Under the pieces are notes generated by a model. It ran no database searches and was not told where the DNA came from. It was given only the letters and a program-made list of their open reading frames with translations. This document shows, piece after piece, positions 1 to 64,000 of a DNA stretch of 64,000 bases. Position 1 is the first letter of the stretch, and the number at the start of each line of letters is the position of its first letter. Source of the stretch: Micromonospora coriariae. GTDB lineage: Bacteria > Actinomycetota > Actinomycetes > Mycobacteriales > Micromonosporaceae. The stretch lies in NCBI RefSeq assembly GCF_900091455.1, contig NZ_LT607412.1, positions 5,766,001 through 5,830,000 on the forward strand, given 5' to 3'. A program made the position numbers and the translations under genes.

Positions 1-947
1 ACCCGGGGTGGGTAGCGCAGGCTGATGGCGATGAACTCTTCCGGCCCGCCGGCGATCACCGGGCCCCGCTCGGTCTCCACCACCTCGACCTCGACCGGGT
101 CCACCCCGGCCACCTCGATCGTCTCGACGTGGGTGTGTGCCGGACGCCAGCCGTCCGGGCCGAACGCCTCGACCACCGGGCCCCGCCGGCGCAGCCGCTC
201 GGCGTACAGGTCCTGGTAGTCGGCCATCGCGTTGGTGATCGCCCAGGCCACCGCGCCGGTGTGCGCGAAGTGCCCGATGCCCGGCACGCCCGGCATCGCC
301 AGCCCGACCACGTCGTACTCCGGGCAGGCCAACCGGATCTGCTGGTAGACGCCGGGATCCTCGATGAACCGGTGCGGGTCGCCGGCGAGCAGCGCGGCCC
401 CGGTGCCGGTCCGTTCGGCCGCGAGCAGCCATCCGTTGCTGCCGGCGACCGCCGGCCCGTCGGTGGCGAACAGGTCCCGCGCGTCCGGGCCGAGCCGGCG
501 CGCCACGTGCTCGCGCCAGAGCTTGCTGGGGAACCCCGCGAAGAGGATGTGGTGACCCAGCCAGATCGCCAGCGGTGTCCACGGCTGCCACCGGCCCGGA
601 CTCAGCCCGGCGGCGGAGAACTCGGGTGCCCGGGCCGCCCCGGCGGCGAGGCCGGCGTTCACCCCGGCCACGTACGCGCCCACCCAGGCGGCGGTCGCCG
701 GGTCGAGCGCGGCGTGGCAGCGACGGGCGGTGTCGTCGAGCCGGACCTGCCGGGCGAACCGGTCCCAGCCGAGCGCGTCAGCGCCCAGGAAGGAGGCGCT
801 GGTCCCCTGCGCCCGGTGCCGTTCCACCTCGATCTGCCAGGCCCGGTCGTACGCGGTCACCCGGCCCTGCGCCGTCGCCAGGGCGAGCGGGTCGTCGGCC
901 CGCAGGTGCGGCACACCCCACCGGTCGCGGAACCGCTCCGCGCTCAC
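1..947 (-). CDS. desG: DesG-like penicillin acylase family protein (3' end outside window)
   Basis: Reading the complement gives 315 residues of an N-terminal-nucleophile hydrolase of the penicillin acylase family. The family motif SNGWLL (Ser170 as probable nucleophile after autocleavage) is followed by AGDPHRF, the usual beta-chain start. The GTG start at 947 overlaps the stop of the upstream ATPase gene by four bases, so the two are translationally coupled. No signal peptide is seen, unlike periplasmic penicillin G acylases, so the enzyme should act in the cytoplasm. From published work, a penicillin-amidase-like gene in desferrioxamine clusters (desG) was proposed to put phenylacetyl groups on arylated desferrioxamines; position in this locus supports the same role here. 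The C-terminal part lies beyond base 1. Confidence 0.8.
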   Translation of the reverse strand, partial: MSAERFRDRWGVPHLRADDPLALATAQGRVTAYDRAWQIEVERHRAQGTSASFLGADALGWDRFARQVRLDDTARRCHAALDPATAAWVGAYVAGVNAGLAAGAARAPEFSAAGLSPGRWQPWTPLAIWLGHHILFAGFPSKLWREHVARRLGPDARDLFATDGPAVAGSNGWLLAAERTGTGAALLAGDPHRFIEDPGVYQQIRLACPEYDVVGLAMPGVPGIGHFAHTGAVAWAITNAMADYQDLYAERLRRRGPVVEAFGPDGWRPAHTHVETIEVAGVDPVEVEVVETERGPVIAGGPEEFIAISLRYPPR

Positions 948-1768
948 GCCGGCTCCGGGGCGGGCACGGTGGCCCGGCGCCGGGCGGCGGGGATGACCAG
1001 CGGGGTGCCGGTCTCCGGGTCGTCGATCACCCGGCAGGGCAGCCCGAACACCTCGGCCACCAGGTCCGCGGTGACCACCGAGGCCGGCTCGCCGGCGGCC
1101 ACCACCCGCCCGTCGCGCATGGCGATGAGGTGGGTGGCGTAGCGGGCGGCGTGGTTGAGGTCGTGCAGCACCGCGACCAGCGTGCGCCCCTGCTCCTCGT
1201 GCAGCCGGGCACAGAGGTCCAGGATCTCGATCTGGTGGGCGATGTCGAGGTAGGTGGTCGGCTCGTCGAGCAGCAGCAGCGGGGTCTGCTGGGCCAGCGC
1301 CATGGCGATCCAGACCCGTTGCCGCTGCCCGCCGGAGAGCTCGTCCACCGGCCGGTCGGCGAGGTCGGCGACCCCGGTGGCGGCCATCGACTCCTCGACG
1401 ACCCGCCCGTCCTCCCGGGACCACTGCCGCAGCAGCCCCTGGTGCGGGTACCGGCCCCGGGCCACCAGTTCGGCGACGCTGATGCCGTCCGGCGCGATCG
1501 ACGTCTGCGGCAGCAGGCCGAGCGTGCGGGCCACCTTCCGGGCGGGCATGTCGTGGATGTCCCGCCCGTCCAGCAGCACCGCGCCGGTGGTCGGACGCAG
1601 CATCCGGGACAGGGCACGCAGCAGGGTCGTCTTGCCGCAGGCGTTCGGGCCGATGATCACCGTGAAGGACCGGTCGGGCACCGCCACTGTCAGGTCCTCG
1701 GCGATGGTGCGCCGATCGTAGGCGAGGGTCAGCGCGGTGCCGCCGAGCCGTGAACTGCCGGGGTGCAT
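944..1768 (-). CDS. ABC transporter ATPase for ferric siderophore uptake (FepC/FecE type)
   Basis: 274 residues. Walker A GPNACGKTT near residue 42, signature LSGGQRQRVW, Walker B LLLLDEPTTYLD and the H-loop VLHDLNHAARYA are all present, and the length is typical for FepC-like subunits. It energises import of an iron-loaded hydroxamate siderophore through the two FecCD permeases encoded just upstream. The ATG at 1768 was chosen because GAAGGAGC stands at correct spacing before it; an open frame continues upstream but runs antisense-free into the permease gene with no other good site. The stop overlaps the start of desG. Regulation is presumably through the iron box at 3951-3969. Confidence 0.93.
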   Translation of the reverse strand: MHPGSSRLGGTALTLAYDRRTIAEDLTVAVPDRSFTVIIGPNACGKTTLLRALSRMLRPTTGAVLLDGRDIHDMPARKVARTLGLLPQTSIAPDGISVAELVARGRYPHQGLLRQWSREDGRVVEESMAATGVADLADRPVDELSGGQRQRVWIAMALAQQTPLLLLDEPTTYLDIAHQIEILDLCARLHEEQGRTLVAVLHDLNHAARYATHLIAMRDGRVVAAGEPASVVTADLVAEVFGLPCRVIDDPETGTPLVIPAARRRATVPAPEPA

Positions 1769-1797
1769 GGGTGCTCCTTCGAAGGCGTCGCGGGTGT

Positions 1798-2826
1798 TCA
1801 CAGCCGACCTGCCCGGCGTTCCATGGCCAGCAGCCAGACCAGGTAGCCGCCGCCGATCACCCCGGTCACCACACCGACCGGAAGCTGGTGCCCGGTGAAG
1901 GCCCGCTGGGCCAGCAGGTCGGCACCGACCAGCAGCGCCGCGCCGACCGCCATCGAGGGCACCAGGTTCGGTCCGGGCGCGCGGGTCAGCCGCTTCGCCA
2001 CGTGCGGCGCGACCAGCGCCACGAAGGACACCGGCCCGGCGGCGGCCGCCGCGAACGAGACCAGCAGCACCGCGGCGGCGAGCAGCGCCAGGCGCAGCCG
2101 GCGCACCGGCACGCCGAGGGCGCTGGCCGTGTCGTCGCCCAGTTCCATCATCCGCAGTGCCGGGGCGCAGCCGATGAGCACCAGCGGCGCCAGCACGGCC
2201 AGGACGGCGAGCAGCGGCCCGGCGTTGGCCCAGCCCCGCCCGTCCAGGCTGCCGGTGAGCCAGAGCACGGCGCGGGCGGCGTCCATCAGTGGCGCCCGGG
2301 TCAGCAGATAGCCGTTGACGCCGGTGAGGATCGCGGCGACGCCGATGCCGACCAGGATCAGCCGGTAGCCGTGCACCCCGCGCCGCCAGGCGAGCGCGTA
2401 GATCAGCAGGCCGGTACCGAGCCCGCCGGCCACCGCCGCGCCGGCCAGTGCCAGGCTGCTGCCGCCGAGAACGACCACCACCAGCGCGCCGGTCGCCGCG
2501 CCCTGGGTGAAGCCGAGCACGTCGGGGCTGCCCAGCGGGTTGCGTACCAGTGACTGGAACACGGTGCCGGCCAGCGCCAGCGCCGCGCCGACCAGCAGGG
2601 CGGTGACCAGCCGGGGCAGCCGCAACTCGCCGACGATGAACTGCTCGGCCGGGGTGCCGCCGCCGGTCAGCGTGCGCAGCACGTCGGCCGCGCCCATCGG
2701 GTAGTCGCCGCTGCCCAGGGCGACCAGGCCCAACCCGGCGGCGAGCAGCGCGGCACCGGAGCCGACGACCAGCGCGCGGGGGCGGAAGCGCAGCGAGAGC
2801 CCGCCCGGAGTACGGAGGATGGTCAT
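1798..2826 (-). CDS. FecCD-family siderophore ABC permease, second subunit (FepG type)
   Basis: 342 residues with about nine to ten hydrophobic segments and the family landmarks ELRLPRLVTALLVGAALALAG near residue 70, FQSLVRNPLGSPDVLGF after it, and GPVSFVALVAPH in the C-terminal half. It forms the membrane channel with the other FecCD subunit. Its ATG overlaps the stop of the upstream permease gene by four bases (ATGA), and the ATPase gene follows 29 bases later, giving one operon. A ferric hydroxamate substrate is inferred from the adjacent desferrioxamine genes. Confidence 0.92.
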   Translation of the reverse strand: MTILRTPGGLSLRFRPRALVVGSGAALLAAGLGLVALGSGDYPMGAADVLRTLTGGGTPAEQFIVGELRLPRLVTALLVGAALALAGTVFQSLVRNPLGSPDVLGFTQGAATGALVVVVLGGSSLALAGAAVAGGLGTGLLIYALAWRRGVHGYRLILVGIGVAAILTGVNGYLLTRAPLMDAARAVLWLTGSLDGRGWANAGPLLAVLAVLAPLVLIGCAPALRMMELGDDTASALGVPVRRLRLALLAAAVLLVSFAAAAAGPVSFVALVAPHVAKRLTRAPGPNLVPSMAVGAALLVGADLLAQRAFTGHQLPVGVVTGVIGGGYLVWLLAMERRAGRL

Positions 2827-3863
2827 GGGTGGGCCACCCGTCCGCGGGTGACCAGCCAGAGGAAGAGGGGACCGCCCAGCACTGCGGTGACCATGCCGAC
2901 CTGGAGTTCACCCGGCCGGCCCAGCACCCGGCCCAACACGTCGGCGCCGAGCAGCAGCACCGGCGCGAGCACCGCGCAGTACGGCAGCAGCCAGCGCAGG
3001 TCGGGGCCGGTCAGGGCGCGGACCAGGTGCGGCACCAGCAGCCCGACGAAGACGATCGGCCCGCAGGCGGCGGTCGCCGCGCCGCAGAGCAGGGTGACCG
3101 CGACGATCACGGTGGCCCGGATCAGCGCGGGTCGGGCGCCCAGGGCGCGCGCGGCGTCGTCGCCGAGCGCGAGGGCGTTCAGCGGGCGGGCGGCGCCGAG
3201 CGCGACCAGCAGGCCGACCAGGATGAACGGCAGCACCCGGGTCACGGTCGTGGAGTCCGCGCTGGCCAGTGAGCCGACCGTCCAGAACCGCAGCCGCTCC
3301 AGCGAGGCGGTGTCCAGCAGCATCACAGCGCTCACGTACGAGAAGAGGGTGGCGTTCAGCGCCGCGCCGGCCAGCGCGAGGCGGGCCGGGGTGGCCCCGC
3401 GCCCGCCACCCACGGCGTAGACCAGCGCGGTGACCACCGCCGCGCCGAGCAGCGCGAACCAGACGTACCCGCCGATGGCCGTGACGCCCAGGAACGCGGC
3501 GGCGGAGGCGACGGCGGCGGAGGCGCCGGCGTTGATGCCGAGCAGACCGGGGTCGGCCAGCGGGTTGCGGGTGAGGGCCTGCATCACCGCGCCGGCGACC
3601 CCGAGCGCCGCGCCGGCGATCAGCCCGAGCAGGGTGCGCGGCAGGCGCATCCGGTGCACCACGGCGTACTCGGTGGCGTCGCGGTGCAGCAACCCGGACC
3701 AGACGTCGCCGAGTGACATGGACTTCGCGCCGACCGCGATGCTGAGCAGCAGGACCACGCCGAGCAGCGCCACGGCGCCGATCAGGCCTGCGGCGCGGGC
3801 CGCGTCGCGACCGCGTCGCACCGGCGGTGGTCCGGGGGGTGGTGCCGCCAGACCGACCGGCAC
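2823..3863 (-). CDS. FecCD-family siderophore ABC permease, first subunit (FepD type)
   Basis: 346 residues, polytopic, with RMRLPRTLLGLIAGAALGVAG, MQALTRNPLADPGLLGI and GPIVFVGLLVPHLVRAL, the same landmarks as its partner. A proline-rich cytoplasmic tail of about 25 residues precedes the first membrane segment. A GTG at 3863 is taken as start; no clear ribosome site stands before it, so the start is the least certain point. It is the first gene of the minus-strand operon and lies about 90 bases from the iron box that it shares with the divergent binding-protein gene. Confidence 0.9.
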   Translation of the reverse strand: MPVGLAAPPPGPPPVRRGRDAARAAGLIGAVALLGVVLLLSIAVGAKSMSLGDVWSGLLHRDATEYAVVHRMRLPRTLLGLIAGAALGVAGAVMQALTRNPLADPGLLGINAGASAAVASAAAFLGVTAIGGYVWFALLGAAVVTALVYAVGGGRGATPARLALAGAALNATLFSYVSAVMLLDTASLERLRFWTVGSLASADSTTVTRVLPFILVGLLVALGAARPLNALALGDDAARALGARPALIRATVIVAVTLLCGAATAACGPIVFVGLLVPHLVRALTGPDLRWLLPYCAVLAPVLLLGADVLGRVLGRPGELQVGMVTAVLGGPLFLWLVTRGRVAHP

Positions 3864-3939
3864 GCGTGGTGCCGGTCTGGTGGCGGAGGGTGTGGCGTCC
3901 AGTGTGGGCTCCGGGGTGTGGCGACACGACGTACCGCTG

Positions 3940-3967
3940 TTGACAACGAACGAGGTTAGGCTAACCT
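3940..3967 (+). promoter_or_regulatory. Probable promoter of the binding-protein/des operon
   Basis: TTGACA at 3940-3945 and TAACCT at 3962-3967 with a 16-base spacer. The -10 element lies inside the iron box, so a bound iron repressor would block RNA polymerase. Inferred from sequence only. Confidence 0.5.
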
Positions 3968-3969
3968 AA
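3951..3969. promoter_or_regulatory. Iron box (IdeR/DmdR1-type operator)
   Basis: The 19 bases match the actinobacterial iron-box consensus TTAGGTTAGGCTAACCTAA at 17 of 19 positions; only the first two differ (CG for TT). It lies between divergent transport and binding-protein/biosynthesis operons, the place expected for an operator that represses both under iron sufficiency. Confidence 0.9.
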
Positions 3970-4018
3970 CCCCGCTGTCCTGGTCGACCCGGCCGTCCCC
4001 TGATCGAAAGACAACACC

Positions 4019-5050
4019 ATGCCCGATGCCCTGTCCGCCCGTCGCCTCTCCCGTCGCGGTCTGCTGGCCGCCGGTGGCGCCGCCACGCTGGCCACCCTGC
4101 TCGCCGGCTGCGGCAAGGACGACGCCGCGAAGCCCGCCGCCAGCAACGGAAACGGCCCCTGGTCGTTCACCGACGACCGCAACCAGAAGGTCGAGGCGGC
4201 CGCTCGTCCGACCCGCGTGGTGGCCTTCACGGGGGTCGCGGCGGCGCTGATCGATTTCGGTCTCGACAAGCAGGTCGTTGGCGTGTTCGGCGAGACCAAG
4301 CGCGCCGACGGCACGGCCGAACCGCAGGCCGGCGACCTGAACATCGAGACCGTGGAGATCCTCGGCAACGTGTGGGGCGAGTTCAGCCTGGAGAAGTACG
4401 CGGCGCTGCGCCCCGAACTGCTGGTCACGCACATGTACGACCCGGACGCCCTCTGGTACGTGCCGGACGAGAGCAAGGCCAAGATCCTGCCGCTCGCGCC
4501 GAGCGTGGCGATCACCACCGCCCGGGTGCCGATGACCAAGCCCATCGAGCGGTACGCCGCGCTGGCCGAGTCGCTCGGCGCGGACCTGTCCGCGAAGAAG
4601 GTCACCGACGCGAAGGCCCGCTTCGAGGCCGGTGCCGAGGCGGTCCGCCAGGCCGTCAAGGCCAACCCGGGGATCAAGGTCATGGCCTGCTCCGGCAGCC
4701 CCGACCTGTTCTACGTCTCCAACCCCAAGGTGAGCACCGACCTGATGTACTTCGCCGAGCTGGGAGTGGACATCGTGGTCCCCACCAAGCTCGAAGCCGG
4801 CGACTACTTCGAGGCGCTGAGCTGGGAGAACGCCGGCAAGTTCCCGGCCGACCTGATCCTGCTGGACAACCGCAGCACCGCCTTGCAGCCCAAGGACCTC
4901 ACCGCCAAGCCCACCTGGCAGCAGCTGCCGGCGGTCAAGGCCAACCAGGTGACCCCGTGGGACACTGTGCCCCGCTTCTCGTACGCCGGCTCCGCGCCGC
5001 TGCTGGAGAACCTCGCCACCGCCATCCGGAACGCGAAGAAGATCAGCTGA
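4019..5050 (+). CDS. desE: Iron-siderophore-binding lipoprotein (DesE-like)
   Basis: 343 residues. The N-terminus has a twin-arginine stretch (RLSRRGLLAAGG) and a lipobox LLAGC, so it is exported, possibly by Tat, and lipid-anchored. The rest is a periplasmic-binding-protein fold of the FepB/FhuD class: RPTRVVAFTGVAAALIDFGLDKQ at the start of lobe one and the FSYAGSAPLLENLA end of lobe two. It should capture ferrioxamine and deliver it to the divergent FecCD transporter. It is the first gene of the plus-strand operon, directly after the iron box, matching desE of the streptomycete cluster. The name is by context and could equally belong to a related hydroxamate-binding protein. Confidence 0.85.
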   Translation: MPDALSARRLSRRGLLAAGGAATLATLLAGCGKDDAAKPAASNGNGPWSFTDDRNQKVEAAARPTRVVAFTGVAAALIDFGLDKQVVGVFGETKRADGTAEPQAGDLNIETVEILGNVWGEFSLEKYAALRPELLVTHMYDPDALWYVPDESKAKILPLAPSVAITTARVPMTKPIERYAALAESLGADLSAKKVTDAKARFEAGAEAVRQAVKANPGIKVMACSGSPDLFYVSNPKVSTDLMYFAELGVDIVVPTKLEAGDYFEALSWENAGKFPADLILLDNRSTALQPKDLTAKPTWQQLPAVKANQVTPWDTVPRFSYAGSAPLLENLATAIRNAKKIS

Positions 5051-5093
5051 CGCCGTGACCGCCTGACCGGCGACCCATTCGAAGGCAGCACCG

Positions 5094-5119
5094 CCCCCGG
5101 CGCTCGAGCGCGCCGGGGG
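5094..5119 (+). terminator. Hairpin between binding-protein gene and desA
   Basis: A perfect 10-base stem (CCCCCGGCGC / GCGCCGGGGG) with a 6-base loop, with no T-run after it. It could lower read-through from desE into desA, or stabilise the upstream message end. Confidence 0.5.
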
Positions 5120-5160
5120 AGGGTTCCGGCTGCCCATCGTCGAGAACGTGGAGGACATCC

Positions 5161-6711
5161 GTGACCCTGCCGACGTACCCCGTCGAGACCACCGCGCCGC
5201 CGTCGGCGCCGGCCACCGTGCCGGCCGTCGCGCGGGCACAGCTGCTGCACGGCGACTCGGTCGAGCAGTACCGGCGGACACTCGCCGACGGCGTCGACCG
5301 GATCGCCCGCCGGGTGGCCACCGTGGACCGGCCCGGCACCGGGATCAGCCCCGCCGAACTGGCTCCCGTGGTCGACCGCGTCGACCTGGACCGGCCACTG
5401 GGCGACGCGGGCGCCGCGCTGGACGAACTGGAGGACGTCTACCTGCGCGACGCCGTCTGGTTCCACCACCCCCGCTACCTTGCCCACCTCAACTGCCCGG
5501 TGGCCATCCCGGCGCTGCTCGGCGAGGCGATGCTCACCGCCGTGAACTCCTCCCTGGACACCTGGGACCAGAGCGCCGGGGCCACCCTCATCGAACGGCG
5601 TCTGATCGACTGGACCGCCGCGCGGGTCGGCCTCGGCCCCACCGCCGACGGTGTCTTCACCAGCGGGGGAAGCCAGTCCAACCTCCACGCGCTGCTGCTG
5701 GCCCGGGAGGAGGCGTGCGCCGCCGCGACCACCCCGGCGGCCCGCGCCGACCTGCTGCCCCGGCTGCGTGTCCTCACCTCCGCCGCCGGTCACTTCAGCG
5801 TGCAGAAGTCCGCCAAGCTGCTCGGCCTGGCCCCGGACGCGGTGATCGCGGTGCCCACCGACCCGCAGCGGCGGATCCGCCCGGCCGCCGTCCGCGCCGA
5901 GATCGCCCGGTGCCGGCAGGACGGGCTGGTGGTCATGGCGGTCGTCGGCACCGCCGGCACCACCGACTTCGGCTCCATCGACCCGATCGCCGACCTGGCC
6001 GACGTCTGCGCGGCAGCCGGCGTGTGGCTGCACGTCGACGCCGCGTACGGCTGCGGTCTGCTGGTCTCGCGGACCCGGCGGCACCTGCTCGACGGCATCG
6101 AGCGGGCCGACTCGGTGACCGTCGACTACCACAAGTCGTTCTTCCAGCCGGTCAGCTCCAGCGCGCTGCTGGTGCGCGACCGGCGGGTGCTGCGGCACGC
6201 CACCTACCACGCCGACTACCTCAACCCGGCGCGGATGGTGGAGCAGCGGATCCCCAACCAGGTCGACAAGAGCCTGCAGACCACCCGTCGCTTCGACGCG
6301 CTGAAGCTCTGGCTGACCCTGCGGGTGATGGGCCCGGACGCGCTCGGCGCGCTCTTCGACGAGGTGGTCGACCGGGCCGCCGACGCCTGGGAGCTGGTCA
6401 GCGAGGATCCCCGCTTCGAGGTCGTGGCCCGCTCCGAGCTGAGCACGGTGGTCTTCCGCTACCTGCCCATCGGCCCGGGCCGGGAGCTGGCCGACGCGGC
6501 CAACCTGCACGCCCGGGAGGCGCTGGCCGCCACCGGCGCCGCGGTCGTCGCCGGAACCCGGGTGGACGGGCGGCACTTCCTGAAGTTCACCCTGCTGAAC
6601 CCGGCCACCACTCTCGACGACGTCGGCCACGTGCTCGAACTGATCGCCACCCACGCCGGCCGGTACGTGCACGACCGTACCGCCGCCGACCTGACCTGCC
6701 ACGTCGGCTGA
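5161..6711 (+). CDS. desA: PLP-dependent L-lysine decarboxylase DesA
   Basis: 516 residues of the group II amino acid decarboxylase family. HVDAAYG carries the PLP-contacting Asp, and [16 protein letters not shown] carries the Schiff-base Lys325. It should make cadaverine from lysine, the first step of desferrioxamine synthesis. GTG start at 5161 (GTGACCCTGCCG) follows a GTGGAGG-like ribosome site. The stop TGA overlaps an ATG of the next frame, and desB, desC and desD follow without gaps. Assignment as lysine rather than diaminobutyrate decarboxylase rests on the neighbours. Confidence 0.93.
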
Positions 6712-6740
6712 TGCCGGCGAACCCGCGCCTGGAGGGCCGG

Positions 6741-8030
6741 ATGTCCACCCACGACTTCATCGCCATCGGGCTGGGCCCGTACAACCTGGGTCTGGCCTGC
6801 CTCACCGCGCCGATCGAGGAGCTGGACGGGGTGTTCCTGGAGGCCCGGCCGAGCCTGGCCTGGCACCCCGGCATGCTGCTGGAGTCGGCCCGGTTGCAGA
6901 CCCCGTTCATCGCCGACCTGGTCAGCCTCGCCGACCCCACCTCGGCGTACTCCTTCCTCAACTACCTCAAGGAGATCGGCCGGCTCTACCCGTTCTACAT
7001 CCGGGAGAGCTTCTACCCACTGCGCAGCGAGTACGACGCGTACTGCCGGTGGGCGGCGGCGAAGCTGCCGAACCTGCGCTTCGGCCAGGCGGTCACCACC
7101 GTGGAGTACGACCCGGCCGACGAGCGGTACGTGGTGCGGGCGGACACCGGCGCGGGGGAGAGCGTCGAGTACCGCGCCCGGCACCTGGTGCTCGGCACCG
7201 GCACCCCGCCGCACCTGCCGCCCGCCGTCGCCGGGCTGCCCCGCGACGCGGTGCACAACTCGCGTTACCTGGAGCACCGGGACGCGCTGCGCACCAAGCG
7301 CAGCATCACAGTGGTGGGCAGCGGGCAGTCCGCCGCCGAGATCTACCACGACCTGCTCGGCGACCTCGGCCGGTACGGCTACCAACTGAACTGGGTCACC
7401 CGCTCGCCGCGGTTCTTCCCCCTCGAATACACCAGGCTCACCCTCGAGATGACCTCACCGGACTACGTGGACTACTTCCACGTGCTGCCCGAGGCCACCC
7501 GCTACCGGCTGGAGTCCGAGCAGAAGGGGCTGTTCAAGGGGATCAACGCCGACCTGATCAACGACATCTTCGACCTGCTCTACGCGCACAGCGTCGATGG
7601 GCCGGTGAACACCCGGCTGCTCACCAACACCGAGCTGACCAGCGCCGACCACCACGACGGGGCGTACACGCTGGGGTTGCGCCAGGTGGAACAGGAGCGC
7701 GACTTCACCCTGCGGACCGAGGGCCTGGTGCTGGCGACCGGCTACCGCTACCGGGTGCCGGAGTTCCTCACGCCGGTGCGCGACCGGATCCGCTGGGACG
7801 CGCACGGCCGCTTCGACGTGGCCCGCAACTACAGCATCGACCACACCGGCCGGGGCATCTTCCTGCAGAACGCGGGCACCCACACGCACAGCATCACCTC
7901 ACCGGACCTGGGCATGGGGGCGTACCGCAACTCGTGGATCATCCGGGAGCTGCTCGGCCGGGAGCACTATCCGATCGAGAAGAGCATCACCTTCCAGGAG
8001 TTCGGCGCGCCCGCCGGGGTGGCGTCGTGA
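6741..8030 (+). CDS. desB: Lysine/cadaverine N-hydroxylase DesB
   Basis: 429 residues. FAD-binding [13 protein letters not shown] at the N-terminus, [20 protein letters not shown] typical of lysine/ornithine N-monooxygenases, the NADPH motif [10 protein letters not shown], and the C-terminal [13 protein letters not shown] are present. It hydroxylates cadaverine to N-hydroxycadaverine. The ATG at 6741 is chosen over one at 6711 because GGAGGG stands just before it and MSTHDF matches known DesB starts. It overlaps desC by four bases. Confidence 0.94.
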
Positions 8031-8635
8031 CCGTCGTCTTCACCCGCATCGACGACGGGCTCGGTGAGTTCGCGCTGCGTACCCTCGACCCGGACGCCGA
8101 CGCCGCGCTGCTGCACGCCTGGGTGACCCACCCGAAGGCGGCGTTCTGGCTGATGCAGGACGCCGACCCGTCCGGGGTGGCCGAGGAGTACCGGCGGATC
8201 GCCGCCCACCCGCACCACGACGCGTACCTCGGCCTGTGCGACGGGCGTCCCGCCTTCCTGGCCGAACGCTACGACCCGGCGCGCGTCGAGCTGGTCGGCC
8301 GGTACGACGCCCAGCCCGGCGACGTGGGCATGCACTTTCTCTGCGCACCCACCGACACCCCGGTGCACGGCTTCACCCGAGCGGTGATCACCACCGTCAT
8401 GGCCTGGCTCTTCGCCGACCCGGCGACCCGCCGCGTTGTGGTCGAGCCGGACGTGCGCAACACCGCCGTGCACGCGCTGAACGCCGCCGTCGGTTTCGAG
8501 GTCGTCGGCGCCATCGCCAAGCCCGAGAAGGAGGCGCTGCTGAGCGTCTGCACCCGGGCCCGCTTCCGCGCCGCGACCGACCGGGCCGCCACCGACCGCG
8601 CTGCCGCCACCCGAACCGAAGGAGCCCCGGCGTGA
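8027..8635 (+). CDS. desC: N-hydroxycadaverine acyltransferase DesC
   Basis: 202 residues, a GNAT-fold acyltransferase of the IucB/RhbD type. Landmarks are [16 protein letters not shown] at the N-terminus, the central GMHFLCAP strand, and [21 protein letters not shown] in the acyl-CoA region. It transfers succinyl or acetyl from CoA to N-hydroxycadaverine. The GTG at 8027 overlaps the desB stop (GTGA). The last 30 residues are a low-complexity Ala/Thr/Arg tail containing the tandem repeat [11 protein letters not shown], likely dispensable. Confidence 0.92.
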
Positions 8636-10479
8636 CCGCCACCGCCGTCCCCACCCAGTCGTCCCCCGCTGCCGCGTCGGCCGCCGTCGACCCGGTCGGG
8701 CATCTCACCCCGCAGCGCTGGGCCCGGGCCAACCGGCTGCTGGTCCGCAAGGCGCTCGCCGAGTTCGCCCACGAACGCCTGATCACCCCGGAGCCCGTCC
8801 CGGCCAGCACCGACGACCGGCAGTGGTACGAGGTCCGCAGCGACGACGGCGCGGTCACCTACCGGTTCGCAGCGCGGGTACTCGCCCTGGCGCACTGGCA
8901 GATCGACGCGGACAGCATCACCCGGCACCGCGACGTGGTCGCGCTGCCGCCCGACGCGGTCGACCTCATCGTCGAGCTGCGCGACACGCTCGGGCTCTCC
9001 GCGCGGGTGCTCCCGGTCTACCTGGAGGAGATCACCTCCACCCTCGCCGGCACCGCGTACAAGCTGGCCCGACCCGCGCCGAGCGCCGCCGAGCTGGCCG
9101 GCGCGGACTTCCAGACCATCGAGACGTCGATGACCGAGGGCCACCCCTGCTTCGTGGCCAACAACGGCCGGCTCGGCTTCGGCGTCGACGAGTACCACAG
9201 GTACGCCCCGGAGGCCGCCGCGCCGGTCCGGCTGGAGTGGCTGGCCGCGCACCGGGACCACTCGACGTTCAGCAGCGCCGCCGACCTCGACTACGACACG
9301 CTGATCGAGAGCGAGCTGGACGCCGACACCCGGACCCGGTTCGCCACCACGATGGCCGACCTCGGGCTGGATCTCGCCGACTACCACCTGATTCCCGCGC
9401 ACCCGTGGCAGTGGTGGAACAAGCTGGCGGTCACCTTCGCCGGCGAGCTGGCCGAGCGTCGGCTGGTGCACCTCGGCCCCGGGTCCGACCAGCATCTCGC
9501 ACAGCAGTCCATCCGCACGTTCTTCAACGTCACCGAGCCGGGCCGACACTACGTGAAGACCGCCCTTTCGGTGTTGAACATGGGCTTCATGCGGGGACTG
9601 TCGGCCGCGTACATGGCGGCCACCCCGGCCATCAACGACTGGCTGGCCGAGCTGATCGCGGGCGACGAGGTGCTGTCCGGCACCGGGCTGACGATCATCC
9701 GGGAGCGGGCCGCGGTGGGCTACCGGCACCGGCAGTACGAGGCGGCCACCGACCGCACCTCCCCGTACCGCAAGATGCTCGCCGCGCTGTGGCGGGAGAG
9801 CCCGGTGCCCGGCCTCGCGCCGGGCCGGCGACTGACCACCATGGCCGCGCTGCTGCACGTGGACGACGAGGGCGGCTCGCTGGCGGCGGAGCTGATCGCC
9901 CGGTCCGGGCTGGCCCCCGAGGTGTGGCTGCGCCGCTACCTGGACGGCTACCTGACCCCGCTGCTGCACAGCTTCTACGCCCACGATCTGGCCTTCATGC
10001 CGCACGGCGAGAACGTCATCCTGGTCCTCGACGAGCGGAACACCGTCGAGCGGGTGATCTTCAAGGACATCGCCGAGGAGATCGCGGTGATGAGCACCGA
10101 GGTCGAGCTGCCGCCCGCGGTGGAGCGGATCCGGGTCGAGGTGCCCGACGACACCAAACTGCTGAGCATATTCACCGACGTGGTCGACTGCTTCCTGCGC
10201 CACCTCAACGCGGTGCTGGTCGAGGCCGGAGTGCTGGCCGAGGAGACCTTCTGGCGTACGGTCGCGGCGTGCGCCGCCGACTACCTGGACCGGGTGCCGC
10301 ACCTGGCCGAGAGGGCCCGCCGCTACGACCTGTTCGCCCCGGAGTTCGCGCTGTCCTGCCTCAACCGGCTGCAACTGCGCGACAACCAGCAGATGATCGA
10401 CCTGGCCGACCCGTCGGCCGCCCTCCAGTTCGTCGGCACGCTGACCAATCCGCTGGCCCGCTACGCGCCGGCCCGGTGA
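8632..10479 (+). CDS. desD: NIS siderophore synthetase DesD (IucA/IucC family)
   Basis: 615 residues. The IucA/IucC motif EGHPCFVANNGRLGF lies near residue 165, IPAHPWQWWN near 255, and the FhuF-like C-terminus with MPHGENVILVLDERNTVERVIFKDIAEE near 460. It condenses and cyclises N-hydroxy-N-succinylcadaverine units to desferrioxamine using ATP. The GTG start at 8632 overlaps the desC stop by four bases. It is the last gene before a strong hairpin, closing the desEABCD unit. Confidence 0.95.
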   Translation: MTATAVPTQSSPAAASAAVDPVGHLTPQRWARANRLLVRKALAEFAHERLITPEPVPASTDDRQWYEVRSDDGAVTYRFAARVLALAHWQIDADSITRHRDVVALPPDAVDLIVELRDTLGLSARVLPVYLEEITSTLAGTAYKLARPAPSAAELAGADFQTIETSMTEGHPCFVANNGRLGFGVDEYHRYAPEAAAPVRLEWLAAHRDHSTFSSAADLDYDTLIESELDADTRTRFATTMADLGLDLADYHLIPAHPWQWWNKLAVTFAGELAERRLVHLGPGSDQHLAQQSIRTFFNVTEPGRHYVKTALSVLNMGFMRGLSAAYMAATPAINDWLAELIAGDEVLSGTGLTIIRERAAVGYRHRQYEAATDRTSPYRKMLAALWRESPVPGLAPGRRLTTMAALLHVDDEGGSLAAELIARSGLAPEVWLRRYLDGYLTPLLHSFYAHDLAFMPHGENVILVLDERNTVERVIFKDIAEEIAVMSTEVELPPAVERIRVEVPDDTKLLSIFTDVVDCFLRHLNAVLVEAGVLAEETFWRTVAACAADYLDRVPHLAERARRYDLFAPEFALSCLNRLQLRDNQQMIDLADPSAALQFVGTLTNPLARYAPAR

Positions 10480-10487
10480 CAGCGGGG

Positions 10488-10532
10488 CGCGCTCCGGCCG
10501 GGTCGGCGAGGCGGACATCCGGCCGGAGCGCG
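10488..10532 (+). terminator. Terminator of the des operon
   Basis: A perfect 14-base inverted repeat (CGCGCTCCGGCCGG and its complement) with a 17-base loop starts nine bases after the desD stop. No T-run follows, as is common in actinomycetes. Confidence 0.75.
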
Positions 10533-10618
10533 ACCGCGAGACGCTCGCGTATGCGCCCAACGCTGTGACGCCGTCTGCTTCGGGCTGCTCGCCTGGGCCC
10601 TGGTCGGGCTCGGCCGGC

Positions 10619-11539
10619 TCAGCTCGTCGTGAGGCGGCGGGTGGTGCCGTCGCCGACGGCTCGGAGCTTGTCCGGGTTGGCGACGTTGTGAATGGTGGTG
10701 ATGCGGCCGTCCGCGTCGATGTCGAAGGTGACGGTGGCGATCACCCGGCCCGCACCGCTGAACACCACGCCCGGCCCGTTGTTGATCTCGACCAGGGCGG
10801 CGCGCATGTCGTCGGGCCGGACTCCCTGGTAGGTGACGGTGCCGATGGCCGCGAACCAGGCGGCGACCGTCTCCGCGCCCACGATCGGGCGCAGGGCCTG
10901 GCGGACCTTGCCGCCGCCGTCGGTCCACAACGTGACGTCCGGCGACAGCAGCTCCAGCAGGGTGTTGATGTCCCCGCCGCTCGCGGCGGCGAGGAACCGC
11001 TCGGTGACCCCGCGCTGCTGCGACCGGTCAGCGGTGAAGCGTGGTCGCCGGGCGTGCACGTGCTCCCGAGCACGGTGCGCGGCCTGGCGCACGGCGGCCT
11101 CGGAGCGTTCCACCGCCGCCGCGATCTCGGCATGGCTGAAGTCGAAGACCTCCCTCAGGACGAACACCGCGCGTTCGAGCGGACTGAGCGTTTCCAGCAC
11201 CACCAGCATCGCCATCGACACCGACTCGGCGTCGGTGACGGCGTCCGCGGTGTCACCATCGGTCAGGACAGGCTCGGGAAGCCACGGCCCCACGTAGGTC
11301 TCGCGTTGGTGCTGGCTGGAGCGCAGACGCTGCAACGCCAGATTCGAGACGATGCGTGCCAGGTACGCCTTGGGGTCGGCCACCTGGGCGCGGTCGGCCC
11401 CGGACCACCTGATCCACGCGTCCTGGACGGCGTCCTCGGCGTCGGCCGCGGAGCCGAGGATGCGGTAGGCGACCGAGAACAGCAGGTTGCGATGGCGGTG
11501 AAAGACTTCCTGGTCGGCGTCCGACTGCGGGCGGGTCAC
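10619..11539 (-). CDS. ECF41-group RNA polymerase sigma factor (SigJ-like) with SnoaL-like C-terminal domain
   Basis: 306 residues from the GTG at 11539, which overlaps the stop of the upstream oxidoreductase gene. Sigma region 2 (HRNLLFSVAYRILGSAADAEDAVQDAWIRW) and region 4 (LSPLERAVFVLREVFDFSHAEIAAAV) are clear. The family's hallmark motifs WLPEP in the linker, DGGGKV in the C-terminal SnoaL-like domain and NPDKL near the end are all present. In this family the C-terminal domain takes the place of an anti-sigma factor and controls activity. ECF41 genes usually neighbour an oxidoreductase, epimerase or carboxymuconolactone decarboxylase; here it is the flavoprotein oxidoreductase. Confidence 0.93.
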   Translation of the reverse strand: MTRPQSDADQEVFHRHRNLLFSVAYRILGSAADAEDAVQDAWIRWSGADRAQVADPKAYLARIVSNLALQRLRSSQHQRETYVGPWLPEPVLTDGDTADAVTDAESVSMAMLVVLETLSPLERAVFVLREVFDFSHAEIAAAVERSEAAVRQAAHRAREHVHARRPRFTADRSQQRGVTERFLAAASGGDINTLLELLSPDVTLWTDGGGKVRQALRPIVGAETVAAWFAAIGTVTYQGVRPDDMRAALVEINNGPGVVFSGAGRVIATVTFDIDADGRITTIHNVANPDKLRAVGDGTTRRLTTS

Positions 11540-12741
11540 CGCGCGTCCCGGAGGCGGGTGAAGCGACCACCGCGCGGCCAGAACGCGCCGGAGGACGGCA
11601 GCTTCACCATGCGGCGGTACGTCGGCCAGGGGGATGCGCTCACAGTCTCCTTGTACCAGACCGCCGCGCGGCCGGTCAGACACACCCGGCGGGGGCTGTC
11701 GTCGGGGTGGGTGAACTGCACGACCGCGTCACGCCGTCCGAGGCTCACCGGGGTGTGGTAGTACCCGAACCGGAACGGCCGGGGCCGCCTGCCGTCCAGC
11801 GCGCGGGCGATCGACACCGCCGCGTGCACGCCGGTCGGCATTCCGCTCTGGCAGGTGCCGTGCATGACGCCGTAGCCCTGCCGGATCGCGGCCGCGTCGC
11901 CGATCGCGTACACGTCCGGGTGCGACACCGACCGCAGTGTGGCGTCGGTGACGACGCGACCGCCGTCGTCGACGGTCAGGCCCGCGGCGGTCGCCAGCGG
12001 TGACACCCGCGTACCGCCGGTCCACAGGACGACGTCGGCCGCGATGGGCGTCTCGCCGGCCAGCTCGACCGAATCGGGCAGCACCTTCGTCACCGCCGTA
12101 CCGCAGCGCACCCGGACACCGAGACGATCGAGCGCCGCCCGCAGATAGGCCCGGGCCCTGGGGTTCAGGGTGGCGCCCGGTTCCCGCCGGCCCACCAGGA
12201 CGACGTTCAGCTCCGGGTACCGCTCGGCGATCTCCGCGGCCGACTCGACCCCGGTCAGCCCACTGCCGACGACCACCACCGTGCCGTCGGCGAGCGGCGC
12301 CAGCCGGTCGGCCAGCGACGCCGCGTCGTCGGCGCTGTCCAAGGTGTACGCGTGTTCCTCGACCCCCGGCACCAGCGCCGTGTCGGCCACGCTGCCCAAG
12401 CCGTACACCAGCGTGTCGTAGTGCAGCACCCGGCTGTCGTCGATCCGGACGGTCTTCGCGTGCGCGTCCACCGCGGTGACCCAGCCGCGGACGAACTGCG
12501 CGCCCGTGTCGGCCAGGAGCGCCGGGATGTCCATCTCGCGCAGGTGCTGCCCGGTCGCCACCATGTGCAGCCGCAACCGTTCGGTGAACCGCTCCTGCGC
12601 GTTCACCAGGGTCACCTGCACGTCGGCGCGCCGCCTGGTGCGGGCGGCGAGCTGGATCGCGGCGGCCATGCCCGCGTATCCCGCGCCCAGGATCAGCACG
12701 CGGTGGGTGGTGGCCGTGCCGGCTTGGTGCGATGTGCTCAT
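11536..12741 (-). CDS. FAD-dependent pyridine-nucleotide-disulphide-type oxidoreductase (NDH-2-like)
   Basis: 401 residues. FAD-binding VLILGAGYAGMAAAIQLA at the N-terminus, a second Rossmann motif VVVVGSGLTGVESAAEIAE near residue 150, and the FAD-ribityl motif DVYAIGDAAA near residue 285. The layout resembles type II NADH dehydrogenases and related quinone reductases; there is no redox-active CxxxxC. Upstream of the ATG is GAGAGAGG. It forms a two-gene unit with the ECF41 sigma factor and is the likely main target of that sigma factor. The electron acceptor cannot be read from the sequence. Confidence 0.85.
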   Translation of the reverse strand: MSTSHQAGTATTHRVLILGAGYAGMAAAIQLAARTRRRADVQVTLVNAQERFTERLRLHMVATGQHLREMDIPALLADTGAQFVRGWVTAVDAHAKTVRIDDSRVLHYDTLVYGLGSVADTALVPGVEEHAYTLDSADDAASLADRLAPLADGTVVVVGSGLTGVESAAEIAERYPELNVVLVGRREPGATLNPRARAYLRAALDRLGVRVRCGTAVTKVLPDSVELAGETPIAADVVLWTGGTRVSPLATAAGLTVDDGGRVVTDATLRSVSHPDVYAIGDAAAIRQGYGVMHGTCQSGMPTGVHAAVSIARALDGRRPRPFRFGYYHTPVSLGRRDAVVQFTHPDDSPRRVCLTGRAAVWYKETVSASPWPTYRRMVKLPSSGAFWPRGGRFTRLRDAR

Positions 12742-12788
12742 CGTCTGGCCTCTCTCGTTGGGTGACGACCACGAGATGCGCGTCGCCC

Positions 12789-12817
12789 GACGATTCGTGA
12801 CATGGGTTGGTGTGACG
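12789..12817 (-). promoter_or_regulatory. Possible ECF41-type promoter
   Basis: On the minus strand CGTCACA is followed 18 bases later by CGTC, resembling the TGTCACA/CGTC elements described for ECF41 promoters; a second TGTCACG lies within the spacer. It is about 50 bases upstream of the oxidoreductase start. Spacing is slightly long, so this is tentative. Confidence 0.35.
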
Positions 12818-12864
12818 CCCGGCACAGCGGATGCCGGGCGCCCGCGCCCACTACCCTCGTCGCC

Positions 12865-14151
12865 ATGAGTCGACCTGCCGGTGCGGTCCGGCTTTCGCTG
12901 TGGCGGGACCGCACGTTCGGCACGTACTGGATCGCGCAGTCGCTCTCCGCGGCCGGCGACTCGTTCGCGTACCTCGCGGTGCCGCTGCTGGTGCTCCAGG
13001 CGACCGGGTCGGTGGCCCGGATGGGCCTGCTCACCGCCGTCGCGGGCGCGGCGTCGGTCGTCGCCGGCATCTTCGGCGGTGTGCTGGTCGACCGGTACGA
13101 CCGGCGGACCCTGATGATCGTGACGGACCTCGCCCGCCTCGTGCTCTACGCCCTGGTGCCACTGGCCTGGCTCGCCGGGCCGCAGGTCTGGCTGCTCTTC
13201 GTCGTCCTGCCGATCTGCGAGGCGGCCGGGATGGTGTTCCAGGTCGCCGCTGTGACCGCGGTCCGCAACCTGGTCGACCGGGACCGGATCACCGAGGCCA
13301 ACGGTCGGTTGCAGGCGACGTACGCGGCAGCGGCCGTGCTCGGGCCGTTGCTCGCCGGCGTGGTGTCGGCCCGGTTCGGTCCGGCGGTGGCGATCGCCGT
13401 CAACGCGGCGAGCTTCGCGATCTCCACGGTGGGCCTGTGGTTGATCCGGCTGCGACCCGCCCAGCCCGACGACGCCGCCCCGGTGACCCGGCAGCGACCG
13501 CTGGTCGAGTTCCTGGCCGGGGCGCGGTTCCTGTGGCGCCAACCCGTGCTCCGCGCGCTGACCGTGCTGCTGTCGGTCTTCATCTTCCTGACCTACGGCT
13601 TCACCGACGTGCTGATCTACCACGTCACGCATGACCTGGGCGGCTCCGAGGGCACTGTCGGCACGGTGCTCGGCCTGGCGGCGGTGGGCACCATCGCCGG
13701 GGCGCTCCTGGTGGCCCCGCTGCGCCGCCGACGCGGCTTCGGCGTCACCTGGATCGGCGCGCACGCGATCTGCGGTTTCGCCGTGGCGGGCGTCGGCCTC
13801 GCGACGACGGTGCCGACGGTCACCGCGCTCACCGCCGTGTACCTGTGCTGCCTGAGCGTGGGCGGGATCTGCTCGATGTCCCTGCGCCAGGAGATCACTC
13901 CCGATCATCTGCTCGGCCGGGTCACCTCGGCGTTCTGGAGCACCCACTACGCCCTCGGACCGGCCGGTGCGGTCGCGCTGACCTGGGCCGCCGCCCGGTA
14001 CGGCGTCGCTGCGGTCGCCGTCGTGGCGGGGGCGGGATGTCTGCTGGTCGCGATCGGTGGCCTGTTCACGCCGATCCGCCGAGCCGGCTCGGAGCCGACA
14101 CTCCCGCAAGAACTCCAGCCTGCGCCAGCCGGCGGAACCGTTGTTGGTTGA
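12865..14151 (+). CDS. MFS exporter (MFS_3 / EntS-like)
   Basis: 428 residues with about 12 hydrophobic segments. FGTYWIAQSLSAAGDSFAYLAVPLLVLQ begins the first helix, and the loop 2-3 motif GGVLVDRYDRRTLMIVTDLAR is characteristic of the MFS_3 group that includes enterobactin exporter EntS and macrolide exporters. Later landmarks are VRNLVDRDRITEANGRLQATY and LRQEITPDHLLGRVTSAFW. Start ATG at 12865 (MSRPAG) fits family starts. It is divergent from the oxidoreductase and stands alone. Substrate unknown; siderophore export is possible because the des locus is nearby, but no iron box precedes it. Confidence 0.85.
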   Translation: MSRPAGAVRLSLWRDRTFGTYWIAQSLSAAGDSFAYLAVPLLVLQATGSVARMGLLTAVAGAASVVAGIFGGVLVDRYDRRTLMIVTDLARLVLYALVPLAWLAGPQVWLLFVVLPICEAAGMVFQVAAVTAVRNLVDRDRITEANGRLQATYAAAAVLGPLLAGVVSARFGPAVAIAVNAASFAISTVGLWLIRLRPAQPDDAAPVTRQRPLVEFLAGARFLWRQPVLRALTVLLSVFIFLTYGFTDVLIYHVTHDLGGSEGTVGTVLGLAAVGTIAGALLVAPLRRRRGFGVTWIGAHAICGFAVAGVGLATTVPTVTALTAVYLCCLSVGGICSMSLRQEITPDHLLGRVTSAFWSTHYALGPAGAVALTWAAARYGVAAVAVVAGAGCLLVAIGGLFTPIRRAGSEPTLPQELQPAPAGGTVVG

Positions 14152-14375
14152 GACCCTGTCGAGTTGATGTCGTCAACGATTCAGTCAGGCGCGGGAGAGC
14201 GGTGAGTCGTCCACGACATCAGCTCGAAAGGCTTCGAGCGGCATCCCGGCCGGCCGCCGAGGAGGGCCGAGACCCGGTCAGAACTCCTGGTAGATGACGT
14301 GCAGACCGACCCGGCCGAGGGTGGGGTGACGGAACGACGAACTCCCGAATCCGCACCGGAGCAGGCTACGCGCGG

Positions 14376-15395
14376 TCAGTCCGTGCCGAGCGCGGCGAGT
14401 TCCGCATCGAGCAGGGCCGCCAGCTGGGCATGTCGGCCCGGATGGCTGCGCGCGGTCATGCCCCGGCTCGGCATCTCCACCGTCATCAGCAGGTACAGGT
14501 GCAACCGGTAGAGACCGAGTCGGCGGCGGGCCGCGGCGTCCAGCACCAAGGGCTCGGGGGCCGCGGCACGGTAGCCGCGCAGCAGCGGATGTTCCGGCTC
14601 GTCCTCCACCCGCCGGTAGAGCAGCGGCGAGACCAGATCCAGCAGCGGATCGCCGTGCAGGAACCGTTCGCCGTCCACCAGTCCGCTCAGCCGTAGCCGG
14701 CCGTCCGGGCCGGGCGCGGTCAGCACGTTGCCGTCCCAGCAGTCGAAATGCAGCAGCGCGGGGCGACGCACCTCGTCCAGCGCGCCGGCGTGCCGCCCGA
14801 CCAGCGTGCGCAACCGGTCCGGGGTGACCGGCAGCCGGACGTCCCAGTCGGCGGCGTCGGCGAGGAGCGCGTCGAGCATCGCCGTGAACGCCGCCGACCA
14901 GGTCGCCCCGCTGGCCCGCTCGCCCTCGTAGCCGAACCGGTCGCCCGTGACCCGGTGCACAGCGGCGAGGGCAGCGCCGAGGTCGTACCGCGCCGGGCCG
15001 TCGTCGATTGTCGCCCCGGCCTCGGCCAACTCGTACAGTGACCGGCCGGGCAGCATTCCGGTGACCAGCCACTCGCCGTACGCCGGGTCGGTGCCGTGGT
15101 GCAGCACCGGAGGCACGGGCACCTCCGGGGCCTGCTCGGCGACCAGCCGGAAGTACCGGGCCTCGGCCGCGCAGAGCCCGCGCTCGTAGCGCAGCAGCGG
15201 CGTACCTGCCGGCGGGGCCAGCTTCAACACCACCCGGCGGTCGTCGGCGAGCAGGATCCACCAGACCGTGGCGTAGCCGCCGCCGGTCAGCGGGCCGCAG
15301 TCACGTACCCGTGTGTGCGGGCCGAACGACGCGCGGACCAGGTACGTCACGTCGTCAGTCGTGAGCGGACGCTGTGTCGGGCTCGCCACGGTCAC
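14376..15395 (-). CDS. Aminoglycoside-phosphotransferase-family kinase
   Basis: 339 residues. GGYATVWWILLADDRRVVLKLAP holds the ATP-binding strand and Lys; HFDCWDGNVL is the catalytic loop with Asp and Asn; GLVDGERFLHGDPLLDL takes the place of the usual D-x-D metal site (IDWE type). Such kinases phosphorylate small hydroxylated molecules, not only antibiotics. The ATG overlaps the stop of the LacI gene by four bases, so kinase and repressor are co-translated. That coupling suggests it phosphorylates the sugar or nucleoside handled by the 16-24 kb operon; this is inference, and drug resistance is not implied. Confidence 0.82.
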   Translation of the reverse strand: MTVASPTQRPLTTDDVTYLVRASFGPHTRVRDCGPLTGGGYATVWWILLADDRRVVLKLAPPAGTPLLRYERGLCAAEARYFRLVAEQAPEVPVPPVLHHGTDPAYGEWLVTGMLPGRSLYELAEAGATIDDGPARYDLGAALAAVHRVTGDRFGYEGERASGATWSAAFTAMLDALLADAADWDVRLPVTPDRLRTLVGRHAGALDEVRRPALLHFDCWDGNVLTAPGPDGRLRLSGLVDGERFLHGDPLLDLVSPLLYRRVEDEPEHPLLRGYRAAAPEPLVLDAAARRRLGLYRLHLYLLMTVEMPSRGMTARSHPGRHAQLAALLDAELAALGTD

Positions 15396-16465
15396 GAGCG
15401 GACGTCACCCTGACGCGGGCGGGGCGCCGCCCCGGCTTTGTCCCGTGCGGATCGCGGGGCGGGGCCGGCGGTGTCCCGGCGGATCAGCTCGGCGGGGAGC
15501 ACCTCGACCCGCGGCGCCGGCGCCTCCGCGCCGAGCACCAGGGACATCGCGCGGACCCCCATGTCGACCAGCGGCAGCCGCACGGTGGTCAACGCCGGAG
15601 TCACGTCCCGGGCGATCGGCATGTCGTCGAAGCCCACCACGGAGACCCGCTGCGGCACGGCCAGCGAGCGCGACCGCAGGGTGGCGAGCGCGCCGATCGC
15701 CATCGAGTCGTTGAGCGCCACGATCGCGGTCAGCTCCGGGTCGGCGTCGAGCAGCCGGGCCGTGGCCTCGGCGCCGCCGTCGCGGTCGAACTCGGCGTAC
15801 CGGATCCGCCGCTCGGGCAGGTCGCGGCCCTGCTCGGTCAGGGCCTGCCGGAGCCCGGCGAGCCGGTCCGTGGTGGTGGTGAGGATGCGCGGGCCGGCCA
15901 CCACGCCGATCGCCCGGTGGCCCAGCTCGCACAGCTCCCGCCCGGCGAGGTAGCCGCCGGCCCGGTTGTCCGGCATCACCGCGTCGCCGGAGTGCTCGTG
16001 TCGGCCGATCACCGCGACCCGGCCGCCGGTCGCCTCGTACGCGGCGAGCTTCTCGTTGAGCTGCCGGGTGAACGCGTCGTCGTGGTAGCCGGAACCGGCC
16101 AGGATCAGTGCCGCCACCTGGTGGCCGCGCAGCAGCTCCACGTACTCCAACTCGCGGTCCGGGTCCCGGTAGCTGTTGCAGATCATCAGCAGCCGGCCCT
16201 TGTCGGTGGCGACGCGTTGCAGCCCACGGGTGATCTCGGCGAAATACGGGTCGGAGACGTCGTGCACGATCACGCCCACCGCGCTGCGGTGCGAGCGGGC
16301 CAGCAGCTGGGCGTGCGCGTTCGGCACGTACTGCAACTCGGCGACGGCGGCGAGCACCCGCTCGCGCAGCTCGTCGGTGACGGGCTTACTGCTGCCGTTG
16401 ATCACTCGGGAGGCGGTGGCGGGCGAGACGCCCGCGCGTCGCGCCACGTCGGACAGGGTCGCCAT
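15392..16465 (-). CDS. LacI-family transcriptional repressor
   Basis: 357 residues. N-terminal helix-turn-helix LSDVARRAGVSPATASRVING with the hinge helix PNAHAQLLARS (Leu in place), then a periplasmic-binding-like effector domain with VGVIVHDVSDPYFAEI and VGFDDMPIARDVTPALTTV. It is divergent from the cupin gene and the catabolic operon; sequences fitting the LacI-family consensus GGNAANCGNTTNCC lie in front of those genes at 16528-16541 and 17385-17398. It should repress them until an inducing sugar-like ligand binds. Confidence 0.92.
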   Translation of the reverse strand: MATLSDVARRAGVSPATASRVINGSSKPVTDELRERVLAAVAELQYVPNAHAQLLARSHRSAVGVIVHDVSDPYFAEITRGLQRVATDKGRLLMICNSYRDPDRELEYVELLRGHQVAALILAGSGYHDDAFTRQLNEKLAAYEATGGRVAVIGRHEHSGDAVMPDNRAGGYLAGRELCELGHRAIGVVAGPRILTTTTDRLAGLRQALTEQGRDLPERRIRYAEFDRDGGAEATARLLDADPELTAIVALNDSMAIGALATLRSRSLAVPQRVSVVGFDDMPIARDVTPALTTVRLPLVDMGVRAMSLVLGAEAPAPRVEVLPAELIRRDTAGPAPRSARDKAGAAPRPRQGDVRS

Positions 16466-16487
16466 GGCCCGCCCCCTCGGTCTGTTG

Positions 16488-16502
16488 ACGGCGTTTCGCC
16501 GT
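16488..16502. promoter_or_regulatory. Perfect inverted repeat upstream of lacI-like gene
   Basis: ACGGCG-TTT-CGCCGT, a perfect 6-3-6 palindrome 23 bases before the repressor start. Probably an operator for autoregulation or a small hairpin in the leader. Confidence 0.45.
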
Positions 16503-16527
16503 GCCGGCTAGCGTCACGGTACCGCAG

Positions 16528-16541
16528 AGAAAGCCCTTTCC
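16528..16541. promoter_or_regulatory. Candidate LacI-type operator of the cupin gene
   Basis: AGAAAGCCCTTTCC agrees with GGNAANCGNTTNCC at 8 of 10 fixed positions. It lies 16 bases before the cupin start, in the divergent spacer with the repressor gene. Confidence 0.55.
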
Positions 16542-16557
16542 CGCAGGGAGGCCGGCC

Positions 16558-17277
16558 GTGTCCGAACGCTTCGCCGCCCCGCTGCCCGGCGGGATCGGGG
16601 TGTCCCGACTGCGCGTCTACGACACCGTGGCCTCGGACGGCCTGGTCGGCGGCACCCCGCACGTGCACCTGTGCTGCACCGAGGGGTACGTGGTGACCGA
16701 CGGCGAGGGCGTGGTGCAGACCCTGACCACCGCCGGCTTCCGGGAGACGCCGCTGCGGCCGGGTGCTGTGGTCTGGTTCGAGCCGGGCACCGTGCACCGC
16801 CTGGTCAACGGCGGCGGGCTGACCATTGTGGTGCTCATGCAGAACAGCGGCCTGCCCGAGGCCGGCGACGCGGTGCTGACCTTCCCACCCGAGGTGCTGG
16901 CCGACCCGGCCGCGTACGCCGCGGCGGCGGCGTTGCCCGACGGGGGAGCGCCGGGCGCGGACGTGCACGCCGCGTACCGCCGGCGGGATCTGGCGGTGAC
17001 CGGCTTTCAGGCGCTGCGCTCCGGCGGGCCGATGGCGCTGGCCGCGTTCCACGCCGCCGCGATCGCGCTGCGCCAGCCGTTGGTGACACGGTGGCGGCAG
17101 CGGTGGGAGGACGGCGCGGGCCGTGCCGCCGCCGACACCGCCGCGCAGCTCGACGCCCTCAAGCGGGGGGATCCCGGGCACCTGGGTGACGCCGGGGTGT
17201 ACGCGGTGGACGAGCCGGTCGAGCGCGGCCGGTTGGGTATGTGCGGCCTCCTCGACACCTACCCGGCCAGCAGCTGA
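16558..17277 (+). CDS. Cupin-domain protein
   Basis: 239 residues from the GTG at 16558, preceded by GCAGGGAGG. A single cupin barrel occupies roughly residues 15-105: HVHLCCTEGYVV supplies the HxH(x)nE half-site and PGTVHRLVNG the second His, so a metal site is likely. The C-terminal half is predicted helical and resembles no domain I recognise. It is divergent from the LacI repressor and is the first gene of the induced region. Role could be an isomerase, dioxygenase or sugar-binding sensor; I cannot decide. Confidence 0.75.
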   Translation: MSERFAAPLPGGIGVSRLRVYDTVASDGLVGGTPHVHLCCTEGYVVTDGEGVVQTLTTAGFRETPLRPGAVVWFEPGTVHRLVNGGGLTIVVLMQNSGLPEAGDAVLTFPPEVLADPAAYAAAAALPDGGAPGADVHAAYRRRDLAVTGFQALRSGGPMALAAFHAAAIALRQPLVTRWRQRWEDGAGRAAADTAAQLDALKRGDPGHLGDAGVYAVDEPVERGRLGMCGLLDTYPASS

Positions 17278-17343
17278 ACATCCGGTATGGACTGTCGCGC
17301 GGCTGCGGTTGAGCCGGTCGCAGGGGCGGAAGAAACAGATCGA

Positions 17344-17398
17344 GGAAAGGCCTTGCCCGGGGTGAGGGTGCCGCCTACGCTCCAGGAAAGCGTTTGCC
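17344..17398. promoter_or_regulatory. LacI-type operator pair before the ABC importer
   Basis: GGAAAGCGTTTGCC at 17385-17398 matches GGNAANCGNTTNCC at all ten fixed positions. A second, weaker site GGAAAGGCCTTGCC lies at 17344-17357, its centre 41 bases upstream (about four helical turns), suited to cooperative binding. Confidence 0.75.
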
Positions 17399-17455
17399 TG
17401 ATACGCCGACCGGCCCGGTGCGCGGGTGTCGTGCCGGGTCCCGAGGAGGTTCCGC

Positions 17456-18412
17456 GTGACCGAGAACGCTCTGGACACGGCGGGCCAGCAGGCCGCCGCC
17501 GCGAGGGCGGCCGGTGCACCCGCCGCATCGGCGGCGACCGGGTCGACCGACGCCGGTCAGCCGTCCGCAGTGGTCGGACCGCCACCGGGGACCGGCGGCC
17601 GACCGTCACGACCGACGCTCGGCCGCCGTGCGCTGGCCCTCGCCGACTCGCTCTGGCGCCCGGCGCTGGTGCTGGCGGCGTTCTTCGCCGCCTGGTGGTT
17701 CGTCGCCGCCCGGGAGTACGTGCCCAACTATCTGGTGCCGACCCCCGGCCAGGTCTGGACCACGATGACCGAGCAGTGGTCGGAGCTGGTTCGGCACACC
17801 ATGGTCACCCTCTACGAGACGGTGCTCGGCTTCGTACTGGCCGCCGCGCTGGGGCTGGCCGCCGCGGTCGCCATCGCATACTCGCGCACCCTGGACAAGG
17901 CGCTCTACCCGATCGTCCTGTTCGCACAGGTCATTCCAAAGATCGCCATCGCACCACTGCTTGTGGTCTGGTTCGGCCTCGGCCTCACCCCGAAGATCAT
18001 CCTGGCGGTCCTCATCGCGTTCTTCCCGGTGGTCATCTCCGGCGTGGCAGGGCTGCGCTCCACCGACCCGGAGCTGCTCGACCTCGCCGCCACGATGGGC
18101 GCCGGGCCCTGGCGCACCTTCCGCAAGATCCGCTTTCCGAACGCGTTGCCACATCTGATGGCCGGCCTCAAGGTGGCGGTCACTCTCGCGGTGGTCGGCG
18201 CCGTGGTCGGTGAGTTCGTCGGCGCCAGCGAAGGGCTCGGCTACGTCCTGTTGCTGGCCAACGGCAACCTCGACGCCCCGCTCCTGTTCGCCGATCTGAT
18301 CCTGATGTCCGCCATCGGCATCGTCCTGTTCGTCCTGGTCGAGATCGCCGAGGCACTGCTCATTCCCTGGCACGCCAGCCGTCGGGCCGGCGTACCGCTC
18401 ACCACCTCCTGA
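17456..18412 (+). CDS. ABC transporter permease (SsuC/ThiX/nitrate-sulfonate-taurine type)
   Basis: 318 residues from a GTG with GAGGAGG before it. An unusual 60-residue Ala/Gly/Pro-rich N-terminal extension precedes six hydrophobic segments. VPNYLVPTPGQVWTTM and the EAA loop DPELLDLAATMGAGPWRTFRKIRFPNALPHLMAGLKVAV are typical of the BPD_transp_1 group that pairs with NMT1/THI5-like binding proteins. It forms the importer with the next two genes. Pyrimidine, thiamine-precursor, sulfonate and nitrate substrates are all known in this group. Confidence 0.88.
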   Translation: MTENALDTAGQQAAAARAAGAPAASAATGSTDAGQPSAVVGPPPGTGGRPSRPTLGRRALALADSLWRPALVLAAFFAAWWFVAAREYVPNYLVPTPGQVWTTMTEQWSELVRHTMVTLYETVLGFVLAAALGLAAAVAIAYSRTLDKALYPIVLFAQVIPKIAIAPLLVVWFGLGLTPKIILAVLIAFFPVVISGVAGLRSTDPELLDLAATMGAGPWRTFRKIRFPNALPHLMAGLKVAVTLAVVGAVVGEFVGASEGLGYVLLLANGNLDAPLLFADLILMSAIGIVLFVLVEIAEALLIPWHASRRAGVPLTTS

Positions 18413-18435
18413 CCGACCCCATCACGGAGGCACCG

Positions 18436-19443
18436 ATGAAACGCACCGCCACCACCATCCTGGCCACCGTCGCCCTGCTGTTCGCCGCCACCGGCTGCGG
18501 CGGGGACGACTCCTCCGACGGCGGCACCGGCGCCGACGGCAAGAAAGAGGTCACCCTCACCCTCAACTGGGTGCCCTACGGCGAGCACGCCCCGTTCTAC
18601 TACGGGCTCCAGAAGGGCTTCTTCTCCGCCGAGGGCATCGACCTGAAGATCCTGCCCGGCAACGGCTCCGGCAACACCGTCAAGCAGGTCGCCCAGAAGC
18701 AGACCGACTTCGGCTGGGCGGACAGCCCGGTGCTGCTCAAGTCGGTGGCCAGCGGGATGCCGGTGCGCAGCCTGGGCGCGTACCTGGAGAAGGGCCCGTC
18801 CTCGGTGGAGTTCTTCACGGAGGAGAACATCAAGACCCCGGCCGACCTCAAGGGCAAGACCGTCGGCGGCACCCCCGGCGACGCCCTCTACGCGACCTTC
18901 CCGGCCTGGCTGGAGAAGAACGGCCTCAAGAAGGACGACGTCAAGGTCGTCAACGTGGACGCCGCCGGCAAGATCGCTGCACTGGCCGAGGGCAGGGTCG
19001 ACGCCATCATGGGCTTCTTCCACGACCAGGCACCCACCATCGAGAGCAAGACCGGCAAGAAGGTCGACGTGCTGCTCTTCGCCGACTACGGCATGAACCT
19101 GCTCGGCACCGGCCTGATCGCCAACACCCAGACCCTCCAGAAGGACCCGGAGCTGGCCCGCAAGTTCGTCCGGGCCACCCAGAAGTCCTGGGCCGAGGCC
19201 GCCCGCGACCCGGCCGGCGCGGTGAGCGCGATGACCGCCCTCGCCGAGAACGAGCCCGCACCCGAGGTGCTCACCAAGCAGCTCACCCTCAACCTGCCGC
19301 TGATCGGCGCCGACGGCCCGCCCGGCGTGAACACCGAAGCCCAGTGGACCGAGACCATCGACCTGATGTCCCGCTACGCGGAGCTGAAGGACCCGGGCGC
19401 ACCCAACGCGTACTGGGACGCCTCGTACGCGGCCCAGGGGTGA
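18436..19443 (+). CDS. NMT1/THI5-like substrate-binding lipoprotein
   Basis: 335 residues. Signal peptide with lipobox FAATGCG, then TLTLNWVPYGEHAPFYYGLQKGFFSAEGIDLKI, the opening strand of the NMT1/THI5/ThiY class, and VNVDAAGKIAALAEGRVDAIMGFF in the second lobe. This class binds formylaminopyrimidine, riboflavin, nucleobase-like and related ligands rather than ordinary sugars, which is notable beside sugar-type enzymes. Located between its permease and ATPase genes with spacings of 23 and 4 bases. Start ATG follows ACGGAGGCACCG. Confidence 0.88.
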   Translation: MKRTATTILATVALLFAATGCGGDDSSDGGTGADGKKEVTLTLNWVPYGEHAPFYYGLQKGFFSAEGIDLKILPGNGSGNTVKQVAQKQTDFGWADSPVLLKSVASGMPVRSLGAYLEKGPSSVEFFTEENIKTPADLKGKTVGGTPGDALYATFPAWLEKNGLKKDDVKVVNVDAAGKIAALAEGRVDAIMGFFHDQAPTIESKTGKKVDVLLFADYGMNLLGTGLIANTQTLQKDPELARKFVRATQKSWAEAARDPAGAVSAMTALAENEPAPEVLTKQLTLNLPLIGADGPPGVNTEAQWTETIDLMSRYAELKDPGAPNAYWDASYAAQG

Positions 19444-19447
19444 CCCG

Positions 19448-20242
19448 GTGACCGCCGCGCCGGCCCAGGCCGGCACCGCCATCGGCATGTCCGGTCTGAC
19501 CGTCCGGTTCAGCTCGCGGCGGTCGCAGACCACCGCGCTGGACGACGTGTCGCTGGACATCCAGCCGGGGGAGTTCGTCACCATCGTCGGTCCGTCCGGC
19601 TGCGGCAAGTCCACCCTGCTGAAGATCATCGCCGGGCTGGTCCGGCCGACCAGCGGCACGGTGTCGCTGCTGGACCGCCCGGTACGCGGCCCGCAGAAGG
19701 AGATCGGCTTCGTCTTCCAGAAGGCCGCACTGCTGGAGTGGCGCGGGGCGCGGGGCAACATCCTGCTCCAGGCCGAGATGCGCGGCATGGACCGGGCGCA
19801 CGCGGCCCGCCGGGCGGACGAGCTGATCGAGATGACCGGCCTGACCGGCTTCGAGAAGGCGCTGCCGCACGAGCTCTCCGGCGGCATGCAGCAGCGGGTG
19901 GCGCTCTGCCGCGCGCTGCTGCACTCCCCGCCGGTGCTCCTGATGGACGAGCCGTTCGGTGCCCTGGACGCGCTGACCCGCGAGCAGATGAACGCCGAGC
20001 TGCACCGGATCTGGCGGGAGACCGGCACCACTGTGGTGCTGGTGACCCACTCCATCGCCGAGGCGGTCTTCCTCGGCACCCGGGTCGTGGTGATGAGCGC
20101 CCGGCCCGGCCGGATCATCCGCACCTTCCCGGTCGAGCTGCCGGCGCACCGGGACTACGCACAGGTGATGTCGGATCCCCGCTTCGACCGGCTCGCCACC
20201 GACCTGCGCGGGTTGCTCGGCAGCGCGGCCGCCAACCACTGA
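19448..20242 (+). CDS. ABC transporter ATPase of the NMT1-type importer
   Basis: 264 residues. Walker A GPSGCGKST, Q-loop FVFQKAALLEWRGARGNI, signature LSGGMQQRVALCRAL, Walker B VLLMDEPFGALD and H-loop LVTHSIAEAVFLGTRVVVMSARPG. The last phrase is characteristic of the SsuB/TauB/ThiZ branch. GTG start four bases after the binding-protein stop. It completes a three-part importer with the two preceding genes. Confidence 0.92.
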   Translation: MTAAPAQAGTAIGMSGLTVRFSSRRSQTTALDDVSLDIQPGEFVTIVGPSGCGKSTLLKIIAGLVRPTSGTVSLLDRPVRGPQKEIGFVFQKAALLEWRGARGNILLQAEMRGMDRAHAARRADELIEMTGLTGFEKALPHELSGGMQQRVALCRALLHSPPVLLMDEPFGALDALTREQMNAELHRIWRETGTTVVLVTHSIAEAVFLGTRVVVMSARPGRIIRTFPVELPAHRDYAQVMSDPRFDRLATDLRGLLGSAAANH

Positions 20243-20280
20243 GCCCGCATCGGCACGACCAGCACGACGGAAGGAACATC

Positions 20281-21432
20281 ATGACCCGCAGGTCGATCGG
20301 CATCATCGTCAACGGAGTGACCGGAAGGATGGGCTACCGGCAGCACCTCGTCCGCTCGCTGCTGGCCATCCGCGAGTCCGGCGGCGTGACGTTGGCCGAC
20401 GGCACGACCATCTGGCCGGAACCGGTCCTGGTCGGGCGCAACGAGACGAAGCTCCGCGAGCTCGCCGAGCGGCACGGGCTGCCCGACTGGACCACCGACC
20501 TGACCTCGGCGCTGGCCCGGAACGACGTCGAGATCTACTTCGACGCCCAGGTCACCCAGCAGCGGGAGAAGGCGATCCGGCAGGCCATCGAGGCCGGCAA
20601 GCACATCTACACGGAGAAGCCCCTCGCTGAGGACACCGCGGGCGCGCTCGACCTGGCCCGCGCCGCCGACGCTGCCGGGGTACGCACCGGTGTCGTGCAG
20701 GACAAGCTCTTCCTGCCCGGGCTGCGCAAGCTCAAGCGGCTCATCGATGGCGGCTTCTTCGGCCGGATCCTGTCGGTGCGCGGCGAGTTCGGCTACTGGG
20801 TCTTCGAGGGCGACTGGCAGCCGGCCCAGCGCCCGTCCTGGAACTACCGGGCCGAGGACGGCGGCGGCATCACTGTCGACATGTTCCCGCACTGGCACTA
20901 CGTGCTGGAGGAGCTGTTCGGCCGGGTCAACGCCGTCTCCTGCGTGACCGCCACCCACGTGCCCGAGCGGGTCGACGAGGACGGCCGCACCTACCCCGCC
21001 ACCGCCGACGACGCCGCGTACGGCATCTTCGAGCTCGACGGTGGGGTGATCGCGCAGCTCAACTCGTCCTGGTGCGTGCGGGTGTACCGCGACGAGTTGG
21101 TGGAGTTCCAGGTCGACGGCACCGAGGGCAGCGCGGTGGCCGGGCTGCGCCGCTGCCGGGTGCAGCACCGGGCGGTCACCCCGAAGCCGGTGTGGAACCC
21201 GGACCTGCCGGTCACCGAGGACTTCCGGGCGCAGTGGACCGAGGTGCCCGACAACGAGGAGTTCGACAACGGCTTCAAGGTGCAGTGGGAGGCGTTCCTG
21301 CGGCACGTCGTGGCCGGTGAGCCGTTCCGCTGGGACTTCCTGGCCGGCGCACGCGGCGTGCAGCTCGCCGAGTTGGGGCTGCGCTCGGCCCGCGAGGGCG
21401 TCCGGGTCGAGGTGCCGGAGCTGACCTCATGA
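20281..21432 (+). CDS. Gfo/Idh/MocA-family dehydrogenase
   Basis: 383 residues. N-terminal Rossmann motif NGVTGRMGYRQHL, the conserved EKPLAEDTAGALDLA near residue 115 and the active-site region GGGITVDMFPHWHYVLEELFG near residue 200. These enzymes oxidise or reduce a hydroxyl of a sugar or cyclitol with NAD(P). ACGGAAGGAAC precedes the ATG. Its stop overlaps the next gene by four bases. In known pathways such an enzyme often makes a 3-keto-sugar that is then acted on by a TIM-barrel isomerase/lyase; both partners follow here. Confidence 0.88.
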   Translation: MTRRSIGIIVNGVTGRMGYRQHLVRSLLAIRESGGVTLADGTTIWPEPVLVGRNETKLRELAERHGLPDWTTDLTSALARNDVEIYFDAQVTQQREKAIRQAIEAGKHIYTEKPLAEDTAGALDLARAADAAGVRTGVVQDKLFLPGLRKLKRLIDGGFFGRILSVRGEFGYWVFEGDWQPAQRPSWNYRAEDGGGITVDMFPHWHYVLEELFGRVNAVSCVTATHVPERVDEDGRTYPATADDAAYGIFELDGGVIAQLNSSWCVRVYRDELVEFQVDGTEGSAVAGLRRCRVQHRAVTPKPVWNPDLPVTEDFRAQWTEVPDNEEFDNGFKVQWEAFLRHVVAGEPFRWDFLAGARGVQLAELGLRSAREGVRVEVPELTS

Positions 21433-22580
21433 CGCCCGAGGTGGTGCTGCCCGGGGGGCGGCGGCACCGGCTGGCCGGAGGGAGCGGGTTCCCCCGCCCC
21501 GCCGCCCCGGCGGCCAGCCGGATCGCGTACGCCGCCGCGCACGTCGTGGCCGACCCGAGCGCGGAGAACGTGCCGGGCGCCCCGGCGGCGGTGGACTGGG
21601 AGACCACCCTCGCGTTCCGCCGGCACCTCTGGTCGTACGGCCTGGGGGTCGCCGAGGCGATGGACACCGCCCAGCGGGGGATGGGGCTGGACTACCCGGC
21701 CACCCGTGAGTTGATCCGGCGTAGCGCCGCCGAGGCCCGCGCTGTGGGCGGGCGGATCGTCGCCGGGGTCGGCACCGATCAGCTGCCGGCCGGCCCGGCC
21801 ACCCTGACGTCGGTCACCGCGGCCTACCGGGAGCAGCTCGACGACGTCCGCGCCGCCGGGGCCCGGCCGGTGCTGATGTGCAGCCGGCACCTGGCCGCCG
21901 TGGCCCGCGGCCCGGAGGACTACCTGCGGGTGTACGACGATCTGCTGACCGTCGCGCAGGAGCCGGTGGTGCTGCACTGGCTGGGCCCGATGTTCGACCC
22001 GGCGCTGACCGGCTACTGGGGTGCGCTGGACCTGGACCTGGCCACCGACACGGTGGTCGAGCTGATCAAGGCGCACGAGTCCAAGGTGGACGGGATCAAG
22101 GTGTCGCTGCTGGACGCCGGGCGGGAGGTCGCGCTGCGCCGCCGGCTGCCGGCCGGGGTACGGCTCTACACCGGCGACGACTTCCACTACCCGGAGTTGA
22201 TCCGGGGTGACGAGATGGGTCACTCGGACGCGCTGCTCGGGGTGTTCGCGGCCATCGCGCCGGCCGCCGCCGCCGCGCTGGCCGCCCTGGACCGGGGCGA
22301 CCTGGCAGCGTACGACGAGATCCTCGCGCCGACGGTGCCACTGGCCCGGCACCTGTTCGCGGCGCCGACCTGGCACTACAAGACGGGGATCGTGTTCCTG
22401 GCCTGGCTGTCCGGGCATCAGGACCACTTCACCATGGTCGGCGGCGCGCAGTCCGGCCGGTCGCCGGCCCACCTGGCCACCCTGCTCACCCTGGCCGACG
22501 CCGCCGGGCTGCTGCCCGACGCCGACCTGGCCGCCGCCCGCGCCCGGGCGTTGTTCACAGTGGCAGGGGTAGCGCAATGA
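21429..22580 (+). CDS. DUF993-family protein (dihydrodipicolinate-synthase-like TIM barrel)
   Basis: 383 residues. I recognise the DUF993 layout: RIAYAAAHVVADP near the N-terminus, DWETTLAFRRHLWSYGLGVAEAMDTAQRGMGLD, VLHWLGPMFDPALTGYWG in the middle, KVDGIKVSLLD with a Lys placed where DHDPS-fold aldolases carry the Schiff base, and GDDFHYPELI. An aldolase or dehydratase activity is plausible but undemonstrated for the family as far as I know. ATGA overlap on both sides shows tight coupling to the dehydrogenase and the isomerase. Confidence 0.82.
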   Translation: MTPEVVLPGGRRHRLAGGSGFPRPAAPAASRIAYAAAHVVADPSAENVPGAPAAVDWETTLAFRRHLWSYGLGVAEAMDTAQRGMGLDYPATRELIRRSAAEARAVGGRIVAGVGTDQLPAGPATLTSVTAAYREQLDDVRAAGARPVLMCSRHLAAVARGPEDYLRVYDDLLTVAQEPVVLHWLGPMFDPALTGYWGALDLDLATDTVVELIKAHESKVDGIKVSLLDAGREVALRRRLPAGVRLYTGDDFHYPELIRGDEMGHSDALLGVFAAIAPAAAAALAALDRGDLAAYDEILAPTVPLARHLFAAPTWHYKTGIVFLAWLSGHQDHFTMVGGAQSGRSPAHLATLLTLADAAGLLPDADLAAARARALFTVAGVAQ

Positions 22581-23383
22581 GTGGGTTGGCGCGTTTCTCG
22601 TTCAACCAGGCCACCGCCCAGCACTGGCCGTTGCCTGAGGTGGTGGCCGGTTGCGTCGCGGCCGGCGTGCCCGGCATCGGGCTGTGGCGGGAGCCGGTCG
22701 CCGAGTACGGGCTGGCCCGCTCGGCGAAGCTGGTCCGCGACGCCGGCCTCGCCGTCACCTCGCTGTGCCGGGGCGGGTTCTTCCAGGCCGACGACTGGCG
22801 GGCGGACAACCTGCGGGCCATCGAGGAGGCGGCCACGCTGGGCGCCCCCGAGCTGGTGCTGGTCTCCGGGGGGCTGCCGGGGGGCAGCCGGGACATCGAC
22901 GGCGCCCGGCGCCGGGTCGCCGACGCGATCGGCGAGCTGGCCCCACACGCGGCGGCGGCCGGCGTACGGCTGGCCATCGAGCCGCTGCACCCGATGTTCT
23001 GCGCCGACCGCTGCGTGATCGCCACCCTCGGCCAGGCGTTGGACATCGCCGAGCGCTTCGACACGGCGGTGGTGGGTGTGGTCGTGGACGCGTACCACGT
23101 CTGGTGGGACGACACCGTGTACGCGCAGATCGACCGGGCCGGCCCGTGGATCGCCGCGTTCCAGGTCTGCGACTGGGTGACTCCGCTGCCGGAGGGGGTG
23201 CTGCTCGGTCGGGCCCTGCCGGGCGACGGCTGCATCGAGCTGCGCCGGCTGCGCGAGGCGGTGGACGCGGCCGGTTATGTGGGCCCGATCGAGGTGGAGG
23301 TCTTCTCCGCCGAGGTGTGGGCGCGTCCGGGTGCGGAGGTGCTCGACGCCGCGATCGCCGGCTACCTGCGCCACGTTGTCTGA
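22577..23383 (+). CDS. Sugar phosphate isomerase/epimerase-like TIM-barrel protein
   Basis: 268 residues of the xylose-isomerase-like (AP endonuclease 2) fold. Metal-binding candidates are seen in order: Glu in AIEPLHPM, Asp/His in VVDAYHVWWDD, and Glu in GPIEVEVFSAEVW. These match the IolE/hydroxypyruvate-isomerase family pattern. It follows DUF993 with a four-base overlap and probably acts on the keto product of the Gfo/Idh dehydrogenase as isomerase, epimerase or lyase. Confidence 0.85.
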   Translation: MSGLARFSFNQATAQHWPLPEVVAGCVAAGVPGIGLWREPVAEYGLARSAKLVRDAGLAVTSLCRGGFFQADDWRADNLRAIEEAATLGAPELVLVSGGLPGGSRDIDGARRRVADAIGELAPHAAAAGVRLAIEPLHPMFCADRCVIATLGQALDIAERFDTAVVGVVVDAYHVWWDDTVYAQIDRAGPWIAAFQVCDWVTPLPEGVLLGRALPGDGCIELRRLREAVDAAGYVGPIEVEVFSAEVWARPGAEVLDAAIAGYLRHVV

Positions 23384-24539
23384 CATTCCCGAACGGCGCT
23401 GGCCGGCTGCGGTCGGCGCCTGGCTGGGTATCGGCACCGCGCCGGCAACGCTGGTGCTCGGCGCGGCGATGGCCGCCCGGCACGGCGGCGCGGTGCCGGT
23501 GGCCGGGCTGCTGGTCGGCGGGGCGCTGATGGCGGCGCTGCTCTGGGGGCAGGGCCGGATCGGGCTGCGCCGGCCGCTCGGCGACGGCGGTACGTTGACC
23601 GCTGTGCTGCCCGCGTATCTGGGGAACACCTCGCGGATGCTGCTGGCGGCGGTGCTGGCCTTGTCGATGGTCGGCTGGAACGGGTTCAACGTCGGGCTCG
23701 GCGGTGCCTCCCTGGCGGCGCTGACACACCTGCCCGGCTGGGTAGGGCCGGCGTTGCTGGAGGTCGCGGTCCTCGTCGTCTCCTGGGCGCCGGCCCGGTT
23801 CGGCAACCGGGTCGCGGTGCTCACCACGCTCAGCGCGGTGGTGCTGGTCGGCTGGTGCCTGACGGTGCTGCCGCCGCCGGGCGCGCCGGTCCGCCTCGCC
23901 GCCGGTGGGCTCGCCGACGCCGCCGCGCTGATCGGGTACGCGGCCGTGTTCGCGCTGCGCGCGCCGGACTTCAGCGTGGGCCTCGCCCGGCGGCGGGACC
24001 TGGCCTGGTGCGTGGGGCTGCTGATCGGGCCGGCGCTGCTCGGGGTGCTCGCCGGTGCCGGCCTGTGGCTGCGGACCGGCTCGGCCGACGTGGTCGCGTT
24101 GCTCGCCGCCGGCTCGGGGCTGGCCGCGTACGCGAACCTGTTCGTCGCGGTGGCGGTCTTCGCCGCGGCGCTGACCACCACGTACTCCGGTTCCCTGGCG
24201 TTGCGTGGCCTGGCTCCCCGCCTGCCGGCGCGGGCGGCGATGCTGCTCGTCGCGGTGCTCGGCGGGGTGCTGGCGGTGGCGCGGTTCGACCGTCTGGTGC
24301 TGCCCTGGCTGACCCTGCTGGCCGCCGCGTTGCCGGTGCTTGTGGTGCCGATGGCCGTGGAGGCCACGGCCCGTCGGCGCGGTCGTGTCCCGCGTACCGT
24401 GCCGGCCTGGTGCTGGGTGCCGCCGGCGCTGCTCGCGGTGGCCTGCACGCTCGCCGGGGTGGGCGTCGCCCCGCTGCTCGGGCTGGCCCTGGCCGGGGCG
24501 TGCACAGTGCTCTGGCGGCGTCGAGGAGTCGCGACCTAG
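23376..24539 (+). CDS. NCS1-family (CodB-like) permease
   Basis: About 387 residues with roughly 11 membrane segments. GAWLGIGTAPATLVLGAAMAARHGG near the N-terminus and MVGWNGFNVGLGGASLA match cytosine/purine/hydroxymethylpyrimidine permeases of the NCS1 family. No ATG or GTG sits at a sensible place; a TTG at 23376, inside the end of the preceding gene, gives LSDIPERRWPAAVGAWLG and is chosen as start with coupling to that gene. The N-terminus is therefore uncertain. A second importer for a nitrogen heterocycle in the same operon supports a nucleobase- or nucleoside-like substrate. Confidence 0.75.
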   Translation: MSDIPERRWPAAVGAWLGIGTAPATLVLGAAMAARHGGAVPVAGLLVGGALMAALLWGQGRIGLRRPLGDGGTLTAVLPAYLGNTSRMLLAAVLALSMVGWNGFNVGLGGASLAALTHLPGWVGPALLEVAVLVVSWAPARFGNRVAVLTTLSAVVLVGWCLTVLPPPGAPVRLAAGGLADAAALIGYAAVFALRAPDFSVGLARRRDLAWCVGLLIGPALLGVLAGAGLWLRTGSADVVALLAAGSGLAAYANLFVAVAVFAAALTTTYSGSLALRGLAPRLPARAAMLLVAVLGGVLAVARFDRLVLPWLTLLAAALPVLVVPMAVEATARRRGRVPRTVPAWCWVPPALLAVACTLAGVGVAPLLGLALAGACTVLWRRRGVAT

Positions 24540-24623
24540 CGGCTGAGCCTTGACCTCGGCCGTGCGGCCGCCGTCCTCCGGACGCCGGCCCGGCCGATGG
24601 GTTCGCCGTTTTCGATCAAGGTA

Positions 24624-24654
24624 TTGACGGCACGCTACCTACCGCGCGTACGGT
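24624..24654 (+). promoter_or_regulatory. Possible promoter of the subtilase gene
   Basis: TTGACG at 24624-24629 and TACGGT at 24649-24654 with a 19-base spacer, upstream of a LacI-type palindrome. Confidence 0.35.
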
Positions 24655-24722
24655 GATCTTGCCAGTGTCGGCGTTCCGTAAAACCGCGCAAATCCTCGAT
24701 CGACAGTCGTGGACCTGGGTGG

Positions 24723-24734
24723 GGGAGCGCTCCC
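24723..24734. promoter_or_regulatory. CebR-like palindrome GGGAGCGCTCCC
   Basis: A perfect 12-base palindrome, followed by A, nearly identical to the TGGGAGCGCTCCCA operator known for the cellobiose repressor CebR of streptomycetes. It lies 58 bases before the subtilase start. Confidence 0.75.
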
Positions 24735-24792
24735 AATGGCGGGTCGCGATCAATGACAGACGCTCCACAAGGGAGCAACCGAGAGGAGCCTC

Positions 24793-27700
24793 GTGGCTAC
24801 AGGCACGAGCGGAAACAGGCTGCGAAGACTAGCGATACCGTCGCTTGTCGTCGCCCTGGTCACCGGCGTCACCGGCGTTGCGGGATCAGCGTCGGCCGCC
24901 CCTGCGGGATCACCGGGTAACGGCGGCAGTGCCGCCGGTTACTTCACCGCCGGGTCCGACAAGAAGGTCACCCTGACCGACGGGGCCGACCGCCGACCCG
25001 GCGGTAACCGCGCGGCCACCCCGAAGGCGGCCGTCGACGAGACGGGCTCCGGCATGTACGTCGTCGAACTGGTCGAGGACCCGTTGACCACGTACACCGG
25101 TGGGGTGTCCGGCCTGGCACGGACCCGCCCCGCGGCCGGCAACCGGCTGGACGTGACGTCGGCACCGTCGCAGGCGTACCGCCGGCACCTCGACACGCAG
25201 CGGGCCGCCGTCGCCGCCGCGGCCGGCGTCAAGGCCAACGCCGTCTACACCACAGCCTTCAACGGGTTCTCGGCGAAGCTGACCGCCCAGCAGGTGAGCA
25301 CGTTGCGCGCGGACAAGCGCGTCCGCGCCGTCACCGCCTCGCGGGCCCTCGGCACTCCCTCGGCGCCGCCCCTCCCGACCACGGCGACCGCCGCCAACCC
25401 GACGCCCGCCACCCCCAGTGGCGCGGACCAGTCGGCGCCGACGGACCTCGCCGGCCGGCCGGCCAAGCCCGGCCCCGGCACGGGCGCGGGTATGGTGATC
25501 GGCGTCCTGGACACCGGCATCTGGCCGGAGAGCGCGTCGTTCGCCAAGAAGATGCCCGCCCCCGCCACCTGGCACGGCACCTGCCAGACCGGGGTTGCCT
25601 TCGTGGCCGAGCACTGCAACGGCAAGATCGTCGGTGCCCGCTACTTCGCCGACACCTGGCTCGCCGGCGGCGGCTCGGTGCCCGAGGGTGAGCTGCTCTC
25701 TCCCCGCGACATGGCCGGGCACGGTACGCACACCGCGTCCACGGCGGCCGGTCTGCCGATCCCGAACGTCACCATCGACGGTCGGCGTTTCGGTCCCGTC
25801 TCCGGGGTGGCGCCGGACGCCCAGATCGCCGTCTACAAGGTGCTCTGGAACGGCATGGGCTTCGACGCCGACATCATCGCCGGCATCGACGCGGCCGTCG
25901 CTGACGGCGTGCAGGTGCTGAACTTCTCGATCGGCTCCGATCTCGGCGATTGGGAGGCCAACACCCCTATCGGCGTGGCGTTCCTCAACGCCTCGCTGGC
26001 CGGGGTCTTCGTGGCGGCGTCGGCCGGCAACACCGGCATCGTGAGCGGCGCTATCAGCAACGCGGCACCCTGGGTGACAACGGTCGGCGCGGCGGTGACC
26101 AGGCTCGACGAGGCCACCGCCAAGCTGGGCGACGGCACGAAGCTGGTCGGCGGCTCGCTGGACGCCCTGCCCGGCGGTGGCGCACGGCCGCTGGTCTTCG
26201 GTGAGGAGGCCGGATCGCCGGACCTGGGTGCGGTCTACTGCGAACCGGGCAGCCTCGACCCGGACAAGATCAAGGGCAAGGTGGTCGCCTGCGCGCTGTC
26301 CGACATGTTCGGCTCGGCCGCCGAGATCAAGGCCAAGGGCGGGGCGGCGATGATGGTGTTCGACCCGGTCGGCAACTACCGGATCAACTCCATCTTCAAC
26401 TTCCCGGTGGTCTACCTGCCGACCGAGAAGCAGGCCGGCACGCTGTTCAACTACCTGATGCGCCACCCCAACGACGCGACAGTGACGTTGCGCACCGGCG
26501 GTGACGGCTCCAGCGTCCCCGGCGTACCCAGCGTCGCGGACTTCTCCTCCACCGGCCCGGACAAGGTCACCCTCGGCGTCCTGAAACCAGACCTGGTCGC
26601 GCCGGGATCGGACATCATCGCCGCGGTCTCACCGGCGGGCAACTTCGGGCGGCAGTACGACGCGTACTCGGGCACCTCGATGGCCTCGCCGTACGTGGCC
26701 GGCGCGGCGGCGATCCTGCGGGCCACGCACCCGGACTGGTCACCTGGCGCGGTCGCGTCGGCGCTGCGTACCACCGCCACCGACACCGTCGGCACCAGCA
26801 GCCCTCTCGACCAGGGCAGCGGATTCATCAACCTGGCCGGGGCCACCGACCCCGGACTGGTCATCGAGCCCACCGCGGCGGACCTGGTCGCCTTCAGCGA
26901 GACGGCCGTGCCGGACGGCAAGGAACTCAACCTGCCGGCCATCTCGTTGCGCGAGTACGACGGGACCCGTCCGGTGACACTCACCCGCACCCTGACCAAT
27001 GTGGGCAAGGCGCGGGAAACCTACCGCTCTTCGGTATCCGGGCTGGACGGCATGAAGGTCACCGTGACGCCGGCCTCGGTGACGCTGGCACCCGGCAAGT
27101 CCGCGACGGTCACCATCACGTTGGGTCGGGGCAGCGCGCCCTGGGACCGGTACGTGACCGGGTCGATCACCTGGCGCGGCAAGGCGCACAGCGCCCGGAT
27201 CCCGGTCGCCGCCCGTCCGTGGGGCATCACGCCCCGACCGTACGGTGACGACGGGGAGGAATTCGGCCGGATGACCAACGGCGCGTTCGGCTCGATCCAG
27301 CCTGGCTTCACCGGACCACTCGCCGGTCGCAGCACCGGTTACACGCCGATGCAGCGGAAGTCGTACTCGATGCCAGCTGGCGTCTACGGCGGCGTGTTCG
27401 ACCCGAGCGCCACCGGAGTGAAGAAGGTCGACTTCACCGTGCCGGCGAACACCGCCGGCATCATCGTCGAGGCCAACACCGACGACCCGAACACGAACCT
27501 CGACCTCTACCTGTACAAGGGCGACACCCTCATCTACAGCAGTGACAGGTTCTGGACCAGCGCGGAGCAGGCGTACAAGTTCCTGCCCGAGCCGGGGCGC
27601 TACACCGCGTACGTGTTCGCGCAGTTCCCCGGTGGTCCGGTCGTCGACTTCCAGTTCGGTCATGCCATCGTCGGCCGAAACGCGAAGTATCCGGGCGCCA

Positions 27701-27867
27701 CGCTGACGCTTCCCTCCACGGCGCAGCGTGGTGCGACGCACGGGTTCACGCTGAAGCCGAACAAGCCGCTGGCCGAGGGTGACTTCTGGGCGTACACCGA
27801 GTACAGCACCAACGGCACTGTGGTCCCCGGCAACCTCGTCTACACCCAACAGAGTTCCTGGCAGTAA
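24793..27867 (+). CDS. Secreted subtilisin-like serine protease (S8) with PA and Fn3-like domains
   Basis: 1024 residues from a GTG with CGAGAGGAGCC before it. Signal peptide ends near AASSA-type ASAAPAG (residues 1-36). An I9-type propeptide (residues 90-185: YVVELVEDP to KRVRAVTAS) is followed by a Thr/Pro linker. The catalytic triad is Asp240 (VLDTGIWPES), His310 (GHGTHT) and Ser629 (SGTSMASP). A protease-associated insert (around 470-570) and an Fn3-like domain (RTLTNVGKARETY) lead to a C-terminal pre-peptidase-like domain (FTVPANTAGIIVEAN). The order resembles plant cucumisin-type subtilases. Expected to degrade protein outside the cell after propeptide removal. No neighbours in operon. 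Confidence 0.92.
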   Translation: MATGTSGNRLRRLAIPSLVVALVTGVTGVAGSASAAPAGSPGNGGSAAGYFTAGSDKKVTLTDGADRRPGGNRAATPKAAVDETGSGMYVVELVEDPLTTYTGGVSGLARTRPAAGNRLDVTSAPSQAYRRHLDTQRAAVAAAAGVKANAVYTTAFNGFSAKLTAQQVSTLRADKRVRAVTASRALGTPSAPPLPTTATAANPTPATPSGADQSAPTDLAGRPAKPGPGTGAGMVIGVLDTGIWPESASFAKKMPAPATWHGTCQTGVAFVAEHCNGKIVGARYFADTWLAGGGSVPEGELLSPRDMAGHGTHTASTAAGLPIPNVTIDGRRFGPVSGVAPDAQIAVYKVLWNGMGFDADIIAGIDAAVADGVQVLNFSIGSDLGDWEANTPIGVAFLNASLAGVFVAASAGNTGIVSGAISNAAPWVTTVGAAVTRLDEATAKLGDGTKLVGGSLDALPGGGARPLVFGEEAGSPDLGAVYCEPGSLDPDKIKGKVVACALSDMFGSAAEIKAKGGAAMMVFDPVGNYRINSIFNFPVVYLPTEKQAGTLFNYLMRHPNDATVTLRTGGDGSSVPGVPSVADFSSTGPDKVTLGVLKPDLVAPGSDIIAAVSPAGNFGRQYDAYSGTSMASPYVAGAAAILRATHPDWSPGAVASALRTTATDTVGTSSPLDQGSGFINLAGATDPGLVIEPTAADLVAFSETAVPDGKELNLPAISLREYDGTRPVTLTRTLTNVGKARETYRSSVSGLDGMKVTVTPASVTLAPGKSATVTITLGRGSAPWDRYVTGSITWRGKAHSARIPVAARPWGITPRPYGDDGEEFGRMTNGAFGSIQPGFTGPLAGRSTGYTPMQRKSYSMPAGVYGGVFDPSATGVKKVDFTVPANTAGIIVEANTDDPNTNLDLYLYKGDTLIYSSDRFWTSAEQAYKFLPEPGRYTAYVFAQFPGGPVVDFQFGHAIVGRNAKYPGATLTLPSTAQRGATHGFTLKPNKPLAEGDFWAYTEYSTNGTVVPGNLVYTQQSSWQ

Positions 27868-27875
27868 CCGTTCAA

Positions 27876-27917
27876 CCGGGCGTGGGCCGGTGCCGATGTG
27901 CACCGACCCACGCCCGG
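27876..27917 (+). terminator. Terminator after the subtilase gene
   Basis: Stem of 11 plus 6 base pairs with a single mismatch and a 6-base loop (GGGCGTGGG...CCCACGCCC), starting eight bases after the stop codon. Confidence 0.75.
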
Positions 27918-28024
27918 CACCACCGCTCAGGTGGTGGTCGGCCGGCCGGCACGGCCGCTGACGAGGCAAGCTGTATCGCGGGACACGCATCGTCCATGAG
28001 CTTGTTCGCACGGGCTGCTGGTCG

Positions 28025-28336
28025 ATGGTCGGGTGGATCCCCTGTGTGGCCTGCGAAGGCTGTGGTGTCCTGGTCGCCTCCCGGACGGACGACTGCAGGG
28101 TGGCCCAGGAGACGCGCTTCTGCCCAGCGATGGTTGACCGGGTGGCGTGTGACGATGAGTCGGACCGCGCCACGGATCCTTTCGCGCTGATCGCCGACTG
28201 GGACAGCCCCGCGCCCGACACCAGACGATACGGCTGGGTGCCCCAACCGATCCGCCCTCGTCCCGAACTCGTCGCGACCCGCTGGGGCGGACGAGGTCTG
28301 AAGGAGCAACTTTTTCGAGATGACCCGCCGGCCTGA
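28025..28336 (+). CDS. Small uncharacterised frame, doubtful gene
   Basis: 103 codons within a 520-base stretch that otherwise holds only the subtilase terminator. The product has CVACEGCG near the N-terminus and a Trp/Pro/Arg-rich C-terminus; I recognise no family. The third-position GC is somewhat lower than in surrounding genes and no good ribosome site precedes the ATG. It lies at the edge of a region of broken genes and may be a remnant rather than a working gene. Confidence 0.25.
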   Translation: MVGWIPCVACEGCGVLVASRTDDCRVAQETRFCPAMVDRVACDDESDRATDPFALIADWDSPAPDTRRYGWVPQPIRPRPELVATRWGGRGLKEQLFRDDPPA

Positions 28337-28388
28337 CCAGCCGGCCGACGTCGGGCCTCGCTGGTCGGCGTCAGGGGCACCGAAGCTG

Positions 28389-28720
28389 TCACGCCATCAG
28401 AGACGCTTCCAGGTCGCGGCGGGTGAGGGCGGCGCGGAGTTGTAGCGCCTCGGCCGCCAGATTCTCACGACCGCCCTGCTCGCGGTCGATGGCGCAGACC
28501 ACTGTCTCCACCTGCGCGCCGATGGACCGTAGCTGCGCGCACGATGCCAGTAGTGCGCCTCCCGTGGTGACGACGTCCTCGATCAGCACGACACGCCGCC
28601 CGTTCACCGGAGCACCCTCGGCGGCCTTGTTGGTGCCGTACTCCTTGGCGCATCTGCTCAGCCTCGCATCTCGCCTGGATCAACAGCCCGGAGGTTTGGA
28701 TCGCGGCGGCCGTGGTCCCG
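28389..28720 (-). pseudogene. Orotate phosphoribosyltransferase (pyrE) remnant, truncated and frameshifted
   Basis: The complement encodes AKEYGTNKAAEG, the PRPP-binding loop VVLIEDVVTTGGALL and AIDREQGGRENLAAE, the C-terminal half of actinobacterial PyrE. In frame upstream a TGA interrupts at about 28673. Before it, GGTTAAAIQTSGLLIQ in another frame resembles the preceding PyrE segment, so a frameshift near 28650-28660 is likely. The N-terminal half is missing where the hydrolase gene begins (its stop is at 28724). A start at the GTG at 28607 would give only 72 residues lacking the substrate half. Not expected to be active. Confidence 0.8.
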
Positions 28721-28723
28721 CCT

Positions 28724-29368
28724 TCAGGGAAGGGGGTACGCAGTGAGATGGTCGGCGAGTTGCTTCGGGTGGCTGAGCGGCACCGCGTGGCCGCCGTCAA
28801 TCTCGTCCGGGACGACGCCGAGCCGGTCGGCGGCAACCCTACGTTGGAAGTCCGCCGGGAAGAACCGGTCCTCGCGTGCGAGGAGCACCTTCGTCGGCAC
28901 GTCTGGCCAGGCGTCCAGGGGCCACGGCTCGTTGCCCTCCGCGCTGACCTGGTCCCGGTTGTGTGCCGGTGCCTCCGCGACGACCTCGGCCGGGACACCG
29001 TTGTAGAACTGCTGCTCCTCACTGAGCCCCTCGGCGCCGCGGTAACTGGTGTTGGCCCACCAGTCACCGGGCCTCTCACCGGGCTTGGGGACCATCGGTG
29101 TGAGCAGGACGAGCAGCCGCACCGGCAGCTTGTCGGCAATGAGCGGCGCGGTGAACGCACCGTACGAGTGCCCGACGACCACCAGGTCTCTCCGGTCACC
29201 GATCGCGTCGACGACCGTCTGGCAGAACTCGGCGAACCCCGCGGATGTGTCCTCGATCGGCAGTTCCGGTACCACCACGTCGTGGCCGCGGCTGATCAGC
29301 TCGGGGACAAGGAGATGCCAGTCCCAGGCGCTGCCCCCGCCGCCGTGGATCAGAACGAATGTCGCCAT
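28724..29368 (-). CDS. Alpha/beta hydrolase
   Basis: 214 residues. MATFVLIHGGGGSAWDWHLLVPEL opens with the oxyanion HGG motif, VVGHSYGAF is the nucleophile elbow (Ser), LLAREDRFFPADFQRR carries the acid Asp and EIDGGHAVPLSHP the catalytic His. Length and the motif order fit small esterase/salicylate-esterase-like hydrolases. The ATG at 29368 fits the family N-terminus. Substrate unknown. Its end abuts the pyrE remnant. Confidence 0.85.
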   Translation of the reverse strand: MATFVLIHGGGGSAWDWHLLVPELISRGHDVVVPELPIEDTSAGFAEFCQTVVDAIGDRRDLVVVGHSYGAFTAPLIADKLPVRLLVLLTPMVPKPGERPGDWWANTSYRGAEGLSEEQQFYNGVPAEVVAEAPAHNRDQVSAEGNEPWPLDAWPDVPTKVLLAREDRFFPADFQRRVAADRLGVVPDEIDGGHAVPLSHPKQLADHLTAYPLP

Positions 29369-29564
29369 GCCCCGAAGCCTCACACACGGGTATGACACGC
29401 GCCTCTGTCGATGACGATGCTCTGGATACGGACGACGAAAGCGCTTCGGGACAGTCAAATCGAGGTTGAGGTCAGTAGGGTGCCGTCGATGGGGTACCGG
29501 CCACCCTGGAGGTAGTGCTCCGCGTGGCTCAGGTGACATCTACCGATTTCGAAGGAAGCCCGGC

Positions 29565-30032
29565 ATGAGCAGCCCACGCGAAACTTTCCTCCGACTGGTG
29601 AACGGTGTTTGCGACGGTCCATACGAGGACTTGGCCGACCTGTACGCCGAACAGACCCATGTCACACATCCGTTCCACCCGCTCAAGCCGCCGCCGCTGC
29701 GTAGCCGCAACGAGCTGCAGGAGCACTTCACCGCGCCGCCTCCGGTCGCCCGGACGCTGGTCCGTAAGCCAGTCGACGTGACGATTCATGAGACTGTGGA
29801 CCCGGAGGTGATTGTCGCCGAGTTTGCCTATCAGGGGCGGGTAGCCGAGACAGGTGAGGCGTTCACGGTGCCATGCGTCTTCGTGATGCGTATCCGCAAT
29901 GGGCTCATCATCGAGTCCCGAGATTACATCGACCCCATCGCCAGCGCGCGGGCTTGGGGTCAACTCGACAGCCTCTTGACCGCGCTCCGTCCGCAAAAGA
30001 GCGCCACCATCGAGGGCGCAGCCCGACCCTGA
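29565..30032 (+). CDS. SnoaL-like domain protein (NTF2 fold)
   Basis: 155 residues. RETFLRLVNGVCDGPYEDLADLYAEQTHVTHPFHP followed by VIVAEFAYQGRVAETGEAFTVPCVFVMRIRNGLIIESRDYIDPIA is the usual order of a SnoaL/NTF2-like barrel, including the terminal RDYxDP. GAAGGAAG precedes the ATG. Such proteins act as isomerases, cyclases or ligand-binding folds; nothing nearby fixes the substrate. Divergent from the alpha/beta hydrolase. Confidence 0.7.
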   Translation: MSSPRETFLRLVNGVCDGPYEDLADLYAEQTHVTHPFHPLKPPPLRSRNELQEHFTAPPPVARTLVRKPVDVTIHETVDPEVIVAEFAYQGRVAETGEAFTVPCVFVMRIRNGLIIESRDYIDPIASARAWGQLDSLLTALRPQKSATIEGAARP

Positions 30033-30106
30033 TTCGCGCCCGACGTCCTGCGCACACATCTGCCGCGCCGAGTGCGCTGGTATTGAAGCCGCCTTTCGCA
30101 CTGTCG

Positions 30107-30445
30107 ATGTCCCTGGCCGATTTCGCGAGCATCAGGTTCGCGATCTCTCCCGCCTGGGAGCTCGTCGTGAGCCTGCGCGTCCTGCGCGATCCGGGCGCGC
30201 ACGCCGTACACCTGCCCTGGGTGACTCGGCACCGAGCCGCGGTGCTCGCCGCACCCGACCTGCGTGACCTGCGCAACCTGGTGATCGCGCCCGATCACAA
30301 GCTGCCAGGCTTCCTCGCGCCAGCCCCGCACCCGCCCGTCGCCGAGCCCGAGGCCGAGGCCGAGTTCGCCGCGGTGCGGCAGACATCGGCGGCGATCGTG
30401 CGCCAGGAACTGGAGACGGTGTAAGGCGACCGGCTGCCGGCGAGG
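30107..30445 (+). pseudogene. ArsR-type regulator with DUF5937-like N-terminus, interrupted by a stop
   Basis: DFASIRFAISPAWELVVSLRVLRDP is the typical opening of winged-helix regulators with a DUF5937 N-terminal domain. The frame stops at TAA (30422-30424) after about 105 residues, but reading through gives GDRLPAR, which continues the expected ELxxxxGDRLPA segment before a further TGA. The HTH part is absent, so this looks like a broken remnant of a roughly 330-residue regulator. Confidence 0.55.
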
Positions 30446-30552
30446 TGACGCGCTCCTCGGCGACTGATGACTGCGCCGAGGAACTCCGGGATCTGGGAGA
30501 TCCGCTTGGTAGCGCCGGCGGGCGGGACGCTCCCGCCCGCCGGCGACCGGGG

Positions 30553-30954
30553 TCAGGTGACAGTGATGGTCAGGTTGATCGAGCGGGTCTCCCCGCTGGT
30601 GTAGGTGGTCGTCACCCGGGCGGTGAAGGTCCCCTTGCGGGGATAGGCATGGGTGGTCGACCGTAGTGTCGCTCCGTGCCTGACAGCGCTGTTGTCGCCG
30701 AAGTCCCACGCGTAGTCGGTGATGCTCTGCCCGGACGGCGCCGTCGCGGTGGCGGTGAGCGTGGTGGTCAGCGGCGCGGTGCCGCGGGTCGGGTTGGCGG
30801 CCAGGGACAGCGTCCCGCCCGGCTCCTGCTTGACCCCGGCGCCGTTGAACCGCAGCCAGTCCAGGGCGAGCAGGTCCGGGGTGCCACCGACCTGGGCGGC
30901 GTTGACGAACTTCGCGTACAGGGTGGTCGTGCCGGTGGGCGAGCCGGTCCGCCG
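30553..30954 (-). pseudogene. C-terminal remnant of a secreted enzyme: CBM6-like end plus PKD domain
   Basis: The complement reads TTTLYAKFVNAAQVGGTPDLLALDWLRFNG, the end of a carbohydrate-binding module, then a complete PKD domain (ITDYAWDFGDNSAV...HAYPRKGTFTARV). A stop codon stands directly before the first residue (30955-30957), and no upstream frame continues it. The rest of what is normally a large glycoside-active or ThuA/PQQ-type exoenzyme is missing, with a LacI-type operator remaining just upstream. Confidence 0.7.
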
Positions 30955-30967
30955 TCAATAGGCGCTA

Positions 30968-30981
30968 GGTAAGCGGTTTCC
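30968..30981. promoter_or_regulatory. LacI-type operator left beside the PKD remnant
   Basis: GGTAAGCGGTTTCC on the plus strand, GGAAACCGCTTACC on the minus strand, matches GGNAANCGNTTNCC at all ten fixed positions. It lies 14 bases from the truncated gene's first codon. Confidence 0.6.
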
Positions 30982-31004
30982 TGCCCTGGCCCGTCCGGGT
31001 GCCG

Positions 31005-32564
31005 TCAGACCAGCGGCACCTGCGTCGACCGGCCGCTGTCACCGGCCGCGCGGGCGGCCTCGGGCGCGGTGATCGGCACCGCGACGATCCGGCTCGGCAG
31101 CACCGGAGCGTCCCGCCCGGTGCCCCGCCGGCCGTCACCGCCGGTGGACTGCTCGTGGTAGTCCTGCTCGACGTTGACCGACCAGACGTCGTGGGCGCTG
31201 CCGGTGGCGATGTTCTCCGCAGTCAGCATGGCGGTCAGCATCGAGTGGTCCTGGTTGTTGTAGCGGTGCATGCCGTTGCGTCCCACCGGGTGCACGTTGG
31301 GCACCTCCTCGGCCAGCCAGGCCCGGATCACGTCCACGTTGTGCTGGTAGCGCTCGTCGTACACCGGGTACGCCTTCGGCATTCGCACCACGTAGCCGGC
31401 CTCCACCACGCCGGGCCGGGCCAGTCCCAGGCGTTCCAACTCCGCGGTCGCCAGCGCCACCAGATCACCATCGGGGGTACGCCACATCTCGTCGTCCTCG
31501 AAGACGAAGTACTCCAGGCCCAGGCAGGTGCGGCCGTCCTTGACCAGATAGGGCGACCAGGAGCCGAAGTTCTGGATGCGGCCCACCCGCACACCCGGGT
31601 CGTGCACGTAGATCCAGTTGTCCGGGAACGAGAACTCGGCCGGCACCACCAGCGCGACGGTCAGGAAGTCGCGGTAGCGCAGGTCGGCGGCGCAGGCCAG
31701 CACCTCCGGCGGCGGCGCCGGGCGTAACGCGGTCACCAGCTCCGAGATCGGCATCGACGAGATCACGTGGTCGGCGGCCTCGGTGCGCTGCCCGCCCACC
31801 CCGTTGACCGTCACGCTGACCGCCCGCCGTCGCTGCGGGTCGCGGTGCACCGCGGTGACCCAGGTGCCGGTCGACACCTCACCGCCGCGGTGGCGGACCT
31901 GCTCGGCGCAGCGCTCCCACATCATCCCCGGCCCGTACTTCGGGTACTGGAACTGCTCGATCAGGCTGGTCACGTCCGTGCGGTACCGCCGGGGCAGCAC
32001 GGCGTTGCGGATGGCCTTCGCCAGCGACAGGTTCTTGATCCGCTGCGCGGCCCAGTCGGCCTGCAGCCGATCGGCCGGCATTCCCCACACCTTCTCCGTG
32101 TACGTCTTGAAGAAGATCGAGTACAGCCGCCAGCCGAACCTGGCCGACACCCAGCCCTCGAAGTGCGACTGGTCCCGGGGCGGGCGCAGCCGGGCCCGGG
32201 CGTACGAGCCCAGGCAGCGCGCCGCCTCCGGCAGCCCCAGGTTGCGCAGCGCGTTCGCCGCGCTGAGTGGGTAGTTGAACAGCGCACCCCGGTAGAAGAT
32301 CCGGCTCATCCGAGGGCGGGTCAGGAAGTCCTCGTCCGGCAGGATCTCGTGCCAGAACGCCTCCACCCGGGGCACCTTGGTGAAGAACCGGTGCCCGCCG
32401 ATGTCGAAACGCCACCCGTCGCGCTCCACGGTCCGGCTGATCCCGCCGACCACCTCGTCGGCCTCGAACACCCGGACCGGCAGGCCGTGCCGGAGCAGTT
32501 CGTACGCCGCAGTGAGGCCCGCCGGCCCCGCACCGATGACCACCGTGCTGTGCTGCTCGCTCAT
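31005..32564 (-). CDS. UDP-galactopyranose-mutase-like FAD protein (NAD(P)-binding amine-oxidase family)
   Basis: 519 residues. [17 protein letters not shown] is the FAD-binding motif, [26 protein letters not shown] and [26 protein letters not shown] are strongly reminiscent of the family that includes UDP-galactopyranose mutase and related nucleotide-sugar flavoproteins. [22 protein letters not shown] forms the C-terminal FAD contact. The last 45 residues are disordered. It likely acts on a sugar nucleotide in the cytoplasm for cell-surface glycan. It is divergent from a membrane glycosyltransferase-like protein. Confidence 0.8.
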
Positions 32565-32753
32565 GCCGTCGCGCTCCCTGCTCACCGCTGTGGTTGAGGC
32601 GCGGCGCGTACCCGTTCTGCGGCGGACTTCACCCGCGCGATCGCACCGATATGTGCCGGTTTCGGCTCCGGCGGCGCGCGCGGCGGCGTACAACGGGAAG
32701 GGTGGCGCCGCCGGGTGGAGGGTGGGCCGGGGCGAACCGGGGGAGCGGGGCGG

Positions 32754-33989
32754 ATGCGCCGGTGGCGGAGCGGCCGGGGGCGCGCGACGGCGCTCGCCGC
32801 CCGGCTGGCAGCGGTGGCCCGGACCGGTGCACGGCTGGCCCGTCGGGTGCCGGCGCCCTGGCCGTACCTGCTCGGCCTGTTCCTCGGCGCGAAGGTGCTG
32901 CTCACCCTGGTCGGGCTCCTGGCCCTGCACGCCTGGGACGGCATCCCCGGCGCGCCGCCGGCCGACGAGACGTTGATGTGGACGCAGCAGCGGGAGGTCT
33001 CCGGGCAGCGGTGGATCTCCTTCTGGTTCGCCTGGGACGCGCTGCTCTACCTACGACTGAGCGAACTGCCGCTGACCGGGCCGTGGCGGGACTTCGGCTT
33101 CCCGCTGCTCTACCCGTTCCTGGCCCGGCCGGTCGGCGTGCTGCTCGGCGGCGACAACGCGCTGGCCCTGCTGCTGATCAGCAACGTCGCGTTCCTGCTG
33201 GCCCTCTGGTACGGCTACCGACTGGCCGAGCTGCTGCTCGGCGACCCGGACAGTGCCCGCCGGTTCACCCGCTACCTGGTGCTGCTGCCCACCGCGTTCC
33301 TGTTCCAGGCCGCGCTGACCGAGTCGCTCTTCGTCTGCCTCGCGCTGGCCGCGTTCTACCACGCGGAGCGCCGCCAGTGGCTGCTGGTCGGCGTGCTCGG
33401 CTACTTCCTGGCGATGAGCCGGTCGGTCGGCCTGCTCGTCGTGCTGCCGCTGGCCCTGGTGCTGCTCCGCCAGCACGACTGGCGGCTCGGCCCGCGCGCC
33501 CTGCTCGGTTACCTGCGGATCGGCTGGCCGTTGCTGCTGCTGCCCGCCGGGTGGTTCACTTTCATGGCGTTCTGCCGCTGGCGGGGCGGGGACTGGTTCG
33601 CCTACCAGCACGCCCAGCAGGTCGGCTGGGGGATCAAGGTGCAGAATCCGGTGCCGGTGCTGTTGGACGGGCTGGCCGGAGAGCCCCGCGACGCCGCCCG
33701 GGTCTGGTTCGCCGTGGCCGTGCTGGCCGTGTTGATCGCCGGGTTCCGCCGACGGGAGCTGCCGTACCTGGTGTACGGCGTGCTCATGGTGCTGGTGCCG
33801 CTGTCGATGGGCCCGGCGGTCTACAAGAGTCTGCTGCGCTACCTGCTCGCCGCCTTCCCGGTCGCCCTGGTGCTGGCCCGCTGGGCACGCCGCGCCACCG
33901 TCGACGTGTGGCTGACCGCTGCCCTCGCCCTGGTGCAGGGCGCGCTGTTCGTGCTCTGGCTCAGCTACTGGACCCACACGATCATTTGA
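32754..33989 (+). CDS. Polytopic mannosyltransferase-like membrane protein (PIG-V type, GT-C)
   Basis: 411 residues with about nine membrane segments. [14 protein letters not shown] after the first segment fits the Trp-Asp-bearing external loop of PIG-V-like GT-C enzymes, followed by [18 protein letters not shown] and [25 protein letters not shown], hallmarks of that family. It should use a lipid-linked sugar on the outer face. Start ATG at 32754 has GGGGAGCGG before it. The pairing with the mutase-like flavoprotein suggests joint work on an envelope glycan. Confidence 0.78.
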
Positions 33990-34083
33990 TCGCGGGCGTC
34001 GCCGCGACCCGGAGCGGACCGGACCGGCGGGCCTGTGCGAACCTGCTCTCCGACGAGTCCGAACCGCACCCCGTGGAGGCCCG

Positions 34084-34656
34084 GTGTTCGCCCTGCCGCT
34101 GACCGAGGAGGCCGAGCTGCGCCCGCTGGACCCGTGGCGGGCCGAGGAGTTCCTCGCCAACCTGGACCGGGCCCGCGAACACATCCAACCCTGGGTGTCG
34201 CCGTCCTTCGTCGCCACCGACCTGCCGTCGGCCCGGGCGGTGCTCCAGCGGTACGCCGACCGCTGGGCCCGCGACGCCGGCGGCATCTGGGGCGTGTGGT
34301 GGCGCGGCACGCTGGTCGGCGGGGTCATGTTCGTGTCGTTCGACGCGGCGCTGCGCGTATGCGAGGTGGGCTGCTGGGTCGAGCCTTCCGCGCAGGGCCG
34401 GGGCCTGGTCGCGCCGGCGGTCCGCCGGATCGTCGACTGGGCGGTCCGCGAGCGCGGCATCCAGCGGGTGGAGTGGCGTACCAACGCCGACAACGCCCGC
34501 AGCATCGCGCTCGCCCGCCGTCTCGGCCTGCGCCACGACGGCACGCTGCGGCAGGTCTACCCGGGTCCGCACGGGCGGATCGACCTCGAAATCTGGTCGG
34601 TGCTGGCCGACGAGTGGCTGGCCCGGCCAGCCGTTCCGCACCCCACCGTCCACTGA
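34084..34656 (+). CDS. GNAT acetyltransferase of the RimJ/RimL group
   Basis: 190 residues from a GTG with GTGGAGG upstream. REHIQPWVSPSFVATDLPSARAVL is typical for RimL-like N-terminal acetyltransferases; GCWVEPSAQGRGLVAPAVRRIVDWA contains the acetyl-CoA motif (QGRGL) and RVEWRTNADNARSIALARRLGLRHDGTLR the conserved C-terminal strand. Target is unknown: ribosomal protein L12-type or small amine substrates are both possible. Confidence 0.85.
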   Translation: MFALPLTEEAELRPLDPWRAEEFLANLDRAREHIQPWVSPSFVATDLPSARAVLQRYADRWARDAGGIWGVWWRGTLVGGVMFVSFDAALRVCEVGCWVEPSAQGRGLVAPAVRRIVDWAVRERGIQRVEWRTNADNARSIALARRLGLRHDGTLRQVYPGPHGRIDLEIWSVLADEWLARPAVPHPTVH

Positions 34657-34697
34657 CGACGGCGGGTTCTGTCGTACCCGGGCGGCACCATTCATCC

Positions 34698-35111
34698 ATG
34701 GCCGTCCCCGCGCTCACCCCGCACCCCGATCCGCCGCGCTCCGTGCCGCTGCGCGAGGCGCGCACCCGGTTCAGCCAGCTCGTCGCGCTGGCCGAGCTGA
34801 CCGACGTGGTCACCGTCGTCACCCGCGACGGCGATCACCGCCCGGTCGCCGCGATCGTCCCGGCCGCTGCCGCCCGCAGTGGCGCACAGGCCCGCGCCGA
34901 CGCCGACCGGCTCGCCGCGGTCACCGCCGGCTGGGCCCGTCGCCTCGACGAGCAGCACCGGCGCAGCAGTCACCGGCACGCCGCCGAGCTCGGTGCCGTC
35001 CGCGCGGCACTGGCCGAGGCGTGGGCCGAGCTGGACCGCCGCGTCGTCCCGGGCAGTGACCCGGCACTGGCCCGGCTGCGCGCCGCACACACCGACCTGC
35101 TCGCCGGCTGA
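34698..35111 (+). CDS. Phd/YefM-like protein with long C-terminal extension
   Basis: 137 residues. SVPLREARTRFSQLVALAELTDVVTVVTRDGDHRPVAAIVP (residues 14-54) matches the antitoxin Phd/YefM fold, in which the first half dimerises and binds DNA. The remaining 80 residues are helical and Ala/Arg-rich. No toxin gene lies next to it: a GNAT ends 41 bases before, and an unrelated operon converges after. It may be an orphan regulator rather than an antitoxin. Confidence 0.65.
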   Translation: MAVPALTPHPDPPRSVPLREARTRFSQLVALAELTDVVTVVTRDGDHRPVAAIVPAAAARSGAQARADADRLAAVTAGWARRLDEQHRRSSHRHAAELGAVRAALAEAWAELDRRVVPGSDPALARLRAAHTDLLAG

Positions 35112-35163
35112 GCCGTCCCCGTCGGGCCCGCCCGGCGGACGACGGAGGCACCGCCACAAGGTG

Positions 35164-36231
35164 TCAGCCGGTTGCCGGGTAGGCGTGCGTCTCGGTCGCC
35201 TTGACCGCCACCCAGACCTGCTGGCCGGGGATCAGCCGCAGCTGGGCGGCGGCGGCCGGGGTGACGTCCGCGGCCACCCCGATCGGCCCGTCCAGCTGCA
35301 CCCGCACGTTGTCGCCGTGCCGCTGGACGCCGGCCACGGTGCCCGCCCAGGTGTTGCGCGGGCTGCCCTCCGGTCGGCCCGGGTGCAGGGCCACCGCCGC
35401 CGGGCGGAAGGCGACGAACGCCTCCCCGTCCAGACGGTCGGCGACGGTGAGGGTCAGCTCCGGTGCGACCCGCACCGCGTGCCCCTCGGCCCGCCCCCGA
35501 TAGAGGTTCAGCCCGACCAGGCGGGCCACGTAGTCGGTGCGCGGGCGGGCCGTGACGCTGGGGCCGTCGCCCTCCTGCACCACCCGTCCGCCCTCCACTA
35601 TGACCAGGCGGTCCGCCAGCGCCAGCGCGTCCAGCGGGTCGTGGGTGACCAGCACCGTCGCCCCCGGATGCGCGGACAGATGGCGGTGCAGCTCCGCGCG
35701 GGTGTCCAGCCGGGTGCGGGCGTCCAGCGCGGCGAGCGGCTCGTCCAGCAGCAACAACGACGGCGTGACGGCCAGCGCGCGGGCCAGCGCCACCCGCTGC
35801 GCCTGCCCGCCGGAGAGCTGCCGGGGCCGGCGGTGCGCCTGCCCGGCCAGCCCCACCCGACCGAGCCAGTCCCGAGCGGTGGCCCGCGCCGCCCGACGGT
35901 CGACGCCGTGCCGGCGCGGCCCGAAGGCCACGTTGTCCAGTGCGCTGAGGTGCGGAAAGAGCAGGTAGTCCTGGAAGACAACGCCGATCGGCCGGCGTTC
36001 GGTGGGCACCCAGCGCCGGCTCGCCGGCCGGTCCAGGTCGGCGCCGTCGAGCGTGACGTGCCCGGCGGTGAGCGGGTGCAGCCCGGCAAGCGCGCGCAGC
36101 GCGGTGGTCTTGCCGGCGCCGTTCGGCCCGAGCAGCGCGACCACCTCGCCGGGTGCGACCCGCAGCGGCACCTCCAGCCGGAAGGCGCCCCGGTCGACGA
36201 CGAGCCGGGCGTCGAGCAGTGGCGCGGTCAC
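35164..36231 (-). CDS. modC: Molybdate ABC transporter ATPase ModC
   Basis: 355 residues. Walker A GPNGAGKTT, Q-loop VVFQDYLLFPHLSALDNVAFG, signature LSGGQAQRVALARALA, Walker B LLLLDEPLAALD, H-loop VTHDPLDA, and a C-terminal TOBE domain (WAGTVAGVQRHGDNVRVQLDG). The TOBE domain and gene order fix it as ModC. The GTG start overlaps the modB stop by four bases. It energises molybdate (possibly tungstate) import. Confidence 0.93.
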   Translation of the reverse strand: MTAPLLDARLVVDRGAFRLEVPLRVAPGEVVALLGPNGAGKTTALRALAGLHPLTAGHVTLDGADLDRPASRRWVPTERRPIGVVFQDYLLFPHLSALDNVAFGPRRHGVDRRAARATARDWLGRVGLAGQAHRRPRQLSGGQAQRVALARALAVTPSLLLLDEPLAALDARTRLDTRAELHRHLSAHPGATVLVTHDPLDALALADRLVIVEGGRVVQEGDGPSVTARPRTDYVARLVGLNLYRGRAEGHAVRVAPELTLTVADRLDGEAFVAFRPAAVALHPGRPEGSPRNTWAGTVAGVQRHGDNVRVQLDGPIGVAADVTPAAAAQLRLIPGQQVWVAVKATETHAYPATG

Positions 36232-37043
36232 GGGCTGGTCATCCAGCGGTCGCGGAGCGCGGCCAGGATGACCACCGAGACGGTGAGCAGCACCAGGCTG
36301 AGCACGATCGCGGACTCCAGATCGGTCTCCAGCGCCAGGTAGACGGCGAGTGGCATGGTCTGCGTCCGGCCGGGATAGTTGCCGGCGAAGGTGATGGTGG
36401 CGCCGAACTCGCCGAGCGCCCGGGCCCAGCAGAGCACCGCGCCGGCGGCCAGCCCCGGTGCCACCAGCGGCAGCGTGACGTGGGTGAAGGTGGTCCAGCG
36501 GCCCGCACCCAGCGTCGCGGCGGCCTCCTCGTAGCGGTGGTCGGCGGCCCGCAGCGCACCCTCCACGGCGATCACCAGGAACGGCATGGCGACGAACGAC
36601 TCGGCCAGCACGACACCCGCGGTGGTGAACGGAAGGGTGACGCCGAACGTGGCGTCGAGCCACCCGCCGAGCAGCCCGCGCCGGCCGAAGACCAGCAGCA
36701 GCGCCACCCCACCGACCACCGGCGGGAGCACCAGCGGCACGGTGACCAGGGCGCGGACCAGTCGCCGGCCGGGGAACTCGACCCGGGCCAGCAGCCAGGC
36801 GAGCGGCACCCCGAGGAGCAGGCAGAGCATGGTGGCCAGGGTCGCGGTCTGCACCGACAGCCGCAGCGCGGTCAGCGCCCCCGGCTCGGTGAGCCGCTGC
36901 GGCAGCGTCGTCCACGGTGCCCGGACCACCAGCCCGGCCAGCGGCAGGACGAGGAAGAGCAGCCCCAACCCGGCCGGGATCAGCAGTGCCGCCGGCACCC
37001 GGCCGCGCCGCCGGGGCACGGCGGTGTCGAGGACCCGGCTCAC
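36228..37043 (-). CDS. modB: Molybdate ABC transporter permease ModB
   Basis: 271 residues with about six membrane segments. VPLVLPPVVGGVALLLVFGRRGLLG and the EAA loop YEEAAATLGAGRWTTFTHVTLPLVAPGLAAGAVLCWARALGEFGATITFAGN are characteristic of ModB/CysT permeases. GTG start overlapping modA by four bases. Forms the channel with ModC. Confidence 0.93.
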   Translation of the reverse strand: MSRVLDTAVPRRRGRVPAALLIPAGLGLLFLVLPLAGLVVRAPWTTLPQRLTEPGALTALRLSVQTATLATMLCLLLGVPLAWLLARVEFPGRRLVRALVTVPLVLPPVVGGVALLLVFGRRGLLGGWLDATFGVTLPFTTAGVVLAESFVAMPFLVIAVEGALRAADHRYEEAAATLGAGRWTTFTHVTLPLVAPGLAAGAVLCWARALGEFGATITFAGNYPGRTQTMPLAVYLALETDLESAIVLSLVLLTVSVVILAALRDRWMTSP

Positions 37044-37834
37044 GGGGCCTGGAACCCCGACTCGGCGAGGACCGCCTGTGCCGGCGCCGACCGGACGTAC
37101 GCGACGAAGGCCCGTGCGCCCGCCCGGTTCGGCGCGTCCTTCAGCGCCACGATCGGGCAGTCGTTGACCGCCCGCGCCGACTCGGGGAACTCGACGCCGG
37201 TCACGTCGGCGGTCGCCGCGCGGGCGTCCGTGCGGTAGACCAGGGCAGCGTCGACCTCGCCCAGCTTCACCTTGGCCAGCGCGCCCCTGACGTCCTGCTC
37301 GAGGGTGACCGGCGTCAACGCCACCCCGGCCTCCTCCAGCGCGGAACGGGCAGCCGCGCCGCAGGGCACCTGGTCGGCGCAGAGCGCCACCTTCACGCCC
37401 GCCCGGGTCAGGTCGGCCAGCCCGGTCACCCCCCTCGGGTTGCCCCGGGGCACCGCGATCACCAGCTGATTGCGGGCGAAGATGCTCGGCGTGCCGTCGG
37501 CGTTGCCCGCCTCGGTCACCGTGGTCATGTTCCGCGAAGCGGCCGAGGCGAACACGTCCGCCGGGGCGCCCTGGTTGATCTGGTTGGCCAGGGCGGAGCT
37601 GCCCGCGAAGTTGAACGTCACAGTGCTGCCCGGGTACGCGGCCTCGAAGTCCTTGCCGATGCGCGTGAACGACCCGGTCAGCGACGCGGCGGCGAACACT
37701 GTCACCGCGCCGGTGACCCCGCCGTCCCCGGTGCCGCCCGACGTCGGGCCGTCGCCTGGGCCGCAGCCGGCCACCGCCAGCCCGGCCACCGCCACCAGTA
37801 CGGCCACCGCCGTGCGCACCGCCCGCACCCTCAT
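37040..37834 (-). CDS. modA: Molybdate-binding lipoprotein ModA
   Basis: 264 residues. Signal peptide with lipobox AVAGCG, then VTVFAAASLTGSFTRIGKDFE, NFAGSSALANQINQGAPADVFASA and RNQLVIAVPRGN, all ModA signatures. The Ser/Ala residues of FAAASL and FAGSSAL contact the oxyanion in known structures. Overlaps the regulator gene upstream (ATGA) and modB downstream, so four genes form one unit. Confidence 0.93.
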   Translation of the reverse strand: MRVRAVRTAVAVLVAVAGLAVAGCGPGDGPTSGGTGDGGVTGAVTVFAAASLTGSFTRIGKDFEAAYPGSTVTFNFAGSSALANQINQGAPADVFASAASRNMTTVTEAGNADGTPSIFARNQLVIAVPRGNPRGVTGLADLTRAGVKVALCADQVPCGAAARSALEEAGVALTPVTLEQDVRGALAKVKLGEVDAALVYRTDARAATADVTGVEFPESARAVNDCPIVALKDAPNRAGARAFVAYVRSAPAQAVLAESGFQAP

Positions 37835-38253
37835 CCGCCCGACCTTCCCCTGGCCGGGGCGGATGCGGCCCGCTCCACCACCACCGTGGTCGACTTGATC
37901 ACCGCGACGGCCACCGAGCCGACCCGCAGGTCAAGCTCGTCGACGGCCTCCCGGCTCATCAGCGACACGATCCGGAACGGGCCCGCCTGGATGTCGACCT
38001 GGGCCATCACAGTGTCCTTGCGTACGTCGATGACGATGCCGCGCAGCCGGTTGCGCGCGGAGGAGAGCTCGGCGCCCGCGGCGGGGTCGGCGGCCTGCGC
38101 GCGGGCGAAACCCGCCAGCTCGGCGCCGTCGATGACCCGATGGCCGTGCGCGTCGCGCCCCGCGACCAGCCGCCCGGCGTCCACCCAGCGGCGCATCGTG
38201 TCGGCGCTGACGCCCAGCAGCTCGGCCGCCTCGCCGATCCGAAACATCGTCAC
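37831..38253 (-). CDS. MerR-type HTH plus TOBE (Mop) regulator of molybdate transport
   Basis: 140 residues. An excisionase/MerR-type helix-turn-helix (FRIGEAAELLGVSADTMRRWVDAGRL) in the first 50 residues is joined to a single Mop/TOBE domain (NRLRGIVIDVRKDTVMAQVDIQAGPFRIVSLMSREAVDELDL), which binds molybdate. It is shorter than ModE and uses a different HTH, but the logic is the same: sense molybdate and repress mod. First gene of the operon with modABC, coupled by ATGA. Confidence 0.85.
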   Translation of the reverse strand: MTMFRIGEAAELLGVSADTMRRWVDAGRLVAGRDAHGHRVIDGAELAGFARAQAADPAAGAELSSARNRLRGIVIDVRKDTVMAQVDIQAGPFRIVSLMSREAVDELDLRVGSVAVAVIKSTTVVVERAASAPARGRSGG

Positions 38254-38340
38254 CGGCTCACCCTAGCCCTCGCATCTGCGAGCGGGAAAGGCCGGAACGG
38301 GCTGCGTCTGCGTACTCCCAACTCAGTGGCGTGGGTACGG

Positions 38341-39279
38341 TCAGCAGCGGGGGGCGTCGAGCGGTGCGGCACCGGCGAGGGCTTCGAGGGTCGCCGCCGG
38401 GGCGACCGACTCCGCCGGGGCGGGGCCCGCCGTGCGGGTCGCAACGGCCGAGGGCGAACCGCTGGGCGTACGGGTCGCGCCGGCCGGGGCACCGGGGCCG
38501 GCGAGGGAAGCCGTGCCGCGTTGGACCCGCTTCGCGACCATCCGGATGTTGGTGGCGGTTGCCTGGCGCCCGTACACATCGGTGACCCTGATGCTGTACG
38601 GCCCGGGGCCGAGCCCGCGCTCGACGACCCAGTAGTTGTCGTTCTGGCGGGCCGCCGTGCGGAAGCCGCCGCCCGGACCCTTCGCCTCGACCGAGCGCAG
38701 CGGGTTGCCGTGGTTGCCCACCTGCACCGCGAACCACCACTGCGAGGCGCCGTTCTTCATCCGGAAGGTGAGCCCTCCGTCGAGCGGCGGACTCACCACC
38801 GCCCGGTACGTCACCGGCACCACACCCTGCGCCCGGTCGGCGATCCGGGCGAACGCCTCTTCGGAGAGGTCGATACGGCCGGGCGTGCACCCGGCGCACT
38901 GATCCATGACCACGACCCGGACCGTGCCCTTCGGGCCGCTCACGTCCAGGTAACCGCCGCAGGCCGCCGCCCCGGCGTACTCCGACGGGCCGAGTGCCAC
39001 GTAGAGCCGGCCCGCCGGAGGGCTCGGAAAGGAACAGTTGCCGCCCGAGCCGCCCGCGTCGTAGAAGGTGGCCTTTCCCTTGTGGACGGTGCTGCCCGTC
39101 GGCGGTGCGGCGCAGGCCGGAGCGGCGCCGGAGCGTACGGCGAGTGTGATGCCGAGCACGGCGGCCAGGGCGGTGACCCCGGCACCGGCCACCCAGTGTC
39201 GGATCCGTCGATTGGGCCGGCGCGGACCGCTGTCGCCGGCCGGGGTGTCGTTCTCGAGGTCCGTGCCTGGTGCGGTCAC
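38341..39279 (-). CDS. Expansin-like secreted/membrane-anchored protein
   Basis: 312 residues from a GTG at 39279. One membrane segment (WVAGAGVTALAAVLGITLAV, about residues 30-50) acts as anchor or uncleaved signal. GKATFYDAGGSGGNCSF, AACGGYLDV and VVVMDQCAGCTPGRIDLSEEAFARIA form a double-psi beta-barrel with the expansin Asp; the following WWFAVQVGNHGNPLRSVEAKG region is the expansin-type binding module. A Pro/Ala/Ser-rich tail ends the protein. Such proteins loosen cellulose or peptidoglycan without hydrolysis. Confidence 0.83.
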   Translation of the reverse strand: MTAPGTDLENDTPAGDSGPRRPNRRIRHWVAGAGVTALAAVLGITLAVRSGAAPACAAPPTGSTVHKGKATFYDAGGSGGNCSFPSPPAGRLYVALGPSEYAGAAACGGYLDVSGPKGTVRVVVMDQCAGCTPGRIDLSEEAFARIADRAQGVVPVTYRAVVSPPLDGGLTFRMKNGASQWWFAVQVGNHGNPLRSVEAKGPGGGFRTAARQNDNYWVVERGLGPGPYSIRVTDVYGRQATATNIRMVAKRVQRGTASLAGPGAPAGATRTPSGSPSAVATRTAGPAPAESVAPAATLEALAGAAPLDAPRC

Positions 39280-39450
39280 GGCGCCTGATGTTGCCGCACC
39301 GCCTCGAGCAGCGCAACAACGTCCGGGCGGACGGCGCCGGTCAGTCCAGCACCTCCACGGTGTCACCGACGCTGACCGTACGACGTCGCGGGCGCCCGGC
39401 TCGGCCCGCACCGTCATCTGGAGTCCCGGAACACCCGGACCTGGATCGCC

Positions 39451-39942
39451 TCAGACCCGGCGCGGGTGGCCCTTGAGGTGCCGGCCCAGCTCGCGGGCGA
39501 TCTCCCGGTTGGCGTCCCGCTCGGCCAGCGTCTGCCGCTTGTCGTAGCTGCGCTTGCCCTTGGCCAGGGCCAGCTCGACCTTGGCCCAGCCGTTGTCGAA
39601 GTACATCGACAGCGGGACCAGGGTCACCCCACCCTCGCGGACCTTCTCCAGTATCCGGTCGATCTCGGCCCGGCGCAGCAGCAGCTTGCGGTTACGCCGG
39701 GGGGCGTGGTTGGTCCACGTGCCGTAGGCGTACTCGGCGATGTGCAGGCCGTACAGCATGATCTCGCCGTCCCGCTCGTGGGCGAACGCGTCGACCAGCG
39801 ACGCCCGCCCCTCGCGCAGCGACTTCACCTCGGTGCCGACCAGCACGATGCCCGCCTCGTACGTGCGGAGCACGGTGTAGTCGTGCCGGGCCTTCTTGTT
39901 CGAGGCGATCAGCCGGCGTTCGGGCTGCTTGGACGGGCTCAC
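39451..39942 (-). CDS. smpB: SsrA-binding protein SmpB
   Basis: 163 residues. [38 protein letters not shown] is the conserved SmpB core, followed by ENHAP-like [13 protein letters not shown] and the basic tail [25 protein letters not shown]. It binds tmRNA for ribosome rescue (trans-translation). No tmRNA gene was found in the window. The ATG at 39942 matches normal length. Confidence 0.97.
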
Positions 39943-39967
39943 CCCGCGACGATATCCGGCCCGCCGC

Positions 39968-42205
39968 TCAGCCCGTCCGTCGCAGGTCCGCGCGCAGCCG
40001 CTCGGTCAGGTCCCGCTCCGCCGCCGCGAACGTCTCGTCCGCCTCGCACGGCCAGTGACCCAGGATCGGCGGCGGCACGCTGTCGTACGGCGGTGGCACC
40101 ACGTCGTGCGGGTCGACCAACCGGCGGTCCACCGAGCCCTCCGGCCCGGTCACCGTCCCGCGGTTCCAGGGACGGTGCGGAGCGAAGATCCAACCGCCGA
40201 TGGGGTCGGTCTCGCGCCACAGGTTCACCCAGCGCCAGCCGACCCGCTCGCCGATCTCGCGCAGCACCTCGTCGTCGACGTAGGCGGGAAACAGCTGTGA
40301 GTACAACCGCTGCAGGGGCGTCCCGTAGGTCAGCAGGGCGACCCGGCCGGTGACCCGGGGCGGCAGTTGCAGGACCGTGGCGGCGAGCAGCACCGAGCCG
40401 TGGCTGTGCCCGGCCAGCAGCACCGCCTCGCCCTGGTCGACCAGATAGGTGATCCGCCGGGTCAGTTCCGGTACGGCTCGCTCGGCGTAGCAGGGCGGGG
40501 CGAAGGGGTGCGCCGCCCGGGGCCAGAAGGTCCCCAGGTCCCAGAGCACGCCCACGTACCGACGGAACTGCGCTGTCCGGTACGCGAAGATGCCGCCGAT
40601 CACCAGCCCGAGCACGATCGCGGCGATCGCGTAGCTGCCCATCCCGATCAGGAAGTTGACCATGTCGGCGGGCACCCTGAGATAGCGCTGGATCACGTCA
40701 CCGGGATAGAGCTGGAGCAGGCCGAGCACGCTGGCGGCGAGGCCGAGCGCGGCCAGGCCGGCGTAGACCACAGTGAGCGGGGGCAGCCGCTCGGTGAACC
40801 GGGCCCGGGCCACCGCCTGCTCGACCTGGGACAGTCGCTCCGCCGCCTCCGGCGGCGCGTTCGGAAAGTCGGCGGCCACGATCGCCGCCGCGGCCCGCCT
40901 CCGCTCGTTCCGGGTCAGCACCGTGACCACGCCGCCGACCAGCAGCGCGGTCAGCACCGCGATGAAGAACCCGAAGATCGCCCACTTGTACGCCAATGGC
41001 GGGCTGGTGGCCAGTCGGTCAGCGGTCTGCCCGTCGCGGTCCAGCAGGTCCGACACCCGGTAGACCAGCTCGGCGGAGAACGCCACGGCGAGGCCGGCGC
41101 CCACAGTGACGAAGGCCGGCGCGCCCAGCGCGCGCAGCGGTGAGGCTCCGGGCGGCCCGCCCCGTCGCCAGATCACCAACGCGGCGAGTACGACCAGCAG
41201 CGCGGTCTGGCTGGCGAACAACCAGGCCACCAGCGCGCCGTACCCGGGCAGCTCGCGGCTCTGTGCCCACGGCTTCGGACTGATGATCGTGTACACGATC
41301 ACCAGGATGGTCAGGCCGCAGGCGATCGTGCGTAGCCCGCGGGTGAGCCCGTCGACCCGGGTCGACGGGCCGGGCCGGTCGATGCTCTGCACCACGGTGA
41401 GCAGGACCAGACAGGCGAGCAGCACCGCCCCGGTGGCCACGACCAGCACCGCCATCACCCAGGACGCTCCCTGGCTGACCCGGGCGGCCAGCAGGCTGCC
41501 ATCCAGGGTGGCGAACGCGCCGGCGACGTGCACCGAACGCAGCCGGCTCACCAGCGGCGTGCCGTCCCACTGGCCGACCGCGCTCAACCGGTGCGCGGCG
41601 GCGGCGGCGGGCGCCCGGGTCCGGAACGCGTCGAACGAATGGCCGGGGCGGGCGCCCAGCCACCAGACGAGTCCGACGGCGGCGACCGGCACCAGTGCCA
41701 GCAAGCCGAGACGCAACCCGGGCGAGCGCCCGCCGAGCCAGGACAGCCAGCTCCGCCCGGCCATGCACGACGGGGTGCCCATGCAGCGCCAGGCCACCAG
41801 GTCCAGCGCCACTCCGACGATGGAGAGCACGTACAGCATGGTGAGGGTGAGCGCCAGCACCCGGCACAGCGCGACGATGCCGTGCTTCGAGGCGTGACCC
41901 GCCGGGCGCATCCAGAGCGCCACGTTGCAGAGCATGAACGGCAGCAGGAACACCAGCGACAGCGTCCGCACGGCCGTGCCGGACGGCAGGTCGCTCCAGC
42001 GGTACGCCTCGAGCGTGATCCCGCCGGTACCTGTCGCGTCCGGGTAGCCCTCACGCGGGCGGTAGAACCCGCCGCTGCGGTCCCCGGCGACCTGGTGGAC
42101 GTGCGGCCGGTCCAGCACCTGGTCGGCCCCCGCCCCCGAGACGCCGTGCACCCGCAGCTCCACGACCCGGTCCGACGTCGGTCCGGTCGTCGACGCGTCC
42201 GCCAT
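39968..42205 (-). CDS. Large membrane protein with split alpha/beta-hydrolase features
   Basis: 745 residues. The N-terminus [19 protein letters not shown] looks like the first strand and oxyanion HG loop of an alpha/beta hydrolase. About nine to ten membrane segments follow (residues 75-540, with soluble loops). Then [22 protein letters not shown] provides a GxSxG nucleophile elbow (Ser601), [17 protein letters not shown] is lipase-like, [11 protein letters not shown] may supply the acid, and later HDVV or GHW the His. Likely a membrane-embedded lipase/esterase. No operon partner; it is divergent from the receiver-oxidoreductase gene. Function uncharacterised. Confidence 0.7.
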
Positions 42206-42357
42206 GGGCCCCCCGAGGTGTGCGCGGCAGTCGGGCGGGTCGTCGGTGTGCGGCCACCCGCGCGGCGACCCGGCTTACCCGCCTCGCGCCCGACCAACCG
42301 TGAACCCCGGCCCGGACCGACCCCGCCCGGTGCGGCGGCCACCTGGCAGGTGGTTTC

Positions 42358-44025
42358 ATGGGCGCCATGGCGAACCCGGTGATCCTGACCGTCGACGACG
42401 ACCCGGTGGTGTCCCGGGCGGTGGCCCGGGACATCCGGCGCCGGTACGGCGACCGCTACCGGGTGCTGCGGGCCGCCTCGGGCCCGGAGGCGCTGGACGC
42501 GCTGCGGGAGGTCAAGCTGCGCGGCGAGCAGGTGGCGCTGCTGCTGGCCGACCACCGGATGCCGGAGATGACCGGGGTCGAGTTCCTGGAGGCCGCGATG
42601 GACATCTTCCCGGCCGCTCGCCGGGTGCTGCTCACCGCGTACGCGGACACCGACGCCGCGATCGAGGCGATCAACGTGGTCGACCTGGACCACTACCTGC
42701 TCAAGCCCTGGCATCCGCCGGAGGAGAAGCTGTATCCGGTGGTGGACGGGCTGCTGGAGGCGTGGGCGGTCACCCCGGACGCGGCGACCGCCGAGATCCG
42801 GGTCGTCGGGCACCGGTGGTCGGCGCCGTCGTTCAAGGTCCGCGACTTCCTGGCGCGCAACCTGGTGCCGTACCGCTGGTTGCTGGCCGACGACCCGGAG
42901 GGTGCCCGACTGCTCGACGCGGCCGGGGCCACCGAGGCGGACGTGCCGCTGGTGGTGACCGCCGAGGGCAAGGCACTTGTCGCTCCGAGCGAGGCCGAGC
43001 TGGCCGGGCTGGCCGGGTTGACAGTGGTGCCCGCCTCCGACTTCTACGACCTGGTGGTGATCGGCGGTGGCCCGGCCGGCCTCGGCTCCGCGGTGTACGG
43101 CGCCTCGGAGGGGTTGCGCACCGTGCTGGTCGAGCGGCGGGCGACCGGCGGGCAGGCCGGCCAGAGCAGCCGGATCGAGAACTACCTGGGCTTCCCGGAC
43201 GGCGTCTCCGGCGCGCAGCTGACCGACCGGGCTCGGCGGCAGGCGGTGAAGTTCGGCGCCGAACTGCTCAGCGCCCGGGAGGTGGTCGGTCTGAGCGAGG
43301 CCGGCGGCGCCCGGCTGCTGCGCTTCGGAGACGGCACCGAGATCGCCGCGCACACCGTGGTGCTGGCCACCGGGGTCTCCTACCGGGTGCTCGACGCTCC
43401 CGGGCTGGCGGACTTCACCGGCCGCGGGGTGTTCTACGGCTCCACCGCCACCGAGGCGCCGAGCTGCGTCGACCAGGACGTCTACATCGTCGGCGGGGCG
43501 AATTCCGCCGGCCAGGCCGCTGTGCACTTCTCCCGGTACGCGGCCCGCGTGCACCTGCTGATCCGGGGCGCCGACCTGACCGCCTCGATGTCGCGGTACC
43601 TGATCGACCAGCTGGAGCGCATCGACCGGATCACCGTGCACCCGCACACCGCGGTGGTCGGCGGCGCCGGGCAGGACCATCTGCAACAACTCACCCTGTG
43701 CGACACCCGTACCGGCGAGGCCCGCTCGGTGGACACGTCCTGGCTGTTCATCTTCATCGGCGCCGAGCCTCGGACCGACTGGCTGGACGGGGTGCTGGTC
43801 CGCGACGGGCGCGGCTTCATCGTGACCGGTCCGGATCTGATCACCGGTGGGCGGCGCCCCGCCGGCTGGTCGCTGTCGCGCGACCCGTACCACCTGGAGA
43901 CCAGCCTGCCGGGGGTGTTCGCCGCCGGTGACGTGCGGGCCGAATCGGTCAAGAGGGTCGCCTCGGCGGTCGGCGAGGGTGCCATGGCCGTGTCGCTCGT
44001 GCACCGCTACCTGGAGGCCCAGTGA
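42358..44025 (+). CDS. Response-regulator receiver fused to thioredoxin-reductase-like flavoprotein
   Basis: 555 residues. Residues 1-130 form a receiver domain (VDDDPVVSR, phospho-acceptor Asp65 in LLADHRMP, LTAYAD, LKPW). A 90-residue linker of thioredoxin-like character (VVGHRWSAPSFKVRDFLARNLVPYRWL) leads to a TrxR-like FAD/NADPH module: VVIGGGPAGLGSAVYGASEG, ATGVSYRVL, VYIVGGANSAGQAA, FAAGDVR. The usual CATC redox pair is replaced by EAPSCVDQDV, leaving one Cys. Start at 42358 or 42367; the first has GGTGG at better distance. Followed by a histidine kinase gene that presumably phosphorylates it. Confidence 0.88.
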   Translation: MGAMANPVILTVDDDPVVSRAVARDIRRRYGDRYRVLRAASGPEALDALREVKLRGEQVALLLADHRMPEMTGVEFLEAAMDIFPAARRVLLTAYADTDAAIEAINVVDLDHYLLKPWHPPEEKLYPVVDGLLEAWAVTPDAATAEIRVVGHRWSAPSFKVRDFLARNLVPYRWLLADDPEGARLLDAAGATEADVPLVVTAEGKALVAPSEAELAGLAGLTVVPASDFYDLVVIGGGPAGLGSAVYGASEGLRTVLVERRATGGQAGQSSRIENYLGFPDGVSGAQLTDRARRQAVKFGAELLSAREVVGLSEAGGARLLRFGDGTEIAAHTVVLATGVSYRVLDAPGLADFTGRGVFYGSTATEAPSCVDQDVYIVGGANSAGQAAVHFSRYAARVHLLIRGADLTASMSRYLIDQLERIDRITVHPHTAVVGGAGQDHLQQLTLCDTRTGEARSVDTSWLFIFIGAEPRTDWLDGVLVRDGRGFIVTGPDLITGGRRPAGWSLSRDPYHLETSLPGVFAAGDVRAESVKRVASAVGEGAMAVSLVHRYLEAQ

Positions 44026-44080
44026 GCGCGAGGAGTGAGCCGGGTCTGCGAGCCCCGCAGTCGCGAACGAAGGAGCCCCA
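44026..44080 (+). other. Spacer with repeated start-like motif between receiver-oxidoreductase and kinase genes
   Basis: 55 bases containing GAGCGCGAGGAGTGAGCC, CGAGCCCCGCAGTCGCGAAC and GAAGGAGCCCCAGTGAGC. CCAGTGAGC occurs at both ends, as if the junction had been duplicated by an inserted element. It supplies the ribosome site of the kinase gene. I recall similar spacers elsewhere in Micromonosporaceae but cannot verify this here. Confidence 0.35.
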
Positions 44081-45517
<1,437 letters not shown>

Positions 45518-45575
45518 CCCGCGGTCCGGTCGTTTCGGTGGGGGCCGAAGGATGACGGCCGTACGGTCGGCGACC

Positions 45576-46208
45576 ATGACGATCAGCCACTCACCACCCG
45601 TCACCGAGCACCTGACGATCAACCCGAGCATCCTGTACTTCGGTACCCCGGTGGCGTTGCTGAGCACCGAGAACGACGACGGCAGCGCCAACCTGGCACC
45701 GGTCTCCTCGGTGTGGGCTCTCGACCAGGTCGTCGTGCTGGGCCTGGGAGGCGAGGGGCAGACGGCGCACAATCTCGCCGCGCGCCCCGAGCTGGTGATC
45801 AATCTTCCCGCCGCTGAGCAGTGGGAGGCTGTCGAGCGGCTGGCGCCGCTGACCGGACGGCACCCGGTGCCGATGGCGAAGCGGGACCGGTTCCGGCACG
45901 AGCCGGCGAAGTTCGAGGCCGCCGGCCTGCGGGCGCAGCCGTCGCGGTGCGTCCGACCGCCCCGGGTGGCCGAGTGCCCGCTGCACCTGGAGGCCCGCGT
46001 CACCCGGATCCACGCCGACGTCACGGACTCGTTCCTGATCGTCGAGGCCCACGTCCTGGCGGTGCACGCCGACGCCCGCATCGTCGTGCCCGGCACCGAC
46101 CATGTCGACCCGGCGACCTGGCACCCGTTGATCTACAACTTCCGCCACTACTTCGGGCTCGGCGCCGAGTTGGGCCGCAGCTTCCGCTCGGAGACACCGG
46201 CGGGCTGA
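45576..46208 (+). CDS. Flavin reductase-like domain protein
   Basis: 210 residues. ILYFGTPVALLSTENDDGSANLAPVSSVWALDQVVVLGL and TAHNLAARPELVINLPA match the FMN-binding split barrel of the flavin reductase/DIM6-NTAB group; the region FEAAGLRAQPSRCVRPPRVAECPLHLEARV is the usual dimer contact. Probably an FMN protein acting as a reductase. Start ATG at 45576 fits the family; an ATG at 45552 is possible but lies directly on the purine-rich GAAGG. Confidence 0.8.
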   Translation: MTISHSPPVTEHLTINPSILYFGTPVALLSTENDDGSANLAPVSSVWALDQVVVLGLGGEGQTAHNLAARPELVINLPAAEQWEAVERLAPLTGRHPVPMAKRDRFRHEPAKFEAAGLRAQPSRCVRPPRVAECPLHLEARVTRIHADVTDSFLIVEAHVLAVHADARIVVPGTDHVDPATWHPLIYNFRHYFGLGAELGRSFRSETPAG

Positions 46209-46349
46209 CCTGGCCGACTCGGGCTCATCCGGCGGGGTGGCGACACGCCATTGGCACACTCGTGCGACGCGCCGATCACCTGGAGACATCGAGCGGTTGC
46301 GGGCAGTAGTGTCGGGCGGCAGTCGTGGTTCTGCCCCGGAGGAGGGCCC

Positions 46350-48293
46350 GTGGAGTCGATGGCCCGCCAGCGCACCGCTTCACTGGACGACGATCGGCAA
46401 GGCGACCCTTCGATGCTGCCGGAGCTGGAGGACGCCGTCTGGATGCACCACGCGAGGGAGTTCGCCCACACCAGCTTCTGGGCGGTGGCCCGCCGGCTGC
46501 CCCGGCTGGTCCGGGAGGCGGTCGGGCTGGCCTGGGCCACCAGCCGGCGGGACACCGTCGCCTCCATCGGTCTGAACATCGCCGCCGGGGTGATGACCAC
46601 GTTCGGCCTGCTCGCCACCACCAGCGTGCTGCGCGAGCTGTTCGCCGCCGGTCCCACCCCGGACCGGGTCCGCTCGGCCCTGCCGGCGCTGATCGTGGCC
46701 GCCGCGGCGGTGTCGGCGCGCGGTGGCCTGACGATCGCCGCCGGTTGGGCTCAGGCCCGGTTGACTCCGCAGATCAACTACCAGGTGGAGCTGCGGCTGT
46801 TCGAGGCGACCACGGCTGTGGACCTGGCCGCGTTCGACGACGCGGGGTTCGCCGAGGAGATGGACCGCGTGCGGGACCGGGGGATGGGCGAGGCGGCGTA
46901 CATCGTCGACCACACCGTCAACCTGGTCACCGGCGTGGTCGGAATCCTCGCCACCGCGGTGGCGGTGACCGTCATCCAGCCGCTGCTGCTGCCGTTCCTG
47001 CTGCTCGCCGCGGTGCCGCAGGCGGTTACGGCGGTCCGGATGGCCCGCCGCGAATACCTGGCGATGCTGGCCCGGATCACCCGGCAGCGTCGGATGTGGA
47101 TGCTCGCCCATCTGATGGCCAACCGACGCACCGCCGCCGAGGTCCGCGCCTACCAGATGCGCGGCTTCCTGCTGGCCGAGTACCGGGCTGTGATGGCCGT
47201 CGAGACGCGGGCCCAGTTGCGACTGGTCCGCTCGCAGACCGGCACCCGGGTGGTGGGCGCGTCCGTCGCGGGGCTGGCCACCTTCGGGGTGTACGCGGTG
47301 CTCGGCGGCCTGCTGCTGGGCGGAATGGTCGCCCTCGCCGCCGCGGCGACGGCAATGCTCGCCCTGCAGTCGGCGCGGACCAGTCTGGGGGTGGCGGTGG
47401 TCGCCACAAACTCGCTCTACGAGGACGCCCTCTACTACCAGGACTACCGGGACTTCCTGGACCGCGCCGGGGGCCGGGTGCCGATCGGCGGTGAGCGGGC
47501 GGTCGACGGCGTCGACGCGGTCGAGCTGGACGAGGTGAGCCTGCGCTATCCGGACACGGACGCGCCGGCGGTGGACCGGGTCAGCCTGACCGTCCGGCGG
47601 GGCGAGGTGATCGCGCTGGTCGGCGAGAACGGTTCCGGTAAGACCACGCTGGCCAAGCTCATCGCGGGGCTCTACCGGCCGACCGGCGGGGTGATCCGCT
47701 GGGACGGCGTGGACGCCGCCGAGCTGGACCCGCGTACCGTCGGCGCGCAGGTGGCCGTGATGAGCCAGGATTGGTGGAGGTTTCCGTTCACCGCCGGGCA
47801 GAACATCCGGGTCGGGCGGCACGACCGCCCGCCGGATCGACCGGGCCCCAGCGTGCAGGAGGCGGCCGCCGCGGCCGCCGCCCACGACATGATCGTCGGT
47901 TTGCCGCAGGGCTACGACACCCTGCTCGACCGGGAGTTCCGGGATGGCCACGAGCTGTCCGGGGGGCAGTGGCAGCGACTGGTCGCCGCCCGCGGCCTCT
48001 ACCGGGACGCCGCCCTGCTGATCTGTGATGAGCCCTCGGCCGCCCTGGACGCCCGCGCGGAACACGCCCTGTTCCAGCACCTGCGCCGCCGGCCGGACCG
48101 CGCCGTCGTCCTGATCACGCACCGGCTGGCCAACGTCCGGCACGCCGACCGGATCTTCGTCATGGACCGGGGTCGACTCGTCCAGCAGGGCGGTCACGAC
48201 GAGTTGATGGCGGCCGGCGGCCTCTACCGCGAGTTGTTCGAACTCCAGGCCAGCGGCTACCTCACCGGCACCGACGATGCGCTATCGCGCTGA
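46350..48293 (+). CDS. ABC exporter, fused membrane and ATPase domains
   Basis: 647 residues from a GTG preceded by GGAGGAGGGCCC. The first 330 residues have six hydrophobic segments of the ABC type I exporter fold; the ATPase half shows Walker A GENGSGKTT, Q-loop MSQDWWRFPFTAGQNIRVG, signature LSGGQWQRLVAARGLYR, Walker B LLICDEPSAALD and H-loop ITHRLANVRHADRI. As a half-transporter it must dimerise. The neighbours give no substrate; it resembles exporters placed near peptide or antibiotic genes. Signature Trp in GGQWQR is common in this subgroup. Confidence 0.87.
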   Translation: MESMARQRTASLDDDRQGDPSMLPELEDAVWMHHAREFAHTSFWAVARRLPRLVREAVGLAWATSRRDTVASIGLNIAAGVMTTFGLLATTSVLRELFAAGPTPDRVRSALPALIVAAAAVSARGGLTIAAGWAQARLTPQINYQVELRLFEATTAVDLAAFDDAGFAEEMDRVRDRGMGEAAYIVDHTVNLVTGVVGILATAVAVTVIQPLLLPFLLLAAVPQAVTAVRMARREYLAMLARITRQRRMWMLAHLMANRRTAAEVRAYQMRGFLLAEYRAVMAVETRAQLRLVRSQTGTRVVGASVAGLATFGVYAVLGGLLLGGMVALAAAATAMLALQSARTSLGVAVVATNSLYEDALYYQDYRDFLDRAGGRVPIGGERAVDGVDAVELDEVSLRYPDTDAPAVDRVSLTVRRGEVIALVGENGSGKTTLAKLIAGLYRPTGGVIRWDGVDAAELDPRTVGAQVAVMSQDWWRFPFTAGQNIRVGRHDRPPDRPGPSVQEAAAAAAAHDMIVGLPQGYDTLLDREFRDGHELSGGQWQRLVAARGLYRDAALLICDEPSAALDARAEHALFQHLRRRPDRAVVLITHRLANVRHADRIFVMDRGRLVQQGGHDELMAAGGLYRELFELQASGYLTGTDDALSR

Positions 48294-48331
48294 CCGCGCG
48301 GCCCGCTCCGCCGGGTTGGGCGGGCGGGAGG

Positions 48332-48847
48332 TCAGGCGCGACAGTTTGGGGTGAGGAAGTCGGCGAGCACCCGGGTGTGGGTCGAGAACGCCAGCTCCAC
48401 CGGCTCGGTGAGCACCAGCCACTCGGTCGCCTCCTCGGTCGGCGCCGACGGCGGCAGCTCCTCGGCCGCCCGCTCGGGCAGCACCCCGAAGACCATCATC
48501 GTGCCGCCGGCCGGGGCGCCGTGCACCGCGAACAGCCGGGCGTCCTCGGCTGCCGCCACCAGCCCGGTCTCCTCCCGCAGTTCGCGGACCAGCGCGTCGG
48601 ACCACTCCTCGCCGTACTCGATGAAGCCGCCGGGCAGCGCGAGCAGCCCGCGGGCCGGCTCGATGTCCCGGCGGACCACCACCACACCCAGGCCCTCGGC
48701 GGTGCGGACCGGCAGCACCGCCACCGCGACGGGCAGGGGGTTGCGCCAGACGGTCTCGCCGCAGGCCGCGCAGACCCGCGGCCAGCCCGCGGCCGCCGGG
48801 TAGGCGACGCCGCAGTAGGAGCAGTGCGAGTACGGCGTACCGGTCAT
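48332..48847 (-). CDS. Nudix hydrolase with N-terminal zinc ribbon
   Basis: 171 residues. HCSYC...CAAC at residues 9-33 forms a zinc ribbon like that of NADH pyrophosphatase NudC. The Nudix box is GGFIEYGEEWSDALVRELREETGL (G-x5-E-x7-REUxEE pattern). VAVAVLPVRTAEGLGVVVVRRDIEPARGLLALPG precedes it. It should cleave a nucleoside diphosphate derivative such as ADP-ribose or NADH. It converges with the ABC exporter gene. Confidence 0.88.
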   Translation of the reverse strand: MTGTPYSHCSYCGVAYPAAAGWPRVCAACGETVWRNPLPVAVAVLPVRTAEGLGVVVVRRDIEPARGLLALPGGFIEYGEEWSDALVRELREETGLVAAAEDARLFAVHGAPAGGTMMVFGVLPERAAEELPPSAPTEEATEWLVLTEPVELAFSTHTRVLADFLTPNCRA

Positions 48848-48861
48848 GCCGCAGCACCTTA

Positions 48862-48929
48862 CGCGTCGATCTAGGGAGAATCACTGCCAGGTGATCTCCG
48901 ATCACCACGATTCTCCCTAGATCGACGCG
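48862..48929. repeat. Perfect nested inverted repeat (21-base arms, inner 7-base hairpin)
   Basis: Arms at 48862-48882 and 48909-48929 are exact reverse complements, containing GATCTAGGGAGAATC and GATTCTCCCTAGATC. The 26-base centre itself holds GGTGATC-TCC-GATCACC (48890-48906). The whole can fold into one long stem with an inner stem. It lies just upstream of the Nudix gene, in a spacer, and looks like a REP/miniature palindromic element. Confidence 0.85.
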
Positions 48930-49008
48930 GCGGGCGACGCGGCGCGGCGGCGGCGGGGCGGCGGCGGGGCGGCGGCGGCGGGGCGGCGGGGCGGGGCGGG
49001 GGAGGGGG
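48930..49008. repeat. GC-only low-complexity tract rich in GGCGGG units
   Basis: About 70 bases of nearly uninterrupted G/C made of GGGGCGG and GCGGCG units on the plus strand, with many G-runs of four or five. It lies at the 3' end of the SRPBCC gene and could form G-quadruplexes or slip during replication. Confidence 0.6.
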
Positions 49009-49650
49009 TTAGGCGGCTGGGGCGCTGGTGTAGAAGGCGGTGGTGCGTTCGGCGGCGGCCTTCGCCTCGTCGGCGTCGGTGCCGGCGGCGATGCTCGCCT
49101 GACCCCACCGCTCGCTGCTCAGCTCGGTGAACCGTCGGCCCTCGTCGGAGGCGCTCCACTCGAGGCTCTGCTCGGGTGAGACCCCGCTGCCGTCGCCGGC
49201 GAGGTACGAGGCGAGACCGAGCAGGCCCAGGTCCCAGCCGACGCCGACGGCGCCCGGTCCGAACTGGGCCCACCGGTCCTGGTCGACGTGTGCGATGTGG
49301 TCCAGTTCGAAGCGGGTCCGCTCGTCGTCGACCGGGGTGAGCCGCACCTCGATCCAGCTCACCTCGCCGCCGAACTCCCAGGTGGCGGTGAAGCGGTGCG
49401 GTGGGTCGCAGCTCTCGACGGTGCCGCCGGCGTTGCCCTCGAGCTGGTACCGGCCGTGCAGCCGCAGGTCGCCCGAGATCGGCAGGAACCAGCGCGGGAT
49501 GCGCTCGGCGTTGGTGCAGGCGTCCCAGAGATCCTCGATCGTCGCGTGGTACGTCTGGCTGAGCGTGCTGACCCGGGCCTCTCCGGCCTCCAGGGTGCGG
49601 CTGCCGACGTGGCGTTGGACGGCGTTGATCTGCTCGATCGCGTCGATCAT
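49009..49650 (-). CDS. SRPBCC/AHSA1-family protein
   Basis: 213 residues. RVSTLSQTYHATIEDLWDACTNAERIPRWFLPISGDLRLHGRYQLEGNAGGTVESCDPPHRFTATWEF is the classic opening of AHSA1-type START-like proteins. A C-terminal 60-residue region (EWSASDEGRRFTELSSERWGQAS) is shared by the subgroup encoded beside ArsR regulators. Overlaps the ArsR gene by four bases. A ligand-binding or chaperone-like role is usual; ligand unknown. Confidence 0.85.
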   Translation of the reverse strand: MIDAIEQINAVQRHVGSRTLEAGEARVSTLSQTYHATIEDLWDACTNAERIPRWFLPISGDLRLHGRYQLEGNAGGTVESCDPPHRFTATWEFGGEVSWIEVRLTPVDDERTRFELDHIAHVDQDRWAQFGPGAVGVGWDLGLLGLASYLAGDGSGVSPEQSLEWSASDEGRRFTELSSERWGQASIAAGTDADEAKAAAERTTAFYTSAPAA

Positions 49651-50015
49651 TGGGCGTTCCTCTCCTCGGGTGGGTCGGCGGGCCCGCGCAGCCGACGTTC
49701 GCGTCGGCCGCGGGCCAGCTCGGTGGCGAGTGCCGCCAGGGGCGGCGTCCAGAATCGGCGGAAGTGCTCCAGCCAGCCGTCCACCTCGCGCAGTGGGCGC
49801 GGGTCGACCGCGTAGAGCCGCCGGGTGCCCTCCGGCCGCACGGTGGCGAAGCCGTTGTCCCGCAGGACCTTGAGGTGCTGGGACACGGCGGGCTGGGAGA
49901 TGCCGAACTCCTCGCGGATCACCGCGCTGACCGCGCCGGCGGTCTGCTCGCCGCCGGCGAGCAGCTCCAGGATGCGGCGCCGGACCGGATCGCCCAGCAC
50001 GTCGAAGGCGTGCAC
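49647..50015 (-). CDS. ArsR-family transcriptional regulator
   Basis: 122 residues. FDVLGDPVRRRILELLAGGEQTAGAVSAVIREEFGISQPAVSQHLKVLRDNGFATVRPEGTRRLYAVDPRPL is a complete winged helix without metal-binding Cys. GTG start at 50015. A -10 element ends eight bases before it, so the message may be leaderless. Paired with the SRPBCC gene, as often seen, where the regulator probably controls both. Confidence 0.9.
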   Translation of the reverse strand: MHAFDVLGDPVRRRILELLAGGEQTAGAVSAVIREEFGISQPAVSQHLKVLRDNGFATVRPEGTRRLYAVDPRPLREVDGWLEHFRRFWTPPLAALATELARGRRERRLRGPADPPEERNAQ

Positions 50016-50022
50016 GACGACC

Positions 50023-50052
50023 TTTATATCAGCACCAGCTTATTTAAGCCAA
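50023..50052 (-). promoter_or_regulatory. Promoter/operator of the ArsR-SRPBCC pair
   Basis: On the minus strand TTGGCT (50047-50052) and TATAAA (50023-50028) with an 18-base spacer, inside the end of the preceding gene. The spacer has AGCTGGTGCT, an imperfect dyad fit for ArsR binding. This AT-rich patch stands out from the surrounding DNA. Confidence 0.6.
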
Positions 50053-52143
50053 CGGTGATAGGCCGATCAGCTTGTCGAGCCGGATCGGCAGGTCGCGGAT
50101 CCGCACGCCGGTCGCGTGGTGCACCGCGTTGGTGATCGCCGCCGCCGTGCCGACGATGCCGATCTCGCCGATGCCCTTCACCCCGGCCGGGTTCAGCTCG
50201 CCGTCCCGCTCGTCCAGCCAGTGCGCCTCGATCCGCTCCACGTCCGCGCAACCCGTGATGTGGTAGGTGGCCAGGTCGTGGTTGACCCAGTCGCCGTACC
50301 GCTCGTCGAGCACGCCCTCCTCGTGCAGCGCCATCGACAGGCCCATCGTCATGCCGCCGATGAACTGGCTGCGCGCCGTCGTCGGGTTGACCACCCGCCC
50401 GGCGGCGAAGACCCCGAGCAGCCGGTTCACCCGTACCTCGCCGGTGTCCGCGTCCACCCGGACCTCGGCGAAGTGCGCCCCGTACGCGTACCGCGGCAGC
50501 GTGGGCTGCTCGCGTACCTCGTCGGCGGTGCTCACCTCGGCGGTCACCTCGCCGTCGGCCGGCACCCCTCCGGGGGTCTGCCGCAGCTTCTCCCGCAGCG
50601 CCTCGCACGCGCGGACCACCGCCCAGCTCCAGGAGGAGGTGCCCATCGAGCCGCCGGCCACCCCGGCCGGTGGCAGGTCGCTGTCGCCGATCTGGATCTC
50701 CACCCGTTCCGGCGGCACCCCCAGCGCGTCGGCCGCCACCTGCCAGAGGGCCGTCCGGGCGCCGGTGCCGATGTCGGTGGCGTTGATCCGCACCAGGAAA
50801 CCGCCGTCGGGGCGTGCGGTGGCCGCCGCGGCGGAGGCGCGCGCCCGGGCCGGGTAGCTCGCGCCGGCCACCCCGGTGCCGATCAACCAGCGCCCGTCGG
50901 ATCGGGCACGGGGCGTCGGATCCCGGTCGGCCCAGCCGAACCGGCGGGCCCCCTCGCGCAGGCAGGCGACCAGGTTGCGGCTGGTGAACGGCTGTCCCAG
51001 CTCGGGGTCGACGGCCGGGTCGTTGCGGATCCGCAGCTCCACCGGGTCGATGCCGACGGCGCTGGCCAGCTCGTCCATCGCCGACTCCAGGGCGTACGCG
51101 CCGGGGCACTCGCCCGGAGCGCGCATCCAGAACGGCGTGGGGACGTCGAGGCGGGTCAGCCGGTGCGTGGTGCGCCGGTGCGGCGCGGCGTACATGCTTC
51201 GCGTGTAGACGGCGACCTGCTCGGCGAACTCCCGGATGGTCGAGGTCTGGGTGATCGAGTCGTGGCAGATCGCGGTGAGCCGCCCGTCGGCGTCGGCCGC
51301 GAGCCGGACCCGCTGGATGGTGGGCGTGCGGTAGCCGACCGGCCCGAACAACTGCTGCCGGGTCAGCGCCAGCCGGACCGGCCGGTCCACCTGCCGGGCC
51401 GCCAGCGCGGCCAGCACCACGGCGGCTTTGGGGTACCCCTTGCTGCCGAAGCCACCGCCGACATGCTGCGTGATCACGCGGACCGACTCCCGGGGCAGCT
51501 CGAACAGCTCGGCCAGGGCGGCCTGCACCGCCACGGCACCCTGGTTGGAGTCGTGCACCAGCAGCCGCCCGTCCCGCCACTGGGCGGTGGTGGCGTGCGG
51601 CTCCATCGGGTTGTTGTGGTACGCGGGCGTCCGGTAGGTGGCGTCCATCCGCACCGGCGCGGCCGCGTACCCGGCGTCGAAGTCGCCCTCCGCCGTGTCC
51701 GTCGGGTAGCTGGGGTTGACCTGGTCCGGCCGGTACAGGCCGGGGTGGTCGGCGGTGAGCACAGTGCTGTGCGGCCCGGCGTCGTAGTCGAACCGGACCA
51801 GCCGGGCGCCCTCCCGGGCCGTCTCCAGGCTGGTGGCCACCACCACCGCGATGAACTGCCCCCGGTAGTGCACCGCCGGCTCCTGCAGCAGCCACAGATC
51901 CGGCTCCGGTCCGGGCGCGAGCCGGGGCGCGTTGCCGTGGTGCAGCACGGCGAGCACGCCGGGCAGCGCGAGCGCCGGCGCCGCGTCGACCCGGGTGATG
52001 CGTCCGCGGACCACCGCCGCAGGTACCGCCCAGCCGTAGGTGACCCCGTCCACCGGGTACTCCACCGCGTACCGCGCCGTGCCGGTGACCTTCTCCCGGC
52101 CCTCCAACCGCGGATACGCCCGCCCCACCGCGCCGGTGGTCAT
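50044..52143 (-). CDS. Xanthine-oxidase-family molybdenum subunit (PaoC/YagR type)
   Basis: 699 residues. RLEGREKVTGTARYAVEY starts the protein; QHVGGGFGSKGYPKAAVVLAALAA, RAPGECPGAYALESAMDELA and GVKGIGEIGIVGTAAAITNAV are the molybdopterin-contact and catalytic segments, with the active-site Glu in the GIGE element. Length and small size relative to xanthine dehydrogenase match E. coli PaoC, an aldehyde oxidoreductase. It overlaps the FAD-subunit gene by four bases. Requires the molybdate imported by the mod system 14 kb away, plus cytosine-dinucleotide cofactor if it is truly PaoC-like. Confidence 0.88.
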   Translation of the reverse strand: MTTGAVGRAYPRLEGREKVTGTARYAVEYPVDGVTYGWAVPAAVVRGRITRVDAAPALALPGVLAVLHHGNAPRLAPGPEPDLWLLQEPAVHYRGQFIAVVVATSLETAREGARLVRFDYDAGPHSTVLTADHPGLYRPDQVNPSYPTDTAEGDFDAGYAAAPVRMDATYRTPAYHNNPMEPHATTAQWRDGRLLVHDSNQGAVAVQAALAELFELPRESVRVITQHVGGGFGSKGYPKAAVVLAALAARQVDRPVRLALTRQQLFGPVGYRTPTIQRVRLAADADGRLTAICHDSITQTSTIREFAEQVAVYTRSMYAAPHRRTTHRLTRLDVPTPFWMRAPGECPGAYALESAMDELASAVGIDPVELRIRNDPAVDPELGQPFTSRNLVACLREGARRFGWADRDPTPRARSDGRWLIGTGVAGASYPARARASAAAATARPDGGFLVRINATDIGTGARTALWQVAADALGVPPERVEIQIGDSDLPPAGVAGGSMGTSSWSWAVVRACEALREKLRQTPGGVPADGEVTAEVSTADEVREQPTLPRYAYGAHFAEVRVDADTGEVRVNRLLGVFAAGRVVNPTTARSQFIGGMTMGLSMALHEEGVLDERYGDWVNHDLATYHITGCADVERIEAHWLDERDGELNPAGVKGIGEIGIVGTAAAITNAVHHATGVRIRDLPIRLDKLIGLSPLA

Positions 52144-53135
52144 GGTGTGCGGGTCCCGTCGGCCAGCTCGGTCAGCGCCCGCACCGTGATCGCCCGGGTC
52201 AGCGGCAGCTTGAAGCCGTTGTGCCGCAACGGGCGGGCCTCGGCCAGCTCGGCGTCGGCGGCCCGCGCCGCCAGCTGCGGGCTGAACGGCCGCCCGCGTA
52301 GCTCCTCCTCGGCCCGGTACGCCCGCCACGGCCGGTGCGCCACCGCCCCGTACGCCAGCCGGACGTCGCGGACCACGTCGCCGTCGAGGTCCAGCACCGC
52401 GGCCACCGCGCCGACGGCGAAGGCGAACGACGCCCGGTCGCGCACCTTGAGGTACGCCGAGCGGCGCGCGGCCGGCAGGTGCGGCAGCCGGACGGCGGTG
52501 ATCAGGGCGCCCCGGGCCAGGGTGGTCTCCCGTTCCGGGTGCTCGCCGGGTGAGCGGTGCAGCGCCACGAGCGGGACGTCCCGGGGACCGTCCGGCTCGT
52601 GCACCTCCACCACGGCGTCCAGCGCGGCGAGCGCGACCGCCAGGTCCGACGGGTGGGTCGCCACGCAGAGGTCGGACCAGTCCAGCACGGCCAGGTCGCG
52701 GTTCTGGCCGTGCCGGGCGGCGCAGCCGCTGCCCGGCTCGCGCTTGTTGCAGGCCTTGCCGGTGTCCTGGAAGTAGACGCAGCGGGTGCGCTGCAACAGG
52801 TTGCCGCCGGTGGTGGCCAGGTTGCGCAGCTGCCCGGAGGCGGCGGCGAGCAGCGCGCGGGCCAGCACCGGATAGTCGCGTCGGACCACCGGGTGGGCGG
52901 CCAGGTCGCTGTTGCGGACCGTGGCGCCGATCCGCAGCCCGCCGCCGGGCAGCTCCTCGACGGCGTCCAGCGGCAGCCGGGTCACGTCCACCAGCAGGTC
53001 GGGCCGCTGCACCCCGAGCTTCATCAGGTCCACCAGGTTGGTTCCGCCGCCGAGGTACGCCGCCTGCGGCTCGGCGGCCAGCACGGCGACCGCCTCGGCC
53101 ACGCCGGCCGGCCGGTGGTAGCGGAACGGTCTCAC
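52140..53135 (-). CDS. FAD-binding subunit of molybdenum hydroxylase (PaoB/YagS type)
   Basis: 331 residues. FRYHRPAGVAEAVAVLAAEPQAAYLGGGTNLVDLMKLGV binds FAD. TTGGNLLQRTRCVYFQDTGKACNKREPGSGCAA holds Cys residues of an extra [4Fe-4S] cluster, a feature that separates PaoB-like from ordinary xanthine-dehydrogenase FAD subunits. GTG start overlapping the iron-sulfur subunit gene. Confidence 0.9.
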   Translation of the reverse strand: MRPFRYHRPAGVAEAVAVLAAEPQAAYLGGGTNLVDLMKLGVQRPDLLVDVTRLPLDAVEELPGGGLRIGATVRNSDLAAHPVVRRDYPVLARALLAAASGQLRNLATTGGNLLQRTRCVYFQDTGKACNKREPGSGCAARHGQNRDLAVLDWSDLCVATHPSDLAVALAALDAVVEVHEPDGPRDVPLVALHRSPGEHPERETTLARGALITAVRLPHLPAARRSAYLKVRDRASFAFAVGAVAAVLDLDGDVVRDVRLAYGAVAHRPWRAYRAEEELRGRPFSPQLAARAADAELAEARPLRHNGFKLPLTRAITVRALTELADGTRTP

Positions 53136-53683
53136 CGCGTCGTCGCCGTCTCGCGAACGGCCGCGACGATGTGCGGGTACGCGGCGCAGCGGCACAGGTT
53201 GCCGGCCATCCGTTCGCGGATCTCCGCGTCGGTCAGCTCGGCCGGGGCGGTGAGGTCGCCGGTGACCGCGCTGGGCCAGCCGCGGGCGACCTCGTCGAGC
53301 ATGCCGCGGGCGGAGCAGAGCTGGCCCGGGGTGCAGTAGCCGCACTGGAACGCGTCGTGTGCGACGAAGGCGGCCTGGAGCGGGGACAGCTCGTCCGGGC
53401 CGGCGAGCCCCTCCACGGTGACCACCGACCGGCCGTCCAGGGTGACCGCGAGGACCAGGCAGCTCTTCACCCGCCGGCCGTCCAGCAGCACGGTGCACGA
53501 GCCGCACTGGCCGTGGTCGCAGCCCTTCTTCGCCCCGGTCAGGCCGAGCCGTTCGCGCAGCGCGTCCAGCAGGGTGGTGCGGTTGTCCAGGGTCAGCTCG
53601 CGGTGCGCGTCGTTGACGTCGAACGCCACCCGGGACGAGTGCCGCTCGTCGGTTGTCGTCTCGCTCTCCGGTCGGCCCCGCAC
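53132..53683 (-). CDS. [2Fe-2S] subunit of molybdenum hydroxylase (PaoA/YagT type)
   Basis: 183 residues. GCDHGQCGSCTVLLDGRRVKSC binds the plant-ferredoxin-type cluster and QCGYCTPGQLCSARGML with GNLCRCAAYPHI the second cluster. No twin-arginine signal as in E. coli PaoA, so the complex should be cytoplasmic. First gene of a three-gene operon with the FAD and molybdenum subunits. GTG start at 53683. Confidence 0.9.
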   Translation of the reverse strand: MRGRPESETTTDERHSSRVAFDVNDAHRELTLDNRTTLLDALRERLGLTGAKKGCDHGQCGSCTVLLDGRRVKSCLVLAVTLDGRSVVTVEGLAGPDELSPLQAAFVAHDAFQCGYCTPGQLCSARGMLDEVARGWPSAVTGDLTAPAELTDAEIRERMAGNLCRCAAYPHIVAAVRETATTR

Positions 53684-53757
53684 CGGCCCAGACTAGCTTT
53701 ACCGGTACATATCCGGGCGAACAACCCAGCGACCCTCGCACGGAAGGGATGCGGAGG

Positions 53758-54429
53758 TCAGCGGGCCGGGGCCCGTCGGCGGTGCAGCCCTTCGCTGGTG
53801 AGCGCGTGATACACGATCATGACCATGACGCCGATCAGGCCCAGTATCGGATTGACGAACCAGCCGAGCAGGCCGCTGAGCCCGTAGAGGACCAGGCCGG
53901 TGACCGGGCGCAGCCGCTGTGTCCGCACGTACCCGGGACTGACCCCGCGCCGCAGCAGTTCCGGGTGGCGGAGCAGATAGCCGAAGAACACCAGCCACGG
54001 CGCCGACATCAGCGCGGCGGCCAGCGCGTACAGGGCGACGGCGGCGCGACGGTCGGCGGTGTCGCCGTGGGTGAGCGCGGACGCCAGCACCGCGGTCGGG
54101 AACGGGATGATCACCGCGCCGAAGAGGATGCCGAGGTTGATCCAGCTCAGCGCGAGGGTGGTGGCGCGGATCAGCCGGACCAGCGCGTGGTGGTTGAGCC
54201 AGAGCACGCCGACGTAGACGAAGGACACCACGAAGGCCAGATAGGACGCTCCTTCGTCGAGCAGCCCGGCGAGCAACTCACCCTCGTGGTATTCCGGCAC
54301 CCGCAACTCGATGACCAGCAGCGTGATGACGATGGCGAAGACGCCGTCGCTGAACGCGGTCAACCGGTCCGTCTCGGACATTCCTGGCCCGATCTCGGGC
54401 TGCTCGACCTCGTCGGCTGCTGCGGCCAT
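53758..54429 (-). CDS. TMEM175-family (DUF1211) potassium channel-like protein
   Basis: 223 residues, six hydrophobic segments. RLTAFSDGVFAIVITLLVIELRVPE is the family's first-helix signature (FSDGVFAI), in which the Ile/Leu ring forms the K+ pore in bacterial homologues. WLNHHALVRLIRA follows after helix three. Bacterial members form tetramers. Only one repeat per chain, as normal for bacteria. Divergent from the PadR gene. Confidence 0.87.
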   Translation of the reverse strand: MAAAADEVEQPEIGPGMSETDRLTAFSDGVFAIVITLLVIELRVPEYHEGELLAGLLDEGASYLAFVVSFVYVGVLWLNHHALVRLIRATTLALSWINLGILFGAVIIPFPTAVLASALTHGDTADRRAAVALYALAAALMSAPWLVFFGYLLRHPELLRRGVSPGYVRTQRLRPVTGLVLYGLSGLLGWFVNPILGLIGVMVMIVYHALTSEGLHRRRAPAR

Positions 54430-54487
54430 TGCCGCAGGCTAACCGGCGGGGCGAGCGTGGGTGGCGGTTTGTTCGGGCGGCACTCCG

Positions 54488-54504
54488 ATAATACTGTGTA
54501 TTAT
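54488..54504. promoter_or_regulatory. PadR operator candidate
   Basis: ATAATAC-TGT-GTATTAT, a perfect 7-3-7 palindrome in an AT-rich patch 31 bases before the PadR start. Suits autoregulation of the PadR-ABC operon and could also affect the divergent TMEM175-like gene. Confidence 0.75.
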
Positions 54505-54534
54505 ACCGAGTATGCTAACCGTAGGTGATGGGTC

Positions 54535-55149
54535 ATGAGCATCCGCCACGCAATGCTGGCGCTGCTCACCGAGGCACCGAAGTACGGTCTCCAACTCCGC
54601 CAGGAGTTCGAGGCGCGAACCGGCGAGGTCTGGCCGCTCAACGTCGGGCAGGTCTACACCACGCTGCAACGCCTGGAGCGCGAGGGGCACGTCGAGTCCG
54701 ACGACGCCGGCCGCGACGGCGCCCAGAAGCGCTACCGGCTCACCGCCGACGGCGAGCGCGAGCTGCACACCTGGCTGCGTACGCCGCCGCAGGCCGGACC
54801 GCCGCCCCGGGACGAGCTCGTCATGAAGGTGCAGGTGGCGATGCGGCTGCCCCAGGTGGACGTGACCGGGATCCTCCAGGCCCACCGACGGCGGATCGTC
54901 GAGGAGATGCAGCACTACACGCACCTCAAGGCCGACGCGTCGCCGGACGACGTCGGCCTCGGCCTCGTCGTCGACGCCGAGCTGTTCCGGCTGGAAGCGG
55001 TCGTCCGGTGGCTGGACGCCGCGGACGCCCGCCTGCGCACCCGGCCGACGACGCCCGCCGGCCCGGCCGACCCACCGCCTGCCGCCGACGCCCCCGCCGG
55101 GCGCACGACACGGCCGGACAGCGACAAGACCTCAGGAGCCCGGCGATGA
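54535..55149 (+). CDS. PadR-family transcriptional regulator
   Basis: 204 residues. MSIRHAMLALLTEAPKYGLQLRQEFEARTG and LNVGQVYTTLQRLEREGHVES form the PadR winged helix; the C-terminal coiled region (EEMQHYTHLKADASPDDVGLGLVVDAELFRLEAVVRWLD) is the dimer helix of the PadR-C type. A Pro/Ala-rich disordered tail of 35 residues ends it. It overlaps the ATPase gene (ATGA), so it controls its own ABC transporter, like LmrR-type drug-transport repressors. Confidence 0.9.
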   Translation: MSIRHAMLALLTEAPKYGLQLRQEFEARTGEVWPLNVGQVYTTLQRLEREGHVESDDAGRDGAQKRYRLTADGERELHTWLRTPPQAGPPPRDELVMKVQVAMRLPQVDVTGILQAHRRRIVEEMQHYTHLKADASPDDVGLGLVVDAELFRLEAVVRWLDAADARLRTRPTTPAGPADPPPAADAPAGRTTRPDSDKTSGARR

Positions 55150-55868
55150 GCGTCGTGCTGAGCCTGCGACAGGTGTCCAAGGTGTACGGCGCCGGTGCCG
55201 CCGCCGTGCACGCGCTGCGCGCGGTCGACCTCGACGTGGTCGCCGGTGAACTGGTCGCGGTGATGGGTCCCAGCGGCTCGGGCAAGAGCACCCTGCTGAC
55301 CATCGCCGGCACCCTGGAGGAGCCCACCACCGGCCAGGTCACAGTGTGCGGGTCGGACCTCTCCACGCTCTCCGCCGACGCCACCGCCCGGCTGCGTCGC
55401 CGGTCGCTCGGCTTCGTCTTCCAGGACCTGAACCTGCTCGCCGGCCTCTCCGCAGCCGAGAACGTGGCCCTGCCCCTGGAGCTGGACGGCATGGCCGCGC
55501 GTCCGGCGCGGGCCGCCGCCCTGCGGGTGCTCGACGAGTTGGGACTGACCGACCGCGCCGGGCACTTCCCCGACGACCTGTCCGGCGGCGAGCGCCAGCG
55601 GGTAGCGATCGCCCGCGCGGTGGTGGGGGACCGGCGGCTGCTGCTCGCCGACGAGCCCACCGGCGCTCTCGACGCCGCCAACGGCGAAGCCGTTCTGCGG
55701 ATGCTCCGCTCGGCGTGCAAGCGCGGCATCGCGGGAGTGATGGTCACCCACGACGCCCAGCTCGCCTCCTGGGCCGATCGGGTGATCTTCATTCGGGACG
55801 GTCGGGTGGTCGACCAGACCGCGCCGTCCGGCCCGGACGCTCTGCTCGCCCCGGACCCGGCGCGGTGA
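55146..55868 (+). CDS. MacB/LolD-type ABC ATPase
   Basis: 240 residues. Walker A GPSGSGKST, Q-loop FVFQDLNLLAGLSAAENVALPL, signature LSGGERQRVAIARAV, Walker B LLLADEPTGALD and H-loop MVTHDAQLASWADRVIFIRDGRV. These are typical of ATPases that serve FtsX-like permeases. Overlaps the PadR gene before it and the permease gene after it. Confidence 0.93.
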   Translation: MSVVLSLRQVSKVYGAGAAAVHALRAVDLDVVAGELVAVMGPSGSGKSTLLTIAGTLEEPTTGQVTVCGSDLSTLSADATARLRRRSLGFVFQDLNLLAGLSAAENVALPLELDGMAARPARAAALRVLDELGLTDRAGHFPDDLSGGERQRVAIARAVVGDRRLLLADEPTGALDAANGEAVLRMLRSACKRGIAGVMVTHDAQLASWADRVIFIRDGRVVDQTAPSGPDALLAPDPAR

Positions 55869-58324
55869 CCGCCACCGTGAACCGTGGCCGGACGGACGCC
55901 CGGCCCGAGGGCGGCGGACTCCCGGCCCGCCGCGCGGTGATCCGCTGGGCGGTACGCCTGTTCCGCCGCGAGTGGCGGCAGCAACTGCTGGCCATCGCAC
56001 TGCTCACCATCGCGGTCACCGGTGCCACCGTCGGTCTGGCCGCCACCTGGAACCTCCCCCCGTCGAGCGATGCCACCTTCGGCCACGCCGACCAGCTCAT
56101 CCGGATCCCCGGCGACGACCCCGCCGCGCTGGACACCCGGGTCACCGCAGCTCGGGCGTGGTTCGGCACAATCGACGTGATCGGCCACCGCCGCGTGCCG
56201 GTGCCGGGATTGTTCGACCCGGTGGACGTCCGGGCCCAGGACCCCGTCGGCGCGTACGGCGGCCCGATGCTCGCCCTGCGGCAGGGCCGCTACCCGACCG
56301 GGCCCGCCGAGCTGGCGGTGACCGACGGGGTGGCGCGAGCCCTGCGTGCCGGGCTCGGCGCTCGGGTTTCGTTCGGTGACGCCGACCGCCTGATCGTCGG
56401 CGTGGTGGAGAACCCGGCGGACCTGCACGACGAGTTCGCCCTCACCGACCCCGCCCACGCCGACCGGCCGCAGTCGGTGACCGTGCTGGTGCCCGGCGAC
56501 CGCGACAGCATGGAGGCGTTCCGCCGGACCATCGACGGCCCGCTGGTGCGCGAGTCCCGGCCGGTGGCCGAGCGGACCGCGCTCACCCTTGCCGCCCTGG
56601 CGCTGGCCACCGTCGGGCTGCTGCTGGTGTCGCTCGTTGCCGCCGCCGGGTTCGTGGTGCTGGCGCAGCGCCGGCTGCGTCAGCTCGGGATGCTGGCGGC
56701 GATGGGCGCCACCCGCCGACATCTGCGGCTGGTGCTGCTGGTCAACGGCGCCGCCGTCGGGGTGGTCGCCGCGGTCTGCGGCACAGCCGTCGGGGTGGCC
56801 GCCTGGCTGGTCACCGCCGGTCTCGTGGAGACCGCCGCCGGGCACCGCATCGGCCGGTTCGACCTGCCCTGGCTCACCATCGGCGTGGGCATGCTGCTGG
56901 CCGTGGTCACCGCGACCGCCGCCGCCTGGTGGCCGGCCCGCGCGGTCGCGCGTACCCCGATCATGAGCGCGCTGTCGGCGCGGCCACCGACCCCGCCGGC
57001 GGCGCGGCGGACCGCCGTGGCCGCCGCCGCGCTGCTCGCCGCCGGCCTCACCGCCCTGGTGCTCTCCGACGGGTCGAACCCGCTGCTCATCGTCGTGGGC
57101 AGCGTCGGCACCGTGCTCGGCGTACTGCTCGCCAGCCCGCTGACCATCCCGGCTCTGGCGGCGGCCCGGGGCGGCCTGCCGGTGGCCGTTCGGCTCGCGC
57201 TGGCCGACCTGGCCCGGTATCGCGTTCGGGCCGGCGCGGCGCTCGCCGCCATCAGTCTCGCGGTGGGCCTGTCGGCGGCGATCGTGGTGGGCTCCGCGGC
57301 GGCGGAGTACCGCAGCCGGGAGGCGGCCGGGCTGGGCAACCTGGCGGACAGCCAGTTGCTGATCCGGATCGGCCAACCGGATCCGGTGATTCCGGAGCGC
57401 ACGCCGGCCGAGATCGCCGCTCTCCAGGCCCGGACCGACAGCATCGCCGCCAGCGTTGGGGCGGCCACAGTCATTCCGCTCGACATGGCGGTGGTGGCCT
57501 CGCACACCGATCCGGGTCGGGAGGGGGGACCGACCGGCCACCCGGCCGTCGAGATCGGCGTTCCGCGCGCCGCCGGCGAGTCGACGACCTCGCATCCGCT
57601 CTACGTGGTCAGTCCCGAGCTGCTCCGGCTGAACGGGGCGGCCGGAATGGCGGTCGACGACGACACCGACGTGCTCACCACCCGCACCGGTGAGCTGGCG
57701 CTGATGAACATCCCGGCCCGGGGCGTGCGGCCGAGCGTGCGCACCCTGCCCCGGTCCGGCTACACCGGACTGCCCGACTCGCTGATCACTCCCGCCGCGC
57801 TCGGCCGACACGGCTGGCAACCCGCCCGGGTCGGCTGGTTCCTCGCGGCCGACCATCCCCTCACCGGCGCGCAGCTGGCCACAGCCCAGGAGCTGGCCGC
57901 CACCGCCGGGCTCACCATCGAGTCACGTCGGGCGCAGAGTTCGCTGACCGCGCTGCGCACCGGTGCGACCGTCGCCGGCGTACTGCTCGCGCTCGGGGTG
58001 CTGGCGACGACCGTCGGGCTCATCCGCGGCGAGGCGGCGGCGGACCTGCGCACCCTCGCCGCGACCGGTGCGCCGAGGCGGGTACGGCGGACGCTCACCG
58101 CCACCACCGCCGGGGCGCTCGCCCTGCTCGGCGCGGTGCTGGGTGTGGCCGGCGCGTACCTGGCGCTGGTCGCTGCTCTGCACAGTGACCTCGACCCGCT
58201 CGGCGCCGTGCCCGTCGCGCACCTCGTGGCGATCGTCAGCGGGCTGCTGTTGGTCGCCACCGGCGCCGGATGGCTGCTCGCCGGCCGGCTGCCGCCGTCA
58301 CTGACCCGTCGCGTCCTGGACTGA
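55865..58324 (+). CDS. FtsX-like (MacB) ABC permease, two FtsX domains
   Basis: 819 residues from a GTG overlapping the ATPase stop. One N-terminal membrane segment, a large extracytoplasmic domain, three segments with LGMLAAMGATRRHLRLVLLVNGAAVG (FtsX core), a second soluble domain after a fourth segment group, and a final FtsX core (LRTLAATGAPRRVRRTLTATTAGALALLGAVLG). This tandem layout is usual in actinobacterial exporters of antimicrobial peptides or lipoproteins. With the PadR and ATPase genes it forms a complete inducible exporter. Confidence 0.9.
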   Translation: MTATVNRGRTDARPEGGGLPARRAVIRWAVRLFRREWRQQLLAIALLTIAVTGATVGLAATWNLPPSSDATFGHADQLIRIPGDDPAALDTRVTAARAWFGTIDVIGHRRVPVPGLFDPVDVRAQDPVGAYGGPMLALRQGRYPTGPAELAVTDGVARALRAGLGARVSFGDADRLIVGVVENPADLHDEFALTDPAHADRPQSVTVLVPGDRDSMEAFRRTIDGPLVRESRPVAERTALTLAALALATVGLLLVSLVAAAGFVVLAQRRLRQLGMLAAMGATRRHLRLVLLVNGAAVGVVAAVCGTAVGVAAWLVTAGLVETAAGHRIGRFDLPWLTIGVGMLLAVVTATAAAWWPARAVARTPIMSALSARPPTPPAARRTAVAAAALLAAGLTALVLSDGSNPLLIVVGSVGTVLGVLLASPLTIPALAAARGGLPVAVRLALADLARYRVRAGAALAAISLAVGLSAAIVVGSAAAEYRSREAAGLGNLADSQLLIRIGQPDPVIPERTPAEIAALQARTDSIAASVGAATVIPLDMAVVASHTDPGREGGPTGHPAVEIGVPRAAGESTTSHPLYVVSPELLRLNGAAGMAVDDDTDVLTTRTGELALMNIPARGVRPSVRTLPRSGYTGLPDSLITPAALGRHGWQPARVGWFLAADHPLTGAQLATAQELAATAGLTIESRRAQSSLTALRTGATVAGVLLALGVLATTVGLIRGEAAADLRTLAATGAPRRVRRTLTATTAGALALLGAVLGVAGAYLALVAALHSDLDPLGAVPVAHLVAIVSGLLLVATGAGWLLAGRLPPSLTRRVLD

Positions 58325-58342
58325 GCGCCGGGTGAGACCAGG

Positions 58343-58379
58343 GCACCCTGGGCGCCGATCGGCGCGGCGCCCAGGGTGC
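58343..58379 (+). terminator. Terminator of the PadR-ABC operon
   Basis: Perfect 14-base stem GCACCCTGGGCGCC / GGCGCCCAGGGTGC with a 9-base loop, 18 bases after the permease stop. Confidence 0.85.
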
Positions 58380-58478
58380 GTCGGGGTTACATCAGGACTT
58401 AAACAAACCTTCGGAATAAATGACAGTGTTATAGATCGATGTCTTGACGTCGTCGCAATCGCGCCGCAACACTCCTAC

Positions 58479-58490
58479 GAGAGCGCTCTC
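58479..58490. promoter_or_regulatory. LacI-type palindrome GAGAGCGCTCTC
   Basis: A perfect 12-base palindrome with the same central AGCGCT as the CebR-like site at 24723. It lies 99 bases before the secreted beta-helix gene, downstream of an AT-rich promoter-like stretch. Confidence 0.7.
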
Positions 58491-58588
58491 CGACCCGCGG
58501 CGCCGCATCGGCGGCACCACCCACGGCACCGCGGGACGAGCCGATCCCACAGCGCGGCGTCCGTAACCCCCTACCGACAGGCGATGTC

Positions 58589-61222
58589 ATGACATCTCGC
58601 GCTACATCCGCGCGGCCGCGCCCCCGGCGCGCCGTCCGGCACCTGATCCTCGGGCTCACCGTGGCCCTGGTCGCGGCGCTCACGCCGACCGGCACCACGG
58701 CGCCCGCGCAGGCTGCCCCCACCCTGCTCTCCCAGGGCCGCCCGGCCACCGCCTCGTCCACCGAGAACGCCGGCACCCCCGCGTCCGCAGCGGTCGACGG
58801 CAACACCGGCACCCGCTGGGCCAGCGCGTTCAGCGACCCCCAGTGGCTCCAGGTCGACCTGGGTGCCCGGGCCACCATCAGCCAGGTGAACCTGCTCTGG
58901 GAGGGGGCCTACGGCCGCGCCTTCCAGCTGCAGACCTCCGACGACGGGGCAACCTGGACCACCGTCTACAGCACCACCACCGGCACCGGTGGCACGCAGA
59001 ACCTCACCGTCACCGGCGCCGGCCGGTACGTGCGGATGTACGGCACCGCCCGGGGCACCGGCTACGGCTACTCGCTCTGGGAGTTCCAGGTCTACGGGGA
59101 GACCGGCGGCGGCACGCCGACCTGCGGCGGCGCCAACGCCGCACAGGGTCGCCCGGCCACCGCATCGTCCACCGAAAACGCCGGGACCCCCGCGTCCGCA
59201 GCGGTCGACGGCAACGCCGGCACCCGCTGGGCCAGCGCCGCCAGCGACCCCCAGTGGCTGCGCGTGGACCTCGGCAGCACGCAGTCGATCTGCCGGGTGG
59301 TGCTCACCTGGGAGGCCGCGTACGCCCGGGCGTTCCAGCTCCAGACCTCGGCCGACGGCAACACCTGGACCGCCATCTACTCGACCACCACCGGCACCGG
59401 CGGCACGCAGACCCTCGCCGTCACCGGCAGCGGCCGCTACCTGCGGATGTACGGCACCGCCCGGGGCACCGCCTACGGCTACTCGCTGTGGGAGCTGGCG
59501 GTGAACACCACCGGCGGCACCAGCGAGCCACCGGTCGACACCACCGACCCGCGCAACCCGAACCTCGGTCCGAACACCTTCGTCTTCGACCCGAGCACCC
59601 CCACCGCCACCATCCAGAGCCGACTGAACACCCTCTTCACCCAGCAGGAGACCAACCAGTTCGGCCCGCAGCGCTACGCGGTGCTCTTCAAGCCCGGCAC
59701 CTACACTGCCGACGTCAACCTCGGCTTCTTCACACAGGTCGCCGGGCTCGGGATGAGTCCCGACGACGTGAACCTCAACGGCCATGTCCGCACCGAGGCG
59801 TTCTGGATGGGCGGCAACGCCACCCAGAACTTCTGGCGCGCCGCGGAGAACCTCTCGGTGACCCTGCCGGCCGGGACGACCGTGGAGCGGTGGGCCGTGT
59901 CCCAGGCGGCGCCGTACCGGCGGATGCACCTGCGGGGCGCGCAGAACCAGATCCAGCTCTGGAACGGCGGCGACGGCTGGTCCAGCGGCGGCCTGCTGGC
60001 CGACACCCGCATCGACGGCCTGGTCGTCTCCGGCTCGCAGCAGCAGTGGTACTCACGCAACAGCGAGTTCGGCAACGGCTGGACCGGCTCGGTGTGGAAC
60101 ATGGTCTTCCAGGGCGTCAACGGCGCTCCGCCGCCGCACTTCCCCAACCCGTCGCACACCGTCATCCCGCAGACCCCGCAGGTACGCGAGAAGCCGTTCC
60201 TCTACGTCGACGGCACCGGCGAGTACCGGGTGTTCGTGCCGGCTCTGCGCAGCAACTCCACCGGCACCAGCTGGTACAACAAGACCCCCGCCGGCTCGTC
60301 GATCTCACTGTCGCAGTTCTTCGTCGTCCAGCCCGGCACCAGCGCGGCCACCATCAACGCGGCCCTGGCCCAGGGCCGGCACTTGCTCTTCACCCCGGGC
60401 GTCCACCGGGTCACCGAACCGATCCAGGTCAACCGGGCGGGCACGGTGATCCTCGGCCTCGGCCTGGCCACCATCCAGGCCGACAACGGCACAGTGGCGA
60501 TGCGGGTGGCCGACGTGGACGGTGTCAAGGTCGCCGGGGTCATGTTCGAGGCCGGCACCACGAACTCGCCGGTGTTGATGGAGGTCGGGCCGGCGGGCTC
60601 GGCGGCCAGCCACGCCGCCAACCCGACCTCGCTGCACGACGTGTTCTTCCGCATCGGCGGGCCGCACGTCGGCAAGGCCACCAACACGTTGACCGTCAAC
60701 AGCGACAACGTGATCGGTGACCACATGTGGCTGTGGCGGGCCGACCATGCCGCCAGCGGTGTACCCACCGGATGGATGTTGAACACCGCCGACACCGGGC
60801 TGACCGTCAACGGCGACAACGTCACCATGTACGGCCTCTTCGTCGAGCACTACCAGAGGTACCAGACCGTCTGGAACGGCAACGGCGGGCGGACGTACTT
60901 CTACCAGAACGAGATGCCCTACGACCCGCCCAACCAGGGCGCCTGGATGAACGGTGCGACCCGCGGGTACGCCGCGTACAAGGTGGCCGACTCGGTCACC
61001 AGCCACCAGGCGTGGGGGCTGGGCAGCTACTGCTACTTCAACGTGAACCCGGCCGTCATCGCGGACCGGGCCATCGAGGCGCCCACCAACCCGAACGTGC
61101 GGTTCACCAACATGGTCACCGTCTCGCTCGGCGGCGTCGGCACCATCAACCGGGTGATCAACAACGCCGGCGGCACCGCGAACGCGGCCACCCAGCAGGT
61201 GTACCTGACCACCTATCCCTGA
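58589..61222 (+). CDS. Secreted protein with two F5/8 type C (discoidin) domains and a beta-helix region
   Basis: 877 residues. Signal peptide residues 1-43 (ending AQAAP). Two near-identical discoidin/CBM32-like domains (about 50-170 and 187-303; ASSTENAGTPASAAVDGN...RWAS...DPQWLxVDLG) bind carbohydrate. From residue 325, FVFDPSTPTATIQSRLNTLF, YAVLFKPGTYTADVNLGFFTQVAGLG and LLFTPGVHRVTEPIQVNRAGTVILGLG mark a right-handed beta-helix like those of glucanase and lyase families. Glycan degradation is likely, specificity unknown; automatic annotation as adenylyl cyclase is sometimes attached to relatives and should not be trusted. A LacI-type operator upstream agrees with a polysaccharide role. 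Confidence 0.8.
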   Translation: MTSRATSARPRPRRAVRHLILGLTVALVAALTPTGTTAPAQAAPTLLSQGRPATASSTENAGTPASAAVDGNTGTRWASAFSDPQWLQVDLGARATISQVNLLWEGAYGRAFQLQTSDDGATWTTVYSTTTGTGGTQNLTVTGAGRYVRMYGTARGTGYGYSLWEFQVYGETGGGTPTCGGANAAQGRPATASSTENAGTPASAAVDGNAGTRWASAASDPQWLRVDLGSTQSICRVVLTWEAAYARAFQLQTSADGNTWTAIYSTTTGTGGTQTLAVTGSGRYLRMYGTARGTAYGYSLWELAVNTTGGTSEPPVDTTDPRNPNLGPNTFVFDPSTPTATIQSRLNTLFTQQETNQFGPQRYAVLFKPGTYTADVNLGFFTQVAGLGMSPDDVNLNGHVRTEAFWMGGNATQNFWRAAENLSVTLPAGTTVERWAVSQAAPYRRMHLRGAQNQIQLWNGGDGWSSGGLLADTRIDGLVVSGSQQQWYSRNSEFGNGWTGSVWNMVFQGVNGAPPPHFPNPSHTVIPQTPQVREKPFLYVDGTGEYRVFVPALRSNSTGTSWYNKTPAGSSISLSQFFVVQPGTSAATINAALAQGRHLLFTPGVHRVTEPIQVNRAGTVILGLGLATIQADNGTVAMRVADVDGVKVAGVMFEAGTTNSPVLMEVGPAGSAASHAANPTSLHDVFFRIGGPHVGKATNTLTVNSDNVIGDHMWLWRADHAASGVPTGWMLNTADTGLTVNGDNVTMYGLFVEHYQRYQTVWNGNGGRTYFYQNEMPYDPPNQGAWMNGATRGYAAYKVADSVTSHQAWGLGSYCYFNVNPAVIADRAIEAPTNPNVRFTNMVTVSLGGVGTINRVINNAGGTANAATQQVYLTTYP
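58735..59505 (+). repeat. Internal duplication encoding the two discoidin domains
   Basis: DNA of about 350 bases starting near 58735 recurs from about 59147 with few changes; stretches of the copies such as CCCGCGTCCGCAGCGGTCG are identical. A recent in-frame duplication is likely. Confidence 0.75.
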
Positions 61223-61234
61223 CCGGGGCGCCTC

Positions 61235-61320
61235 GACCGGCCCGGTCCCGCCGACGAACCGGGCCGGTCGGGTCGCACCGCCGGCCGGGCCGGCCCGGTC
61301 GCGCCGACGAACCGGGCCGG
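61235..61320 (+). terminator. Tandem duplicated hairpins after the beta-helix gene
   Basis: GACCGGCCCGGT / ACCGGGCCGGTC (12-base stem, 61235-61269) and a second copy with 10-base stem (61290-61320). Both loops share CGCCGACGA, so the second arose by duplication of the first. Confidence 0.75.
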
Positions 61321-61425
61321 ACCGGCCGCCTCCGCGCCGCCGCTCACCCGCGAACCGTCGGGCATGTGACTCCCGGCGCGCCTGATCCGATGATCGCGTG
61401 ACGGCTGGGCTGGCATCGACGGTCC

Positions 61426-61431
61426 TATACT
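61426..61431 (+). promoter_or_regulatory. Probable -10 element of the fxsC-fxsT unit
   Basis: TATACT, 38 bases before the fxsC start, stands out in GC-rich DNA. No convincing -35 is seen. Confidence 0.4.
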
Positions 61432-61469
61432 GGGCGCACCGGTCGTGGGACCCGTGAGCGGAGGCGGGC

Positions 61470-62711
61470 GTGCCACTCTTCTTCCTGAGCTACGCCCAAG
61501 AGGACAACCGCAACGGTCAGGTGCAGGCGTTCTTCGGCGATCTCAGCGAGGCGGTGGCCGGGCTGGCCGGGGTCCGCTGGCACGAGGCCGGGTTCATCGA
61601 CGGGCAGATGCTGCTGGGCACCACGTGGACGGACGCCCTCGCCGGCGCTCTGTCCACCAGCGCCTGTCTCATCGCGCTCACCTCCCCCCGGTACGTCGTC
61701 AGTGACTACTGCGGCCGGGAGTTCCGGGTGTTCGCCGACCGGATCGACGAGCACGAACGGCAGTTTCAGGTCCGCCCGCCGGCGCTGGTGCCGGTCCAGT
61801 GGATCCCCTGCGACCGGCTGCCCGAGGTGGTCGGCACCTACCAGTACCGCAACTTCCCGACCGGCACGGTCTACGCCCAGGACGGGCTGCTCACCCTCAA
61901 GCAACGCCGCCGGCACGAGGACGAGTACCGGGACTTCGTCGACGCCCTGGCCAAACACATCGTGCAGACCGCCCGCGACCACACGCTGCACCAGCCGGCG
62001 CAGCGCCCGACCCTGGCCAAGGTGACAAGCGCCTTCGGTCAGCCGGCCCGCCCGCAGGCACAGACCGGGCCGGCCCTGGCCGGCGCAGTGCAGCGGGCCA
62101 CCAGCGCCCGGCACGTGCACATCGTGCTGGTCGCCGGCAGCTCCGCCGAACTTGCCGGCAGCCGTCCCGGCGCCGAGGAGCGCTACGGCGCGGTCTCCCG
62201 GGACTGGCGGCCGTACCGGCCCGAGCTGGAGGTGCCGATCGGCAGCTGGGCCGGGGCCATCGCCACCACCAAGAGCTACGGCTGGACGGTGGAGGACGCG
62301 GAGGACCTGGCCGCGGTCCGGGAATGGGCTCGCGCCCACAACCAGATAGTCGTGCTGGTGGTCGACGTCTGGTCGGCCGACCTGCCGCGCTACCAGCTCA
62401 CCCTGATCCGCTACGACCGCGACGTGGGCTCGCCCCGGGCGCCGGTGCTCGTGCCCTGGACGGCCGCCGACGACGCCGCGTCCGGTGGCAACCGCAAGAT
62501 GTGGGACACGCTGGCCCGGGTGCTCCCGCATCACGTGCTGCACAACACCCGCGACCTGTGGCGCACCGAGATCGCGACCTCCGCCCGCTTCCAGGAGGAG
62601 CTGGAGGACGTGCTGGTGGTCGAACAGGGCCGGATCTACCGCACGGGCACGGTCTACCAGGAGCCACCCACTGACGGCTCCGGCCAACGTCCGATCCTCG
62701 AAGGTCCCTAG
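61470..62711 (+). CDS. fxsC: FxsC-like protein: TIR-type N-terminus and FxsC C-terminal domain
   Basis: 413 residues from a GTG with GAGGCGGGC before it. PLFFLSYAQEDNRNGQVQAFFGDLSEAVAG and ACLIALTSPRYVVSDYCGREFRVF form a TIR-like fold; whether NAD is cleaved cannot be told. The second half (HIVLVAGSSAELAG, RPELEVPIGSWAGAIATTKSYGW, VLVVDVWSADLPRYQ, VLVPWTAADDA) is the FxsC domain known from FxSxx-COOH peptide clusters. The next gene, 12 bases on, is the FxsT-like NTPase, the standard neighbour. The substrate peptide FxsA and radical-SAM FxsB are not in the window. Confidence 0.85.
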   Translation: MPLFFLSYAQEDNRNGQVQAFFGDLSEAVAGLAGVRWHEAGFIDGQMLLGTTWTDALAGALSTSACLIALTSPRYVVSDYCGREFRVFADRIDEHERQFQVRPPALVPVQWIPCDRLPEVVGTYQYRNFPTGTVYAQDGLLTLKQRRRHEDEYRDFVDALAKHIVQTARDHTLHQPAQRPTLAKVTSAFGQPARPQAQTGPALAGAVQRATSARHVHIVLVAGSSAELAGSRPGAEERYGAVSRDWRPYRPELEVPIGSWAGAIATTKSYGWTVEDAEDLAAVREWARAHNQIVVLVVDVWSADLPRYQLTLIRYDRDVGSPRAPVLVPWTAADDAASGGNRKMWDTLARVLPHHVLHNTRDLWRTEIATSARFQEELEDVLVVEQGRIYRTGTVYQEPPTDGSGQRPILEGP

Positions 62712-62723
62712 GGGAGGCACGCC

Positions 62724-64000
62724 ATGGCGGTGAACGAGACGGCACGCGGCCAGATCGTGACCTTCTACTCGTACAAGGGCGGCACCGGCCGGACGATGGC
62801 GCTGGCCAACGTGGCCTGGATCCTGGCCAGTCAGGGCCTGCAGGTGCTGGTGGTCGACTGGGATCTGGAATCCCCGGGCCTGCACCGCTACTTCCACCCG
62901 TTCCTGCGGGACAAGGAGCTGCGGGCCACCCCGGGCGTGATCGAGATGATCTGGGATTACTCGATCGCCACCATGCAGCGCAACCGGGACGAGGACTCCC
63001 AGGAGCTGCTCACCGGGCACGCCAAGATCCAGCGACGGGCGGTCTCGCTGAACTGGGACTTCAGCCACGGCGGCGTCATCGACTTCGTGGCCGCCGGGCA
63101 GCAGGATTCGGCGTACTCCCGGCTGGTGAGCACGTTCGACTGGGCCAACTTCTACGAGCGGCAGGGCGGCGCGTCGTTCATCGACGCGGTCCGCGCGCAG
63201 ATGCGCGCCGAGTACGACGTGGTGCTGATCGACAGCCGTACCGGCCTCAGCGACGTGGCCGGCATCTGCACCGTGCAGCTGCCCGACCTGGTGGTCAACT
63301 GCTTCACCATGTCCACCCAGAGCATCCGCGGCGCGGCGGCCGTGGCCCGCTCCATCCGCAGCCAGCGCCCGGACGATCCGCCGCTGCTGCTGCCGGTGCC
63401 CATGCGGGTGGAGGACGCCGAGCTGCGCAAGCTGGAGACCGGCCGGGACCTGGTCCGGGCCGAGTTCGCGCCCTTCCTGGACCACCTCTCCGACTCGGCG
63501 GCGGCCCGCTACTGGAACACCATCGAGGTGCCGTACCGCGCCTTCTACGCCTACGAGGAGATCCTCGCCGCCTTCGGCGACCGGCCCGAGCAGGTCGGCA
63601 CCCTGCTCGCCGCGTACGAGCAGCTCGCCTCGGTGGTCACCGGCGGTCGGGTCACCACGTTGCATCCGATGCCCGAGGAGGACCGGCGCCGCTCGCTGAC
63701 CGAGTTCGAGCGCAGTCGGCTCACCGCCGAGCAGGCCGTGCTGGTGAGCTACGCGTCCGCCGACCGGCTCTGGGCCGAGTGGATCACCGACCAGTTGGAG
63801 GAGGCCGGGCTGCGGGTGGACCGCCGGGCGGTGGACGTCCCGCTGCGTGCCGGCGGGCGGGCCGAGTTCGACAGGGCCGTCGGTGGCGCCAGCCGGGTGC
63901 TGGCCGTGCTCACCCGGCACTACGCGGGCACCTCGCTCGCTGCCGAGGTGTGGAAGACCGCCTCCAGCCGGGACCAGCTCGGCGGCGGGGGCCTGCTGGT
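62724..64000 (+). CDS. FxsT-like protein: KGG-type ATPase plus TIR domain (3' end outside window)
   Basis: At least 425 residues, open at the right edge. ATG at 62724 follows AGGGGAGG. IVTFYSYKGGTGRTMALANVAWILASQGLQVLVVDWDLESPGLHRYFHP is a deviant-Walker (ParA/MinD-like) ATPase; VVLIDSRTGLSDVAGICTVQLPDLVV is its switch region. From about residue 335, AVLVSYASADRLWAEWITDQLEEAGLRVDRRAVDV and RVLAVLTRHYAGTSLAAEVWKTA form a TIR domain. In full-length relatives NB-ARC and TPR repeats follow. This is the layout of the FxSxx-COOH system tetratricopeptide protein, here next to fxsC. Confidence 0.85.
   Translation, partial: MAVNETARGQIVTFYSYKGGTGRTMALANVAWILASQGLQVLVVDWDLESPGLHRYFHPFLRDKELRATPGVIEMIWDYSIATMQRNRDEDSQELLTGHAKIQRRAVSLNWDFSHGGVIDFVAAGQQDSAYSRLVSTFDWANFYERQGGASFIDAVRAQMRAEYDVVLIDSRTGLSDVAGICTVQLPDLVVNCFTMSTQSIRGAAAVARSIRSQRPDDPPLLLPVPMRVEDAELRKLETGRDLVRAEFAPFLDHLSDSAAARYWNTIEVPYRAFYAYEEILAAFGDRPEQVGTLLAAYEQLASVVTGGRVTTLHPMPEEDRRRSLTEFERSRLTAEQAVLVSYASADRLWAEWITDQLEEAGLRVDRRAVDVPLRAGGRAEFDRAVGGASRVLAVLTRHYAGTSLAAEVWKTASSRDQLGGGGLL

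Follow-up and report, generated by a model that had tools for sequence, protein, structure and literature searches.

A conserved DUF993 and IolI-like enzyme pair in a LacI-type operon of Micromonospora coriariae: a possible undescribed route of carbon breakdown

In dihydrodipicolinate synthase (DHDPS), a GxxGE motif binds the pyruvate carboxylate, and Tyr133 is catalytic. Dehydrogenases of the Gfo/Idh family use the Lys of an EKP motif, an Asp, and a His as catalytic residues; isomerases of the IolI-like AP_endonuc_2 type hold their metal through E, D, H, and E ligands. The last two enzyme types meet in oxidative deglycosylation: with DgpA and its xylose-isomerase-like (XI-like) partner, a 3-keto-glycoside is made and the aglycone is eliminated.

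An operon of Micromonospora coriariae joins a Gfo/Idh dehydrogenase and an XI-like protein to a protein of the DUF993 family, for which at least 7996 relatives were detected. (Among the matches listed, its closest named relatives are from Micromonospora.) Solved structures belong to the same three families: 3oqb (Gfo/Idh), 3ju2 (SMc04130, XI-like), and 4dnh (SMc04132, DUF993); their depositors' names are "uncharacterized" or generic. The literature searched, which left out most subscription papers and supplementary files, yielded no paper naming DUF993, and searches by locus tag and PDB code returned no function for DUF993 or its partners. A table passage of PMC12542648, within its PhaR section, gives negative values for SMc04132 and SMc04133; the passages covered of PMC4052901 name no such regulon.

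The window analysed here is a 64,000-nucleotide stretch of the 6.93-Mb genome, and the ten genes of interest span positions 14376-24539 (Table 1). From the ABC permease through the last permease, neighbouring genes touch, overlap, or lie no more than 40 nt apart; the LacI gene and the APH-like kinase gene overlap by 4 nt. A first-pass annotation had listed these ten genes, and had read them as one co-regulated catabolic block with sugar-type enzymes and no described pathway. The list was borne out with small boundary changes only (starts revised to 20281 for Gfo/Idh and to TTG 23376 for the last permease). The coupled block is real; an operator and the tight operon support co-regulation; the enzymes are indeed of sugar type; and no pathway with this set was found in the literature searched. 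Judged by eye from the sequence, the cupin and ABC permease genes probably start at GTG 16558 and GTG 17456, respectively.

Table 1. Features of the locus, in window coordinates
Feature	Position	Strand	Basis
APH/fructosamine-kinase-like kinase	14376..15395	-	PF01636 1e-19, PF03881 1.5e-5
LacI/GalR-type repressor	15392..16465	-	PF00356 2.7e-18
Cupin protein	16501..17277	+	weak Cupin_2/Cupin_1
LacI-type operator GGAAAGCGTTTGCC	17385..17398	+	exact GGAAAGCGYTTRCC pattern match
ABC permease	17426..18412	+	PF00528 1.6e-34
NMT1/THI5-type substrate-binding lipoprotein (SBP)	18436..19443	+	PF09084 1e-53; lipoprotein signal by eye
ABC ATPase	19448..20242	+	PF00005
Gfo/Idh/MocA dehydrogenase (core)	20281..21432	+	PF22725/PF02894/PF01408
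DUF993, DHDPS-fold putative Schiff-base lyase (core)	21429..22580	+	
IolI/xylose-isomerase-like TIM-barrel protein, XI-like (core)	22577..23383	+	PF01261 1.5e-37
Divergent NCS1-like (LeuT-fold) permease	23376..24539	+	TTG start

Every search within the order used the same 200 genomes, the window's own included. DUF993 is present in 66 of these, XI-like (E<=1e-35) in the identical 66, and the two genes are adjacent in all 66 (one, G012, has a DUF993 fragment only). DUF993 and XI-like together make up the conserved unit. Gfo/Idh follows closely: it lies within 2.6 kb in 49 loci and within 8 kb in 56, and is absent from that 8 kb in 10. By per-family score thresholds, the other neighbours within 8 kb of the core are the NMT1-ABC set (21 of 66), glycerate kinase (15), the CUT1 permease (13), cupin (8), APH-like kinase (7, every one in the window's genus), NCS1-like permease (4), CoA-transferase (3), and RbsA (1). 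The first-pass annotation had expected its gene set to co-occur in other genomes; the enzyme core does so, whereas the whole set does not. Ribose was considered as substrate and rejected: RbsABC, RbsD, and PfkB adjoin many Streptomyces loci, yet RbsA (at least 150 bits) is near the core in that single locus of the order. The Rbs genes at Streptomyces loci are treated here as mere neighbours.

The core was found too in Proteobacteria and further phyla. The best 80 loci on genome contigs, largely from Streptomyces and Micromonosporaceae, include Thermosporothrix (L110), which we take to be Chloroflexota, and a Gemmatimonadetes MAG (L116). With L116 left out (its DUF993 ORF was not called), Gfo/Idh and XI-like each lie within 3.5 kb of DUF993 in 78 of 79 loci, and LacI within 5 kb in 64 of 79. 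A further 147 plasmid records matched DUF993, and 20 were annotated; these were picked by hand, so counts on them are no sample. Ten carry the full three-gene core (L031-L036, L118, L120, L122, L123). The Chelatococcus locus L035 keeps the order of the window: an ABC set with an NMT1-type SBP (228 bits), an enolase-like gene, Gfo/Idh, DUF993, and XI-like. The S. meliloti locus (L034) has the three enzyme types in one stretch and, judged by its sequence, is probably the SMc0413x locus; it differs from the window in carrying a CUT1 importer, a TetR gene, and a gene of the enolase superfamily. In L130, which is without XI-like, DUF993 is accompanied by a core-type Gfo/Idh and by a glycerate kinase recognised by match, not annotation. 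In L128 and L129, DUF993 sits beside polyketide synthases with no annotated partners.

The window dehydrogenase carries the Gfo/Idh/MocA profile and keeps the conserved catalytic residues: the Lys of EKP in 146 of 147 sequences, the Asp of GGGxxxDxxxH in 145, and the His in 146. Its profile matches include 6a3f (1e-29), presumably levoglucosan dehydrogenase, and DgpA (7xr9, 1.5e-16), both of the same Gfo/Idh family. Levoglucosan dehydrogenase is also the best NCBIfam model, although at 64 bits the window enzyme is far under the curated cut-off of 650. These matches argue for an oxidative deglycosylation, in which Gfo/Idh would make a 3-keto-glycoside, XI-like would eliminate the aglycone, and DUF993 would degrade the keto-sugar; the transporter would set the glycoside, here perhaps a heterocyclic one. 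A constant core with varying transporters fits this scheme, as do an SBP akin to a pyrimidine binder and the glycan-related genes near some loci (GH9 and GH6 at L095; DUF6807 at L048, L112, and L142). However, XI-like groups with 3qc0, 3ju2, and 7vpf and then with IolI, with no Dgp isomerase among solved proteins at E<=1e-8; and many Streptomyces loci have LacI and the three enzymes with no transporter matching the reference set. The 3-keto-sugar idea, already raised in the first-pass annotation, is plausible, but as an account of the whole locus we consider deglycosylation unlikely.

The XI-like protein has the PF01261 profile, and three of its ligand positions (E135, D171, and a late Glu, shared with E142, D174, and the late Glu of the inosose isomerase IolI, 1i60) are kept in 160-161 of 163 sequences. 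In contrast, Gln replaces the IolI His ligand (H200) both in the window protein and in 133 of the 163, and similarity to IolI is low (78 bits, versus 477 to 3ju2). IolI is nonetheless the nearest solved relative outside the protein's own group (6.2e-21), and inositol dehydrogenases are among the Gfo/Idh matches. This suggests catabolism of an inositol-like cyclitol, with Gfo/Idh in the place of IolG, XI-like in that of IolI/IolE, and a retro-aldol ring opening by DUF993 instead of the IolD route. Against it, the dehydrogenase is far under the IolG cut-off (50 versus 355 bits), 7vpf of the XI-like group was deposited as a xylose isomerase, and several plasmid loci have tripartite-tricarboxylate or TRAP transporters next to the core, which points to an acid. 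Cyclitol catabolism as such we likewise consider unlikely.

DUF993 adopts the (beta/alpha)8 fold of DHDPS. DHDPS is detected from DUF993 by sequence only at E 0.2, in a weak HMMER alignment that places K224 on residue 161 of 6p90, the DHDPS Schiff-base lysine; the proposed equivalence of the two lysines rests on this alignment together with the fold. An hhalign comparison against the DapA of this genome gave no significant match and did not bring the lysines into register. K224 is kept in 161 of 164 DUF993 sequences, the exceptions being two gaps and one Ser. Compared with the DHDPS/N-acetylneuraminate lyase superfamily, DUF993 is about 90 residues longer, and reads DTAQR for GTTGE and SR-x for PYY (the PYY place assigned by eye). 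DUF993 thus has neither the GxxGE carboxylate motif nor an equivalent of Tyr133, so its chemistry could differ from that of DHDPS.

Gene order, the operator, the conserved core, folds, and conserved catalytic residues were computed; from these we infer a route in six steps. An inducer would release LacI from the operator at 17385. The substrate would enter through the ABC importer and, locally, also through the NCS1-like permease. Gfo/Idh, with NAD(P), would oxidise a secondary alcohol to a ketone, and the IolI-like metal enzyme would shift or epimerise the carbonyl. DUF993 would then act as a class I lyase: with K224 bound to the substrate as a Schiff base, it would catalyse C-C cleavage (retro-aldol) or dehydration. 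A three-carbon product would finally pass by way of glycerate to glycolysis. (In this genome, the APH-like kinase may carry out a related phosphorylation.) The operon would accordingly serve LacI-repressed uptake and breakdown of a polyhydroxy compound: a sugar, a sugar acid, or a cyclitol, possibly in glycoside form. We favour this reading, at a little less than an even chance; the deglycosylation and cyclitol readings overlap with it. Weighing against it are the 10 loci that lack Gfo/Idh within 8 kb, the DUF993 genes beside polyketide synthases, the DHDPS motifs missing from DUF993, the Gln at the IolI His position, the second layout described below, and the many loci with no glycerate kinase nearby.

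More broadly, and with slightly more reserve, DUF993 and its IolI-like partner may define an undescribed cross-phylum route of carbon breakdown. A DHDPS-fold class I lyase lacking the usual 2-keto-acid site would cleave a keto-sugar or keto-cyclitol, whether Gfo/Idh or an SDR/acyl-CoA-type set had produced it; transporters would be swappable, and glycerate would be the exit. If so, a family of this size, solved along with its partners but functionally unexplained, gains a pathway, and the known range of DHDPS-fold chemistry widens. The operator, the core pair, and the link to glycerate kinase offer direct handles on the substrate.

The importer is a complete NMT1/THI5-type system: a PF09084 SBP, a permease, and an ATPase (TauB, SaoA, and NrtCD are its nearest NCBIfam models, under cut-off). 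The nearest solved relatives of the SBP are 4nmy and 3ix1, a formyl-aminopyrimidine binder, ahead of SsuA; THI5 is also a relative. Given this kinship with 3ix1 and THI5, the substrate could have a heterocyclic part. Of the 200 genomes, 23 encode a close homologue of the SBP (E<=1e-50); all 23 are DUF993-positive, and in 21 the homologue adjoins DUF993. The importer belongs to the block. In the other two genomes (G063 and G133) it lies on a different contig from DUF993 with a cupin gene, accompanied in G063 by an NCS1-like permease.

The last permease is NCS1-like by fold only. It has the NCS1-type LeuT fold, with CodB and Mhp1 nearest, but at 14% identity, and no Pfam match at E<=10, and hence no PF02133; the genome search located a single PF02133 gene, outside this locus. 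Matches at E<=1e-20 occur in 5 of 200 genomes, 4 beside the core, making this permease a local addition. Hand-picked plasmid loci place the core beside tripartite-tricarboxylate, TRAP, or MFS systems on proteobacterial plasmids, or beside CUT1 or other systems, and the acid-type carriers at some of them suggest a charged substrate there. Since the core is constant and the transporters vary, the transporters are poor guides to chemistry.

This bears on the first-pass proposal that nucleobase-type transport is the key to the substrate, and that the locus imports and breaks down a nucleoside or C-nucleoside. The SBP's kinship with FAMP/THI5 proteins and a permease fold nearest CodB and Mhp1 are consistent with it. 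However, the NMT1-ABC set is not near the core in 45 of 66 loci, nor the permease in 62; the part of the neighbours that was scanned included no recognisable nucleoside-specific gene; and at gathering scores Rfam matches nothing in the window, a TPP riboswitch included. We regard the nucleoside reading as very unlikely, and the heterocycle is not needed for the explanation. What stands of the earlier interpretation is the coupled block, the sugar-type enzymes, and the missing description of a pathway, not nucleobase transport as key. (Thiamine salvage was set aside on the same Rfam result.)

Control by a LacI-type repressor, which the favoured polyhydroxy-compound route requires at its first step, is indicated by the operator ahead of the transporter/enzyme operon. 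The nearest NCBIfam models for the repressor are GalR, GalS, and RbsR, each under cut-off, and a LacI gene lies within 8 kb of the core in 50 of the 66 loci. The pattern GGAAAGCGYTTRCC has a single exact match in the window and another with one mismatch at 30968, against a chance expectation of 0.04 matches at up to one mismatch; genome-wide there are 3 exact matches, and none for the reversed control. No operator-like site was seen in the window's LacI-cupin interval. Counting only matches that avoid recognised genes and lie no more than 400 nt from a LacI, core, or transporter gene, a loose LacI-type pattern hits 60 of the 66 loci (166 matches, falling on 109 distinct sites, over 1.15 Mb scanned), although this count is partly circular because the pattern was designed after the palindromes of the same loci were inspected. 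On these loci the reversed pattern gave one match and 0 of 66 loci, and two shuffled patterns gave none. In G174, operator-like sites occur near DUF993, LacI, the ABC permease, and Gfo/Idh.

Of the 3 exact genome matches, one precedes the gene of a PL11 rhamnogalacturonan lyase, and another has unrelated-looking genes alongside. All 27 genomes with PL11 over cut-off carry DUF993, an association confounded by the kinship of the genomes. Among 30 PL11 loci, 9 have a loose operator match; exact GGAAAGCGCTTGCC occurs at those of only 5 genomes, in the window's genus (G000, G038, G175, G189, G193). The site at PL11 could belong to a different LacI. With kinship as a confounder and another possible owner of the site, a rhamnogalacturonan link was not adopted, and is kept as a weak lead.

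The glycerate exit draws on the 15 loci with a glycerate kinase match within 8 kb: 8 strong (312-815 bits) and 7 weak (108-153 bits), with a partial domain only, by Pfam, in G126. This exceeds chance if each 6 Mb is assumed to hold 1.6 copies and the genomes to be independent, an independence that such probabilities overstate because the sampled genomes are related. The kinase is also annotated in 7 of the 20 plasmid loci (L031, L032, L033, L036, L121, L124, L127). The other 51 loci have none within 8 kb; the window operon also has none, and the one glycerate kinase detected in this genome lies at a distance from the operon.

Seven of the plasmid loci (L037, L119, L121, L124-L127) show a second layout: DUF993 and XI-like without the core-type Gfo/Idh, which is replaced by SDR, CoA-transferase, acyl-CoA dehydrogenase, or ETF genes. 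This layout is not explained by a plain aldolase route. A different Gfo/Idh lies about 3 kb off in L124. Within the order, G108 (L140) has the core, NMT1-ABC, LacI, CoA-transferase, an enoyl-CoA-hydratase-like gene, and an SDR gene together; because this locus holds both, the Gfo/Idh and acyl-CoA-type layouts may be one metabolism.

Two kinases accompany the core of DUF993 and the xylose-isomerase-like protein: an APH-like kinase, as in the window (14376-15395), in 7 of the 66 core loci from the order, and a glycerate kinase in 15. They never occur together in one locus. The two could be functional substitutes, or their separation could be a mere lineage effect. In the xylose-isomerase-like protein (22577-23383 in the window), the position of the IolI metal-ligand histidine is Gln in 133 of the 163 sequences and His in 28, a division that mostly follows lineage.

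DUF993 also has other neighbors. In two Streptomyces plasmid loci (L128 and L129) DUF993 adjoins a mycofactocin-coupled SDR as well as type I polyketide synthases, and its partners are not among the annotated genes; this arrangement suggests a biosynthetic role for the same enzyme.

The cupin and NMT1/THI5-type importer set is found separate from the core in genome G133, where a PLP decarboxylase (L136:5051-6934) follows it. An exact operator-like match at L203:4001-4014 separates a PLP decarboxylase gene from that of a secreted PL11 rhamnogalacturonan lyase; five genomes of the window's genus keep this site ahead of PL11.

Further genes of the window are listed below; the first group, read by eye, looks like a siderophore region.

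Other features in the window
Feature	Position	Remark
Two membrane-permease-like ORFs, periplasmic binding protein (Peripla_BP_2), PLP decarboxylase	1798-6711	Permeases read by eye
Large subtilase (PF00082)	24793-27867	Same strand as the block, immediately downstream
Response-regulator domain fused to pyridine-nucleotide-disulphide oxidoreductase	42358-44022
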